Shown here: positions 1 to 40,523 of the stretch, piece by piece
Layout: each line of letters starts with the position of its first letter
Position numbering within the stretch: position 1 is the first letter of the stretch
From: an uncultured Paraprevotella sp.
GTDB taxonomy: Bacteria; Bacteroidota; Bacteroidia; Bacteroidales; Bacteroidaceae
NCBI GenBank assembly: GCA_944321565.1
Contig: CALULT010000026.1
Location: 1 to 40,523 of the forward strand
Direction of reading: 5' to 3'
DNA length: 40,523 nucleotides
Translations under genes and position numbers: made by a program
Notes under the pieces: generated by a model
Seen by the model: the letters and a program-made list of their open reading frames with translations, nothing else
Databases searched by the model: none
Told to the model about the DNA's origin: nothing

Positions 1-1323
1 ACGCCCGGTGTGTCCATCATCGCGCCGGCCTACAATGAGGAGCGCACTGTCGTGAACAACGTCAACTCGCTGCTCGGGCAGGACTATCCCACTTTCGAAG
101 TCGTCATCGTCAACGACGGCAGCACCGACAAGACGCTCGATCTGCTCATTGAGAAATTCGAGCTTGTGGAGGTGCCGTTCGCTTACGTGGAATACATCCG
201 CACCAAGCCCTACCGTCGGCTCTTCAAGTCCACGAACCCGGAATACCGCCGCCTTATCGTGGTGGACAAGGAGAACGGCGGCACGAAGGCCGATGCCGTC
301 AATGCCGGGCTGAATGCCTCTTCTTATCCTTACTTCATCAACATTGACGTGGACGGCATCCTGACACGCGACGCCATTTCGCAGTGCATCATTCCCATTC
401 TCCAGGACGACCATGTGATTGCCGTGAGCGGGATTATGGCCGTTTCCAACGGGTGTAAGGTGGAAAAAGGGCAAATCGTCGAGCAACGTCCGCCACACAC
501 ACCCTGCGCTCTGTTCCAGACGTTGGAGTACATGCGCTCCTTCCTCGTGGGCAAGATGGGGTGGTCCACCATCAACGCCATGCCCAACGTGTCCGGTGGA
601 TACGGGCTTTTTGATAAGAAGATCGTCATGTCGGCCGGCGGCTACAGTGGCGATTCCTTTGCCGAAGACATGGACATGATTATCCGCATGGTGGGCTATT
701 GCTGCGACTTCAAGCGCAAATACCGCATCGTGCAGGTGCCCGTCGTGGCCTGCTGGAATGAGGTGCCTCCCAATATCAAGGTGCTCTACAACCAGCGTGT
801 GCGCTGGGGGCGTGGTCTGATAGAGACTTTCGTTCGCCACCGCCGTTTCCTTTTCAACCGCAAGTACCGCAGGTTGGGATTGGTCACGTTGCCCTACGTG
901 TTCGTGTTCGAGCTGCTGGCGCCCATCATCGAGTTCGTGGGTTTCTTGGTATTCATCTACCAAGCCCTTACGGGAGCTGTCAACTGGACATCGGCCTTGG
1001 TCATCTTCTTGGGGCTCTACACGTTCTGCTTCGTCCTTTCGCTCGTGGTGATGTTCAACGATTACACCTTGGGCGGCTCTTTCCGCAAGTTGCGTTCCTA
1101 TCTGTGGATTATGGGGGCGGCCCTGCTTGAACCCTTCCTTTACCATCCTTTCACCGTGATATTCTCCCTGAAAGGGTATTGGAACTTCCTGCTTGGCAAA
1201 CGGGCTGTTTGGGGAACCATGAGCCGCAAGGGCTTCTCTGATGAAGACAAGGATGCGGGTAAGTTCGGTGTAGCTACGGCCACTCCCGGCGAGCCGGCGG
1301 GGATGAAAGGAGGTGCGTCATGA
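1..1323 (+). CDS. Processive family-2 glycosyltransferase, 5' partial
   Basis: The reading frame is open from base 1, so the true start lies outside the window; 440 residues are visible. The GT-A core has the nucleotide-sugar motif VNDGSTD near its start, a DxD-type NIDVDG about 100 residues in, the acceptor/base motif AEDMD, and QRVRW (about base 795), which marks processive synthases such as PgaC/IcaA, HasA and cellulose synthase. At least four hydrophobic segments follow, so the protein should sit in the inner membrane and extend a polysaccharide from the cytosol. An insert rich in Arg and Tyr (IRTKPYRRLF region) separates the UDP-binding half from DxD. The stop overlaps the next start as ATGA, indicating translational coupling with the TPR-barrel protein. 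The polymer made cannot be read from the sequence; hexosamine is plausible by analogy with PgaC. Confidence 0.85.
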   Translation, partial: TPGVSIIAPAYNEERTVVNNVNSLLGQDYPTFEVVIVNDGSTDKTLDLLIEKFELVEVPFAYVEYIRTKPYRRLFKSTNPEYRRLIVVDKENGGTKADAVNAGLNASSYPYFINIDVDGILTRDAISQCIIPILQDDHVIAVSGIMAVSNGCKVEKGQIVEQRPPHTPCALFQTLEYMRSFLVGKMGWSTINAMPNVSGGYGLFDKKIVMSAGGYSGDSFAEDMDMIIRMVGYCCDFKRKYRIVQVPVVACWNEVPPNIKVLYNQRVRWGRGLIETFVRHRRFLFNRKYRRLGLVTLPYVFVFELLAPIIEFVGFLVFIYQALTGAVNWTSALVIFLGLYTFCFVLSLVVMFNDYTLGGSFRKLRSYLWIMGAALLEPFLYHPFTVIFSLKGYWNFLLGKRAVWGTMSRKGFSDEDKDAGKFGVATATPGEPAGMKGGAS

Positions 1324-4277
1324 AGAAATGGGGTTGCTTGTTGTCGTGGGTGATTTTTATCCTCTTTGTCTCCGGCGTGTATGCTTTCAATGGGCTACTT
1401 TCCGATGACATCAAAAGTCCCGACTACTATGCGGTCAATGTCCGTGCCATGTTCAAGCGTGGACAGTGGGAGGAAGGCAAGCGCCTGCTCGACGAAGGCC
1501 TTCGTTATTATACTGAAACCAATGATTTGAATGAACTCAACGGGCAATATTATTATCATCACAAGGATTACGACAACGCCCGTTATTACCTCATCGTGGC
1601 TTGCCGTGACAACCCGGAGAATGTGACAGCCAAGCATTTGCTTGTCAAAGTGGAGGAAGAGACCGAAAACTATTCCTCTGCCATTTGCTATATCAACGAG
1701 TTGCTCGAAATCAATCCTTATTGGAAAGGGCTTTGGCGCAAGAAGATAGGCCTTTTCCGCTTGCAGGACAACCACGTGGAGGCCGACAGGCTCCTGAAGC
1801 GGCTCCATCAGATTTATCCCAACGACTCCACCGTGCAACGCGATTATGTGGGCAGCCTTGAAGAGAAGTTCCTGCGCGAACGGAAGGCTGGCAACCGTAA
1901 TGCCGTCATCACCTCGTTGTATGACCTGACGGAGGCCATGCCCGACAATGAGGAATACTACATCGCCCTGTCCAACCTGCTTTTGCAGGACGGCAACGTG
2001 GAGGAGGCTTTGCAAGTGTCCGGACGTGGTGTTTCCAATATGCCGCGCAGTTCACAGCTGATTATCAAGAAAGCTTCCATTTTGGCTGGTGAAGGACGTT
2101 ATCAGGAGGCCTTGGCTTTCGTGAAGGCGCGTATGCGCTACAACCGCAGCGCGACACTGGGGCGTTTCTACAACAGTTTGTTGGCCGAAGCTGCCAATGC
2201 CGCCAAGATGAACGACCCTTATGTGCTCCACGGCCAGCTTTATGCCACTACCGGAAGCAGCGAAGCCCTCGATTATATGCTCAACACGTCGATTACGCGC
2301 GGTTATAACGAGGATGCCCTCTATTATTTGGCCGAGGCCAAAAGGCGGAGGGGCGAAACGCCATCCCTATTATATAAGGAATATATGGTTTATAAGCGCA
2401 TGGGTAACGTCAACAAGGCTTATTCCTTGCTCAACACCCTTGCCGCCATAGACTCGACTAATACGGACATTGCCGATGAATTGGCGTTAAACAGGTTGCA
2501 GCAAGCCGGAAACCTCATCTCCGACGGGCTTTATTCAGAGGCATTGCCCTATGTGAAGGCTGCGGCTCGCCACAGCTATGATCCGGACATCACGGCTTCG
2601 GCCCTTAATAGGGAATATGCATGCTACTACGAGATGCGCCGTTACGACGAGGCACTTGTCGCATTGGACAGCATGTATGCCGTTGACCCCGATGACATGG
2701 GCTATTTCATTCGGAAATCCGACATCTTGAATCGCCAAGGGCATGCCATGGAGGCGTTGGATATGCTCGATTCCCTTATGTCCGATTCAATAGACATGGA
2801 ATTGCGCCCGGTCTATGTGTCGGCCTACGAGGAAATCGCGGTGCCCTACATCAAGGGGCTTATCGAAGAAGGGGCGTCCTTCCTGGCCCTTTCCGAGAGT
2901 TCACGTCTATTGGCCCACAACCCGTCGAGTGTCGAGGGGCTGCAGTATGCCATTGGCATGTCCGATTTGTTGGGGCGTCACGAAACTTACGATTATTACG
3001 TGGACTTGGCGCGTTCGATATATCCCGACCGTACTGATTTCATCGTGAAAAAGGCTGTTTCCTACAGCCGTAACGGGGAATATGAACGCGTGGTGGACAT
3101 GCTCCATCCGTGGCTTGAAAAATACCCGCATAATGAGGGCATCGTTGGGGCATACGCGGAAAACAGCGAATTGCTGGCCTACCAGCTTATCAAGGCCCAT
3201 CAGCCGGATTCGGCCATTGCCGTGGTCGATAGCGCGTTGGTGTTCGATGCCGAAAACGAGGCTTTGCTGATGGCCAAGGGCATTGCTTATGAATCCATGC
3301 ATCAGTATGATTCGGCTTACTATTATCAAGGCAAATATACGCCCGGTAGTGAAGAGGCCGTGGCCTTTAAACGCCGTTTGGATGGTTTGGAGAGCCGTTC
3401 CTACAAAAACGAAGTCGGCGCGGAATACCTGCAAGGACGCTACGGAGAGGCCGATGTGATTACATCGGTGGCCACATTGTCTTATACGCGGGAATTAAAA
3501 AACGACGACCTTCTTTCCGCACGGCTTAATTATGCCGGACGTGATGGCAGTGCCGCCGGCGAGGATCCCGAGGATCAAGTTCCCGGAGGCGTAGGCGTCC
3601 AACTGCAAGCTTCGTGGACTCATTCGATCTCGTCCAAGTGGAGCCTTTCGCTCACAGGCGGGATCGCTTCGAAATATTTCCCGAAATTTATGGCCGAAGC
3701 CAAGTTGGAGCACTATTTCGACCGTGATGTCACGGCCGACGTGCATGCTGGCTACCGGCGCATCAGCACCTATTCCAAGGCTTATCGTTGGGACTATGTT
3801 CCCGAGACGGGCGAGGGTGCTTGGGCATTCGACGGGTGGGACGAATACAACACCAACTTCTTCAGCTTGGGCGTGGGTGCCACCAAGTATTGGGAACGCG
3901 TGGCCTTGGGCGGAAAGGTGGACGGGTTCTTCACTGCGTCCAAACTCTATGTGAATGCTTCGGCACAGTTCAAGTATTATCCGCTTGACGACGGCCGCAC
4001 GAGCATTATCGTCACCGGAAGTGCCGGAACGGCGCCCGAGGCTAACATGATAGACAATGCCATGCCTGGCACCTTTGACAAACTGAACACCTCGGTGGGG
4101 TTGGGCGGCATCTATATGATTAACAAACATCTCTCGGCTGGCCTGATGGGTACGTGGAACACGTTCTATAGCCAGCTCAACGAACGAGACGGAGGTTCGA
4201 TGGACTTCACGGAGACAATCACTACGCGATACCGGAATTTGTATAACATCCATTTGCAGCTATATGTACACTTTTGA
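1320..4277 (+). CDS. TPR repeat protein with C-terminal YaiO-type outer-membrane barrel
   Basis: 985 residues. An N-terminal signal or anchor (hydrophobic stretch at about residues 4-23) is followed by TPR-like helical repeats to about residue 690. Residues from about 700 to the end change character: alternating hydrophobic and aromatic beta strands, rich in Tyr, Gly and Trp, ending in the aromatic Phe typical of outer-membrane barrels. The pattern of an array of TPRs joined to a C-terminal barrel matches PgaA and AlgK/AlgE-type exporters, and the barrel resembles the YaiO family. It likely spans the periplasm and exports the glycan made by the upstream transferase, with which it overlaps by ATGA. 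It overlaps the next gene by 14 bp. The YaiO assignment is by eye and moderately sure; TPR plus barrel is firm. Confidence 0.75.
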   Translation: MKKWGCLLSWVIFILFVSGVYAFNGLLSDDIKSPDYYAVNVRAMFKRGQWEEGKRLLDEGLRYYTETNDLNELNGQYYYHHKDYDNARYYLIVACRDNPENVTAKHLLVKVEEETENYSSAICYINELLEINPYWKGLWRKKIGLFRLQDNHVEADRLLKRLHQIYPNDSTVQRDYVGSLEEKFLRERKAGNRNAVITSLYDLTEAMPDNEEYYIALSNLLLQDGNVEEALQVSGRGVSNMPRSSQLIIKKASILAGEGRYQEALAFVKARMRYNRSATLGRFYNSLLAEAANAAKMNDPYVLHGQLYATTGSSEALDYMLNTSITRGYNEDALYYLAEAKRRRGETPSLLYKEYMVYKRMGNVNKAYSLLNTLAAIDSTNTDIADELALNRLQQAGNLISDGLYSEALPYVKAAARHSYDPDITASALNREYACYYEMRRYDEALVALDSMYAVDPDDMGYFIRKSDILNRQGHAMEALDMLDSLMSDSIDMELRPVYVSAYEEIAVPYIKGLIEEGASFLALSESSRLLAHNPSSVEGLQYAIGMSDLLGRHETYDYYVDLARSIYPDRTDFIVKKAVSYSRNGEYERVVDMLHPWLEKYPHNEGIVGAYAENSELLAYQLIKAHQPDSAIAVVDSALVFDAENEALLMAKGIAYESMHQYDSAYYYQGKYTPGSEEAVAFKRRLDGLESRSYKNEVGAEYLQGRYGEADVITSVATLSYTRELKNDDLLSARLNYAGRDGSAAGEDPEDQVPGGVGVQLQASWTHSISSKWSLSLTGGIASKYFPKFMAEAKLEHYFDRDVTADVHAGYRRISTYSKAYRWDYVPETGEGAWAFDGWDEYNTNFFSLGVGATKYWERVALGGKVDGFFTASKLYVNASAQFKYYPLDDGRTSIIVTGSAGTAPEANMIDNAMPGTFDKLNTSVGLGGIYMINKHLSAGLMGTWNTFYSQLNERDGGSMDFTETITTRYRNLYNIHLQLYVHF

Positions 4278-6372
4278 CCGATACCTATCACCTAAAATCG
4301 CAGCCTTTTGCCTTGCAGTGGCCTTGTGTTGTGGTTGTGCCGCCGAGCGGAGAAGCCCGGTAGGGGACGGTTATGTCATCGTGCCGGTGGATGAGGACAA
4401 TTCCGAGGATGTCCGTTGGGCGGAATACCTGTCCGGACAAATCGTGCGACGTTCCGTCAAGACCGATACGTCGGCTTCTCACCGCCGCGGGGTGGAGGTC
4501 CGGGTGCATGTCGATGCGTCCCTTTCTCATGATTTCGTGGTGGAGCGCAAAGGAGAGATTCTGCATCTCTCTGCTCGCGATGCGGACAAGATGTTGTGGC
4601 TCCTTTATCAGTTCCTTTCTTCCCGTGCGGGCCAGGGGCTGGACGTGGCCGACTTGCCGCCGGCATTCGTGTCGATGGAAGGCGACTGCGGAGATTTTGC
4701 TTTCGAATACCGTGGCATTTACACGCCTTCCAATTCCGACCCGGAGTTGATGCCTGTCATGGCTTCGCATAATGTGGACTACGATTGGGCTTTGTGGGGG
4801 CACAACCTGCGGCGGGTGTTCGATGGTGGGCGGATACCCGATGAGGCGCGCGCTTTGGTGGACGGTGAACGTGCCGGGAGCCAGTTCTGCTTCTCGTCCG
4901 ACGTGTTGTTCAATGCCGTTTCCCGCTTTGTCAAGGCACACAGGAGTGGCGATGAAACCAGCCGTTTCGTCATCATGCCCGATGACAACGGTCTTGTTTG
5001 CCAATGTCTGGCCTGTGTGAAGGCCGGCAACACGCCCGGTTCGGCCACCCCGGCCGTCAGTGCGTTGTTGCGTCGGTTGGCCGACCGTTATCCGGACGAT
5101 TTGTTTTTCACTTCGTCCTATATGACCACGGTCGATCCGCCTTCTGCGCCTTTGCCTTCCAATGTGGGGGTGTTGGTCAGTGCCATCAGTGTGCCCATGC
5201 AGGAGAAGTTCAAATCCCGTCCGGCCACAAAGAAGTTTGCAGCATTGGTGAACCGTTGGCGACAGGTGGCGGGACGGGTCTATGTGTGGGATTATATGCG
5301 CAATTTCGACGACTATCTGACGCCCTATCCATGTCTGCGTTTGTTGCAGCAAAGGCTCGCTTTTTTCCAATCCATCGGGGTGAAGGGCGTGTTCTTCAAT
5401 GGGAGCTCGCCTTCTTACGCCCCGTTCGATGATGTGCAGACAGCGGCTGTGGCCGCCATGTTGATTCGCCCGGAGCTTCCGGTGGCCGAATATGTCGATA
5501 GCTGTTTTGCGCGTTATTATCCCGTCACGGCAGGGATTCTGTCTTCCGCTTATGGGGATTGGGAGGATGGCGTAGCCCGCAGTCGTGAGTTGTTGCCGTT
5601 CTACGGTGGCATCGGTGGTGCGGTGAAGGCATGGCTTGTGCCCGATGAATACGTCGCGTTTTGCGATTCGCTCGACCGTAGGGCAAAGTCTGCGGGCGAG
5701 ACAGAACGCGCGCGGCTCAACAGGATGCTTACCGCTTCGTGGTTCACGCGGTTGGAACTGCTTCGCCGTCCCGGTGGCGGTTACATGGAACAGGAAGCCC
5801 TGCGTTGCTTGGATGGGTTGCGCGGTTATACGGCTTTTGCCGACATGGCCGCCTATCGTGAGGCCGAAGGCGCATTGGAGCGGTATATAAAGGATTGGGA
5901 TGTGCTGATGGCCGTTAATCGTGTGGCTGCCCGTAACCGTTTGCGGGGTGTGGCCGTCGAGTCTGTGAGCCGTCCCGACGGGGCATACGCCGACCTTTCG
6001 CCGCTTACCGATGGCGAATGTGCCCTTCCCACCGATTATCACACGGGCTGGGTCATTGCTTCGCCCGAGAAGGTTGTGTGGCGGTTGCCTGCGGGACAGG
6101 TGCGTTCCGGCGATGTGCTTTCGCTGTCGTTCCTCAACGTGCCGCGTTGGCGTATCCATTTGCCCCGGAAAGTGGAAGCCTGGCAGGGAGACCGTCGCGT
6201 GGGTGCGGTGGATGTGCCGGCCGAAGAGCAGGCATTTGTACGTCGCGAGGTGGCCTGTCAGTTGGGAAGGGTCGATTCGTCTCAACCCTTGGAGTTGCAC
6301 CTTGCGCAGCGCGAGGAAGAGAAACGTCCCACCTTGGCATGCGATGAAGTGGCCGTTTATGGCAAGAAGTGA
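4264..6372 (+). CDS. DUF4838 lipoprotein, putative glycoside hydrolase-like
   Basis: 702 residues. The N-terminus has a hydrophobic segment ending in CCGC (Cys25), a lipobox-like site, so the protein is probably a periplasm-facing or surface lipoprotein. The stretch around residues 234-250 (FVIMPDDNG followed by CxCxxC) is the hallmark of the DUF4838 family, which is related to alpha-glucuronidase-like (GH67-type) TIM barrels. The C-terminal about 100 residues look like a beta-sandwich carbohydrate-binding domain. Its start lies inside the preceding gene (14-bp overlap), so it belongs to the same polysaccharide operon. It occupies the place PgaB holds in PNAG loci, as a lipoprotein acting on the exported glycan. 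Whether it cuts, trims or only binds the glycan is not visible. Confidence 0.7.
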   Translation: MYTFDRYLSPKIAAFCLAVALCCGCAAERRSPVGDGYVIVPVDEDNSEDVRWAEYLSGQIVRRSVKTDTSASHRRGVEVRVHVDASLSHDFVVERKGEILHLSARDADKMLWLLYQFLSSRAGQGLDVADLPPAFVSMEGDCGDFAFEYRGIYTPSNSDPELMPVMASHNVDYDWALWGHNLRRVFDGGRIPDEARALVDGERAGSQFCFSSDVLFNAVSRFVKAHRSGDETSRFVIMPDDNGLVCQCLACVKAGNTPGSATPAVSALLRRLADRYPDDLFFTSSYMTTVDPPSAPLPSNVGVLVSAISVPMQEKFKSRPATKKFAALVNRWRQVAGRVYVWDYMRNFDDYLTPYPCLRLLQQRLAFFQSIGVKGVFFNGSSPSYAPFDDVQTAAVAAMLIRPELPVAEYVDSCFARYYPVTAGILSSAYGDWEDGVARSRELLPFYGGIGGAVKAWLVPDEYVAFCDSLDRRAKSAGETERARLNRMLTASWFTRLELLRRPGGGYMEQEALRCLDGLRGYTAFADMAAYREAEGALERYIKDWDVLMAVNRVAARNRLRGVAVESVSRPDGAYADLSPLTDGECALPTDYHTGWVIASPEKVVWRLPAGQVRSGDVLSLSFLNVPRWRIHLPRKVEAWQGDRRVGAVDVPAEEQAFVRREVACQLGRVDSSQPLELHLAQREEEKRPTLACDEVAVYGKK

Positions 6373-6399
6373 GAGTTGAACTTAAAGTGAAGTGGAAAA

Positions 6400-6990
6400 A
6401 TGAAGAGGAATAGTATGATACGGATGTGGGTTAAGGTGGCCGCTTGCGTGTGCGGATTGGCCTGCATGGCCACATTGGGCTCGTGCCGGAAGAACATCGG
6501 CATGACGACCGTGCATGTGCCCGACTCCGTGCGCCATTACTATCCCATCCTGACGGGCGAGATTCTGAACCTCTCGTTCCTGTTGGAGAACACGGGCGAC
6601 CAGCCGCTCATCATTCGCGACATACAGACCTCATGCGGCTGTATCGTTCCGGAACTGGACACGCACATGCTGTTGCCGGGCAAGCAGGTCAGGTTGCTTT
6701 TCAAATACGAGAGCGCGAAGAACATAGGCTATGTGGACCACACCATACGCATCTATGGCAACATCAAGCCCACGGGCATTTGCAAGTTGAAGTTCGACAT
6801 CAACGTGGTGACCCACGCCGACTACACCCGCGATTATGAGGAACTCTACAAAGAAGAAGTGGAACGGAGCAACATCATTCGCGGGCTGGTGGACGGCGAT
6901 GAGTCGGAAAAGGGATACTGGACCGATGACATCAGCCACGACAGCCGTTCGCAGGAGCAATACTTCTGGCGCAAGAAGGGAGGAGACTGA
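6400..6990 (+). CDS. DUF1573 domain lipoprotein
   Basis: 196 residues. A signal peptide ends in the lipobox LGSC, giving a lipidated Cys. The middle carries the DUF1573 signature TSCGC followed by P, within an immunoglobulin-like beta-sandwich (residues about 45-140). A charged tail with many Glu, Lys and Arg follows. DUF1573 proteins are common secreted or periplasmic proteins in Bacteroidota, and their role is not established. It starts 28 bp after the DUF4838 gene in the same direction, so it is probably the last gene of the polysaccharide operon. The paired Cys in TSCGC could form a disulphide or bind a partner; that is inference. Confidence 0.8.
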   Translation: MKRNSMIRMWVKVAACVCGLACMATLGSCRKNIGMTTVHVPDSVRHYYPILTGEILNLSFLLENTGDQPLIIRDIQTSCGCIVPELDTHMLLPGKQVRLLFKYESAKNIGYVDHTIRIYGNIKPTGICKLKFDINVVTHADYTRDYEELYKEEVERSNIIRGLVDGDESEKGYWTDDISHDSRSQEQYFWRKKGGD

Positions 6991-7088
6991 CGGGTTGGTC
7001 GAGGAAAAGGTTCTTACTGCCCCGTGGTTGGAGCGGGGAAACATTGGGAATATTAATAAGAAAGTTTTAACGTTAAAAACGAGTGATT

Positions 7089-9002
7089 ATGAAAAAAGTA
7101 ATTTTATGCTGTTGCGCAGCTCTCTTGGCCGCATGTTCGGCCGACGAGCTGGCTACCGGAGGGGGGACGGTATCTCCGCCTTCGGGAGAAACTTTGACGA
7201 GTGGGACGGTGAAGTTCACCAACAACACTTCGCTTACCATTGGTAGTGCACCTGCGCAGACACGCGCTGCATTCCTGACACGCGGTGCGGCCTTCGACTT
7301 TGAAGGGAACGATGCCTGCAAACTCGACATTCCTGCGGCGCCGACTCAGGAAGTGATTGATGCTGCAGGTACACCCATCACGAACTATTCCATGCCGCTT
7401 AACAGTTTGGCCAAATCTACGGCGATAGGTGAGGGGGGAGTAGCTACTATTGGTGAGAGAGGTCTCTCCACGTCTTCTATCATCTATGTGCTTAACGGTG
7501 GTAAGGTCGTGGTTAATGGGGCTTGCTCCGGTGGCGGAAGCATCTATGTGTTTGCCGGAGGAACGTTGGAATACAATGCTGCGGAACTGTCGGATTTCAA
7601 GGTGTACAATTATGGCGGCACAGTGACGCTGCAAGGAGACCTTGCCATTGCTGAAAGTGCTGAATTCTACACGGAAAATGACCTCAACATGGACGGCTAC
7701 GCGTTGACGGTCAACGGCAAGCTCTATGTCGGAGGCAACCTTACCTGTGAAAACATCACCTCTAATGTAGATGGCGCACAGTTGCACGTCATTGGCAATG
7801 TGGAGGTCAATCCGGAGTACGACACAGACGGCAATGTCGTTGATGGCACGGGGGCTGTCAGCATCACGGATGGTGCAGATGCCTGTGTAGAAGGTGCCAT
7901 GACGGTGTATAGCCTTTCGGCGAGCCGTTATGCTAACGTACATGCCGACTGCAAGCTCGTGGCCACGGATGGCGTGAACTCTTCAATCAATATCACCAAC
8001 GGTGCCACTCTTTGCGCAGCCTATGTGAAGACGGGATTGCTTCATGTGTCGGGAGGTGCCCAAGGCGGTATGGCATACGTTTACATTTCCGATGGTGGGG
8101 TAATCAACGTGGACAAGCTCACCTTGGGCAATTCCATGCTCTTGGCGGCACACGATACCGACAAGGCTCTCGTGTCGGCCAAGACCGTGACCATAGAAGG
8201 CGGAGTGATTTGGGAAGAGATTATTGACCCCACGCTCTATGTGAACTACGAGGAACTTTGGGCCGATGCCGCCCCTGTGGACAAAACGAAGCACAACATT
8301 TCCACGATTAACGCGGGTGATGTGCAATGCAACCCGGGCTTTACAATTGGTGGCGGTGAAGAACCTGAACCGGATCCTGAACCCGAGCCCGAACCTGAAC
8401 CTGAACCCGAACCCACTCCGGATGATGGCGACATCGTAATAGAGATTCCGACTTGGGTGGTGGACGATTACACGCTCCGTGCCGATGATTTCGCCATCCG
8501 CGTAAATGGTGAATACGTGGAGGATATTAAGGTGGCGGACAATACCGCTTCGCTGGGCGACATCCAGATTGTGGACGACAAGTTGACCATCACCGTGTCC
8601 GGCCTTAGCGAGGAGAACATCCTTCCGGGCAAGGATTACACCTATGAGGTTTGGATGTGGGTGAACAACACAACGTTGCTCAATGACGGCACGGGTGGCT
8701 ACGGCCCGCTCTTCGATGTCACGAAGTATGCCGAGTGGGTCAACCCGACGAATCCGGAAGATCCCTACAGTGACGATGACTCCGGCTGCGACATCACGTC
8801 GTTGATTGCTCCGGATAAGGTGTGGTCGCCCGCAGGTTATGTCGTGCGCTACAATGTCTATCGCGGCTTGAGTGGCCATGTGGATAAGGAGACCGGTTAT
8901 GGCGACACGCCCTACATCAAGGTGTCTATCCACGTGCAGCGCGATGCCACTGCAGCCGAGGACACCAATGTGGGAATTTACCCGACTTTGGGTGCCCAGT
9001 GA
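7089..9002 (+). CDS. Large surface lipoprotein with beta-rich repeat insert and Glu-Pro linker
   Basis: I choose the ATG at 7089 (637 residues), because it directly precedes an SPII signal peptide, MKKVILCCCAALLAAC. A GTG two codons upstream is also open. After a short module containing VKFTNNTSLTIGS (about residues 44-56) comes a long Gly-, Val- and Asn-rich region of short beta strands (about 85-415) that looks like a parallel beta-helix. A Glu-Pro repeat linker follows (about 424-444), then a C-terminal module with LRADDFAIR, LLNDGTG and YNVYRGL motifs. The first and last modules recur in the next gene, so this is a paralogue with a large insertion. Surface exposure and adhesion or glycan contact are plausible; the family is not one I recognise. 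Confidence 0.8.
   Translation: MKKVILCCCAALLAACSADELATGGGTVSPPSGETLTSGTVKFTNNTSLTIGSAPAQTRAAFLTRGAAFDFEGNDACKLDIPAAPTQEVIDAAGTPITNYSMPLNSLAKSTAIGEGGVATIGERGLSTSSIIYVLNGGKVVVNGACSGGGSIYVFAGGTLEYNAAELSDFKVYNYGGTVTLQGDLAIAESAEFYTENDLNMDGYALTVNGKLYVGGNLTCENITSNVDGAQLHVIGNVEVNPEYDTDGNVVDGTGAVSITDGADACVEGAMTVYSLSASRYANVHADCKLVATDGVNSSINITNGATLCAAYVKTGLLHVSGGAQGGMAYVYISDGGVINVDKLTLGNSMLLAAHDTDKALVSAKTVTIEGGVIWEEIIDPTLYVNYEELWADAAPVDKTKHNISTINAGDVQCNPGFTIGGGEEPEPDPEPEPEPEPEPEPTPDDGDIVIEIPTWVVDDYTLRADDFAIRVNGEYVEDIKVADNTASLGDIQIVDDKLTITVSGLSEENILPGKDYTYEVWMWVNNTTLLNDGTGGYGPLFDVTKYAEWVNPTNPEDPYSDDDSGCDITSLIAPDKVWSPAGYVVRYNVYRGLSGHVDKETGYGDTPYIKVSIHVQRDATAAEDTNVGIYPTLGAQ
8358..8416 (+). repeat. Hexanucleotide repeat encoding Glu-Pro linker
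   Basis: About nine units of GAACCT/GAACCC encode alternating Glu-Pro with one Asp-Pro. Such extended, stiff linkers separate surface domains. The near-identical units make it prone to length change by slippage. Confidence 0.8.
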
Positions 9003-9030
9003 TGGGTGGCGGATAGAGTCAAACAAGTCT

Positions 9031-9091
9031 AAGACGGAAGCACAGGGTGCGCGGAGGCCATGCCTTTGGTGCCCCTGTCTTCCTGTCTCTT
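9031..9091 (+). other. Long imperfect hairpin between the two paralogous lipoprotein genes
   Basis: The segment beginning GACGGAAGCACAGGG pairs with the later CCCTGTCTTCCTGTC, giving an interrupted stem of about 15-18 bp around a large loop. No strong T-run follows. It could be a weak terminator or an mRNA-stability element setting the ratio of the two lipoproteins. Confidence 0.4.
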
Positions 9092-9152
9092 GAACATAGA
9101 TTGGCTTGGGATGCAACAACAAACAAGATTATTAACCAAAAAACGAAAGAAC

Positions 9153-9983
9153 ATGAAGAAAATATTTTTTCTTTGCGCAGCCGCAGCGCTGTTTGCCGCC
9201 TGCTCGTCAGACGAGGTGGGCGAAATCGAAGGCGTGAACGAGGTGGTTCCTTCCGTTGAGAGGGAATATCCTTCCGCAGCTTCTGTGGAATTCACCAACG
9301 GGACGGCCATGATTATCGGTGCTTTTGACGAAAATGGCCAGGCTCTCACTCGTGCAAACGAAGGGACTGTGGAGTTCTGCATTGACCTTGGCAAGTTGGA
9401 GAGCGATGTGTTGAACAATTTGGGTGACTATAAGCTCAAGGCCGACGATTTTGCCATCCGTATAGATGGTGAATATCTGGAGAGCATCAAGGTTGAAGGC
9501 AACACGGCATCTTCGAAGAACATTCAGTTGGTGGAACAGGATCTTAAGATTGCTGTGAAAGGTTTGGAGAAGCTTGACTTTGACTATGCCGACAATTACA
9601 CCTTCGAGACTTGGATTTGGATTGAGAACAAGAAGTTGCTCAACGATGGCACTGGTTCTTATGGCGAACTCTTGTCAGATGCTCAAAAGGCTGGTTGGAT
9701 TAATGAATCTTCTTGGCCTGTAGCTGAAGGTGAAGAGACTGGTTATGACCTTTCCCAGTCTATTTGGAATGCTTATGGCGGCAATGGTTCTGCCTTCTTT
9801 ACGGCAGACTCTCCTGCTAAGGGCTTGCTCGTGAAGTACAACGTGTATCGTGGCTTGCAGGGTCAAAACGGCGACACTCCTTACATCAAGGTGTCTATCT
9901 CTGTGGAGAAGCCGGAACAGACCACTGTCGGCGATGGTGCTAATGAATGCACTTGGGTTCACATCCCTTACGTGGCCAAGTAG
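9153..9983 (+). CDS. Surface lipoprotein, short paralogue of the preceding protein
   Basis: The reading frame is open upstream, but the ATG at 9153 starts a clear SPII signal peptide (MKKIFFLCAAAALFAAC then SSDE), giving 276 residues. The N-terminal VEFTNGTAMIIG matches VKFTNNTSLTIG of the upstream lipoprotein. The C-terminal half repeats its motifs in the same order: LKADDFAIR, GEYLESIKV, LLNDGTG, YNVYRGL and DTPYIKVSI. It lacks the beta-helix-like insert and the Glu-Pro linker. The two are tandem duplicates separated by 150 bp holding a hairpin. No enzymatic motif is visible; a structural or binding role at the cell surface is the likeliest reading. Transcription probably ends at the hairpin at 10139-10169. 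Confidence 0.8.
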   Translation: MKKIFFLCAAAALFAACSSDEVGEIEGVNEVVPSVEREYPSAASVEFTNGTAMIIGAFDENGQALTRANEGTVEFCIDLGKLESDVLNNLGDYKLKADDFAIRIDGEYLESIKVEGNTASSKNIQLVEQDLKIAVKGLEKLDFDYADNYTFETWIWIENKKLLNDGTGSYGELLSDAQKAGWINESSWPVAEGEETGYDLSQSIWNAYGGNGSAFFTADSPAKGLLVKYNVYRGLQGQNGDTPYIKVSISVEKPEQTTVGDGANECTWVHIPYVAK

Positions 9984-10138
9984 CATTTACTTTCTGCTGC
10001 GCTTCCCGGCAGTTAGCAGGCGGCTTGTCCGCCGCTTGTCCCGGGGAGTGCGGCTTGCAGCCCACCGTCTGCCAGCCGGCGGGTGTTGCAACTACCATTC
10101 TGGCGATTACTTGCATTTCAAGGCTAAATCTTGCGTAG
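9984..10138. other. Structured non-coding stretch after the lipoprotein pair
   Basis: No credible gene is seen here. It contains a small GC hairpin, GGCGG-CTTGT-CCGCC (10019-10033), and several short inverted GC stretches, which may be part of the 3' UTR of the lipoprotein transcript. Confidence 0.4.
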
Positions 10139-10169
10139 GAGGATGCGTCAACACGATGCATCCTCTTTT
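10139..10169 (+). terminator. Rho-independent terminator after the lipoprotein pair
   Basis: An 11-bp stem, GAGGATGCGTC with GATGCATCCTC (one G-T pair), closes a 5-nt loop and is followed by TTTT. It lies 155 bp after the stop of the short lipoprotein. Confidence 0.8.
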
Positions 10170-10232
10170 GTTATTTCGCGCTGTTCCGTGTTTGGGGGGG
10201 GATAGTTTTTGAACAAAAACAAATGGATTTGT

Positions 10233-10264
10233 TTTGTATTTGCTCTCAGTTTGTATTATCTTTG
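10233..10264 (+). promoter_or_regulatory. Bacteroidota promoter of the toxin-antitoxin module
   Basis: TTTG (10233-10236), 20 bp, then TATCTTTG (10257-10264) is a full match to the Bacteroidota sigma-ABfr consensus. Transcription would start near 10271, 18 bp before the antitoxin start. Confidence 0.75.
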
Positions 10265-10288
10265 TTTTCAGAAAAAGAAGATTTGATT

Positions 10289-10471
10289 ATGAAGGAAAAA
10301 GGCAGAAGACCAAGAATGAGAACCAATTGTAAAGAAGCCCTTGATTTGCTTGCAAAAATTAGGGCTGATGGAGGGAGACAAAAGCTTAACAAATTGGGCG
10401 AATGGTTGGCTACTAATCCTGAGCCTTTGTTCACATGGGATGAAAAGGATTTGAAATACATCATGAAATGA
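10289..10471 (+). CDS. Small antitoxin-like protein upstream of a PIN toxin
   Basis: I take the ATG at 10289 (60 residues), 25 bp after the promoter -7 box; the longer frame from 10223 would begin before the promoter. The protein is basic at the N-terminus (MKEKGRRPRMRTN) and ends with an acidic and aromatic helix (FTWDEKDLKYIMK). That is the usual layout of a DNA-binding part plus a toxin-binding tail. I do not recognise the family. Its stop overlaps the start of the PIN gene as ATGA, the classic coupling of type II modules. Base composition is AT-rich compared with all neighbours, suggesting acquisition by transfer. It appears intact although its toxin partner is broken. Confidence 0.65.
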   Translation: MKEKGRRPRMRTNCKEALDLLAKIRADGGRQKLNKLGEWLATNPEPLFTWDEKDLKYIMK

Positions 10472-10900
10472 GAGTTTACCTTGATACTAATATCTTGGCT
10501 TTTTTGGTTGGACAAGACAGAGGCAATTCTATAAGTGAAGATGTAAGAGGCATTGTGGAAGATTACGAAACACTATTGCTAACAAGCTCAATATGTATCA
10601 TGGAACTTATTCATCTGATTCAAATCGGCAAGGTACATATTCCGGGCGTATAAGGATATACGCCGTGCTGGGCATGAAGCCTTGAAAGGACTAAATGAGC
10701 TTGGAGTCGGCATGGTTCCATTTTCCGAAAATCACGTAAGGACTTTGATAGACCTTCCTTTATATGATGATCACCACGACCCCAATGACCGCATGATTAT
10801 TGCACAAGCCATGTCCGACCGCATTCCGCTTGTAAGTTCAGACAGGAAATTTACCCGGTATGAGTGATACAGGCTCGATTTTATATTAAACGAGCGATAA
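10468..10900 (+). pseudogene. PIN-domain toxin (VapC-like), broken by frameshift and stop
   Basis: The first frame (10468-10653) encodes the PIN start YLDTN (Asp6) and the conserved MELIH (Glu46), then stops. The rest of the domain continues in the next frame from about 10652: KDIRRAGHEALKGLNELGV, the active-site segment HDPNDRMIIAQA and VSSDRKF. The switch lies around 10631-10652. A second lesion follows: RYE is cut by TGA at 10865, yet the same frame continues with YRLDFILNER to a stop at 10898, which resembles the usual end of this family. Intact members are ribonucleases of about 130-140 residues. Two lesions argue for decay rather than programmed frameshifting, though a sequencing error at one of them cannot be excluded. 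Confidence 0.8.
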
Positions 10901-10959
10901 TCGTTTAATACTTTCTACGGTGTCTTTAAGTGGATGGCTGATATGTGGGAGAATGGTTC

Positions 10960-10992
10960 AAAAAAGCAGTCCCGCCTGTGAGGGCGGGACTG
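10960..10992 (-). terminator. Rho-independent terminator of the GH43 gene
   Basis: Read on the minus strand: CAGTCCCGCC, a 6-nt loop, GGCGGGACTG, then CTTTTTT. The 10-bp perfect GC-rich stem lies just past the GH43 stop codon. Confidence 0.92.
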
Positions 10993-11007
10993 TTCGGTTT
11001 CTTTGGG

Positions 11008-12756
11008 TTACGGGTTGATGTTGTTGCCCGTGGTAGCATAAAGCCCGATGAGTGCGCCGGTGAAACCGCCGGCCACGTCTGTCGAAAGGATGTCGCCGGC
11101 CATCGTGCCGCCGAGGTTGGTGAACGAACCACCTTCCGTGGCATAGCTGAAACGGTAGTCGTTGCCCTTGCCTTCCACTTGCAGCGAGACAGGCTTGTCC
11201 GTGTTGATTTCCGTGCTGGCAATCACTGTGGTCTGTCCTTTCTCCGTCTTGGCTAGCAAGAGGATGCTCTTTTTGTCCTTTTGCGTGATGCCGAACACAT
11301 AGTTGAAGTTTTCGTTCTGGTAACACGTGATGCCGGCCAGCTCGTTGGCGGCTTTGGGCTCATATTTCATCGTGGTAGAAGCCTTGAAGGTGCGATGTTG
11401 CTGGCGGTAGAACAGGGTAGAAGTGGGGCGCACCTCCTTGATGTTCGTGCCAAACGGGGTGATTTGCAGGCCGCCTTTCTTGGCTTCCGAGATGAAGTCT
11501 TCGCGCGGGCCGCGCAGGCCTATCCAGCGGAAGTCCAGCGGAAAGGCCGCGAACGTTTCTTCGAACGTGAAGTTGCCGTTGGGGAAGAAGCCTTCTTTGC
11601 CGGTCTTGTTCACCGTACCTTTCGGCATTTTCAGCTTGGCCTGCAAGGGAATCAATCCGTTTTCGAACACCGGGAACTCGCCGCTCCAGTCCACGGGCAG
11701 TATGAACGTTTCGCGCCCTGTGGTGACCACGCCTTTTTCATTGGGGCGGATGGCCAGGAACACACCGTAGTATTTCCCGTCCGGGCCTTCCACCAAGTCG
11801 GCATGTCCGGCCCAATCCACTTTTTCAGCACGGTCTTTGGCAAAGTAGCGTTGGGTGAGGATGGGGTTGTTCGGAGCCGGCGTGAAGGGGCCTTTGGGGC
11901 TGTCGCCCACGAAAATCACCTCGCTGTGCCAATCGCCCGTGCCGCCTTCGGCGCACATCAGGTAATAGCGTCCGTTCTTCTTATACATGTGCGGCCCTTC
12001 GATCCAAATGGGTTTCTTGCGGATGTCCGTGCCGCCGTTGACGATGACCTTGTCCGTGCCGGGCACCACCTGGTCTTTCTCCAAGTCGTAGTCCCATATC
12101 TTGATGACGCGGTGTCCTTCATATTGTTCTTCTCCCTTGGCCGGCGCGTCGTTGTGCACCACGTAAGCCTTGCCGTCGTCGTCAAAGAACAGCGATGGGT
12201 CTATGCCGTCGAATTTCAGCTTCACCGGGTCGCTCCATCCCTTCATCGGGTCTTTGGTCTTCACCACCATATTGCCGAATCCACCGGAGAATTGGGTCGT
12301 AATCATGTAGAAGGTGTCGTTGTGCGGGTTGTAGCAGATGGCCGGGGCATACACACCCATGCTGATGCCGCAGTCCTCCACCTTCAGCTGCGACTTGCGG
12401 TCGAGCACGTGCCCGATTTGTTTCCAGTTCACCAGGTCTGTGGAATGGAAGATGGGCACGCCGGGGAACATGGCAAACGAGGAGTTCACCAGATAGTAGT
12501 CCTTTCCCTTCCGCGTGATGCTGGGGTCGGGATAGCAGCCCTGCAGGATGGGGCTATAGAACTCGTCGGCCTCCAAGGGGTGGTCTTTGTAAATCTGGTC
12601 ATCGCCTTGGTAGGTGAATTGGGTGAATACCGGTGCGTTGACGCGCTCCCGTGCTTCGGCTGTGGTCGCGAAGCCCGCGGCGAACAAGGCGCAGGCAAGG
12701 AGCATGGCACTCCGGCGGCTTGTCTGCCATTTGTGTTTCAAGGTTGCTTTTTTCAT
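11008..12756 (-). CDS. Glycoside hydrolase family 43 (beta-xylosidase/arabinofuranosidase type)
   Basis: 582 residues with a cleavable signal peptide (MKKATLKHKWQTSRRSAMLL region, ending near ATTAEA). The five-bladed propeller signature is clear: CYPDPS with the base Asp77, GIDPSLFFDDDG with the second Asp (about 185-190), and EGPHMYKKNGRYYLMC with the acid Glu (about 255). After about residue 375 a C-terminal beta-sandwich follows, as in the xylosidase-type members. It should act in the periplasm on xylan- or arabinan-derived oligosaccharides; exact specificity cannot be told by eye. It has its own promoter (12813-12820) and terminator and no SusC/SusD neighbours, so it is not part of a visible utilisation locus. 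Confidence 0.92.
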   Translation of the reverse strand: MKKATLKHKWQTSRRSAMLLACALFAAGFATTAEARERVNAPVFTQFTYQGDDQIYKDHPLEADEFYSPILQGCYPDPSITRKGKDYYLVNSSFAMFPGVPIFHSTDLVNWKQIGHVLDRKSQLKVEDCGISMGVYAPAICYNPHNDTFYMITTQFSGGFGNMVVKTKDPMKGWSDPVKLKFDGIDPSLFFDDDGKAYVVHNDAPAKGEEQYEGHRVIKIWDYDLEKDQVVPGTDKVIVNGGTDIRKKPIWIEGPHMYKKNGRYYLMCAEGGTGDWHSEVIFVGDSPKGPFTPAPNNPILTQRYFAKDRAEKVDWAGHADLVEGPDGKYYGVFLAIRPNEKGVVTTGRETFILPVDWSGEFPVFENGLIPLQAKLKMPKGTVNKTGKEGFFPNGNFTFEETFAAFPLDFRWIGLRGPREDFISEAKKGGLQITPFGTNIKEVRPTSTLFYRQQHRTFKASTTMKYEPKAANELAGITCYQNENFNYVFGITQKDKKSILLLAKTEKGQTTVIASTEINTDKPVSLQVEGKGNDYRFSYATEGGSFTNLGGTMAGDILSTDVAGGFTGALIGLYATTGNNINP

Positions 12757-12812
12757 TTTATTGAATTATTAAGTTGGGTTATCTTTTTTCGTGTGCCTAA
12801 AATGACATGATA

Positions 12813-12820
12813 CAAAGATA
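12813..12820 (-). promoter_or_regulatory. Promoter -7 box of the GH43 gene
   Basis: The minus strand reads TATCTTTG 57 bp before the GH43 start. No clear -33 TTTG is seen at 19-21 bp. Confidence 0.6.
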
Positions 12821-12978
12821 GTCCAAGACTGCGAAACGGCCTATGCGTTTTGTAACATCTTCTTTGGAATATTACGTGAGCAAAAATATCTGTTACATTT
12901 GCGGAGGTGTTCTCAGTATTTTTGTTAATTCCGCAATCTGCCAAACATTCTGTGAAAGCCCCGCAAGAAATACTCCTC

Positions 12979-13120
12979 CGCCTCGCAGGGGAGGTGGCCC
13001 GCAGGACCGGAGGGGTTTCCCACCCACTTATTCTATCTGCAAGTCCGACATAAGTGTGATTACCCCCCGTGGATGTGAGTCCCCCGCCCTCCGCTGTGCG
13101 GCTCGCTCCCCTGCAAGGCG
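12979..13120. repeat. Inverted-repeat pair of a dispersed GC-rich intergenic motif
   Basis: CGCCTCGCAGGGGAG (12979-12993) is the inverted form of CTCCCCTGCAAGGCG (13106-13120), with one mismatch. The same motif, CTCCCCTGCAAGGC, occurs again at 15796-15809. The copies look like a dispersed non-coding repeat, possibly ends of a small MITE-like unit. Confidence 0.55.
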
Positions 13121-13344
13121 AAACGGTTTTGTAACTCGTACGTGTATGTTTTCGTTTGATGTTAGTGCTTTTCTCCTTGCGTTATTCGCGTCCTTCTCTC
13201 CGTATCTCAGATTTTATCGCATTCTCGCGAATTTTCGTTTTGACGTTTTTCTTGTGTTGCGCCATTTCGCTTCGCTTTTTGTAAGGTTGAGGCATTTGTA
13301 AATGCCATTTTTGCGTCATAATGGAAGCAATATCCCCGTTTCCT

Positions 13345-13387
13345 TCATTTTCTAGTTGCGCAATAAAATCGCGCAACTAGAAAATGA
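13345..13387. repeat. Perfect 17-bp inverted repeat
   Basis: TCATTTTCTAGTTGCGC (13345-13361) and its exact complement (13371-13387) flank a 9-nt AT-rich loop. It lies 44 bp downstream of the propeller stop. Neither strand has a following T-run, so it is not a typical terminator; it could still end or protect transcripts, or be a remnant of a mobile end. Confidence 0.8.
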
Positions 13388-13431
13388 GTGGTGTTTTGAA
13401 GCTGGCAGCACTGTCCTTTTGGGGATTTTTT

Positions 13432-14511
13432 TCATTTGATAGTCCAAAAGTAGAGCATCGGATTGCCCGTCGGTTTTATCGTCTTATCAAGGAAGGGCAG
13501 GTAGGGCGCATTCATCTTTTCTGCGCCTTCGTTTTTCGCGAATTCGGTTTGGTGCTTTTTGAGCTGCGCCAGAATACTGTTCACGCCAGCCGCAGGCATG
13601 TCATATACCAGGCCGTCCGTTGCTCCCTGTGTGGGGAGAATGTAGAAGTTGCTGCCCAGGCAAAGGTCGTTGTGCAATTGTTCGTCCATGATGCACTTGC
13701 CCGTTTGGCGATTCAGGATGAACCATTGCCTGCAGATGTCCGAATTGAACAGCAGGAAAGAGTCCGAGGCGCAGATGTTGAAAATCCGCTTCGCCGCGTC
13801 AGCCTGCCGCCCGAAGTCGATGTCGTAGGTCTTTTTGACCTTCCCGTTCCGGATTTGGCATATCCGGTTGCTGCCCGGCAGGCTGGCGTAGGCTCCGTCT
13901 CCGAGCACGGTGAGCGACTTCTCGCTGGTCGCTTTTGCTCGTGTCCCGTTCGCCTGTGTCCAAACCACGTCGGGCTGAGCCTCCATTTTGTTTTTATCGA
14001 AGGCCACCAGTTCCGTCCCGTTTTCAGTTGTGCGGATGGCATATAAGATGCCTTCGTCCATGCCGATTTCGAGCAAAGAGGTCTCCATGGGCACTGTTTT
14101 TTCCAAGTTCAGGTCAAGGTCGAAGGCCAACAGTTGGCTGGGTTCCGCGCAGTAGGCGTAGAGCATCCCCTCCTGCGTGTCGAGCGTGGCGTCCACCAGT
14201 TTTTTGTATATCCCGGCCATGTCGGCCGTAGTCTTGAGGAATTTCCCTGTGCGGTCGAACATCAGGATACGGTTACCCATGTTGTCCACGACGAAGATGC
14301 GGTTTTCCGCGAGCAGCAACCGTCCGATGCGCATGTCGCGTATGCGGGCTTCCTCCGATGGCGTTTCCAGGAGGACGAGTTCAGGCTGAGCCATGAACGA
14401 AGAGATTTGCAGCGGCCGGTAGTCTTTATATTCCACCGCCACTTTTTCCCCCGTGCCGCACGACAGGCAGGCCAGGAGGGCGATTGCGCTCAGAAAGATG
14501 GGATGTTTCAT
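13432..14511 (-). CDS. 6-bladed beta-propeller lipoprotein (second of a pair)
   Basis: I choose the ATG at 14511 (359 residues) because it begins the SPII signal peptide MKHPIFLSAIALLACLSC; the open frame upstream would overlap the preceding gene. The body is built of repeated propeller strands with motifs such as NRIFVVDNMGNRILMFDRTG and LLAFDLDLN. This matches the 6-bladed beta-propeller lipoproteins (DUF5128-like) frequent in Bacteroidota. It is a clear paralogue of the upstream gene, 19 bp away, and is likely cotranscribed. The function of the family is unknown; they are anchored by lipid and probably bind glycans or proteins. No catalytic residues stand out. Confidence 0.8.
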   Translation of the reverse strand: MKHPIFLSAIALLACLSCGTGEKVAVEYKDYRPLQISSFMAQPELVLLETPSEEARIRDMRIGRLLLAENRIFVVDNMGNRILMFDRTGKFLKTTADMAGIYKKLVDATLDTQEGMLYAYCAEPSQLLAFDLDLNLEKTVPMETSLLEIGMDEGILYAIRTTENGTELVAFDKNKMEAQPDVVWTQANGTRAKATSEKSLTVLGDGAYASLPGSNRICQIRNGKVKKTYDIDFGRQADAAKRIFNICASDSFLLFNSDICRQWFILNRQTGKCIMDEQLHNDLCLGSNFYILPTQGATDGLVYDMPAAGVNSILAQLKKHQTEFAKNEGAEKMNAPYLPFLDKTIKPTGNPMLYFWTIK

Positions 14512-14530
14512 GTGATTATGGTGTTTGGGT

Positions 14531-15670
14531 TCATTTGATTTCCGAAACAACGAGCACGGGATTGCCGTCGGGTTCGTAGAGCTCCCGCATGGTTTTTATT
14601 CTCTCCGGCTTCAAGCTTGCTTTTCCGCTCTCTACAAGCTCTAAATTATAGCCGAGGTTATGTTGGGCAACTTCGTTGACGACAACATTGTTGCGTAATC
14701 CTTGTGAGGGCGTGAAACGGGAATTGCTGGGAAGTTCTGTGAAGGAGAGCCCATATTTGGTGCCTTTGCATTCCCCTGTGTTTTTGTTCAGGATGAAGCC
14801 TGTGGCCATGTTTGTGTTGAAAAGCATGATGGAGTCGGAACTGCAGATGTTCACAATAGACCAATTGGCATCTCCGTAGTATCTTTCGAAGCGGTCGCGC
14901 GACATGCCTTCGTCAAGGGCATGCTCGTCCAATCCCTTTTCGCCGAAGTCAATGACATACTCGTTGAGGATGTTTCCGTTGCCGATGCGGTAAATGACGT
15001 TGTCAAACGCCATGCTTACATAGATGCCGTCTTGGCATGCGTTGAGCATTTTTCCCATCGTGAGCAGTCCGGGTATGCCTTTGTCGTACGTCAAGATTGT
15101 GTCGGGATTTGCTTCCAGATGGTCTTTGGGTATGGCAATCACGTTGAATCCGGCAGGCTGTCCCTCGTTATGCCTCAGGCCGTATAGAAATTGGTCATCT
15201 ATGCTTATTTCGGTCATGAAGTAATCCAAGGGGATGATTTCTTTCACGTTCAAGTCCAAGTCGAAAACCATCGTTTGGTAGGGGGCGTCGCAGTGAACAT
15301 AGAGTTTACCTTCTTTCTCGTCCACTGCCGCATCGATGACCCGGATATATTCGTTATGTCCGCGCCCCACCATTTTGGCTGTGGACTTCAAGAAGTTTCC
15401 TTTCTCATCAAACATGATGACCTTGTTCCCGATCCTGTCCACGATGAATATCCGGTGCTGGGTGAACAACACCTTTTCTATGTCATTGATGAGGGACTCG
15501 GTTGAAGAAGCCTCCAGCGGGATATTCTTGTAACTGTTGATGAAGGAAGAGCTTTCAGGATCTTCGTCGCAGTAATCCACGACGATGTGATGCACGTTGC
15601 GGGTTTGCGGCTTTTGGGTGCAAGCCCAGCACGTCAAAACGCACAAAATGATGATGGCTGCTTTTTTCAT
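14531..15670 (-). CDS. 6-bladed beta-propeller lipoprotein (first of a pair)
   Basis: The ATG at 15670 (379 residues) starts the lipoprotein signal MKKAAIIILCVLTCWAC. The long open frame beyond it is non-coding upstream DNA that contains the promoter. The propeller strands carry HRIFIVDRIGNKVIMFDEKG and MVFDLDLN, aligning along their length with the downstream paralogue (for instance FDxxGxFLKxTAxM is shared). The two genes form a tandem duplicate pair transcribed together from the TATCTTTG box at 15696-15703. The role is unknown; a surface or periplasmic binding propeller is the family expectation. Confidence 0.8.
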   Translation of the reverse strand: MKKAAIIILCVLTCWACTQKPQTRNVHHIVVDYCDEDPESSSFINSYKNIPLEASSTESLINDIEKVLFTQHRIFIVDRIGNKVIMFDEKGNFLKSTAKMVGRGHNEYIRVIDAAVDEKEGKLYVHCDAPYQTMVFDLDLNVKEIIPLDYFMTEISIDDQFLYGLRHNEGQPAGFNVIAIPKDHLEANPDTILTYDKGIPGLLTMGKMLNACQDGIYVSMAFDNVIYRIGNGNILNEYVIDFGEKGLDEHALDEGMSRDRFERYYGDANWSIVNICSSDSIMLFNTNMATGFILNKNTGECKGTKYGLSFTELPSNSRFTPSQGLRNNVVVNEVAQHNLGYNLELVESGKASLKPERIKTMRELYEPDGNPVLVVSEIK

Positions 15671-15695
15671 GGCGGTAATATCTTTTGCTTTCGGG

Positions 15696-15703
15696 CAAAG
15701 ATA
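15696..15703 (-). promoter_or_regulatory. Promoter -7 box of the propeller pair
   Basis: The minus strand reads TATCTTTG 25 bp before the start at 15670. A TTTG lies 23 bp further upstream, slightly wider than the usual 19-21 bp. Confidence 0.6.
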
Positions 15704-15853
15704 CTCAATCTCACAGAAAGACTTTGCAAAAAAAAGTGAAAAACATTTAATGGAACGCAGCCATTTGTCGGGATACTGTCCGAATGTAAAAACTCCTCCC
15801 CTGCAAGGCAGGACAGTTTCATCACACTGCGGCGTTTGGCTGGCGTTGCAAAC

Positions 15854-15945
15854 GCAGTAGTACTTACTTTGCCAAGTAAGTATATCTTCTATGGCCATCG
15901 CAGTATATCTTACTTTGCCAAGTCAGTATATCTTCTATTTAGAAA
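15854..15945. repeat. 46-bp-period direct repeat with hairpin cores
   Basis: CTTACTTTGCCAAGTAAG plus TATATCTTCTAT (15863-15892) recurs at 15909-15938 with one base changed. Each unit is preceded by CGCAGTA, giving a 46-bp period. The first core is a perfect hairpin, CTTACTT-TGCC-AAGTAAG; the second has one mismatch. A degraded partial third unit (CTAGTATCTT) follows. This is the main content of the 398-bp gap between the propeller gene and dprA, with a dispersed GC motif at 15796-15809. Confidence 0.7.
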
Positions 15946-16068
15946 GCTAGTATCTTTTGGAAACCGGCAAAGGCTCTTTGGGGAAGTCATATCCCTTCTT
16001 TTAGTTGGGCAGCAGGGGACGGAAGTTGCCGGCATTCGTGAAACCGTCGTGGGGGCTGAAACGGTTGC

Positions 16069-17187
16069 TCAGTTCATCCGGTACATTCCTCCTCCCGCCA
16101 TCCTGACGACCCCTTTCATTTCCAGGTTGAAGAGAAAGGCACTCAGCTTGTGCACGGGCAGGTTCGTGGCCACGGCCAGCGCGTTGATTTGCAAGCTTCC
16201 AGCCTTTTGCAGGCATCCCACAATGAGCTGCTCTTCCGCGCACAAGTCGGGAAAGAGCTCCAGTTGGGTGTCTTGGACTTGCCCCGGCTGGGCGGCCGGT
16301 TGCCAATCCATGGCCTCCACGAAGTCCTGTGCCGTCTGCACCAAGGCGGCTTTGTTGTCGCGGATGAGGCGGTTGCAACCTTGCGAATAAGGGTCGCCCA
16401 CGCGGCCGGGGAAGGCGAACACGTCGCGGTGGTAGTCTGTGGCAAGGCCGGCCGTGATGAGCGCGCCGCCCCGTTCGGCAGACTCCACCACGAGGGTGGC
16501 GTCCGCCATGCCCGCCACGATGCGGTTGCGCCTCACGAAGTTCACCTTGTCCGCGTTCGTGCGGCTCATGAACTCTGTGAGCAGCCCGCCGTGTGATGTC
16601 ATCAGCACGGCAGTGTCGCGGTGCATGCGCGGATAGATTTGGTCCAGTCCGTGTGCCAACACGCCCACGGTGTCCATTCCGTTGTCCAGCGCGGCCCGGT
16701 GGCTGTGGATGTCTATGCCGTAGGCCAGCCCGCTCACCACCAATGTGTCGGGGCACAGGTGCTTCAGTTCGGTCACGAAGTGTCGGCAGATGTCCTTGCC
16801 GTATTCCGTGGCGTGGCGGGTGCCCACCATGCTGACAACGTGCGTCCGGTTCAGGTCGGCGTTGCCTTTATAATAGAGGAGAACCGGCGCGTCGTCGCAT
16901 TCCCGCAACCTTGAAGGATAGTCCGTGTCGTGGAGGCAGAGGCAGCGGATGCCATGTTCGCGGGCAAACTGCAGTTCTTCTTCTGCCCGTGGCAGCTGCT
17001 GTTCCATGTTGGCCAGCGCGGCCAGGAGCTTGTCCGGGGCTTCGGGGTAGAGGTCGCGGATGTTGCGGCGGTGTTCGAATACGGCTGTGGCACTGCCCGC
17101 TTCGTCCAGCAGGCGGCGTTGCATGGCGGTGTTGACGTGTGGCACCCGCGTCAGGGCCATGGTGCAGAGGATTTCCTGTTCGGTCAT
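16069..17187 (-). CDS. dprA: DNA-processing protein DprA
   Basis: 372 residues. DprA binds single-stranded DNA and loads RecA during natural transformation. The N-terminal helix-hairpin-helix-like part is followed by the extended Rossmann fold: SMVGTRHATEYG (about 119-130), SGLAYGIDIHSHRAAL (about 155-170), RRNRIVAGMADATLVVE, and GGALITAGLA. A C-terminal winged-helix-like segment (about 310-372) ends the protein, as in full-length family members. It starts 10 bp after the thioesterase stop and is the last gene of a three-gene minus-strand operon. DprA is widespread in Bacteroidota, so it does not by itself prove competence. Confidence 0.96.
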   Translation of the reverse strand: MTEQEILCTMALTRVPHVNTAMQRRLLDEAGSATAVFEHRRNIRDLYPEAPDKLLAALANMEQQLPRAEEELQFAREHGIRCLCLHDTDYPSRLRECDDAPVLLYYKGNADLNRTHVVSMVGTRHATEYGKDICRHFVTELKHLCPDTLVVSGLAYGIDIHSHRAALDNGMDTVGVLAHGLDQIYPRMHRDTAVLMTSHGGLLTEFMSRTNADKVNFVRRNRIVAGMADATLVVESAERGGALITAGLATDYHRDVFAFPGRVGDPYSQGCNRLIRDNKAALVQTAQDFVEAMDWQPAAQPGQVQDTQLELFPDLCAEEQLIVGCLQKAGSLQINALAVATNLPVHKLSAFLFNLEMKGVVRMAGGGMYRMN

Positions 17188-17197
17188 GTGCGTGTGG

Positions 17198-17605
17198 TCA
17201 GTCGTTTTCGCCGGGTACGATGCGGTCCAGTTCGCGGCAGGTGCCGAGCCGTCCGTTGATGAGGCACACCGTATCGACCTGGCTCTTCAGGCAACATTTC
17301 ATGTCGGGCAGCCGATAGACATCCTGGTAGAACACATATTTGATGCCGTCTTTTTCCACCCGCAGTTTGCAGGTGAACGAGTCGCCGCTCCGCAGCGGGG
17401 TCTTGAACGCCATGGTCAGCCGTGCCACCACCGCGTCGATGCCTTGTGCGTGGAGGCTGGCAAAGCTGATGCCCCGCGACAGGAGGAACTCGTGCCGCGT
17501 GTGCTCCAGGTAATGCTGGTAGTTGGCATTGTTCACGATGCCTTGCAGGTCGCACTCGTAGTCGCGCACTTTCATTTCCAATTCGAAGATGTAGTCTGTT
17601 TTCAT
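17198..17605 (-). CDS. Hotdog-fold acyl-CoA thioesterase, YbgC/4HBT-like
   Basis: 135 residues, the usual length for a single hotdog domain. The active-site region reads RDYECDLQGIVNNANYQHYLE. It matches the 4HBT/YbgC pattern, with Asp19, Gly22 and the helix ending in Glu34. The His common in YbgC is Asn here, as in some acyl-ACP thioesterase relatives. The protein should be cytosolic and hydrolyse acyl-CoA or acyl-ACP thioesters; the substrate is unknown. It is 7 bp after DUF2851 and 10 bp before dprA, so the three genes are cotranscribed. Confidence 0.88.
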   Translation of the reverse strand: MKTDYIFELEMKVRDYECDLQGIVNNANYQHYLEHTRHEFLLSRGISFASLHAQGIDAVVARLTMAFKTPLRSGDSFTCKLRVEKDGIKYVFYQDVYRLPDMKCCLKSQVDTVCLINGRLGTCRELDRIVPGEND

Positions 17606-17612
17606 TGTCCGT

Positions 17613-18920
17613 TTATGTGAAGTTGTCTTTTCGTTTCAGGAATTCGTAGCCGAAGCGGCAGTGCAGGCAGTAGCGGCGGTCGCAGTATTCCTTCTTGAGC
17701 TGGAGGAGGGCTTGCGAGTCGGCTGCGCTTTCGGCCCGTATGCCGCATTCGTCCCATAGGCGTGTGATGTGGTTGTTTTCCGCCTGGATAGGTTCGAGCA
17801 GCTGCAGCGCCCGTTGGCGGAAAACGTCTTGCGCATGGGTGATGCCGTAGGCGTAGAGCACTGGCACCACCGTGTTGACGACGATGAGGTTGAGCGAGGC
17901 CTTGGTCAGTGTCTTGGCATTTTTGTAACTCGGGCAACCAAAGGTGTAGTGCGACTCCCAGTAGGTGGTGGCATGGGTGGAGAGCATGGCATGCAGCTCT
18001 TCGATGGTCTTGGCCTCCAGCAGTCTGGAAAATCCCGCCCGTTGGTCATAGTAGAGTCGGGCAAGCTGCGAGATGCGCACGTGCGGGAAGTTCTGCGGGC
18101 GGAGCCGCAGGAATTTCCATGCCTCCGCGTCCATCGGTTGCAGGGAGAATTTGTGTGCCAGGTAGTCGTATTCCTGTTTCAGCCGGGGATAATAGCCGTC
18201 GTTGGCGGCTTCCTCGCGGTATTTCTGCGGGATGGTGTCAATGTCTAGCAGGCCGGCCTGCCCCAGGAAGAGGGCTTCGATTTGGAATAGGTCGTCACGA
18301 TGGTGGCCCACGGCTTGCAGGGGGATGTGGCGCGCCCATTCTTCGAACGCGTCGCCGTTGATGCCGAAGCCGAAGTTGCGGGCCAGTGTGGCGAAGAAGG
18401 CCTGTTCCCAGTCGCCGTTGGCTGTTTTCACGCGGCGGGCCACGGTCTCCGCGCGTTGTTCCAGCCGTTCGCAGAGCAGGGCGTTCAGCCAGCTGTGTAC
18501 GGTGAAGGTGTCAATCCGCGGGATGACGCGGTGGCAACGCGGGTAATCCGTCGTGTGGCACAATGCCTTGTAGTTCGTTTCCAGGTAGGCTGGCACTTCC
18601 AGTTCCATTTGCGGAGGCGTCTGTCCGTCTTGGGTGATGACGGGTTGGTCCGCCTTTTCGGCCACATGCAGCACGACGTTGTTATAGCGGGCATCCTCAT
18701 GATGCCCGTGGGCGAACCAGTCCGATGATTTTTGGTGGATTTCCACGCTGCCCGCCCAGATGGTATTTCCTATTTTCACTTTCGCGTTTTGGAAGTCCGG
18801 CCCCGCATCGTGGTTGAGGATGCCGGGGTCGATGACTTCGAGAGGCTGTCCGTCCGTGGTTTGGAGCGGACGGAGGGGGAATAGTTTGTATTTCCAGATG
18901 TAATATAGCAGTTTTTCCAT
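17613..18920 (-). CDS. DUF2851 family protein
   Basis: 435 residues from the ATG at 18920; a TTG three codons upstream is also open. The N-terminal part (MEKLLYYIWKYKLFPL, then GPDFQNAKVKIG and GSVEIHQKSSDW) is the signature of DUF2851, a family of unknown function typical of Bacteroidota. The acidic and His residues in PDF-x-N-A and VEIHxxSSDW resemble the core of a restriction-like nuclease fold, but that is a guess. The C-terminus has a four-Cys cluster (about 395-430: CG, YCDRRYCLHCRFG), probably a zinc or iron-sulphur site. It heads the dprA operon and diverges from dapB. Confidence 0.85.
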   Translation of the reverse strand: MEKLLYYIWKYKLFPLRPLQTTDGQPLEVIDPGILNHDAGPDFQNAKVKIGNTIWAGSVEIHQKSSDWFAHGHHEDARYNNVVLHVAEKADQPVITQDGQTPPQMELEVPAYLETNYKALCHTTDYPRCHRVIPRIDTFTVHSWLNALLCERLEQRAETVARRVKTANGDWEQAFFATLARNFGFGINGDAFEEWARHIPLQAVGHHRDDLFQIEALFLGQAGLLDIDTIPQKYREEAANDGYYPRLKQEYDYLAHKFSLQPMDAEAWKFLRLRPQNFPHVRISQLARLYYDQRAGFSRLLEAKTIEELHAMLSTHATTYWESHYTFGCPSYKNAKTLTKASLNLIVVNTVVPVLYAYGITHAQDVFRQRALQLLEPIQAENNHITRLWDECGIRAESAADSQALLQLKKEYCDRRYCLHCRFGYEFLKRKDNFT

Positions 18921-18954
18921 GGCTTGCAAGGGGATAAAAGGACTTTTTCACAGA

Positions 18955-18962
18955 CAAAAGTA
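18955..18962 (-). promoter_or_regulatory. Probable -7 box of the DUF2851-dprA operon
   Basis: The minus strand reads TACTTTTG, matching TAnnTTTG, 35 bp before the DUF2851 start. No good -33 element is visible. Confidence 0.4.
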
Positions 18963-18984
18963 ATGAAATTCAGGGCAAAATCCC

Positions 18985-18992
18985 TATCTTTG
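18985..18992 (+). promoter_or_regulatory. Promoter -7 box of dapB
   Basis: TATCTTTG lies 33 bp before the dapB start. It sits back to back with the box of the divergent DUF2851 operon; no TTTG at -33 is seen. Confidence 0.6.
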
Positions 18993-19025
18993 CCCAAGAA
19001 AAAATCAGATTAAAGACAGGAAAAC

Positions 19026-19781
19026 ATGAAAATCGCATTGATAGGTTACGGAAAGATGGGCCGCATGATAGAACAGATTGCCCGTGAAAGGGGACACGAA
19101 ATCGTGAGTGTCATTGATGTGGACAACCGTGCGGACTTCGCCACGGAGGCGTTCCGCAGTGCGGACGTGGCGATAGAGTTCACCGCGCCGCAGGCGGCTT
19201 ACGACAATGTCCGGGAGGCTTTCGCCCAAGGGGTGAAGGTGGTGTCGGGCAGCACGGGATGGATGGCGGCACACGAGGAAGAGATGCGTCGTCTTTGCCG
19301 CGAAGAAGGAAAGACGCTCCTGTGGAGCAGCAATTTCAGCGTGGGAGTGGCCGTTTTCAGGGCTGTGAACAAATATCTGGCCAAAATCATGGATCGTTTT
19401 CCCGCCTATGACGTGCGGATGGAGGAGGTGCACCACGTGCACAAGCTTGACGCACCGAGTGGTACGGCCATCACGCTGGCCGAGGATATTGTTTCGAACA
19501 TCGGACGTAAGGACAAGTGGGTGCGCGGCATGTTGACGGCTCCCGACGGCACGGTGACGGGGACTGCGGACTGCGCTGCCGACGAGCTGCGCATCGACAG
19601 TGTGCGCCGTGGCGAAGTGCCGGGCATACACACGGTGTGTTATGACAGCGAGGCCGATGCCATCACGTTGACCCACGACGCCCACAGCCGGAAGGGTTTC
19701 GCGCTGGGTGCCGTGCTGGCCGCTGAATTTGTGGCAGGCCGCGAAGGGTGGCTCACCATCGATGATTTGTTTAATTTCTAA
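19026..19781 (+). CDS. dapB: 4-hydroxy-tetrahydrodipicolinate reductase DapB
   Basis: 251 residues. DapB carries out the NAD(P)H-dependent reduction step of the lysine/diaminopimelate pathway in the cytosol. The N-terminal Rossmann motif GYGKMGRM (7-14), GSTGW (75-79) and the catalytic segment EVHHVHKLDAPSGTA (134-148, with paired His and the Lys) are all intact. The length fits the shorter Bacteroidota form. It is the first gene of a plus-strand run with two signal-peptidase paralogues and WbqC, an order common in Bacteroidales. DAP is needed for peptidoglycan, so expression from a housekeeping promoter makes sense. Confidence 0.96.
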   Translation: MKIALIGYGKMGRMIEQIARERGHEIVSVIDVDNRADFATEAFRSADVAIEFTAPQAAYDNVREAFAQGVKVVSGSTGWMAAHEEEMRRLCREEGKTLLWSSNFSVGVAVFRAVNKYLAKIMDRFPAYDVRMEEVHHVHKLDAPSGTAITLAEDIVSNIGRKDKWVRGMLTAPDGTVTGTADCAADELRIDSVRRGEVPGIHTVCYDSEADAITLTHDAHSRKGFALGAVLAAEFVAGREGWLTIDDLFNF

Positions 19782-19796
19782 ACGTTCGCGCGGACA

Positions 19797-21245
19797 ATGA
19801 AGAAAATCAGACAGAAGCCCACGCGGGCCGGATGGGTGAAGATGGGGGTGGCCATGGTGCTCTACCTGGCTTTCCTCTTGTGGATCAAGAGCTGGTGGGG
19901 CTTGTTGGTCGTGCCGTTCATTTTTGACGCTTACATCACGAAGCGCATTCCATGGACGTGGTGGAAGGACGCGGAAAGCCCCGTGACGCGCACGGTGATG
20001 AGCTGGGTGGACGCCATCGTGTTCGCCCTCGTGGCCGTCTATTTTGTGAACATCTATTTCTTTCAGAACTATACCATTCCTTCCTCGTCGCTGGAGAAGT
20101 CTCTCTTGGTGGGCGACTACTTGTTCGTGAGCAAGATGAGCTACGGGCCGCGCAAACCGATGACGCCGCTTTCGATGCCGCTCACGCAACACACGCTGCC
20201 CGTCGTGGGCTGCAAGTCGTATCTGGAATGGCCGCAATGGGAATATGAGCGTGTCGGCGGCGGACGAGTGCAGCTGAACGACATCGTGGTGTTCAACTAT
20301 CCGGCGGGCGACACGGTGGTGTCTAACCCGGCCTACCAGAACATGGATTTCTATGCCTTGGCCTACGGCATCGGGGGGCAGCAGTACATGCAACTATATG
20401 GCGGATTCCCGCAGATGGATTCGCTCACATGCCAGCAGCAACGTGACTTCCTGGCCGGGCTTTATGCCATGGGGCGCGAATACATCAACCAAAATCCGCA
20501 GGTGTTCGGCGAGGTGATGTGGCGGCCGGTAGACCGTCGTGAGAACTACGTGAAGCGGTGCGTGGGATTGCCTGGACAGACGTTGCAACTGAAAGACGGC
20601 GTGGTGTATCTCGACGGGAAGCCAAACAAGGAGCCGGACAATGTGCAGTATGATTATGTCGTGCGCCTGAAGCAGCCGATTCCCGAAGCATTGGTGCGCG
20701 AACTGGGCATCAGCGGGGAGGATTTGTTCTCGCTGGAAGAAACGGGCACGATGCCGCTCACCCGCATGGCTTACGAACGGCTGAAGGCTTGTCCGGACAT
20801 CGTGGACAGCATTGCCCGCGATGATTTGGGCTCCATCCCCGACGGCCTTTATCCGCTGAATGCCTATACGGGTTGGACGCGCGACGACTACGGCCCCGTG
20901 TGGATTCCTGCCAAGGGGAAGTCCGTGCGGCTTACTCCGGAAAACATCGCTGTCTATGAGCGTCCCATCCGCGTGTATGAGCACAACGACCTGCGCGTGG
21001 CCGACGGCCGCATCTTCATCAACGGGAAAGAGGCGGACAGCTATACGTTCAAAATGGATTACTACTGGATGCAGGGCGACAACCGCCACAATTCGGCCGA
21101 CTCGCGCTACTGGGGCTTTGTGCCCGAGGACCACATCGTGGGCAAGCCCCTCCTGATTTGGCTCTCGTTGGACAAAGACCGTGCGTGGGGCGACGGTCAT
21201 GTGCGTTGGAATCGCCTGTTCCGGTTGGTGGATAATATCAAATAA
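19797..21245 (+). CDS. lepB: Signal peptidase I LepB (catalytic copy)
   Basis: 482 residues, long for the family. Two or three membrane segments lie at about 15-45 and 70-92. The S26 boxes are complete: TIPSSSLEKSLLVGD with catalytic Ser98, NYVKRCVGLPG with the general base Lys253, and YYWMQGDNRHNSADSRYWG. A large insert (about 110-245) sits between Ser and Lys boxes and another (about 285-400) after the Lys box, typical of the Bacteroidota enzyme. It cleaves signal peptides of exported proteins at the outer face of the inner membrane. It starts 15 bp after dapB and 18 bp before a degenerate paralogue. Confidence 0.95.
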   Translation: MKKIRQKPTRAGWVKMGVAMVLYLAFLLWIKSWWGLLVVPFIFDAYITKRIPWTWWKDAESPVTRTVMSWVDAIVFALVAVYFVNIYFFQNYTIPSSSLEKSLLVGDYLFVSKMSYGPRKPMTPLSMPLTQHTLPVVGCKSYLEWPQWEYERVGGGRVQLNDIVVFNYPAGDTVVSNPAYQNMDFYALAYGIGGQQYMQLYGGFPQMDSLTCQQQRDFLAGLYAMGREYINQNPQVFGEVMWRPVDRRENYVKRCVGLPGQTLQLKDGVVYLDGKPNKEPDNVQYDYVVRLKQPIPEALVRELGISGEDLFSLEETGTMPLTRMAYERLKACPDIVDSIARDDLGSIPDGLYPLNAYTGWTRDDYGPVWIPAKGKSVRLTPENIAVYERPIRVYEHNDLRVADGRIFINGKEADSYTFKMDYYWMQGDNRHNSADSRYWGFVPEDHIVGKPLLIWLSLDKDRAWGDGHVRWNRLFRLVDNIK

Positions 21246-21263
21246 CGCGGAAAAGGAAGTGAC

Positions 21264-22007
21264 ATGTGGAAGAAAGCCGTTCGATGGATTGCCTTGCTCG
21301 TGGCCGCCTTGCTTGTGGCTGGGTTGGTCAGGCTGTGCTGGGTGACGCTCGTGGAAATCCCGGGCGACGGAGGACGGCCTGTGTTTCTGCCGGGCGACCG
21401 CGTGGCGGTGAACAAAACAGCCTATGGCTTGCGCTTTTGGCCCATGCGACGCCTGGGATATGTGCGCTGGGGGGAGTGCAGGCCGGAGCGTGGAGAATGG
21501 ATGGCTTTCAACGACCCTTCCGAGGCCGATGGCGGTGTGCCCATTGACGAACGTCCTATTTTTGTGGGATATTGTTATGCCGTGCCGGGCGACAGCCTGT
21601 GGGTGGACCGCAGGGGGCAGGTTCACCGCCAACGGCCTGCGGGACGTGATTGCCGCATGGTGGAGTTGCCGCGTAAGGATGCTTACGTGACCATTACGCC
21701 GGACAACATCCATTGGTACCAGCGCATGATTAACCTGCACGAGGGGGCCTACGCTACGATTATTGCCGATTCGCTGTGTGTGTCCGGGCATTTCGTGCCG
21801 AGTTTCCGTTTCTCGCATGACTATTATTGGGTGGCTGCGGCCAGCCCCCGGGGCGGGGCGGATTCACGCACGTTTGGTTTCGTGCCCGAGACGCACATCA
21901 TTGGCCGCCTGACGCGGGTGCTCTATTCGTGGGACGCGGAAGCTCCTTGGTATGCCCGCCTGCGCTTCCGGCGCACGATGATGCAGGTCGGCCGCGAAGG
22001 GGAATGA
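21264..22007 (+). CDS. S26-like signal peptidase paralogue lacking catalytic Ser and Lys
   Basis: 247 residues with one N-terminal membrane anchor (about 7-30). The fold boxes align with LepB without gaps: IPGDGGRPVFLPGD against IPSSSLEKSLLVGD puts Gly36 in place of the catalytic Ser. FVGYCYAVPGD against YVKRCVGLPGQ puts Gly102 where the catalytic Lys should be. The C-terminal box HDYYWVAAASPRGGADSRTFGFVPE keeps the general shape but loses the GDNR motif. The protein is thus expected to be proteolytically inactive. The frame is intact and closely spaced after lepB, so it is not a decaying gene; a role as partner or scaffold of LepB is possible. Confidence 0.85.
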   Translation: MWKKAVRWIALLVAALLVAGLVRLCWVTLVEIPGDGGRPVFLPGDRVAVNKTAYGLRFWPMRRLGYVRWGECRPERGEWMAFNDPSEADGGVPIDERPIFVGYCYAVPGDSLWVDRRGQVHRQRPAGRDCRMVELPRKDAYVTITPDNIHWYQRMINLHEGAYATIIADSLCVSGHFVPSFRFSHDYYWVAAASPRGGADSRTFGFVPETHIIGRLTRVLYSWDAEAPWYARLRFRRTMMQVGREGE

Positions 22008-22047
22008 CGGGGGATTTTTCTGTCGGTTCCTGCAAAATGAAGTTTTT

Positions 22048-22686
22048 ATGATGAACAGTGCTTGTTTGCTTTCCTCGGCCTATTGGGCTCCTGTGCAGTA
22101 TTATGCGAAACTCTATGCCTATCCCGAAGTGTGGATGGAGGCGTACGAACATTATGTGAAGCAGACGTGGCGCAACCGGTGCCTGATTGCCGCGCCGGGC
22201 GGGACGCAGGCGTTGACCGTGCCGGTGGTGAAACCTGCGGCGGACAAGTGTCCCATGAAGGACATCCGCATCTCCGACCACGGCAACTGGCGGCATTTGC
22301 ATTGGAACGCCTTGGAGGCAGCTTATGGGAACAGCCCTTTTTTTGAGTACTACGCCGATGATTTCCGGCCTTTCTACACGCAGAAGTGGGATTTTCTTTT
22401 TGATTTTAACGAGGCGATACGCCGGAAGGTGTGCGAACTGTTGGACTTGCAGACGGACGTACACTTGACGGTTGCATACGGGCTTACGGATGTTCCCGCT
22501 GATGATTTCCGCAATGCGATAAGTCCGAAGGTGCCGTTTGAGGTGGATGCGGATTTCGTGTCCCGTCCCTATTACCAAGTGTTCCGCGAGAAGCATGGTT
22601 TCCTGCCCGGCTTGAGCGTGGCCGACTTGTTGTTCAACATGGGGCCGGAAGCGTTGCTGGTGCTGCGCGATTCGGTGCGTGGTTAG
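22048..22686 (+). CDS. WbqC family protein
   Basis: 212 residues starting at tandem ATG codons (22048 or 22051). The N-terminus SSAYWAPVQYYAKL and the core WRNRCLIAAPGGTQALTVPV match the WbqC/WbmS-like family, found in O-antigen loci and also, as here, beside lepB in Bacteroidales. The family is thought to be a cytosolic aminoacyl- or amide-transfer type protein, but its activity is not proven. It is the last gene of the dapB run, 40 bp after the degenerate signal peptidase, and converges with the M16 peptidase gene 45 bp on. No strong terminator is visible in between. Confidence 0.85.
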   Translation: MMNSACLLSSAYWAPVQYYAKLYAYPEVWMEAYEHYVKQTWRNRCLIAAPGGTQALTVPVVKPAADKCPMKDIRISDHGNWRHLHWNALEAAYGNSPFFEYYADDFRPFYTQKWDFLFDFNEAIRRKVCELLDLQTDVHLTVAYGLTDVPADDFRNAISPKVPFEVDADFVSRPYYQVFREKHGFLPGLSVADLLFNMGPEALLVLRDSVRG

Positions 22687-22731
22687 TCGGCATAGGTTGC
22701 GGCTAGCCGAACAAGTTTTGTTATCCCTCTT

Positions 22732-24042
22732 TTATGAGTAAATGAGCGTGGTGAGCCGGTCTTCCCGGAAGAGGTCTTGTGCCACGGCATGCAGGTCGGC
22801 GGCTGTGAGCGCGTCAATCTTCCGATAGAGCGTGTCGATGTCCTGCGTGTGGTTGTAGTGCAGGAAACGTTTGCCCATGGCGAGAGCCACGTTCTCGAAG
22901 CTGTCGTGCGAGATGCCGATTTGGCCTTTGATTTGCCGTTTGGCCGCTTCGAGGGCTTTGGCGTCCAAGGGCGTATCGGCCAGCCGCCTCAATTCTTTGG
23001 CCACCAACCGTCGGCAACGGGATACGTCGTGCGGGTCGCAACCGAAATAGATGCTCCAGATACCGGTGTCCGTGTAACTTGTCATGCAACTCTCCACGGT
23101 GTAAACCAATCCGTTCCGTTCGCGCAGGCTCAGGTTGAGGCGCGAGTTCATGCCTGGCCCGCCCAGGATGTTGTTGAGCAGGTAGAGGCCCAGGTGGCGC
23201 GGGTCGCGGGCACTGTAGGCCCGTGCGCCGATCATGACGTGCGACTGGTGGGTGTCTTTGTGCATGACGATTTCCTGCGGGTGGTATTCCGGGACGGCAG
23301 TGCGCCCGATGGTCGCGTCGTTGAGGGGGGTGACGGTATGTCTTTGGAGATTCAAGGCTTGGCGAGTTTCGCTGCTTTCGGGCAGCGAGAGGGCGACCCG
23401 TTTCAGGGCTTTATCTACTTCGCGGCGCACGGTGGCCGGCGGGATGCGTCCGAAAACGAAAAACACCATGTTGTCCGGACGGTAGAGCCGGGTGGCGAAG
23501 CGTTGCACGTCCATGCTGCAGAATTCCCGCAGCCGGCCGGCTTCGCCCAAGATGTTGCGTCCGAGGGGATGGCCGCGGAACACCAGGTTTTCGAAATCGT
23601 CGAAAATCAGTTCGGCCGGAGAGTCGTTGTAGCTCTCTATCTCGTCGATGACCACTTCCACTTCCTTGTTCATTTCCGCTTGCGGATAGGTGCTGCCCAG
23701 CGTGATGTCCACGAGCAGGTCTGCGGCGCGGGCGAAATGCTCTTTCAGGAAGGCCGTGTAGTAGATGGTTTCCTCCTTTCCGGTGTAAGCGTTCAGGTCT
23801 CCGCCCACGGTTTCCATGCGGTTCAGGATGTGCCAGGCGCGTCGGCGGTGTGTCCCCTTGAACGTCAGGTGCTCGCAGAAATGCGCCAGCCCGTTTTCGT
23901 CCGGCAATTCGTCCCGTGTGCCCGCGTTGACGGCGATGCCGCAGTAGGCCACGTCCGTGGCCGACGGTGCGCAGACGATGCGTAGTCCGCAGGGAAGTGT
24001 CTCGGTGTAAAAATGCGCAGAAGTGTCAAGTGTTTGTGCCAT
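22732..24042 (-). CDS. M16 family zinc peptidase
   Basis: 436 residues, one M16 half unit with its C-terminal domain. The inverted zinc motif HFCEH (His54, Glu57, His58) and the third ligand Glu134 (VIDEIE, 76 residues on) are intact, as in processing-peptidase-like M16B enzymes. No signal peptide is seen, so it is likely cytosolic. The C-terminal domain holds GGPGMNSRLNLSLRERNGLVYTVES, the substrate-binding RxxxGLxY-type motif. It should degrade or process peptides. Transcription begins at a TAACTTTG box (24068-24075). The DNA behind this promoter holds the phased repeats at 24138-24269. Confidence 0.93.
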   Translation of the reverse strand: MAQTLDTSAHFYTETLPCGLRIVCAPSATDVAYCGIAVNAGTRDELPDENGLAHFCEHLTFKGTHRRRAWHILNRMETVGGDLNAYTGKEETIYYTAFLKEHFARAADLLVDITLGSTYPQAEMNKEVEVVIDEIESYNDSPAELIFDDFENLVFRGHPLGRNILGEAGRLREFCSMDVQRFATRLYRPDNMVFFVFGRIPPATVRREVDKALKRVALSLPESSETRQALNLQRHTVTPLNDATIGRTAVPEYHPQEIVMHKDTHQSHVMIGARAYSARDPRHLGLYLLNNILGGPGMNSRLNLSLRERNGLVYTVESCMTSYTDTGIWSIYFGCDPHDVSRCRRLVAKELRRLADTPLDAKALEAAKRQIKGQIGISHDSFENVALAMGKRFLHYNHTQDIDTLYRKIDALTAADLHAVAQDLFREDRLTTLIYS

Positions 24043-24067
24043 GTCGTTTGCGTGATGTTTCGTGCCG

Positions 24068-24075
24068 CAAAGTTA
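24068..24075 (-). promoter_or_regulatory. Promoter -7 box of the M16 peptidase gene
   Basis: The minus strand reads TAACTTTG 26 bp before the start codon. No clear -33 element is seen. Confidence 0.55.
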
Positions 24076-24137
24076 GCGTATTTTTTCGAGAATACTTTCC
24101 TGCGAAAGTTTCCGTCCTCTGAGAAATAATCTTTTTT

Positions 24138-24269
24138 TGCAGGCAATAAATTACAGACACCACTGGCGTTTGTACAAACAACTGTGCCGTTTGTGTAAAC
24201 GCACAGTCGTTTATATGAACGCCACAGCCGTTTATAGTTTTTTTCAGTCTCGCAGAATTTATTTCTGCA
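24138..24269. repeat. Phased CGTTT palindromic repeats bounded by inverted repeats
   Basis: Four CGTTT units start at 24167, 24188, 24208 and 24229 (steps 21, 20, 21). The first three are near-palindromes: CGTTTGTACAAAC, CGTTTGTGTAAACG and CGTTTATATGAACG. The fourth is a half site. Linkers are similar (ACTGTGC, CACAGT, CCACAGC). TGCAGGCAATAAATT (24138-24152) and AATTTATTTCTGCA (24256-24269) form an imperfect inverted repeat around the set. It lies upstream of the M16 promoter and after the OprB-like gene. Confidence 0.7.
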
Positions 24270-24341
24270 GGGAAAAAATGAATCCGGCCTGCGGGACGAA
24301 TGATTTTTCTTCCCGCGTATCCATAGGGGGGATGGGCTGGT

Positions 24342-25424
24342 TCAGTTTCCTATTTCCACGACGGCGCGGAGTTGTGCGGCGGCGATGGCGTGTCCCGAGG
24401 TGCGGATGTGGTGCAGGGCCGGTTGCAGGGTGAGCCAGTCGCAGACGGGGAAGCTTCCGGTGAGTTCCACGTCGGTTTCCCTTCCGTCGGCATAAAGCGC
24501 GCGGTTCACCACGAGGCCCGCGCGGATGCCCTTGCCTTGCAGGCAGGTCAGGATGACGCCCGCTCCCCAGTAGTAACGGCAGCCGCTGCGGTCGGCGGGC
24601 GAGGTGCCGCCTTGGAGCAATGCGCCCAAGTGGTTTTCACCGATATGCAGGAATGGCTGTTCCACTAGCCCCCATAGGGCATAATTGAATGTTTTTCCAT
24701 CCAACCCGTCAGCCGGGGCGGTGCCGCAGGCATAGCCGAGGGTGTAGAAGCCATGGTGCTCCTCCTCCGGCCCGACGTGGTAGTTGAGGCTGGCGATGTT
24801 GAACATCCCGTCGCTGGCGGGACAGAAGCGGAACTGGCGGTCGAGGCGGTCGGAAGCCACGCCGTTATAGACGCTTTCGCGCAGGGTCAGGTTCTCCGTG
24901 ATGCGGAACTCCGCATGCAGGCAGAGGGCGGCCAGCGGGTAGGTGGCCAATGGGAAATTGGACGAGAGGATGGGGAAGTTGCCGTGCGAGGCGTTGGTGA
25001 ACAGGCCGGTGAACGGCGTGGTGAAGTGGTCCGCGTCCATGTTGCGCAGTCCGGCGAAGGCCGTCAGCCACGGGGTGAAGTCTTGCCCGATGCCCGCCTG
25101 GATGAGGCGGAAAGCCTTGTCGGGGCCGGCATCGAGGTTGCTAAACACTTGGAGGTCGTCGGCCACGGGCAGGTTGAGGTTGTAGGTGGAAATCGCTGCC
25201 GTTTCCAGCCTTGCGCCTTTCCACAGGCGGGTTTCCACTGAGGCTTCGAGCAGGTTGCACCATCCGGCTTTCCCGCCGGAGATGTTCCAAAGCCCTTCTG
25301 TCGTGCCTGCCACGTTCCATTTTACGCGCGGTTCAGACGCACGGGTCGGACTGCACAGGATGAGCCCCGTGCAAAGTGCAAGGCACACTGCGGTGCCTCG
25401 CACGGGAAAATGTAGTGCCATCAT
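24342..25424 (-). CDS. OprB-like carbohydrate porin family outer-membrane protein
   Basis: 360 residues from the first of tandem ATG codons (25424); a longer frame to 25469 exists but only the shorter start gives a good signal peptide (hydrophobic core AVCLALCTGLILC, cut near TRASE). The body has beta-barrel strands ending in an Asn residue. Motifs such as GLWNISGGK, TYNLN, VFSNLDAG, TPFTGLFTNASHG and FPLATYPLAALC resemble the OprB-type carbohydrate porins of Bacteroides. Passive outer-membrane uptake of small solutes is the likely role. It lies 60 bp after feoAB in the same direction and is probably cotranscribed, so a link to iron uptake is possible. Confidence 0.6.
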   Translation of the reverse strand: MMALHFPVRGTAVCLALCTGLILCSPTRASEPRVKWNVAGTTEGLWNISGGKAGWCNLLEASVETRLWKGARLETAAISTYNLNLPVADDLQVFSNLDAGPDKAFRLIQAGIGQDFTPWLTAFAGLRNMDADHFTTPFTGLFTNASHGNFPILSSNFPLATYPLAALCLHAEFRITENLTLRESVYNGVASDRLDRQFRFCPASDGMFNIASLNYHVGPEEEHHGFYTLGYACGTAPADGLDGKTFNYALWGLVEQPFLHIGENHLGALLQGGTSPADRSGCRYYWGAGVILTCLQGKGIRAGLVVNRALYADGRETDVELTGSFPVCDWLTLQPALHHIRTSGHAIAAAQLRAVVEIGN

Positions 25425-25484
25425 GTTGTAGTGTTTCGTTATTATATATGCTGTCCTCCGGTTTGGCACCCGGAAGGGGAAGCA

Positions 25485-27839
25485 TCAGAAGAGCAGGGCG
25501 ATGCGATAGACCGCAAACGCCATCACGTAGGCCAGCGCGGTGGTGTATGCCGCCGTGAAGACGGCCCATTTCCAATGCCCGCTTTCGCCTTTGACCGCCG
25601 CGATGGTGGCCAGGCACGGGAAGTAGAGCAAGGCGAACACCATGTAGCCCAGTGCGGCCTCGGGCGTGGTTTGCTGGCTCAGGACTTGGGCCAGCCGGGT
25701 CTGTGCGGCATCCTCGGCCGTTTCGGCCTCGGCGTCTTCCGCTTCGCAGCCGTAGAGCACCCCGAGGGTGCTTACCATCAGTTCTTTCGCGCCGACCCCG
25801 GCGATGATGCCCACGCCCATGCGCCAGTCGTATCCTAGCGGGCGGATGGCCGGTTCAATGGCGTGGCCGATTTGTCCCATGTAGGATTGTTCCTGCTGTT
25901 CGGCTTCGGTGAGTCCGCCATTCGTGGTGGGAAAATAGCCCAAGGCCCAAATGACGATGCTGGCCACGAGGATGATTCCTCCCATCTTGCGCAGGTATTG
26001 CCGTCCTTTTTCCCACGTGTGGCGGCACACGTCGCGCGAGGCAGGCAGGCGGTAGGGAGGCAGCTCCATCACGAAATGGCTTTCATATTGCCGCATGAAG
26101 ATTTTGCTGAACACCCATGCCACCAGCAAGGCCATAATGGTGCCCAGCGCGTAGAGGCCGAGCATGACGGAAGCCGCATGTTGCGGGAAGAAAGCCCCGG
26201 CGAAAACCACATACACGGGAATGCGCGCACTGCACGACACCATCGGCGTGACGAGCATGGTAATCATCCGGCTTTTGGGGTTTTCTATGGTGCGGGTGGC
26301 CATCACGGCGGGCACGTTGCACCCGTAGCCCATCAGCATGGGGATGAAGGACTTGCCGTGCAGGCCTAATTTGTCGAAAAGCGGGTCGGCCAGCATGGCC
26401 GCGCGGGCCAGGTAGCCGGAATCTTCCAGGATGGAGATGAAGAAATACAGGATGAGGATGTTGGGCAGGAAGACGATGACGCTGCCCACGCCGCTCAATA
26501 TGCCGTCGCAGACGAGAGCCTGCAGGATGCCGTCAGGCAAGTGGGTCTTGCCCGCTTCGATGAGCCATGCCACTCCCGCGTCAATCCAATCCATCGGGTA
26601 TTGCCCGATGGTGAACGTGGCCCAGAAGATGAACCACAGGATGAACACGAACAGCGGATAGGCCGTCCAGCGGCTGGCCAGTGCGCGGTCGAGTATCGCC
26701 GTGACTTGGTTTCCGCGCCCTTGTCGCTTGGTGTAAATCCCTTGCAGGATTTGGGCGATGCGGGCGTAGCGTGCTTCGTCGTCGTGTTCGCGTCCCGGAC
26801 AGGGGCAGGCCTCTTCCGCATCGGCAGTTTGTTGCCCGGTGCCGGTGTGCGGGCAATGTTCGGGATGGTTGCAGCAAGCCGCTTCGTGGTTGTGCCCTTC
26901 CACTCCGGACTGATGCAACGCGATGTGTTGGTCTGCCATTTCGATGGCTTTGCGCAGCAGGGGGGCGATGCCGGTGCGGCGGCGTGCCACGGTGGGAAAG
27001 AGCGGCATGCCGAGCCGTTCCGACAACTCGTCGATGTCAAGTTTGCTATGGCTTTCCTCAAATTCGTCGAACATGTTCAAGGCACCCACGAGCGGCACGT
27101 TGCGTTCTTTCAGTTGCAGGGTAAGCAACAGGTTGCGTTCCAGGTTGGTCGTGTCGAGCACATTGATGACGACATCAATCCGTCCGCTTTCCAGTTCGTG
27201 TGCCACGTAGGCTTCTTCGGGGCTGAAGGCGCGGAGGGAATAAGTGCCCGGCAAGTCCACCAGGCGGATTTGCCGTCCTTCGAACGTCATGCGTCCCACG
27301 ATGCAGCTTACCGTCACGCCGCTGTAATTCCCCGTGCGTTCGTGTCCGCCCGAAGCGGCGTTGAAGAGCGAGGTTTTCCCGCAGTTCGGGTTACCCACCA
27401 AGGCTATGGTGATTTCGCCTTCTTCTTTAGGCGTGTCGGTCGTGATCTGTTTCCTTTTCGGGCCGCAACTCGGGCAATCGCATTCCGTGCGAGGTGTTGG
27501 TGTTTCCGTGTGTTTGCACCTGTGGCATTCGGATGCGTGGCCGTCGGGTGGAGTGTTTTTGTCCTGTGCCTCCGTGGTGGCTTGTCGTGTCGCGGTTTGA
27601 TGCACTGTTTCGTCTGCGCCGGTCACCCGGATTTTCCGTGCTTCGCTTTTCCGCAGGGCGATTTGACTGCCCATCAGCTCAAACACGATGGGATTCCCTA
27701 TGGGGGAACACCCCAGCCGCCGGACTGTTTTTCCGCAGACAAATCCCATTTCGCTCAGTCTTGCCCTGAACGGGCCGCTGCCTTCTATGTGTGAAATCAC
27801 CACGGTTTCGCCCGTGCCGATTTCTGCCAAGTTCCTCAT
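25485..27839 (-). CDS. feoB: Fused FeoA-FeoB ferrous iron transporter with Cys/His-rich inserts
   Basis: 784 residues. Residues 1-75 are an SH3-like FeoA domain. A linker (about 100-126) holds HxxxCHRCKH and CDCPSC clusters. The FeoB G domain begins near 145: G1 GNPNCGKTS (149-157), G3 DLPGTYSL (195-202) and G4 NMFD (255-258). A second Cys/His-rich insert (about 305-352: GHNHEAACCNHPEHCPH and CPCPG) precedes the membrane domain, where the Gate motifs and paired permease repeats lie (about 390-784). GTP binding controls ferrous iron entry across the inner membrane. It has a full promoter at 27869-27899 and sits downstream of the haem/imelysin gene run. Confidence 0.95.
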   Translation of the reverse strand: MRNLAEIGTGETVVISHIEGSGPFRARLSEMGFVCGKTVRRLGCSPIGNPIVFELMGSQIALRKSEARKIRVTGADETVHQTATRQATTEAQDKNTPPDGHASECHRCKHTETPTPRTECDCPSCGPKRKQITTDTPKEEGEITIALVGNPNCGKTSLFNAASGGHERTGNYSGVTVSCIVGRMTFEGRQIRLVDLPGTYSLRAFSPEEAYVAHELESGRIDVVINVLDTTNLERNLLLTLQLKERNVPLVGALNMFDEFEESHSKLDIDELSERLGMPLFPTVARRRTGIAPLLRKAIEMADQHIALHQSGVEGHNHEAACCNHPEHCPHTGTGQQTADAEEACPCPGREHDDEARYARIAQILQGIYTKRQGRGNQVTAILDRALASRWTAYPLFVFILWFIFWATFTIGQYPMDWIDAGVAWLIEAGKTHLPDGILQALVCDGILSGVGSVIVFLPNILILYFFISILEDSGYLARAAMLADPLFDKLGLHGKSFIPMLMGYGCNVPAVMATRTIENPKSRMITMLVTPMVSCSARIPVYVVFAGAFFPQHAASVMLGLYALGTIMALLVAWVFSKIFMRQYESHFVMELPPYRLPASRDVCRHTWEKGRQYLRKMGGIILVASIVIWALGYFPTTNGGLTEAEQQEQSYMGQIGHAIEPAIRPLGYDWRMGVGIIAGVGAKELMVSTLGVLYGCEAEDAEAETAEDAAQTRLAQVLSQQTTPEAALGYMVFALLYFPCLATIAAVKGESGHWKWAVFTAAYTTALAYVMAFAVYRIALLF

Positions 27840-27868
27840 TGATGTGAATGATAAGCTGTTTCAAGGTG

Positions 27869-27899
27869 CAAAATTACGCGCATTCCGCCGAGGGGGCAA
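27869..27899 (-). promoter_or_regulatory. Promoter of feoAB
   Basis: On the minus strand TTG (27897-27899), 20 bp, then TAATTTTG (27869-27876), 30 bp before the feoAB start. The layout is the same as the promoter at 37319-37349. Confidence 0.7.
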
Positions 27900-27920
27900 T
27901 ACCTAATTATGATGATTTTT

Positions 27921-29966
27921 TCAGGCGTTGGCGTAGCTGTGCATACCGCCAAGTAGGTAGTTGACTCCGAAATAGGTCATGAGTACGACGGCGAAAGCCA
28001 GTACCATATAAATATGAAACGTGCGCGGACGTTGCAGCCAAGGCAGGCTGCGGGTGTGGAAAGCGATGCCATAGACGATGAACGCCACGAGAGCCCATAC
28101 CTCTTTAGGGTCCCACGACCAATAGCTGCCCCACGACACGTTGGCCCACACCGCACCGAGGATGATGCCGATGCCAAGCAGGGACGTGGCGGGATAGAGC
28201 AGGAGGCGGCTCAGCAGGGTGAGTTGCATGACGCGTTCGCGGGTCAACGGAAGGCAGGCGTTTCCGGTACGTCCGGATAAGACGAGTGCCAACAAGCCAT
28301 TCAGGAAGATGAAGGCGAAGAGGGCGTATGAAATCATGATGAGCGACACGTGCCAACTGAGCCAAGGCGAGGCGAGAACGGGCATCAGTGGCGTAATTTG
28401 CGGGTTCATTTCCCCCAGGTAAGCCACTAGCAGTATGAAACCGGAAAGCAGGAAGCCGAAAGGCAGGACAAACGGGAAACGGCGGCGGAGCAGGCAGGCC
28501 GTGAGGAGCACCACCCAGGCTGCGAACAGCATCGTTTCGTAACCGTTGCTTAGCGGGATGGTGCCGGCAATGTATCCCCTGAGGGCATATCCGGCGGTGT
28601 GGAAGAGTGTGGCAATCCACAGGACTGCCGTCCACAGGCGGCGGATGGCCGGATTTTCTTTGCGCCGTAGCAGCATCCGTCTGACGAGGAGACCGAACGC
28701 CACGATGCCCAGCGTGAGGTTGGCCATGAACAGAATTTTGCAGAACGGGATACGGTTGTACCACAGCTCGGCCCGGACTTTCGCGGAAGAAAGGCCGGGC
28801 ACGCCGGGCGGCAAGGGGCGGACGAGTGTGCCTTGGGTGAGCATCAAGGCCAGTCCCACTTTCTCATCGGTTTCTTGTATGGCCTTGGCCATTTTTCCCC
28901 GTGTGCCCATTTCTTGCTGCCACAGGGCTTGCAGTTTGTAGTCCGTCCCGTCGAAGAGTTCCGAGAGCATGGCGTATTCGTTTTTGATGCCGAGCCGTTC
29001 GCGCAGTTTGCTGCTTTTGATGCGGATGAAAGGCACACGGTTCCACGCTTCGGGATGGAGTTGCCAGCTTGCCACCACCTGTTCGGGTGTCAGGCCGCGG
29101 AACGACGGCGCGCCATAGACTTTCTGCACGAAGTCCCGCGCCGGGGTGTTCAGCGGGGCGATGCGCCCGTTGTAAACGACTTGGACGGAAGCCAGGCTGT
29201 CGGCTTGCGTCCGCTTGACAACGGGCAGGGGCGATGCATCGACGTGGAAAGAGGCAAGGCATAGCCATGCGAACAGTCCGCCCCGGCGGAGCAGGGGGTG
29301 GCGCAGCAGGCGGCGGAATCCCCCTTGCGGGTCGAACAGTGCCAGCAGGAAACCGATGCAGAGCAGGGTGAACCCGGCATAGGAGACGGTCGTGCCATAC
29401 GGGTCATGGTTCACCGTGAGCCAACTGCCTTCGTGGTCTTCGTCGAAAGAGGTCTGGTAGAAACGGTAGCCTTTGGTCGAGAAGATGCGGTTCATGGAAA
29501 TGCGCGGGCTGCAGAGCAGCTGGCCGTCGGTGGTGTGGCAGGAGATGTCGCTCACGTAGTCGGCGGGCGCGTCCGTCCCGACATAGTATTCCACGCGGAA
29601 GCGTTCCAGCGTCATGGTGAACGGCAGTTGCGCCATCCGCCGCTGGCCGTCCACGTAGCTTGTGGCCGGGATGCCTTGGCGCAGGTGCAGGATGCCCTTG
29701 TGGCCCGTGAAGGCCGTGAGGAGCGCCCCGGCGAAAACCACCACGAATCCGGCATGCAGGAGGAGGGACGGCCACCGTTTCCACATCTTCCGGCGGATGG
29801 CCGTAACCACCAATCCAATGAAGATGGCCGTCCATGCCAAGGCGAACCACCACGTGCCGTAAACATACGTGTGGACGAAAGCCGTGCCCCGGGCATTCTC
29901 CACGAACGTGGCGATGCCCAAGGCTGCGGCGGCCATGAAAAGCAATATGAACGGGACGGATTTCAT
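27921..29966 (-). CDS. Fused ResB-CcsA cytochrome c maturation protein
   Basis: 681 residues. The N-terminal part (1-about 370) is ResB/Ccs1-like: two membrane helices (about 5-20, 35-55), one at 68-88, a periplasmic region with LHLRQG and DYVSDISC, a helix near 205, and a further periplasmic domain. The C-terminal part (about 420-681) is CcsA-like, with the tryptophan-rich haem motif WGSYWSWDPKEVWAL (about 610-625) and conserved His residues in SWHVSL and AFHTR. Such CcsBA fusions deliver and attach haem to CxxCH motifs of periplasmic cytochromes. Two proteins with CxxCH motifs are encoded just upstream in the same run, so they are the natural clients. It starts 9 bp after the Rid gene. Confidence 0.93.
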   Translation of the reverse strand: MKSVPFILLFMAAAALGIATFVENARGTAFVHTYVYGTWWFALAWTAIFIGLVVTAIRRKMWKRWPSLLLHAGFVVVFAGALLTAFTGHKGILHLRQGIPATSYVDGQRRMAQLPFTMTLERFRVEYYVGTDAPADYVSDISCHTTDGQLLCSPRISMNRIFSTKGYRFYQTSFDEDHEGSWLTVNHDPYGTTVSYAGFTLLCIGFLLALFDPQGGFRRLLRHPLLRRGGLFAWLCLASFHVDASPLPVVKRTQADSLASVQVVYNGRIAPLNTPARDFVQKVYGAPSFRGLTPEQVVASWQLHPEAWNRVPFIRIKSSKLRERLGIKNEYAMLSELFDGTDYKLQALWQQEMGTRGKMAKAIQETDEKVGLALMLTQGTLVRPLPPGVPGLSSAKVRAELWYNRIPFCKILFMANLTLGIVAFGLLVRRMLLRRKENPAIRRLWTAVLWIATLFHTAGYALRGYIAGTIPLSNGYETMLFAAWVVLLTACLLRRRFPFVLPFGFLLSGFILLVAYLGEMNPQITPLMPVLASPWLSWHVSLIMISYALFAFIFLNGLLALVLSGRTGNACLPLTRERVMQLTLLSRLLLYPATSLLGIGIILGAVWANVSWGSYWSWDPKEVWALVAFIVYGIAFHTRSLPWLQRPRTFHIYMVLAFAVVLMTYFGVNYLLGGMHSYANA

Positions 29967-29975
29967 CGTTCCCGG

Positions 29976-31115
29976 TCAGAAGTCGCGGAATGAAGGGTTG
30001 TGGCGTTCCTTCACGGCGGTGCATTCCATCTCGATGAGCCACGTGGGACGGCACACGGGTGCCAGCGTGAAGACGCGCGGCGTGTCGGGAAACTTCCGGT
30101 CGAACATGGCTTTCACCATGGGGTAGTCGCTGATGTCGCGCAGATAGACGATGATTTGCGCCACGTCGTCAAACGTCGTGCCGCCTTCTTCGAGCAGTTT
30201 GCCCACGTTTTCCCACATCCGTTCCGTCTGTTTCACGATGTCCCCCACATGGATCACTTCGCCCTTGTTGTTGATGCTGGCCGTGCCGCTGATAAGGACG
30301 TGCGCCCGGTCGCCGTATTCCATCACCGTGCCGCGTTCGAACGTCACGCCGTATTCATACGTAGGGTTCAGGTGGGTCGGGGCGTAGAGGTAACGTTGCT
30401 GTGCCGGTTCGAATCCGGTGAGGGCGTACGTGTCCATCTGCACCAACGCCCGCGTGTCGGCCGGCGATCCGCCGATGCCCGTACTGCTGATGAAATGCGT
30501 CTGTTCGGTCAGTCCCTGTTCCTTGAAGTTCTCCTTGCGGGCTTTCACCATGCCGGCATACTGTGTGTCCACGTCGCGCACGAAGAACCACGTGCGGATG
30601 CAGTTGCCGGCCAGTGTGGCGTGGAAACTTTGCAAGGCTTCTTCATAGTTGATGAGCAGCGATTCCGTCTGCCAGGCCGAATCGCCCTTGTGTTCGTGCA
30701 TCCCCATTTTCCACAAGTGCCTGTAACCGTTGTGTTCTGCCACGACCATGCCGCCCGCGTTGGCCACTTGTGTGCCTTTCTGCAGGTAAATCCACACGGC
30801 CACTTTGCTGCCGTCGAGCGGCGGCTGTTGGATGGCGGAGACGGCACATTCCGTTTCTTGCCGCATGAGTGGCTGCTGGTTGGTGGAATCGCTCAGGAAA
30901 TATCGTTTCAGGATGGGGCATGAGCCGCTGACTTGCGGCAGCCCGGACAATCGTTGCTCACCTTCGTAAATCCGGTGGAGTTGCCCTTCGAAGAGTTCGC
31001 CGCGTGGTTCCACATGGAGGATGGCGTGGAACTCTTCCACTTTTCCTTCGGGCGTGAAAGCCGAAATCTCGGCCTTTACGCCAAGGTCTTCCCAATATAC
31101 TTTATGATAATGCAT
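29976..31115 (-). CDS. Rid-family (YjgF-like) protein with long N-terminal domain
   Basis: 379 residues from the ATG at 31115; an earlier ATG at 31166 would overlap the preceding gene. The last about 120 residues are a YjgF/RidA-type domain: SGTASINNKGEVIHVGDIVKQTERMWENVGKLL and a C-terminal IEMECTAV. The N-terminal about 230 residues are unlike simple RidA and recall the two-domain chorismatase (FkbO/Hyg5)-like relatives. No signal peptide is seen, so it is cytosolic. It is set between the haem-motif lipoprotein and ResB-CcsA, 9 bp and 16 bp apart, firmly in that operon. A role in clearing reactive enamines or in aromatic precursor metabolism is possible; neither is shown. Confidence 0.75.
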   Translation of the reverse strand: MHYHKVYWEDLGVKAEISAFTPEGKVEEFHAILHVEPRGELFEGQLHRIYEGEQRLSGLPQVSGSCPILKRYFLSDSTNQQPLMRQETECAVSAIQQPPLDGSKVAVWIYLQKGTQVANAGGMVVAEHNGYRHLWKMGMHEHKGDSAWQTESLLINYEEALQSFHATLAGNCIRTWFFVRDVDTQYAGMVKARKENFKEQGLTEQTHFISSTGIGGSPADTRALVQMDTYALTGFEPAQQRYLYAPTHLNPTYEYGVTFERGTVMEYGDRAHVLISGTASINNKGEVIHVGDIVKQTERMWENVGKLLEEGGTTFDDVAQIIVYLRDISDYPMVKAMFDRKFPDTPRVFTLAPVCRPTWLIEMECTAVKERHNPSFRDF

Positions 31116-31131
31116 AGCTGTTCTTTTTTTA

Positions 31132-31842
31132 TTATTCTTTTGCTCCGGCATTAATCCACTCATCAATCAGGCGCAAGGTGATGGACGAGGTAATCATGCC
31201 TTCGTGGCTGAACCCAAGTCCCAGCTCGTTGCCGGGACGGATGACTTTGTGCAGGACGCTTTCTTCCGCGTTGCCGGGAATGACGCGTGTGCCTTCCGCC
31301 GAAGTGGCGGGCTGGTTGACGAGGCTTCCGTGGCTTTGCCCCTCCGTCAGGTAAAGTCCGGCGGCAGCCGTCGTGCTGAGGCCGTGGCATTGTGCGCAGG
31401 TGTTGTTGAACACGTCATGTTGTATGGCTGCATACATGCTTGCGTCCACTTCGCCTGCATCCAGGTAAATCGTGTCGCCCACGGCGGAAGAGACATCCGC
31501 GCTGGCGAAAGTCAGTACCCGCCGGCGCAAGGTGTTGGTCACGCAAAACTCCACAGTGCGCACGTCGTTGCCGATGTTGTACAGCAACAAGGTCACGTTG
31601 CCTTCCGTGTCGGGATGCACGGTGGTCTGGCTGCGCGAATAGTCGCTTTCGCCGAAGGTGGCCAACGCCACGTCATAATAGTCCGGCCACGTGTCCGCGC
31701 CGGTGACGTGGGCGGTGAGCTTGGCCGTGTATCCGGTGTGCTCAGGCGCATGCTCCTGTTCGTAGATAAGTCCGTCGTCGCAGGCCTGGCATCCTACCAT
31801 GGCCGCGAGCAAGGCAAATTTAATATTGTTTTTTGTAATCAT
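31132..31842 (-). CDS. Haem-motif (CxxCH) lipoprotein, cytochrome c-like
   Basis: 236 residues. The N-terminal SPII-like signal ends near MVGC. Residues about 25-135 form a beta-rich domain. Then follows CAQCHG, a single c-type haem-binding motif, in a segment (about 140-230) resembling the planctomycete-type cytochrome c domain, including SHEGMITSSITLRLIDEWINAGA. It should be lipid-anchored in the periplasm or on the outer membrane and take part in electron transfer. It lies 27 bp after the porin and 16 bp before the Rid gene. Haem would be attached by ResB-CcsA encoded in the same run. Confidence 0.8.
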   Translation of the reverse strand: MITKNNIKFALLAAMVGCQACDDGLIYEQEHAPEHTGYTAKLTAHVTGADTWPDYYDVALATFGESDYSRSQTTVHPDTEGNVTLLLYNIGNDVRTVEFCVTNTLRRRVLTFASADVSSAVGDTIYLDAGEVDASMYAAIQHDVFNNTCAQCHGLSTTAAAGLYLTEGQSHGSLVNQPATSAEGTRVIPGNAEESVLHKVIRPGNELGLGFSHEGMITSSITLRLIDEWINAGAKE

Positions 31843-31869
31843 AAGTATTGCGGGCTGGTTTAACTTCTG

Positions 31870-33081
31870 TTAGAAGGAATATTGCAGCTGGATGGTGCCC
31901 GAATGCTTGGCCACGCCGAGGTCGTCGTTGTCACGGTCGAGTTGTGTGTCGTGCCCGGTGCGCCCGATGAACTGGTACATGGCCTGCAGTTTCAGGTTGC
32001 AGTTCTTGAAGAAGTAGTTGCAGCCGATGGCGGGCATGTTCAGGAAGCCGTTTGTGTCCATGCCGTTGCGGTTGAAGAAGTCGTAACGTGCGGCCACCTG
32101 CACACGCGGGGCCACGAAGTAGCCGCCTTGCACGTATCCGCCCAAGTAATCGTAGGTTTCGTCTATCTTCTGCCGGTCGGTGAAACCGACGTGCATGTAG
32201 TAGGCTTCCGCGCCGATGTAGAGTTTGTTGCGCAGCATGGCAAACTCAAGTCCGACGCGCGTGTCGTTCGTGCTCTCGCTTTCGCTCTCCACGTTCAGGT
32301 TGGCACTCGCCCCCAGCATCCATTTGTTTTCGTGCAGGCGGTCGGGGTTGCCCTGCGTGGCGGGCATGATGCCTTTGGGCATGAAGGTGAAGCGTCCGGC
32401 ATAGAGCAGCGAAGGGATGTGCCAGTCGTCGCTGAGGGTTTTCGTCGAGGTGTTGACCGACGCGCCGGTACCGTTGAAAAGGCCGATTTCGTAACCGAAC
32501 TTGTCGGCTGCGAAGCCATGGATTTCCACGCCGAGGTCGAAGCCTGTCCCGATGTTGGGTGTCACGGCGTTCAGAGAATAAGGCATGATGACGGCTGCCG
32601 TGAGCGACGTGGGGAGCGTGGGCATCAGCGTTTCGCCCAGCGTGGTCAGGTAGCCGTGTGAGAACGGGGTCTTGAATTTGCCAATGCGCACGGCAAAGGC
32701 TTGTTTCAAGGCCACGTCGATCCAAGCCTGCTGCAGGATGGCCCCGCCGCTGGCCGCCGCGTTGATGGAGAGGTTGAAGGACACTTTCCCCCATGCCTTC
32801 CCGGTGAACCCGAGCACGGCGTAGGGCACGGAGAAGCCTGAGTTGGCCAAGTTGTCCTGGTTGTAGGCTTTGTCCAACCCTTCGTCATCATACCAGTTGA
32901 CGTTGGCCGCCGTCTGCACGAGCAGGTAGGGTTTGAACACGAAGTCGCCCCGTTTCGACTGGATGGAGAATCCTTCGCGGCCGGCAAGGGAAACCACGCC
33001 GTTCTCGCTGCCCTCTTCATATTGTGCCATGGCGGTGAGGGGAAGAGCCGCCAGCATGGCCATTGCGAATATCTTTTTCAT
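31870..33081 (-). CDS. Outer-membrane porin, OprO/OprP type
   Basis: 403 residues with a cleavable signal peptide MKKIFAMAMLAALPLTAMAQ. The mature protein has alternating beta strands, ends in Phe (LQYSF), and carries the porin motif VRIGKFKTPFSHGYL, resembling phosphate-selective OprO/OprP-like porins. Bacteroidota use this family for many solutes, so the name does not fix the substrate. It stands between the di-haem lipoprotein and the haem-motif lipoprotein, 60 and 27 bp away. The same run encodes a second barrel at 35969. Confidence 0.82.
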   Translation of the reverse strand: MKKIFAMAMLAALPLTAMAQYEEGSENGVVSLAGREGFSIQSKRGDFVFKPYLLVQTAANVNWYDDEGLDKAYNQDNLANSGFSVPYAVLGFTGKAWGKVSFNLSINAAASGGAILQQAWIDVALKQAFAVRIGKFKTPFSHGYLTTLGETLMPTLPTSLTAAVIMPYSLNAVTPNIGTGFDLGVEIHGFAADKFGYEIGLFNGTGASVNTSTKTLSDDWHIPSLLYAGRFTFMPKGIMPATQGNPDRLHENKWMLGASANLNVESESESTNDTRVGLEFAMLRNKLYIGAEAYYMHVGFTDRQKIDETYDYLGGYVQGGYFVAPRVQVAARYDFFNRNGMDTNGFLNMPAIGCNYFFKNCNLKLQAMYQFIGRTGHDTQLDRDNDDLGVAKHSGTIQLQYSF

Positions 33082-33141
33082 TGTCTTTTCCTATATCTAT
33101 AATAATTAAGGTGAATGTTTGTGGAATGTTTGGCTGGCGCA

Positions 33142-34584
33142 TCAGAGCGATTCCAGGAAACGGACGAGCGCGTCGCGGTCTGCCTTCGGCATGCGCTTGA
33201 ACAGGTTTTTCGAGGCTTCGCCTTCCCCGCCGTGCCACAAGATGGCTTCAATGAAGTTGCGGGCGCGCCCGTCGTGCAGGAAGTAGGTATGCCCGTTCAC
33301 TTTCTGTTGCAAGCCGATGCCCCAAAGCGGGGTGGTGCGCCATTCATTCCCGCGGGCCAGCCCGCTCACGTAATTGTCGTTCAGCCCCACGCCCATGATT
33401 TCGCTGCCCATGTCGTGGAGCAGGAAGTCGGAATAAGGGTGGATGGTCTGGCTGCCCAGCCAGGTGAGCTGGGTGCCCATCAACAAGGTGGAGCCGCGCG
33501 GCTGCGTGTGGAGGGTCGTGACGTGGCACAGGTGGCATTTGGCTTGGTAGAACATCTGTTCGCCTCGTTGCACCGTGGGGTCGTTCACATTGCGCCGTGC
33601 CGGCACTCCCAGTCCCTGCATGTACAAGTCCACGTCTTCCATGTCTTCCGCGCTGATGTCCAGCTGGTCGTAGCTCAGCCCCATCATGCTGCCTTCCTGC
33701 ATCTGGAGCTGGCCTTCGCAGATTTCTTCCGGATAGCGGCTGTTGGTCACGCCCATGTCGCTGCTAAAGCCCAGTTCCACGGTCAGGTCGGCATGTTGCG
33801 CTTTGTTGCCACTCAGTCCCAATTGCAGTTTGCCTTTTTCCGTGATGTAATTCGCACGTCCGCTGATGCCGTATTCCGGATAGTTGCTCTTGGCCGCGAG
33901 CTGTTCGATTTCGTGGCGGTCGATGGCCATCATCGGTCCCATGCCCACATGGCGCAGCGGGATGCGCACGGTGCAGAACAGGTCTTCGGGGGCTACGCTG
34001 TCGGCATACCATTCCGTGATGGTGTATTCCGGATAACACAGTTCGTAGGGTTCGCCGTCGGGGAACGCGCCTTGTTCGTAGTGCCATTTCACGTTGAGTT
34101 TGCCTTCCGGCTGCACACCGTAGATGGCCTGGTCGTGGAGCACACGTCCGTAGCCTTGGAAGAACGCCCCGTTTTTGCGGCTGATATAGACCAGCATGGA
34201 CGAGAAACCGTAGGACCCGCTTCCTCCTTCGCCATGAATGCCGCCCGCGTTCCACAGTTCCGGCTTGGTGCGCCCCGCGTTGCGGTGGCAGCTGCCGCAG
34301 GAATAGCCTGCATACACGGGGCCAAGCCCTTCGCCCGTGGTGCGGGCATCGTCATAAAGCCCGTCGCCGTCGCGGAAACGCATGGCCATGGCCGGTTCGC
34401 TGTCGATCCAGTCGGCTTGCGTGTCGTAGGCCACGGGGCTGTCGAGGAAGATGGTGGAAATGCCGGCCGAGAGGGCATAGCCTTCGGGCACGTCGATGTC
34501 CAGGACATCCAACCCCTCGTCCTCGCAAGCCGTGAGGCAGGCGGCCAAGGACAGCAGGCACAAGTGTTTTGCTATGTGGTTCAT
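33142..34584 (-). CDS. Di-haem oxidoreductase (DUF1111) lipoprotein
   Basis: 480 residues from the ATG at 34584, which begins the lipoprotein signal MNHIAKHLCLLSLAACLTAC. Two haem c motifs are present: CGSCH (about 92-96) and CHLCH (about 349-353). Between them lie conserved-looking Tyr, His and Trp residues, and near the end YFLHDGRARNFIEAILWHGGEGE, typical of DUF1111 thiol-oxidoreductase/di-haem peroxidase-like proteins. Members often sit beside imelysins, as here (the imelysin gene ends 117 bp upstream, across a hairpin). It may oxidise a metal or pass electrons in the periplasm; that is inference. Confidence 0.9.
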   Translation of the reverse strand: MNHIAKHLCLLSLAACLTACEDEGLDVLDIDVPEGYALSAGISTIFLDSPVAYDTQADWIDSEPAMAMRFRDGDGLYDDARTTGEGLGPVYAGYSCGSCHRNAGRTKPELWNAGGIHGEGGSGSYGFSSMLVYISRKNGAFFQGYGRVLHDQAIYGVQPEGKLNVKWHYEQGAFPDGEPYELCYPEYTITEWYADSVAPEDLFCTVRIPLRHVGMGPMMAIDRHEIEQLAAKSNYPEYGISGRANYITEKGKLQLGLSGNKAQHADLTVELGFSSDMGVTNSRYPEEICEGQLQMQEGSMMGLSYDQLDISAEDMEDVDLYMQGLGVPARRNVNDPTVQRGEQMFYQAKCHLCHVTTLHTQPRGSTLLMGTQLTWLGSQTIHPYSDFLLHDMGSEIMGVGLNDNYVSGLARGNEWRTTPLWGIGLQQKVNGHTYFLHDGRARNFIEAILWHGGEGEASKNLFKRMPKADRDALVRFLESL

Positions 34585-34627
34585 TGTGTTATGTCCTTTT
34601 TTTAATGATTGTCTGTTTGAAACCGCT

Positions 34628-34667
34628 AAAGTGAAGGTGGCCTGTTTTGAGAGGCCGCCTTCACTTT
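34628..34667 (-). other. 16-bp-stem hairpin between imelysin and di-haem genes
   Basis: AAAGTGAAGGTGGCCT (34628-34643) pairs with AGGCCGCCTTCACTTT (34652-34667), one G-T pair, 8-nt loop. The stem itself ends in TTT on the minus strand, but no long U-run follows. It could be a partial terminator or a stability element lowering expression of downstream genes relative to imelysin. Confidence 0.7.
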
Positions 34668-34701
34668 CGTGCGCCTTGTCCGGGCGCGCCAGCATGTGGG
34701 T

Positions 34702-35913
34702 TTATTCCGTCGGCACGGTACGCGGTTCTCCGTTTTTGAACAACAGGAACTCCAGGGTGTGGAAGCCGCGCACGTTTTGTGCGGCTTCGATTTCATCGTC
34801 GCTTTCGCCGTCTGTCCAGTTCAGGTCGTCGAAGTTGCCGGAGTTCAGGATGTTCACGATGGCCACTTGGTCAAGCGGCCAGCTGTCCATGTTGGGGTCG
34901 AGTCCCAGCGCGTCCACCGGGCCGAACAGGAAAGCTTCGCTTTTTTCCCACGGTTCGCGGGCCACTTTCCATGCCTCGCAGGCATCCGAGAAGGTGTCGT
35001 TGGTCGGGTTGTTGTAAAATGCCTGTACGGCTTGGGTGAGTGCCGCGCTGCCTTCGCTCAGGCTTTTGTAGGTGGGAAGTACCACGTTGTCCACATAATC
35101 GTTCACCACTGGGTCAAGCTGCGCGTCTTGCAGGCTGCCGTTGTTCAGGGCTGTTTGCAGGCATCTGCGTAGGTCGATGTCAAGGATGTCACCTAGGGCG
35201 AGGCACGAGGATTGTGCCACGGGCACTTGTGGGTCTCCGATGTTGTTGCGGAAAGGCTGCGGGATGGCCAGGATGTCGGCTTCGGCCTTGTCGATGGCCG
35301 CAATGACGCGGGTGTTCAGGGCAGGGTCGATGCTTTCTACTACCTTGCTTAGCGAGTTGGCGCTGATGGTGGAGTTGTCCATGCTGTTGTAGTAAGAATT
35401 TCGGATGGACTTGATGTTGTTGGAATAGTCCTCTCGCGAGCGGAAGCTGTACCACGACTCCACGGCGTAGAGGGCTTCCGTGGTTTGCCCGGCCATGTAT
35501 TTGTTATAGGGGTCGCCAATCTTGGTGTTGCCCACCTCGTCGGTGATTTCCACGCACTTGTCGATGATGGTCTTCACGCAATCCCATGCCGTGGCATAGT
35601 CAGAGGAATTGTGGCTCTTGAATGTTTCCTTGTAGGCCGGGCCTGTCGTTCCGTTCAACACGTATTGGCTGTTCCAGCTGGTATAAAGCGTCTGTGCGTC
35701 GGTCTGCAGCAGTTTGGCCACCTGAAGGGCATAGTTTCGCCAGCTTTGCGCGTTTTCTGCCGTGTAATCCAGGTCGGCCGCGTCAGTTTCGCCTTGGCCC
35801 GTGGTCGGCCCCTTGGTTGTGGTGTCATCGTCGTCGCTGCACGAAGTCAAGGCCGTGCCGCCAAAAGCCAGTCCTGCGAGCAGGAGGGCTGAAAAGAAAA
35901 ACTGTTTTTTCAT
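34702..35913 (-). CDS. Imelysin family (M75-like) lipoprotein
   Basis: 403 residues. A signal peptide with lipobox LTSC precedes an Asp/Thr/Gly-rich spacer (SDDDDTTTKGPTTGQG). The helical body has the imelysin signature RGFHTLEFLLF (GxHxxE, about residues 382-390) near the C-terminus. Imelysin-like proteins include EfeO and IrpA and are tied to iron uptake, although the family was first named for a putative insulin-cleaving activity. It probably binds iron in the periplasm or at the surface. It is the second gene of the run, 55 bp after the barrel, and just upstream of a di-haem protein, paralleling EfeO with the haem peroxidase EfeB. Confidence 0.88.
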   Translation of the reverse strand: MKKQFFFSALLLAGLAFGGTALTSCSDDDDTTTKGPTTGQGETDAADLDYTAENAQSWRNYALQVAKLLQTDAQTLYTSWNSQYVLNGTTGPAYKETFKSHNSSDYATAWDCVKTIIDKCVEITDEVGNTKIGDPYNKYMAGQTTEALYAVESWYSFRSREDYSNNIKSIRNSYYNSMDNSTISANSLSKVVESIDPALNTRVIAAIDKAEADILAIPQPFRNNIGDPQVPVAQSSCLALGDILDIDLRRCLQTALNNGSLQDAQLDPVVNDYVDNVVLPTYKSLSEGSAALTQAVQAFYNNPTNDTFSDACEAWKVAREPWEKSEAFLFGPVDALGLDPNMDSWPLDQVAIVNILNSGNFDDLNWTDGESDDEIEAAQNVRGFHTLEFLLFKNGEPRTVPTE

Positions 35914-35968
35914 GTTGTTTGAGTTTTATATGTTTGTTGTTTTTTGTTTTGTTGATGCGAATGGCAGA

Positions 35969-37270
35969 TTATTTTCCCCAAAACCAGCCCACGTAGGCCA
36001 CTCCGATGGCAAACTCGTTTTCGCTGTTGAACTTTCCGCCGCCGATTTTGCGTGTCGTGTAGTCGGCTTTGAAGATCAGGCCGGGCAGGGCTTTCCAGTT
36101 GAGGCCGGCTGTCCACATGCTGGTCTGTTCGCGCAAGTCCGGGCCTTGGCGCACGATGACTTCTTCTTGCGGATTGTAGTATTCATACCGTGCGAAAGGG
36201 TAGAGCACGGGGCATTTCGCGCAGCCAGTGATGCCTTGCAGGTTCAGTCCCAATTCGGCACCGTAGCTCACCGCGCGTTTGGCCACAGGCCCCAGGCGGC
36301 TGTAAGGGCTGGCATTGCCGGAGTTTTTGATGGCAGAAGTTACCTTGTCCGACTTGCCCAGGTTGCCGAAGATGCAGTTGCCGCGGAAGGTGAGGTAGCG
36401 GTTGGTGTATTGCGCGTCCACCGTATAAATCCGCAGGGGGATGTCTCCATAGTCCTTGTAGGTATTCAGTTTGTCGGAGTTGGCTCCGATGTTGTTGCAG
36501 AAATACCATGATGCGCCCACGCGCAATCCCGGCACACCCCGGTAGTCCACACGGGCCACATAGCCCGGCGAGGTGAAGTTGTCTGTTTCGAAGAAGCCTT
36601 GCTTGCCGCTTCCCGCCCACGTCGTGCGGTCGAAGCCGTCGGCGTTCAGTCCGGCCACCACCATGGCCTGGTAGTCGAACGTGGCCCATCCGCGTCCTAT
36701 CGTGCCGAAAAGTTCAAGCCCCGTTTCGTGCCAGGTGGAGGGGATGATTTTCGTTTCGCCTTCCGGACGGCTCGTGCCGAAGAAGTTGATGGGCTCGTGG
36801 TGCGCGTTCGTCAGGCCGACAGGCACGATGAGGTGCCCCACGCGCACATTGATTTCCGGCAGGATGAGACGTGTGATGTGAAATTGCTCCAAGGCCACTT
36901 CGCCGCCTTTCTCCACTTCCATTTCATATTCCCCGTTTTCGCTGTTCTCCAGCTCGAAGGCCGCGCCGGTGCCGCCGCTTTCAAACTCAATTTCCGCGCC
37001 CAGAATCCATTTGGGCGTGAACTTGTAGTCGAACGCCAGCACGAAGCGGGGGATGGAGATGGTGTTGCGGTGGGTCTTGGGGTTGCCTTCGGCATTGCCG
37101 TAATAACGGTTCGTGCCGTAGTCCTTGAAGTTGGCCACCATCTCGCCGTATCCGCCCACGCGGAACTTTTGATAAGAGCTGCCGTCGTCCTGGCTTTCCC
37201 GGGCCGAAACACTACTAAAGGCTGTCAGGGCGGCCAAGGCGACGGTCAGCAGTTTCTTTTCGTTCTTCAT
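35969..37270 (-). CDS. Outer-membrane beta-barrel, porin-like, first gene of the run
   Basis: 433 residues with a signal peptide (MKNEKKLLTVALAALTAF, cut near VSA). Mature strands are rich in Gly, Tyr and Phe; it starts with FRVGGYGEMVANF and ends in a Trp-Phe-Trp-Gly-Lys tail. Motifs EINVRVGHLIVPVGL and INFFGTSRPEGE resemble Bacteroidota phosphate/anion porin-like proteins. A CAKC pair (about residues 365-368) could bind a metal. It is the first gene after a full promoter and diverges from the hemerythrin-LuxR regulator. It probably carries the metal or its chelate across the outer membrane; no plug domain is present, so it is not a TonB receptor. Confidence 0.78.
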   Translation of the reverse strand: MKNEKKLLTVALAALTAFSSVSARESQDDGSSYQKFRVGGYGEMVANFKDYGTNRYYGNAEGNPKTHRNTISIPRFVLAFDYKFTPKWILGAEIEFESGGTGAAFELENSENGEYEMEVEKGGEVALEQFHITRLILPEINVRVGHLIVPVGLTNAHHEPINFFGTSRPEGETKIIPSTWHETGLELFGTIGRGWATFDYQAMVVAGLNADGFDRTTWAGSGKQGFFETDNFTSPGYVARVDYRGVPGLRVGASWYFCNNIGANSDKLNTYKDYGDIPLRIYTVDAQYTNRYLTFRGNCIFGNLGKSDKVTSAIKNSGNASPYSRLGPVAKRAVSYGAELGLNLQGITGCAKCPVLYPFARYEYYNPQEEVIVRQGPDLREQTSMWTAGLNWKALPGLIFKADYTTRKIGGGKFNSENEFAIGVAYVGWFWGK

Positions 37271-37318
37271 CGTTGTATGTCTTTATAATCTTTTTGCGTT
37301 TGGGTGGTTTTGACGGTG

Positions 37319-37349
37319 CAAAGTTACCGTGGTTGTTAAAAAACCGCAA
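37319..37349 (-). promoter_or_regulatory. Promoter of the barrel-imelysin-haem operon
   Basis: On the minus strand TTG (37347-37349), 20 bp, TAACTTTG (37319-37326), 49 bp before the start codon of the barrel gene. Confidence 0.7.
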
Positions 37350-37394
37350 TACACAAAAATGGGCAAATCCGCAGCCGGGGTGATTAGGCCGTTA

Positions 37395-37453
37395 TACCCA
37401 AACTCAGGCTTCTTTACCCACTTTTTCCTGACAATACCCAATTGTGGGGATTG
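37395..37453. promoter_or_regulatory. Three TACCCA boxes at exact 20-bp steps, with an imperfect dyad
   Basis: TACCCA occurs at 37395-37400, 37415-37420 and 37435-37440. The third is the left half of an imperfect dyad (37432-37453) with arms CAAT/ATTG and CCCA/TGGG. The set lies between the two divergent promoters regions, 46 bp beyond the operon -33 box and 54-112 bp before the regulator start. It is a good candidate for cooperative regulator binding. Confidence 0.6.
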
Positions 37454-37506
37454 CGCGGGTCGGATATTTTTCCGTTCTTTGCATCGGATTAATGAATTAG
37501 GGTATC

Positions 37507-38490
37507 ATGTCTGAGAAATACAAAGAGACCGACCGCATGGGCGACCTCATCTGCGACGACTACAGGATTCTTCAGGTGATCAGCCGCTTCGGGCTTAGCT
37601 TGGGATTTGGCGACCACACGGTGGCCGAGACCTGCCAGGCGGCGGGTGTGGATGCGCCCACGTTTCTGGCTGTGGTGAACTTCATCCGCGCCAACGGACG
37701 AGTGACGAATCTGCCCGATGCCGTGGACGCGCTCTCGTTGCCCGCCTTGATGACTTACCTGCGCCGTTCGCACGACTATTTCGTGAAGTTCCGCCTGCCG
37801 GCCATCCGGCGCAAGCTCATTGAATCCATCGACTGTTCGGCGCGCAACCAAATCGCTTTCCTTATCCTGAAGTTCTATGATGAGTTCGCCGCCGAGGTGG
37901 GCCGCCACATGGATTATGAGGACAAGCATATCCACACTTACGTGGGCGACCTCATGGCGGGGGTGAAAACCAATCCGGACGTGAACATCCATAAACTGTC
38001 GCATCAGCACCACGACAACCACGCGCAAATCGAGAAAAGCCTTTCCGAACTGAAGAGCATCATCATCAAATATTACCCGACAGACAGCAACGCGCGGCTG
38101 CTCAACGATGTGTTGATCGACCTGTTCATGACCGAAGAAGACCTTTTCAGCCATTGCCATCTGGAGGACACGTTGTTTCTCGAAGCCGTGGTGAGGCTGG
38201 AGGAGAAACGGATTGTGGAAAGGGAAGAAGTCGGCAACCAGCCGGAAGAAACAGACATGGAGCCTAACAACGCTACCGACGCGCTCAGCGACCGAGAGAA
38301 GGAGGTCATCGTGTGTGTGGTGAAAGGCATGTCGAACAAGGAAATCGCCGAGCAACTCTACATTTCGGTGAACACAGTGATGACCCACCGCCGCAACATC
38401 AGCCGCAAGCTCCAGATTCATTCGCCCGCCGGGTTGACGATTTACGCCATCGTGAACGGGCTGATTAATTTGGAGGATGTGAAACTATAG
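37507..38490 (+). CDS. Hemerythrin-like di-iron domain fused to LuxR-type HTH regulator
   Basis: 327 residues. Residues 12-75 resemble the ScdA/RIC N-terminal domain (ICDDYRILQVISRFGL) but lack its Cys-Cys motif, having LGFGD instead. Residues 85-235 form a four-helix HHE domain with candidate di-iron ligands His89, His134, Glu138, His168/169, His172, His216/218 and Glu220. A charged linker (about 236-256) leads to a LuxR-type helix-turn-helix (257-321: LSDREKEVIVCVVKGMSNKEIAEQLYISVNTVMTHRRNIS). No receiver domain is present, so it looks like a one-component sensor of oxygen, NO or iron. It is divergent from the imelysin/haem operon, its likely target. Confidence 0.9.
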   Translation: MSEKYKETDRMGDLICDDYRILQVISRFGLSLGFGDHTVAETCQAAGVDAPTFLAVVNFIRANGRVTNLPDAVDALSLPALMTYLRRSHDYFVKFRLPAIRRKLIESIDCSARNQIAFLILKFYDEFAAEVGRHMDYEDKHIHTYVGDLMAGVKTNPDVNIHKLSHQHHDNHAQIEKSLSELKSIIIKYYPTDSNARLLNDVLIDLFMTEEDLFSHCHLEDTLFLEAVVRLEEKRIVEREEVGNQPEETDMEPNNATDALSDREKEVIVCVVKGMSNKEIAEQLYISVNTVMTHRRNISRKLQIHSPAGLTIYAIVNGLINLEDVKL

Positions 38491-38499
38491 CTATCTTTG
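38469..38499 (+). promoter_or_regulatory. Promoter of the LOG-family gene
   Basis: TTTG (38469-38472), 19 bp, TATCTTTG (38492-38499) is a full consensus match. Its -33 element lies inside the end of the regulator gene, and transcription would start about 18 bp before the LOG start. Confidence 0.8.
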
Positions 38500-38523
38500 C
38501 GTATAAAAAAGGAAACACTACTT

Positions 38524-39063
38524 ATGGAAATCAAACATGTGGGAGTCTTTTGTGCGGCGTCCGACCGGTTGGATGCCGCTTATTACGCCATGGCGCGGGA
38601 GTTTGGCCGGTGGCTGGGCGGACGTGGCTTGACGTTGGTGTATGGCGGGGCGGATTCCGGGCTGATGGAATGTGTGGCCGAGGGCGTGAAGGCTGTCGGC
38701 GGACGGGCGGTCGGCGTGGTGCCGCGCATCCTGGAGAGCAAACGCCGCGTGAGCCGGTTGGTGGACGAGGTAGTGCCCTGCAACGACTTGAACGACCGCA
38801 AGGCTATCATGGTGGAGCGCAGCGACGTGCTGGTCGCCCTGCCCGGTGGCATCGGCACGTTGGACGAGGTGTTCACCGTCATGGCCGCCCACAGCATCGG
38901 CTATCACCGCAAGCGGATGGTGCTCTTCGCCCTCGATGGTTTTTGGGACGGGCTGGTCGGCGTGTTGGAGGAGATGGATCGCCGTCATTTCATTAACGTT
39001 CCCCTGGACCGTTATCTGTCCATCGCCCGTTCGTGGGACGAGCTGGAGGCGGCTTTGGGATGA
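38524..39063 (+). CDS. LOG family nucleoside monophosphate phosphoribohydrolase
   Basis: 179 residues from ATG 38524; the frame extends upstream, but the promoter at 38469-38499 excludes the earlier start. The signature PGGIGTLDE (107-115), the Rossmann start GVFCAAS and YGGADSGLM are those of the LOG/TIGR00730 family, once misnamed lysine decarboxylases. They release the base from AMP-like or cytokinin nucleotides. The role in Bacteroidota is not defined, likely nucleotide salvage. It has its own promoter and is followed by a 424-bp gap. Confidence 0.93.
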   Translation: MEIKHVGVFCAASDRLDAAYYAMAREFGRWLGGRGLTLVYGGADSGLMECVAEGVKAVGGRAVGVVPRILESKRRVSRLVDEVVPCNDLNDRKAIMVERSDVLVALPGGIGTLDEVFTVMAAHSIGYHRKRMVLFALDGFWDGLVGVLEEMDRRHFINVPLDRYLSIARSWDELEAALG

Positions 39064-39487
39064 TTTTTAGGGCAGCTTGCATTGTTGGGGATTTAATCCC
39101 TTATGAAGAATGAATTGAGGAAATGTTGCGAGGGATTTAACGTTGCGTGGAATTTGCAACCACCTGTGATTTCAAATCTGTCGCAGTGTAGGATGCTGTT
39201 CCTGGAGTTTCCGCAATTCCTCCAACGAAACCGCAGCTTTTCTGCAATTGTCTCCATAGTCTTTTTATTAGATACATTCCCTAATGTGCAAATACTCGTA
39301 TTTGAAGACGTGCAAGTTCTCGTGTTTGTGCACGTGCATTTACTTGTATTTAGCGCAAATGTACGAGATGTATCTAAAGAATCAATTGCAAATGACCACT
39401 TTTTTACTTCGCATTATGCCATTCAACGGGTTAGCTCAGTTCCTCTGTTTCCGTGACGGCGGCTTGCAAATCTTTCTGTATTTTTTT
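39064..39487. other. 424-bp gap between convergent genes, with repeats
   Basis: No credible gene is seen; a 117-codon open frame crosses the repeats and is low-complexity. It holds a small GGGATTTAATCCC hairpin (39088-39100) and the repeat element at 39268-39377. The AT content is far above the flanking genes. Confidence 0.55.
39268..39377. repeat. Three 24-bp tandem repeats inside a 10-bp inverted repeat
   Basis: Units begin at 39286, 39310 and 39334, each with GTGCA, then CTCGT or CTTGT, then TTT at the same offsets; units 1 and 2 match at 18 of 24 bases. TTAGATACAT (39268-39277) and ATGTATCTAA (39368-39377) form a perfect inverted repeat around the set. The inner motif CTCGTA (39295) is also mirrored by TACGAG (39362). 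The element resembles the one at 24138-24269 in layout but not in sequence. Confidence 0.75.
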
Positions 39488-40420
39488 CTACCGGAGCTCT
39501 TCCGCCATCTCCCGCCCGAACTCCTCGTCAATGGAGTTGTGGATGCTGGCGCATACGTTGGCCGAGAAGCGGCGGCCGCAGTCTATCAGTGTTTCCCACT
39601 GTCGGGGGGATAATGTGGGGAGGTCGGCGCGGCGGATGCCGTGGCGTATGAGGCCGTAGATGAGGCCGGCGTTGAAGTTGTCGCCCGCGCCGATGGTGCT
39701 GACGGTCTGCACTTGTGGCACGTCGAACCGCAGTGTTTCCTGCGGGGTACACAGCATGATGCCGTCGCCGCCTTGGGTGCAGATGAACAGCGGGCAGTAG
39801 GGGGCGATGTGCCGGTGGTAAATCTCTTCCGGGTCGCGCAGGCCGTACATCACTTCGAAGTCGTCTGCCGAGCCGCGCACGATGTCCGCCAGCCCGAAGT
39901 TTTCAAGGATGGTGGGGAAGAGGCTGTCCAGTTCTGCTGCATGCGCCCGGCGGAAGTTCACGTCGTAGTAGAGGATGGCCTGCCGCTCGCGGGCATGTTC
40001 CAGGAAGGACTTGATTTGCGGGCGGATGTGCGGGTTCAGCACGTAATAAGAGCCGAATTGCACCACATCGTCGGCTCCTACCGTCGGGGGCGCGAAGCCG
40101 GGAAGGGTGTGTGGTGGTTGTTTGTAGAACATGTAGTGCGCATCACGCTGTTCGTCGAGGAAAGCCAAAGACACGGCAGACTGGATATCGTCGCGCATCC
40201 GCAGGAAACTGTCGTCCACATGGTTGGAACGCAGGAAGGCAGCAATGCGCCGGCCCACTTCATCGCGTCCCGTTTCGCCCATGAATACTGCGGGAACGCC
40301 TGCGCGTCCCAATGAAATGATGCTGTTGAACGAAGAGCCTCCGGGGACGGCCGCCGTGGGCTGTTCCCCGTGGAAAATGATGTCCATGATGGTTTCTCCC
40401 ATCGCGATGGCTTTGCGCAT
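39488..40420 (-). CDS. PfkB family carbohydrate kinase (fructokinase/ribokinase-like)
   Basis: 310 residues, the usual length. The N-terminal GETIMDIIF, then PGGSSFNSIISLGRAG is the sugar-binding PfkB signature 1 region. STIGAGDNFNAG (about residues 240-251) is signature 2 with the catalytic Asp in GAGD. It should phosphorylate a sugar or nucleoside in the cytosol with ATP; fructose is the common substrate of close Bacteroidota relatives, but this is not settled. It is transcribed alone from a TAAGTTTG box and converges with the LOG gene. Confidence 0.92.
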   Translation of the reverse strand: MRKAIAMGETIMDIIFHGEQPTAAVPGGSSFNSIISLGRAGVPAVFMGETGRDEVGRRIAAFLRSNHVDDSFLRMRDDIQSAVSLAFLDEQRDAHYMFYKQPPHTLPGFAPPTVGADDVVQFGSYYVLNPHIRPQIKSFLEHARERQAILYYDVNFRRAHAAELDSLFPTILENFGLADIVRGSADDFEVMYGLRDPEEIYHRHIAPYCPLFICTQGGDGIMLCTPQETLRFDVPQVQTVSTIGAGDNFNAGLIYGLIRHGIRRADLPTLSPRQWETLIDCGRRFSANVCASIHNSIDEEFGREMAEELR

Positions 40421-40448
40421 GTCGGTTCTTGGTTTGAGTTTCTTTGTG

Positions 40449-40456
40449 CAAACTTA
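40449..40456 (-). promoter_or_regulatory. Promoter -7 box of the PfkB kinase
   Basis: The minus strand reads TAAGTTTG 29 bp before the start codon; no clear -33 element. Confidence 0.5.
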
Positions 40457-40523
40457 CGAAAAATCTCTGGAATATCCGCCGAATTGCAGCAGATTAACGC
40501 AACAGGATTTGATAATTAGGGAG

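Follow-up and report, generated by a model that had tools for sequence, protein, structure and literature searches.

The window analysed here is a stretch of 40,523 nucleotides from an uncultured Paraprevotella sp. (contig CALULT010000026.1). Seven genes lie on the minus strand at 27921–37270, followed by feoAB, and the list of open reading frames confirms all eight at these positions. The features, with the abbreviations used below, are as follows.

35969–37270, minus strand: B1, outer-membrane barrel, a distant Porin_O_P relative (family match among aligned members) with an invariant Glu cluster
34702–35913, minus strand: IM, circularly permuted imelysin lipoprotein, GxHxxE near the C-terminus (PF09375, E = 3.5e-56)
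33142–34584, minus strand: DH, di-haem DHOR (DUF1111) lipoprotein (PF06537, E = 1.6e-61)
31870–33081, minus strand: OP, Porin_O_P outer-membrane barrel (PF07396, E = 1.2e-62)
31132–31842, minus strand: CY, mono-haem c-type cytochrome lipoprotein (one CxxCH, at 149)
29976–31115, minus strand: CH, chorismatase-like protein, the 'Rid-type' gene (Ribonuc_L-PSP, PF01042; profile similarity to Hyg5/FkbO)
27921–29966, minus strand: RC, fused ResB-CcsA cytochrome c maturation protein (PF05140 and PF01578)
25485–27839, minus strand: FeoAB, fused ferrous iron transporter (FeoA plus FeoB), a neighbour outside the conserved module
37507–38490, plus strand: HL, hemerythrin (RIC-like) and LuxR/NarL-type regulator of the CdhR type, divergent (PF01814 and GerE)
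37319–37365, minus strand: operon site TGCCCA-TTTT-TGTGTATTG (37365–37347) and −7 box TAACTTTG (37326–37319)
27869–27915, minus strand: feoAB site and promoter, TAATTAGGTATTG-N20-TAATTTTG, left palindrome half weak

The stop-to-start gaps among the seven genes are 55, 117, 60, 27, 16 and 9 bp, assuming that DHOR starts at the ATG at 34584 and CH at the ATG at 31115 (longer starts are possible at 34695 and 31166), and 81 bp separate RC from feoAB. The initial annotation had described seven genes in one direction with gaps of 9–117 bp, and the coordinates bear this out. Its reading of the gene contents also holds: of the two barrels, OP belongs to PF07396 and B1 is linked to Porin_O_P through its aligned members; the imelysin GxHxxE motif is GFHTLE at residue 383 of IM; the three CxxCH motifs in two lipoproteins are at 96 and 350 of DHOR and at 149 of CY; the haem-attachment machine is RC, with matches to Cytochrom_C_asm plus ResB; and feoAB has a promoter of its own, TAGGTATTG-N20-TAATTTTG, at 27905–27869 on the minus strand. 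Scans of the window with Rfam (gathering threshold) and for tRNA gave no match, and no quinol dehydrogenase was found among the ten proteins scanned by Pfam.

The neighbourhood was compared in 80 loci, the best 80 of 379 relatives by imelysin similarity, and the conservation described here is conditional on that choice. One locus (L002) is almost identical to the window, and some further regions were chosen because they hold a site or a match to HL or CH. With 16 of the 80 loci too short for the gene-order count, 64 had enough flanking sequence, and all seven genes are in order in 52 of these, where genes count as 'in order' with starts, themselves estimates, as much as 3.5 kb apart. Since the seven-gene order is kept in so many loci, the neighbourhood is beyond chance, and it is conserved far beyond close strains. 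Of the three refuting conditions named in the initial annotation, lack of conservation and lack of an iron response (see below) both turned out in its favour. The gene set is carried by many gut and rumen Bacteroidales, and a version of the operon with a four-gene core also exists. By contrast, feoAB, which had been taken as the end of the system, directly follows RC in only 7 of the 52 seven-gene loci, all from Paraprevotella, so that it lies outside the conserved module and we reject Feo as a rule of the module.

IM is a permuted Bacteroidales imelysin of the PIBO type. Its best Pfam stretch, residues 278–395, corresponds to profile positions 1–115, and it is collinear with 3n8u, whereas comparison with the canonical 4ecg gives two swapped stretches. 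It matches 3n8u/3oyv in the PDB (E = 4.7e-127), and Cys25, His385 and Glu388 are present in all 80 rows, two of which are the window. The proposal that the imelysin holds iron is at odds with the solved orthologue, PIBO, for which the thermofluor assay described gave no binding of Fe3+, haem or Zn; a small buried pocket in PIBO was proposed to accommodate a small molecule (PMC3143127). The counterpart of IM in B. thetaiotaomicron, BT_2479, has been detected in the supernatant (PMC6282197), and its signal peptide is able to export cargo (PMC13192842).

DH scores 208.7 bits against PF06537 (cut-off 22) and has two CxxCH motifs, as a DHOR/DUF1111 protein should. Cys20 and the first CxxCH are present in 74 of 74 rows and the second CxxCH in 73–74; in CY, Cys21, the CxxCH and His213 are present in 68 of 68 rows (window included in both). 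At least two acidic residues follow the lipobox Cys in 57 of 76 IM, 58 of 60 DH and 51 of 54 CY sequences. A PDB search with the DHOR profile gave no match, and the only noteworthy matches of the CY profile were cytochrome c domains, FoxE among them as a weak match (E = 0.0025). Taken alone, B1 has no Pfam match below 0.001, whereas Porin_O_P is matched at E ≤ 0.1 by 19 of its 23 aligned members. Eleven Glu between residues 93 and 128 of B1 are invariant in 23 of 23 sequences, and B1 has 12 acidic residues in 36, compared with a maximum of 7 in OP. We call this stretch a cluster because as a fixed pattern it holds in 57 of 74 cases in seven-gene loci and it varies in the core variants, being complete in L196, loosened in L202 and not found in L197–L199. 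The PDB search with the B1 profile yielded nothing meaningful, and comparison of the B1 and OP profiles gave no support for a relation between them.

The 'Rid-type' protein of the initial annotation is instead chorismatase-like. By E-value the best PDB match of CH is the RidA-type 2dyy (1.6e-16), which covers residues 273–369 of 379 only, while Hyg5 (5ag3), the second match, aligns with the profile of 67 CH sequences over residues 111–366 (E = 6.5e-13), and FkbO (4bps) is also found (E = 8.4e-8). CH is thus not a short stand-alone RidA domain, and a RidA deaminase is the less likely reading. The catalytic Glu (Glu334 of Hyg5) and the CH-II Gly/Gly/Cys residues have been named in PMC7170507, and with these residues mapped by an offset of +9, this signature is kept, with Gly213, Gly277, Cys355 and Glu362 of CH invariant in 67 of 67 sequences. 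CH scores 40.7 bits against TIGR04444 (FkbO/Hyg5), for which the cut-off is 325, and so is not filed as a member; we regard it as a separate clade related to these chorismatases and as a putative enzyme. Most of the matches listed when a sample drawn from the phylum was searched with the CH profile span the RidA part only. CH is also found alone, far from DHOR, in many genomes, and a chorismatase-like gene follows feoAB in one further locus (L292).

Of 69 operon promoters, 65 carry a palindromic site, approximately TACCnA-N4-TRGGTATTG, with a spacing of exactly 25 bp to the −7 box downstream of it; the search scanned 17–28 bp upstream and required ATT. With a stricter regular expression, 56 of the 69 promoters match, against a mean of 0.16 and a maximum of 2 in 100 shuffles. 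All 7 Paraprevotella loci have the feoAB site, [T/C]AGGTATTG-N20-TAnnTTTG, with TAGG in four and CAGG in three. The strict pattern occurs at 71 sites in 61 Bacteroidaceae genomes, against one site for the reversed pattern, and outside this family it is at background, with 28 sites against 20 reversed in 293 genomes (both sets summed by hand). Among 20 downstream proteins scanned behind strict sites were two HmuY, two flavodoxins, one DUF2023, two ZIP and three TonB plug proteins, and several genes behind strict sites are without an evident iron role. A relaxed pattern finds a same-strand upstream site in 5 of 22 HmuY loci, two of them directly in front.

HL combines a hemerythrin domain with a LuxR HTH that resembles those of VraR and NarL, and by this domain content it is of the CdhR type. 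Residues 12–226 match TIGR03652 (E = 2e-10), with 40.8 bits falling below the cut-off of 204.7, so HL is not filed as RIC, although it would be expected to work like one. It carries the RIC/YtfE di-iron pattern H...HxxxE...H...HxxxE, with His89 in 27 of 28 sequences and His134, Glu138, His172, His216 and Glu220 in all 28 (window included). These features make HL the best candidate for the protein that binds the palindromic site.

The iron link proposed for the operon is strengthened by data from B. thetaiotaomicron, together with the site shared by the operon and feoAB and the wide conservation of the neighbourhood. The counterpart, BT2473-BT2482, which we equate with the operon by annotation and gene order rather than by sequence alignment, is induced 62.7–323.7-fold by iron depletion and 14–33-fold in a colitis data set (PMC10434189). 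In the same source, an operon for nitrite reductase, which has a ResB and CcsA of its own, is down 30–36-fold, BT2482, an HTH regulator within the locus, is up 324-fold, and feoB is up 5.9-fold with P = 0.25. Because of this P value, strong co-induction of feoB is not shown in B. thetaiotaomicron.

On balance, we lean towards the view that this is an iron-starvation operon of Bacteroidales, activated by HL, in which surface haem lipoproteins, an imelysin and barrels serve iron uptake. It has been shown, here or in print, that the gene order is kept, that low iron induces the counterpart, that the operon and feoAB share a site, that HL has the ligand pattern of a di-iron protein and that the imelysin counterpart occurs outside the cell. 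At low iron, HL, its di-iron site perhaps empty, would switch on the operon from the palindrome, which overlaps the −33 region of the promoter, and in Paraprevotella a like site would let it activate feoAB as well. The products would be two barrels, a surface imelysin lipoprotein, the di-haem DHOR and the mono-haem CY, and a chorismatase-like enzyme, with the operon's own ResB-CcsA attaching haem to DHOR and CY. Most likely, the haem lipoproteins would act at the cell surface, where they would oxidise or reduce iron, or else a small molecule with iron bound to it, the imelysin being their partner or docking protein, and ferrous iron would then enter via a barrel and FeoB. We infer the binding and iron sensing by HL, the surface redox step and its direction, the uptake or transport, and any product of CH. 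Our confidence is weaker because the feoB P value and BT2482 count against this reading; also against it are the lack of binding by PIBO, the linkage of FeoAB in Paraprevotella only, the stand-alone CH genes, the few HmuY sites, the genes behind strict sites that lack an evident iron role, the near-universal presence of HL and the finding of no quinol dehydrogenase, which could have been the electron source, among the ten proteins scanned.

It is possible, though we doubt it, that a Fur-type repressor or some other regulator, such as BT2482, occupies the palindrome, and that HL is co-regulated as a bystander. Against a bystander, the site has the 7-2-7 TACC/GGTA geometry of NarL-type proteins, and HL has an HTH of that class. 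In 26 of 62 loci HL is found within 1.5 kb of the operon and points away from it divergently; in L195 it is likewise divergent from a site-bearing feoAB operon. Of the 71 strict sites, 6 are within 2 kb of an HL-type gene (counted by hand). Of the 61 Bacteroidaceae genomes, 57 have an HL-type gene (in 54 it includes the hemerythrin part) whether or not they have a strict site, in keeping with a bystander; the presence of a gene so nearly universal hardly discriminates. The four genomes without any HL match, three of them less than 85% complete, have no strict site, and one genome (G352) has the HTH match only, yet a strict site. In two Bacteroides loci (L011, L014), read by eye, there is no recognisable BT2482-like HTH regulator gene between HL and B1. 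That CdhR activates hmu in P. gingivalis (PMC10434189, PMC10101095) also counts against a bystander. In favour of another regulator are the iron regulation of the HL counterpart itself, BT0519-0520, up 16–20-fold (PMC10434189), and the induction of BT2482.

As to what the operon acts on, it is unlikely, in our view, that it handles an iron-bound small molecule (a phenolic, a xenosiderophore complex or haem) and not free iron. Here the imelysin would bind the ligand, DHOR would oxidise or reduce it, freeing the iron, and the CH product would be ligand or co-substrate. The pocket of PIBO and its lack of response to Fe3+ suit this scheme, as do the chorismatase-like genes in the operon and behind feoAB in L292, whereas PIBO did not bind haem in that assay and no siderophore-type family is found among the ten proteins scanned. 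We consider very unlikely a peroxide or redox defence at the surface, with DHOR as a CY-fed peroxidase induced in low iron because iron-dependent defences shut down; the DHOR family is described as putative peroxidase and hemerythrin domains can sense O2 (PMC10101095), but many genes for acquiring or sparing iron have the site in front of them, and the counterpart responds strongly to iron depletion. The two ZIP genes behind strict sites might point to uptake of another metal (Mn, Zn or Cu), which is highly improbable given the flavodoxin, HmuY and FeoAB genes in the same site set and the published iron-depletion induction. Quite unlikely, too, is a bolder form of the iron-starvation reading, in which a hemerythrin-type di-iron domain gauges iron and is wired to a NarL-type activator, and the operon is a new iron system in which surface haem lipoproteins work with a phenolic made from chorismate, serving as electron shuttle or ligand, while the imelysin is the docking protein and the acidic barrel the iron pore. 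FBXL5 is the iron gauge of eukaryotes, and under di-iron sensing HL would be its bacterial counterpart.

The iron response of BT2473-82 and the link between imelysin, DUF1111 and iron are already in print (PMC10434189, PMC3143127). The chorismatase-like identity, the palindromic site, HL as its candidate regulator and the four-gene core were not found in the open-access literature searched. Knowledge of regulation by iron levels in Bacteroidetes has been called scarce, and the counterpart belongs to the loci that a gut Bacteroides strongly induces at low iron and in colitis (PMC10434189). With a readable site, a candidate regulon and a regulator that has every ligand of the di-iron pattern, the question of iron regulation becomes directly testable, and the chorismatase-like gene is a concrete biochemical handle on the operon.

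The annotation of BT2473-BT2482 (CcsA, hypothetical, porin, 'thiol oxidoreductase', peptidase M75, hypothetical, HTH) agrees with the operon content here, with a fimbrillin-family gene and the HTH gene in addition; it was published as expression data, with function, promoter site, chorismatase and regulator unassigned in the text available (PMC10434189). PIBO of B. ovatus (3n8u, 3oyv) is an orthologous permuted imelysin that was studied as a protein alone, although it was already placed in a putative operon and linked to iron (PMC3143127). In the Fur-regulated PA4370-PA4373 of Pseudomonas aeruginosa, an imelysin lies beside a DUF1111 protein, as here; that locus is described with two imelysins and one DUF1111 protein, and the description mentions no barrel pair, cytochrome lipoprotein, chorismatase-like gene, ResB-CcsA or hemerythrin-LuxR protein (PMC3143127). 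CdhR (PG1237) with PG1236 of P. gingivalis is an iron-regulated hemerythrin and LuxR pair like HL, fused in P. intermedia (PMC10434189, PMC10101095). According to PMC10434189, CdhR had not been shown to bind iron, and the word 'motif' is absent from the main text of that paper. EfeUOB has in common with the operon an M75 domain, a haem protein and a link to iron, but it has an FTR1-type EfeU and a DyP-type EfeB where the operon has DHOR. Membership in EfeUOB is rejected, as no EfeU (FTR1), DyP EfeB or cupredoxin-M75 EfeO was found among the ten proteins scanned. Finally, apart from about 110 N-terminal residues without a counterpart in the alignment, CH is similar to Hyg5 and FkbO (5ag3, 5a3k, 4bps) over both domains, with the same catalytic Glu and Gly/Gly/Cys residues.

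Eight genes lie on the minus strand, in the order B1 barrel, imelysin, DHOR, Porin_O_P barrel, cytochrome lipoprotein, 'Rid-type' chorismatase-like protein (CH), ResB-CcsA and fused FeoAB, with intergenic gaps of 55, 117, 60, 27, 16, 9 and 81 bp. The gene run, positions and direction agree with the initial annotation. The features are as follows.

37270 to 25485, minus strand: the eight-gene run
24342-25469, minus strand: OprB-like barrel (PF04966) after feoAB, recurring in five Paraprevotella loci
37391-37402 and 37432-37441, minus strand: two extra GGGTAT half-sites between HL and B1
37507-38490, plus strand: HL, a hemerythrin and LuxR/NarL-type regulator gene, divergent from the operon
38497-39063, plus strand: gene after HL, recurring beside HL in seven Paraprevotella loci, presumably encoding a LOG-type protein

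Homologous loci were the best 80 of 379 relatives found in genome contigs with the imelysin as query, labelled Bacteroidales or kin apart from three Firmicutes-labelled bins. These three (L027, Pseudoflavonifractor; L050, Lachnospiraceae; L056, Roseburia) contain the operon and are probably mislabelled or contaminated. Flanking sequence was long enough in 64 loci, and 52 of these have the first seven genes in order, so that the neighbourhood, whose restriction to close strains had been named as a refuting test, is conserved well beyond them. Nine have the first six genes without an adjacent ResB-CcsA (six are Parabacteroides; in one of the nine, L022, it lies 3.3 kb further on), and three deviate. 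Seven of the 52, every one a Paraprevotella locus, have FeoAB directly after the seven genes.

A palindrome, approximately TACCnA-N4-TRGGTATTG with a less conserved left half, precedes B1 in 69 loci. In 65 of these promoters exactly 25 bp separate (G/T)ATT and the -7 box. A stricter regular expression matches 56 of the 69, whereas 100 shuffles gave 0.16 matches on average. feoAB is preceded by [T/C]AGGTATTG-N20-TAnnTTTG in the window and in 7/7 Paraprevotella loci. The strict pattern TAGGTATTG-N19-21-TAnnTTTG gave 71 sites (spacer N20 in 63) among 61 Bacteroidaceae genomes, 38 of which had a match (sums by hand), and its reverse gave one site in the same genomes. Outside the family, 28 sites versus 20 reversed in 293 genomes amount to background; that draw contained no genome labelled as belonging to the same order, and Bacteroidales families other than Bacteroidaceae are therefore represented by the 69 promoters alone. 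Downstream of the sites, 39 first genes were called in 44 loci, and 20 were scanned for families.

First genes behind strict sites (20 scanned)
HmuY, 2; flavodoxin, 2; DUF2023, 1; ZIP, 2; TonB plug, 3
B1-like or Porin_O_P-like, 4; DUF3575 before FeoAB, 1
TetR, methyltransferase, AMP-binding, calycin-like and unassigned, one each

Further site-headed units are led by FeoAB (BLAST or sequence). In 5 of 22 HmuY loci, a relaxed site with the orientation of the gene lies no more than about 1.3 kb upstream, and in 2 of them it is directly in front. In L187 a conserved strict site is followed by a TetR-like, a second and an ABC-transporter-like gene (by eye), and a near-identical promoter (G000:C93:131-167) lies at a contig end of the window's genome. 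The L187 unit resembles BT0507-09 of B. thetaiotaomicron, reported as iron-induced in the available part of PMC10434189.

A core version, the site followed by barrel, imelysin, DHOR and ResB/CcsA, with the Porin_O_P barrel, cytochrome and CH absent, occurs in L196, L197, L198, L199 and L202, regions picked for their site or HL matches. HL adjoins the core in L196, L197 and L202 and is near it in L198 (by coordinates); flavodoxin-like genes (by eye) border the L198 and L199 regions. Beside its core operon, L202 has a second site (L202:896, plus strand) ahead of a short B1-like gene.

What might act on the site? The HTH of HL resembles VraR and NarL. NarL-type proteins bind TACYYMT-N2-AKRRGTA, a pattern that the operon palindrome fits. 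The hemerythrin ligand pattern (H89, H134/E138, H172, H216/E220) is kept in 27-28 of 28 sequences. In 26 of 62 loci HL lies divergently at a distance of no more than 1.5 kb, and in L195 it is divergent from a site-bearing feoAB operon; in B. xylanisolvens (L011) the 4.2 kb before B1 contain a flavodoxin-like gene (by eye) as well as a split HL pair. The two extra half-sites possibly serve HL autoregulation. HL-type matches occur in 57 of the 61 Bacteroidaceae genomes (hemerythrin part in 54, read by hand), so presence alone is no proof of an HL-site pairing. The four genomes lacking any match have no strict site; G352 has an HTH match only, yet a strict site is present. In L200 and L201, strict sites lie directly behind the LuxR half of a split HL, and the next genes in that direction in L200 resemble lactate-utilisation genes (by eye). 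HL belongs to the CdhR type of regulator. In P. gingivalis, CdhR acts as an activator of hmu (PMC10101095, available part), and a hemerythrin gene is its partner.

The CH profile (67 orthologues) matches Hyg5 over residues 111-366 (E=6.5e-13) and FkbO (E=8.4e-8); its lowest E-value is to a RidA-type protein, over the last hundred residues only. Hyg5 Glu334 is essential, and a Gly/Gly/Cys set marks CH-II enzymes (PMC7170507, in part). The equivalents of all four are invariant in 67/67 orthologues. Of a further 22 homologues, taken from later genome regions, 20 retain the full set; in L299 the first Gly is missing, and the fragmented L204 gene (G230) reads as two pieces. The score is far below the TIGR04444 cut-off, and CH thus forms a separate clade. 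It was found in 33 of the 61 Bacteroidaceae genomes (E<=1e-30), with DHOR co-present in 27 of these 33 versus 13 of the 28 others (hand tally) and the two close on one contig in 13. CH follows feoAB behind a site in L292, adjoins ResB or ResB-CcsA in L293 and L304, and adjoins the core in L303. The L292 run (2977-8613) comprises site, FeoAB, CH, a small protein and a permease-like gene (by eye). In L286-L291 and L295-L302, CH lies apart from the iron genes searched, with active-site residues mostly kept. CH is genuinely linked to iron loci, though it also occurs elsewhere.

The lipobox Cys is kept in all aligned rows of the imelysin (80/80), DHOR (74/74) and cytochrome (68/68), followed by at least two acidic residues in 57/76, 58/60 and 51/54; this acidic stretch resembles the Bacteroides surface export signal. 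Mass spectrometry detected BT_2479 in a B. thetaiotaomicron-E. coli coculture supernatant, and the protease activity sought was still present in the BT_2479 mutant (PMC6282197, in part); the signal peptide of BT_2479 directs the export of cargo from Bacteroidaceae (PMC13192842, in part). The imelysin is of the permuted type and orthologous to PIBO, the solved B. ovatus protein. The iron-holding role initially assigned to it is unproven, since thermofluor tests showed no binding of zinc, haem or ferric iron to PIBO, in data not displayed in the paper (PMC3143127, available part). Docking or a small-molecule function is equally likely.

The B. thetaiotaomicron counterpart, BT2473-BT2482, was induced 62.7-323.7-fold under iron depletion, and in a colitis data set the induction was 14-33-fold (PMC10434189, available part, as for the iron data below). 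Its order of CcsA, hypothetical, porin, thiol oxidoreductase, peptidase M75 and hypothetical matches the window operon reversed, the two being equated by annotation and order rather than by sequence comparison; the species is listed among those with permuted imelysins (PMC3143127). In the same iron data the nitrite reductase operon, which includes ResB and CcsA, drops 30-36-fold; this may be why the present operon carries its own maturation protein. A second CcsA is encoded in the window's genome next to a three-CxxCH protein (L308), and no NrfA match was found in that genome. Two points count against the proposed reading: feoB changes 5.9-fold with P=0.25, and BT2482 is another HTH regulator inside the locus (PMC10434189).

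Starting from the gene order, the counterpart's iron induction, the common site and the ligand patterns, we suggest that HL would sense iron and then activate, that the surface haem proteins may carry out redox chemistry on iron, either as such or complexed, that cations may pass through the acidic B1 barrel, and that FeoB would do the import. A bold possibility is that a phenolic from the chorismatase-like enzyme is the electron donor. The locus is already known as iron-induced in one species. The analysis adds that its architecture is conserved, that it has a chorismatase-like component and a promoter site, and that a di-iron regulator is a candidate for controlling it.
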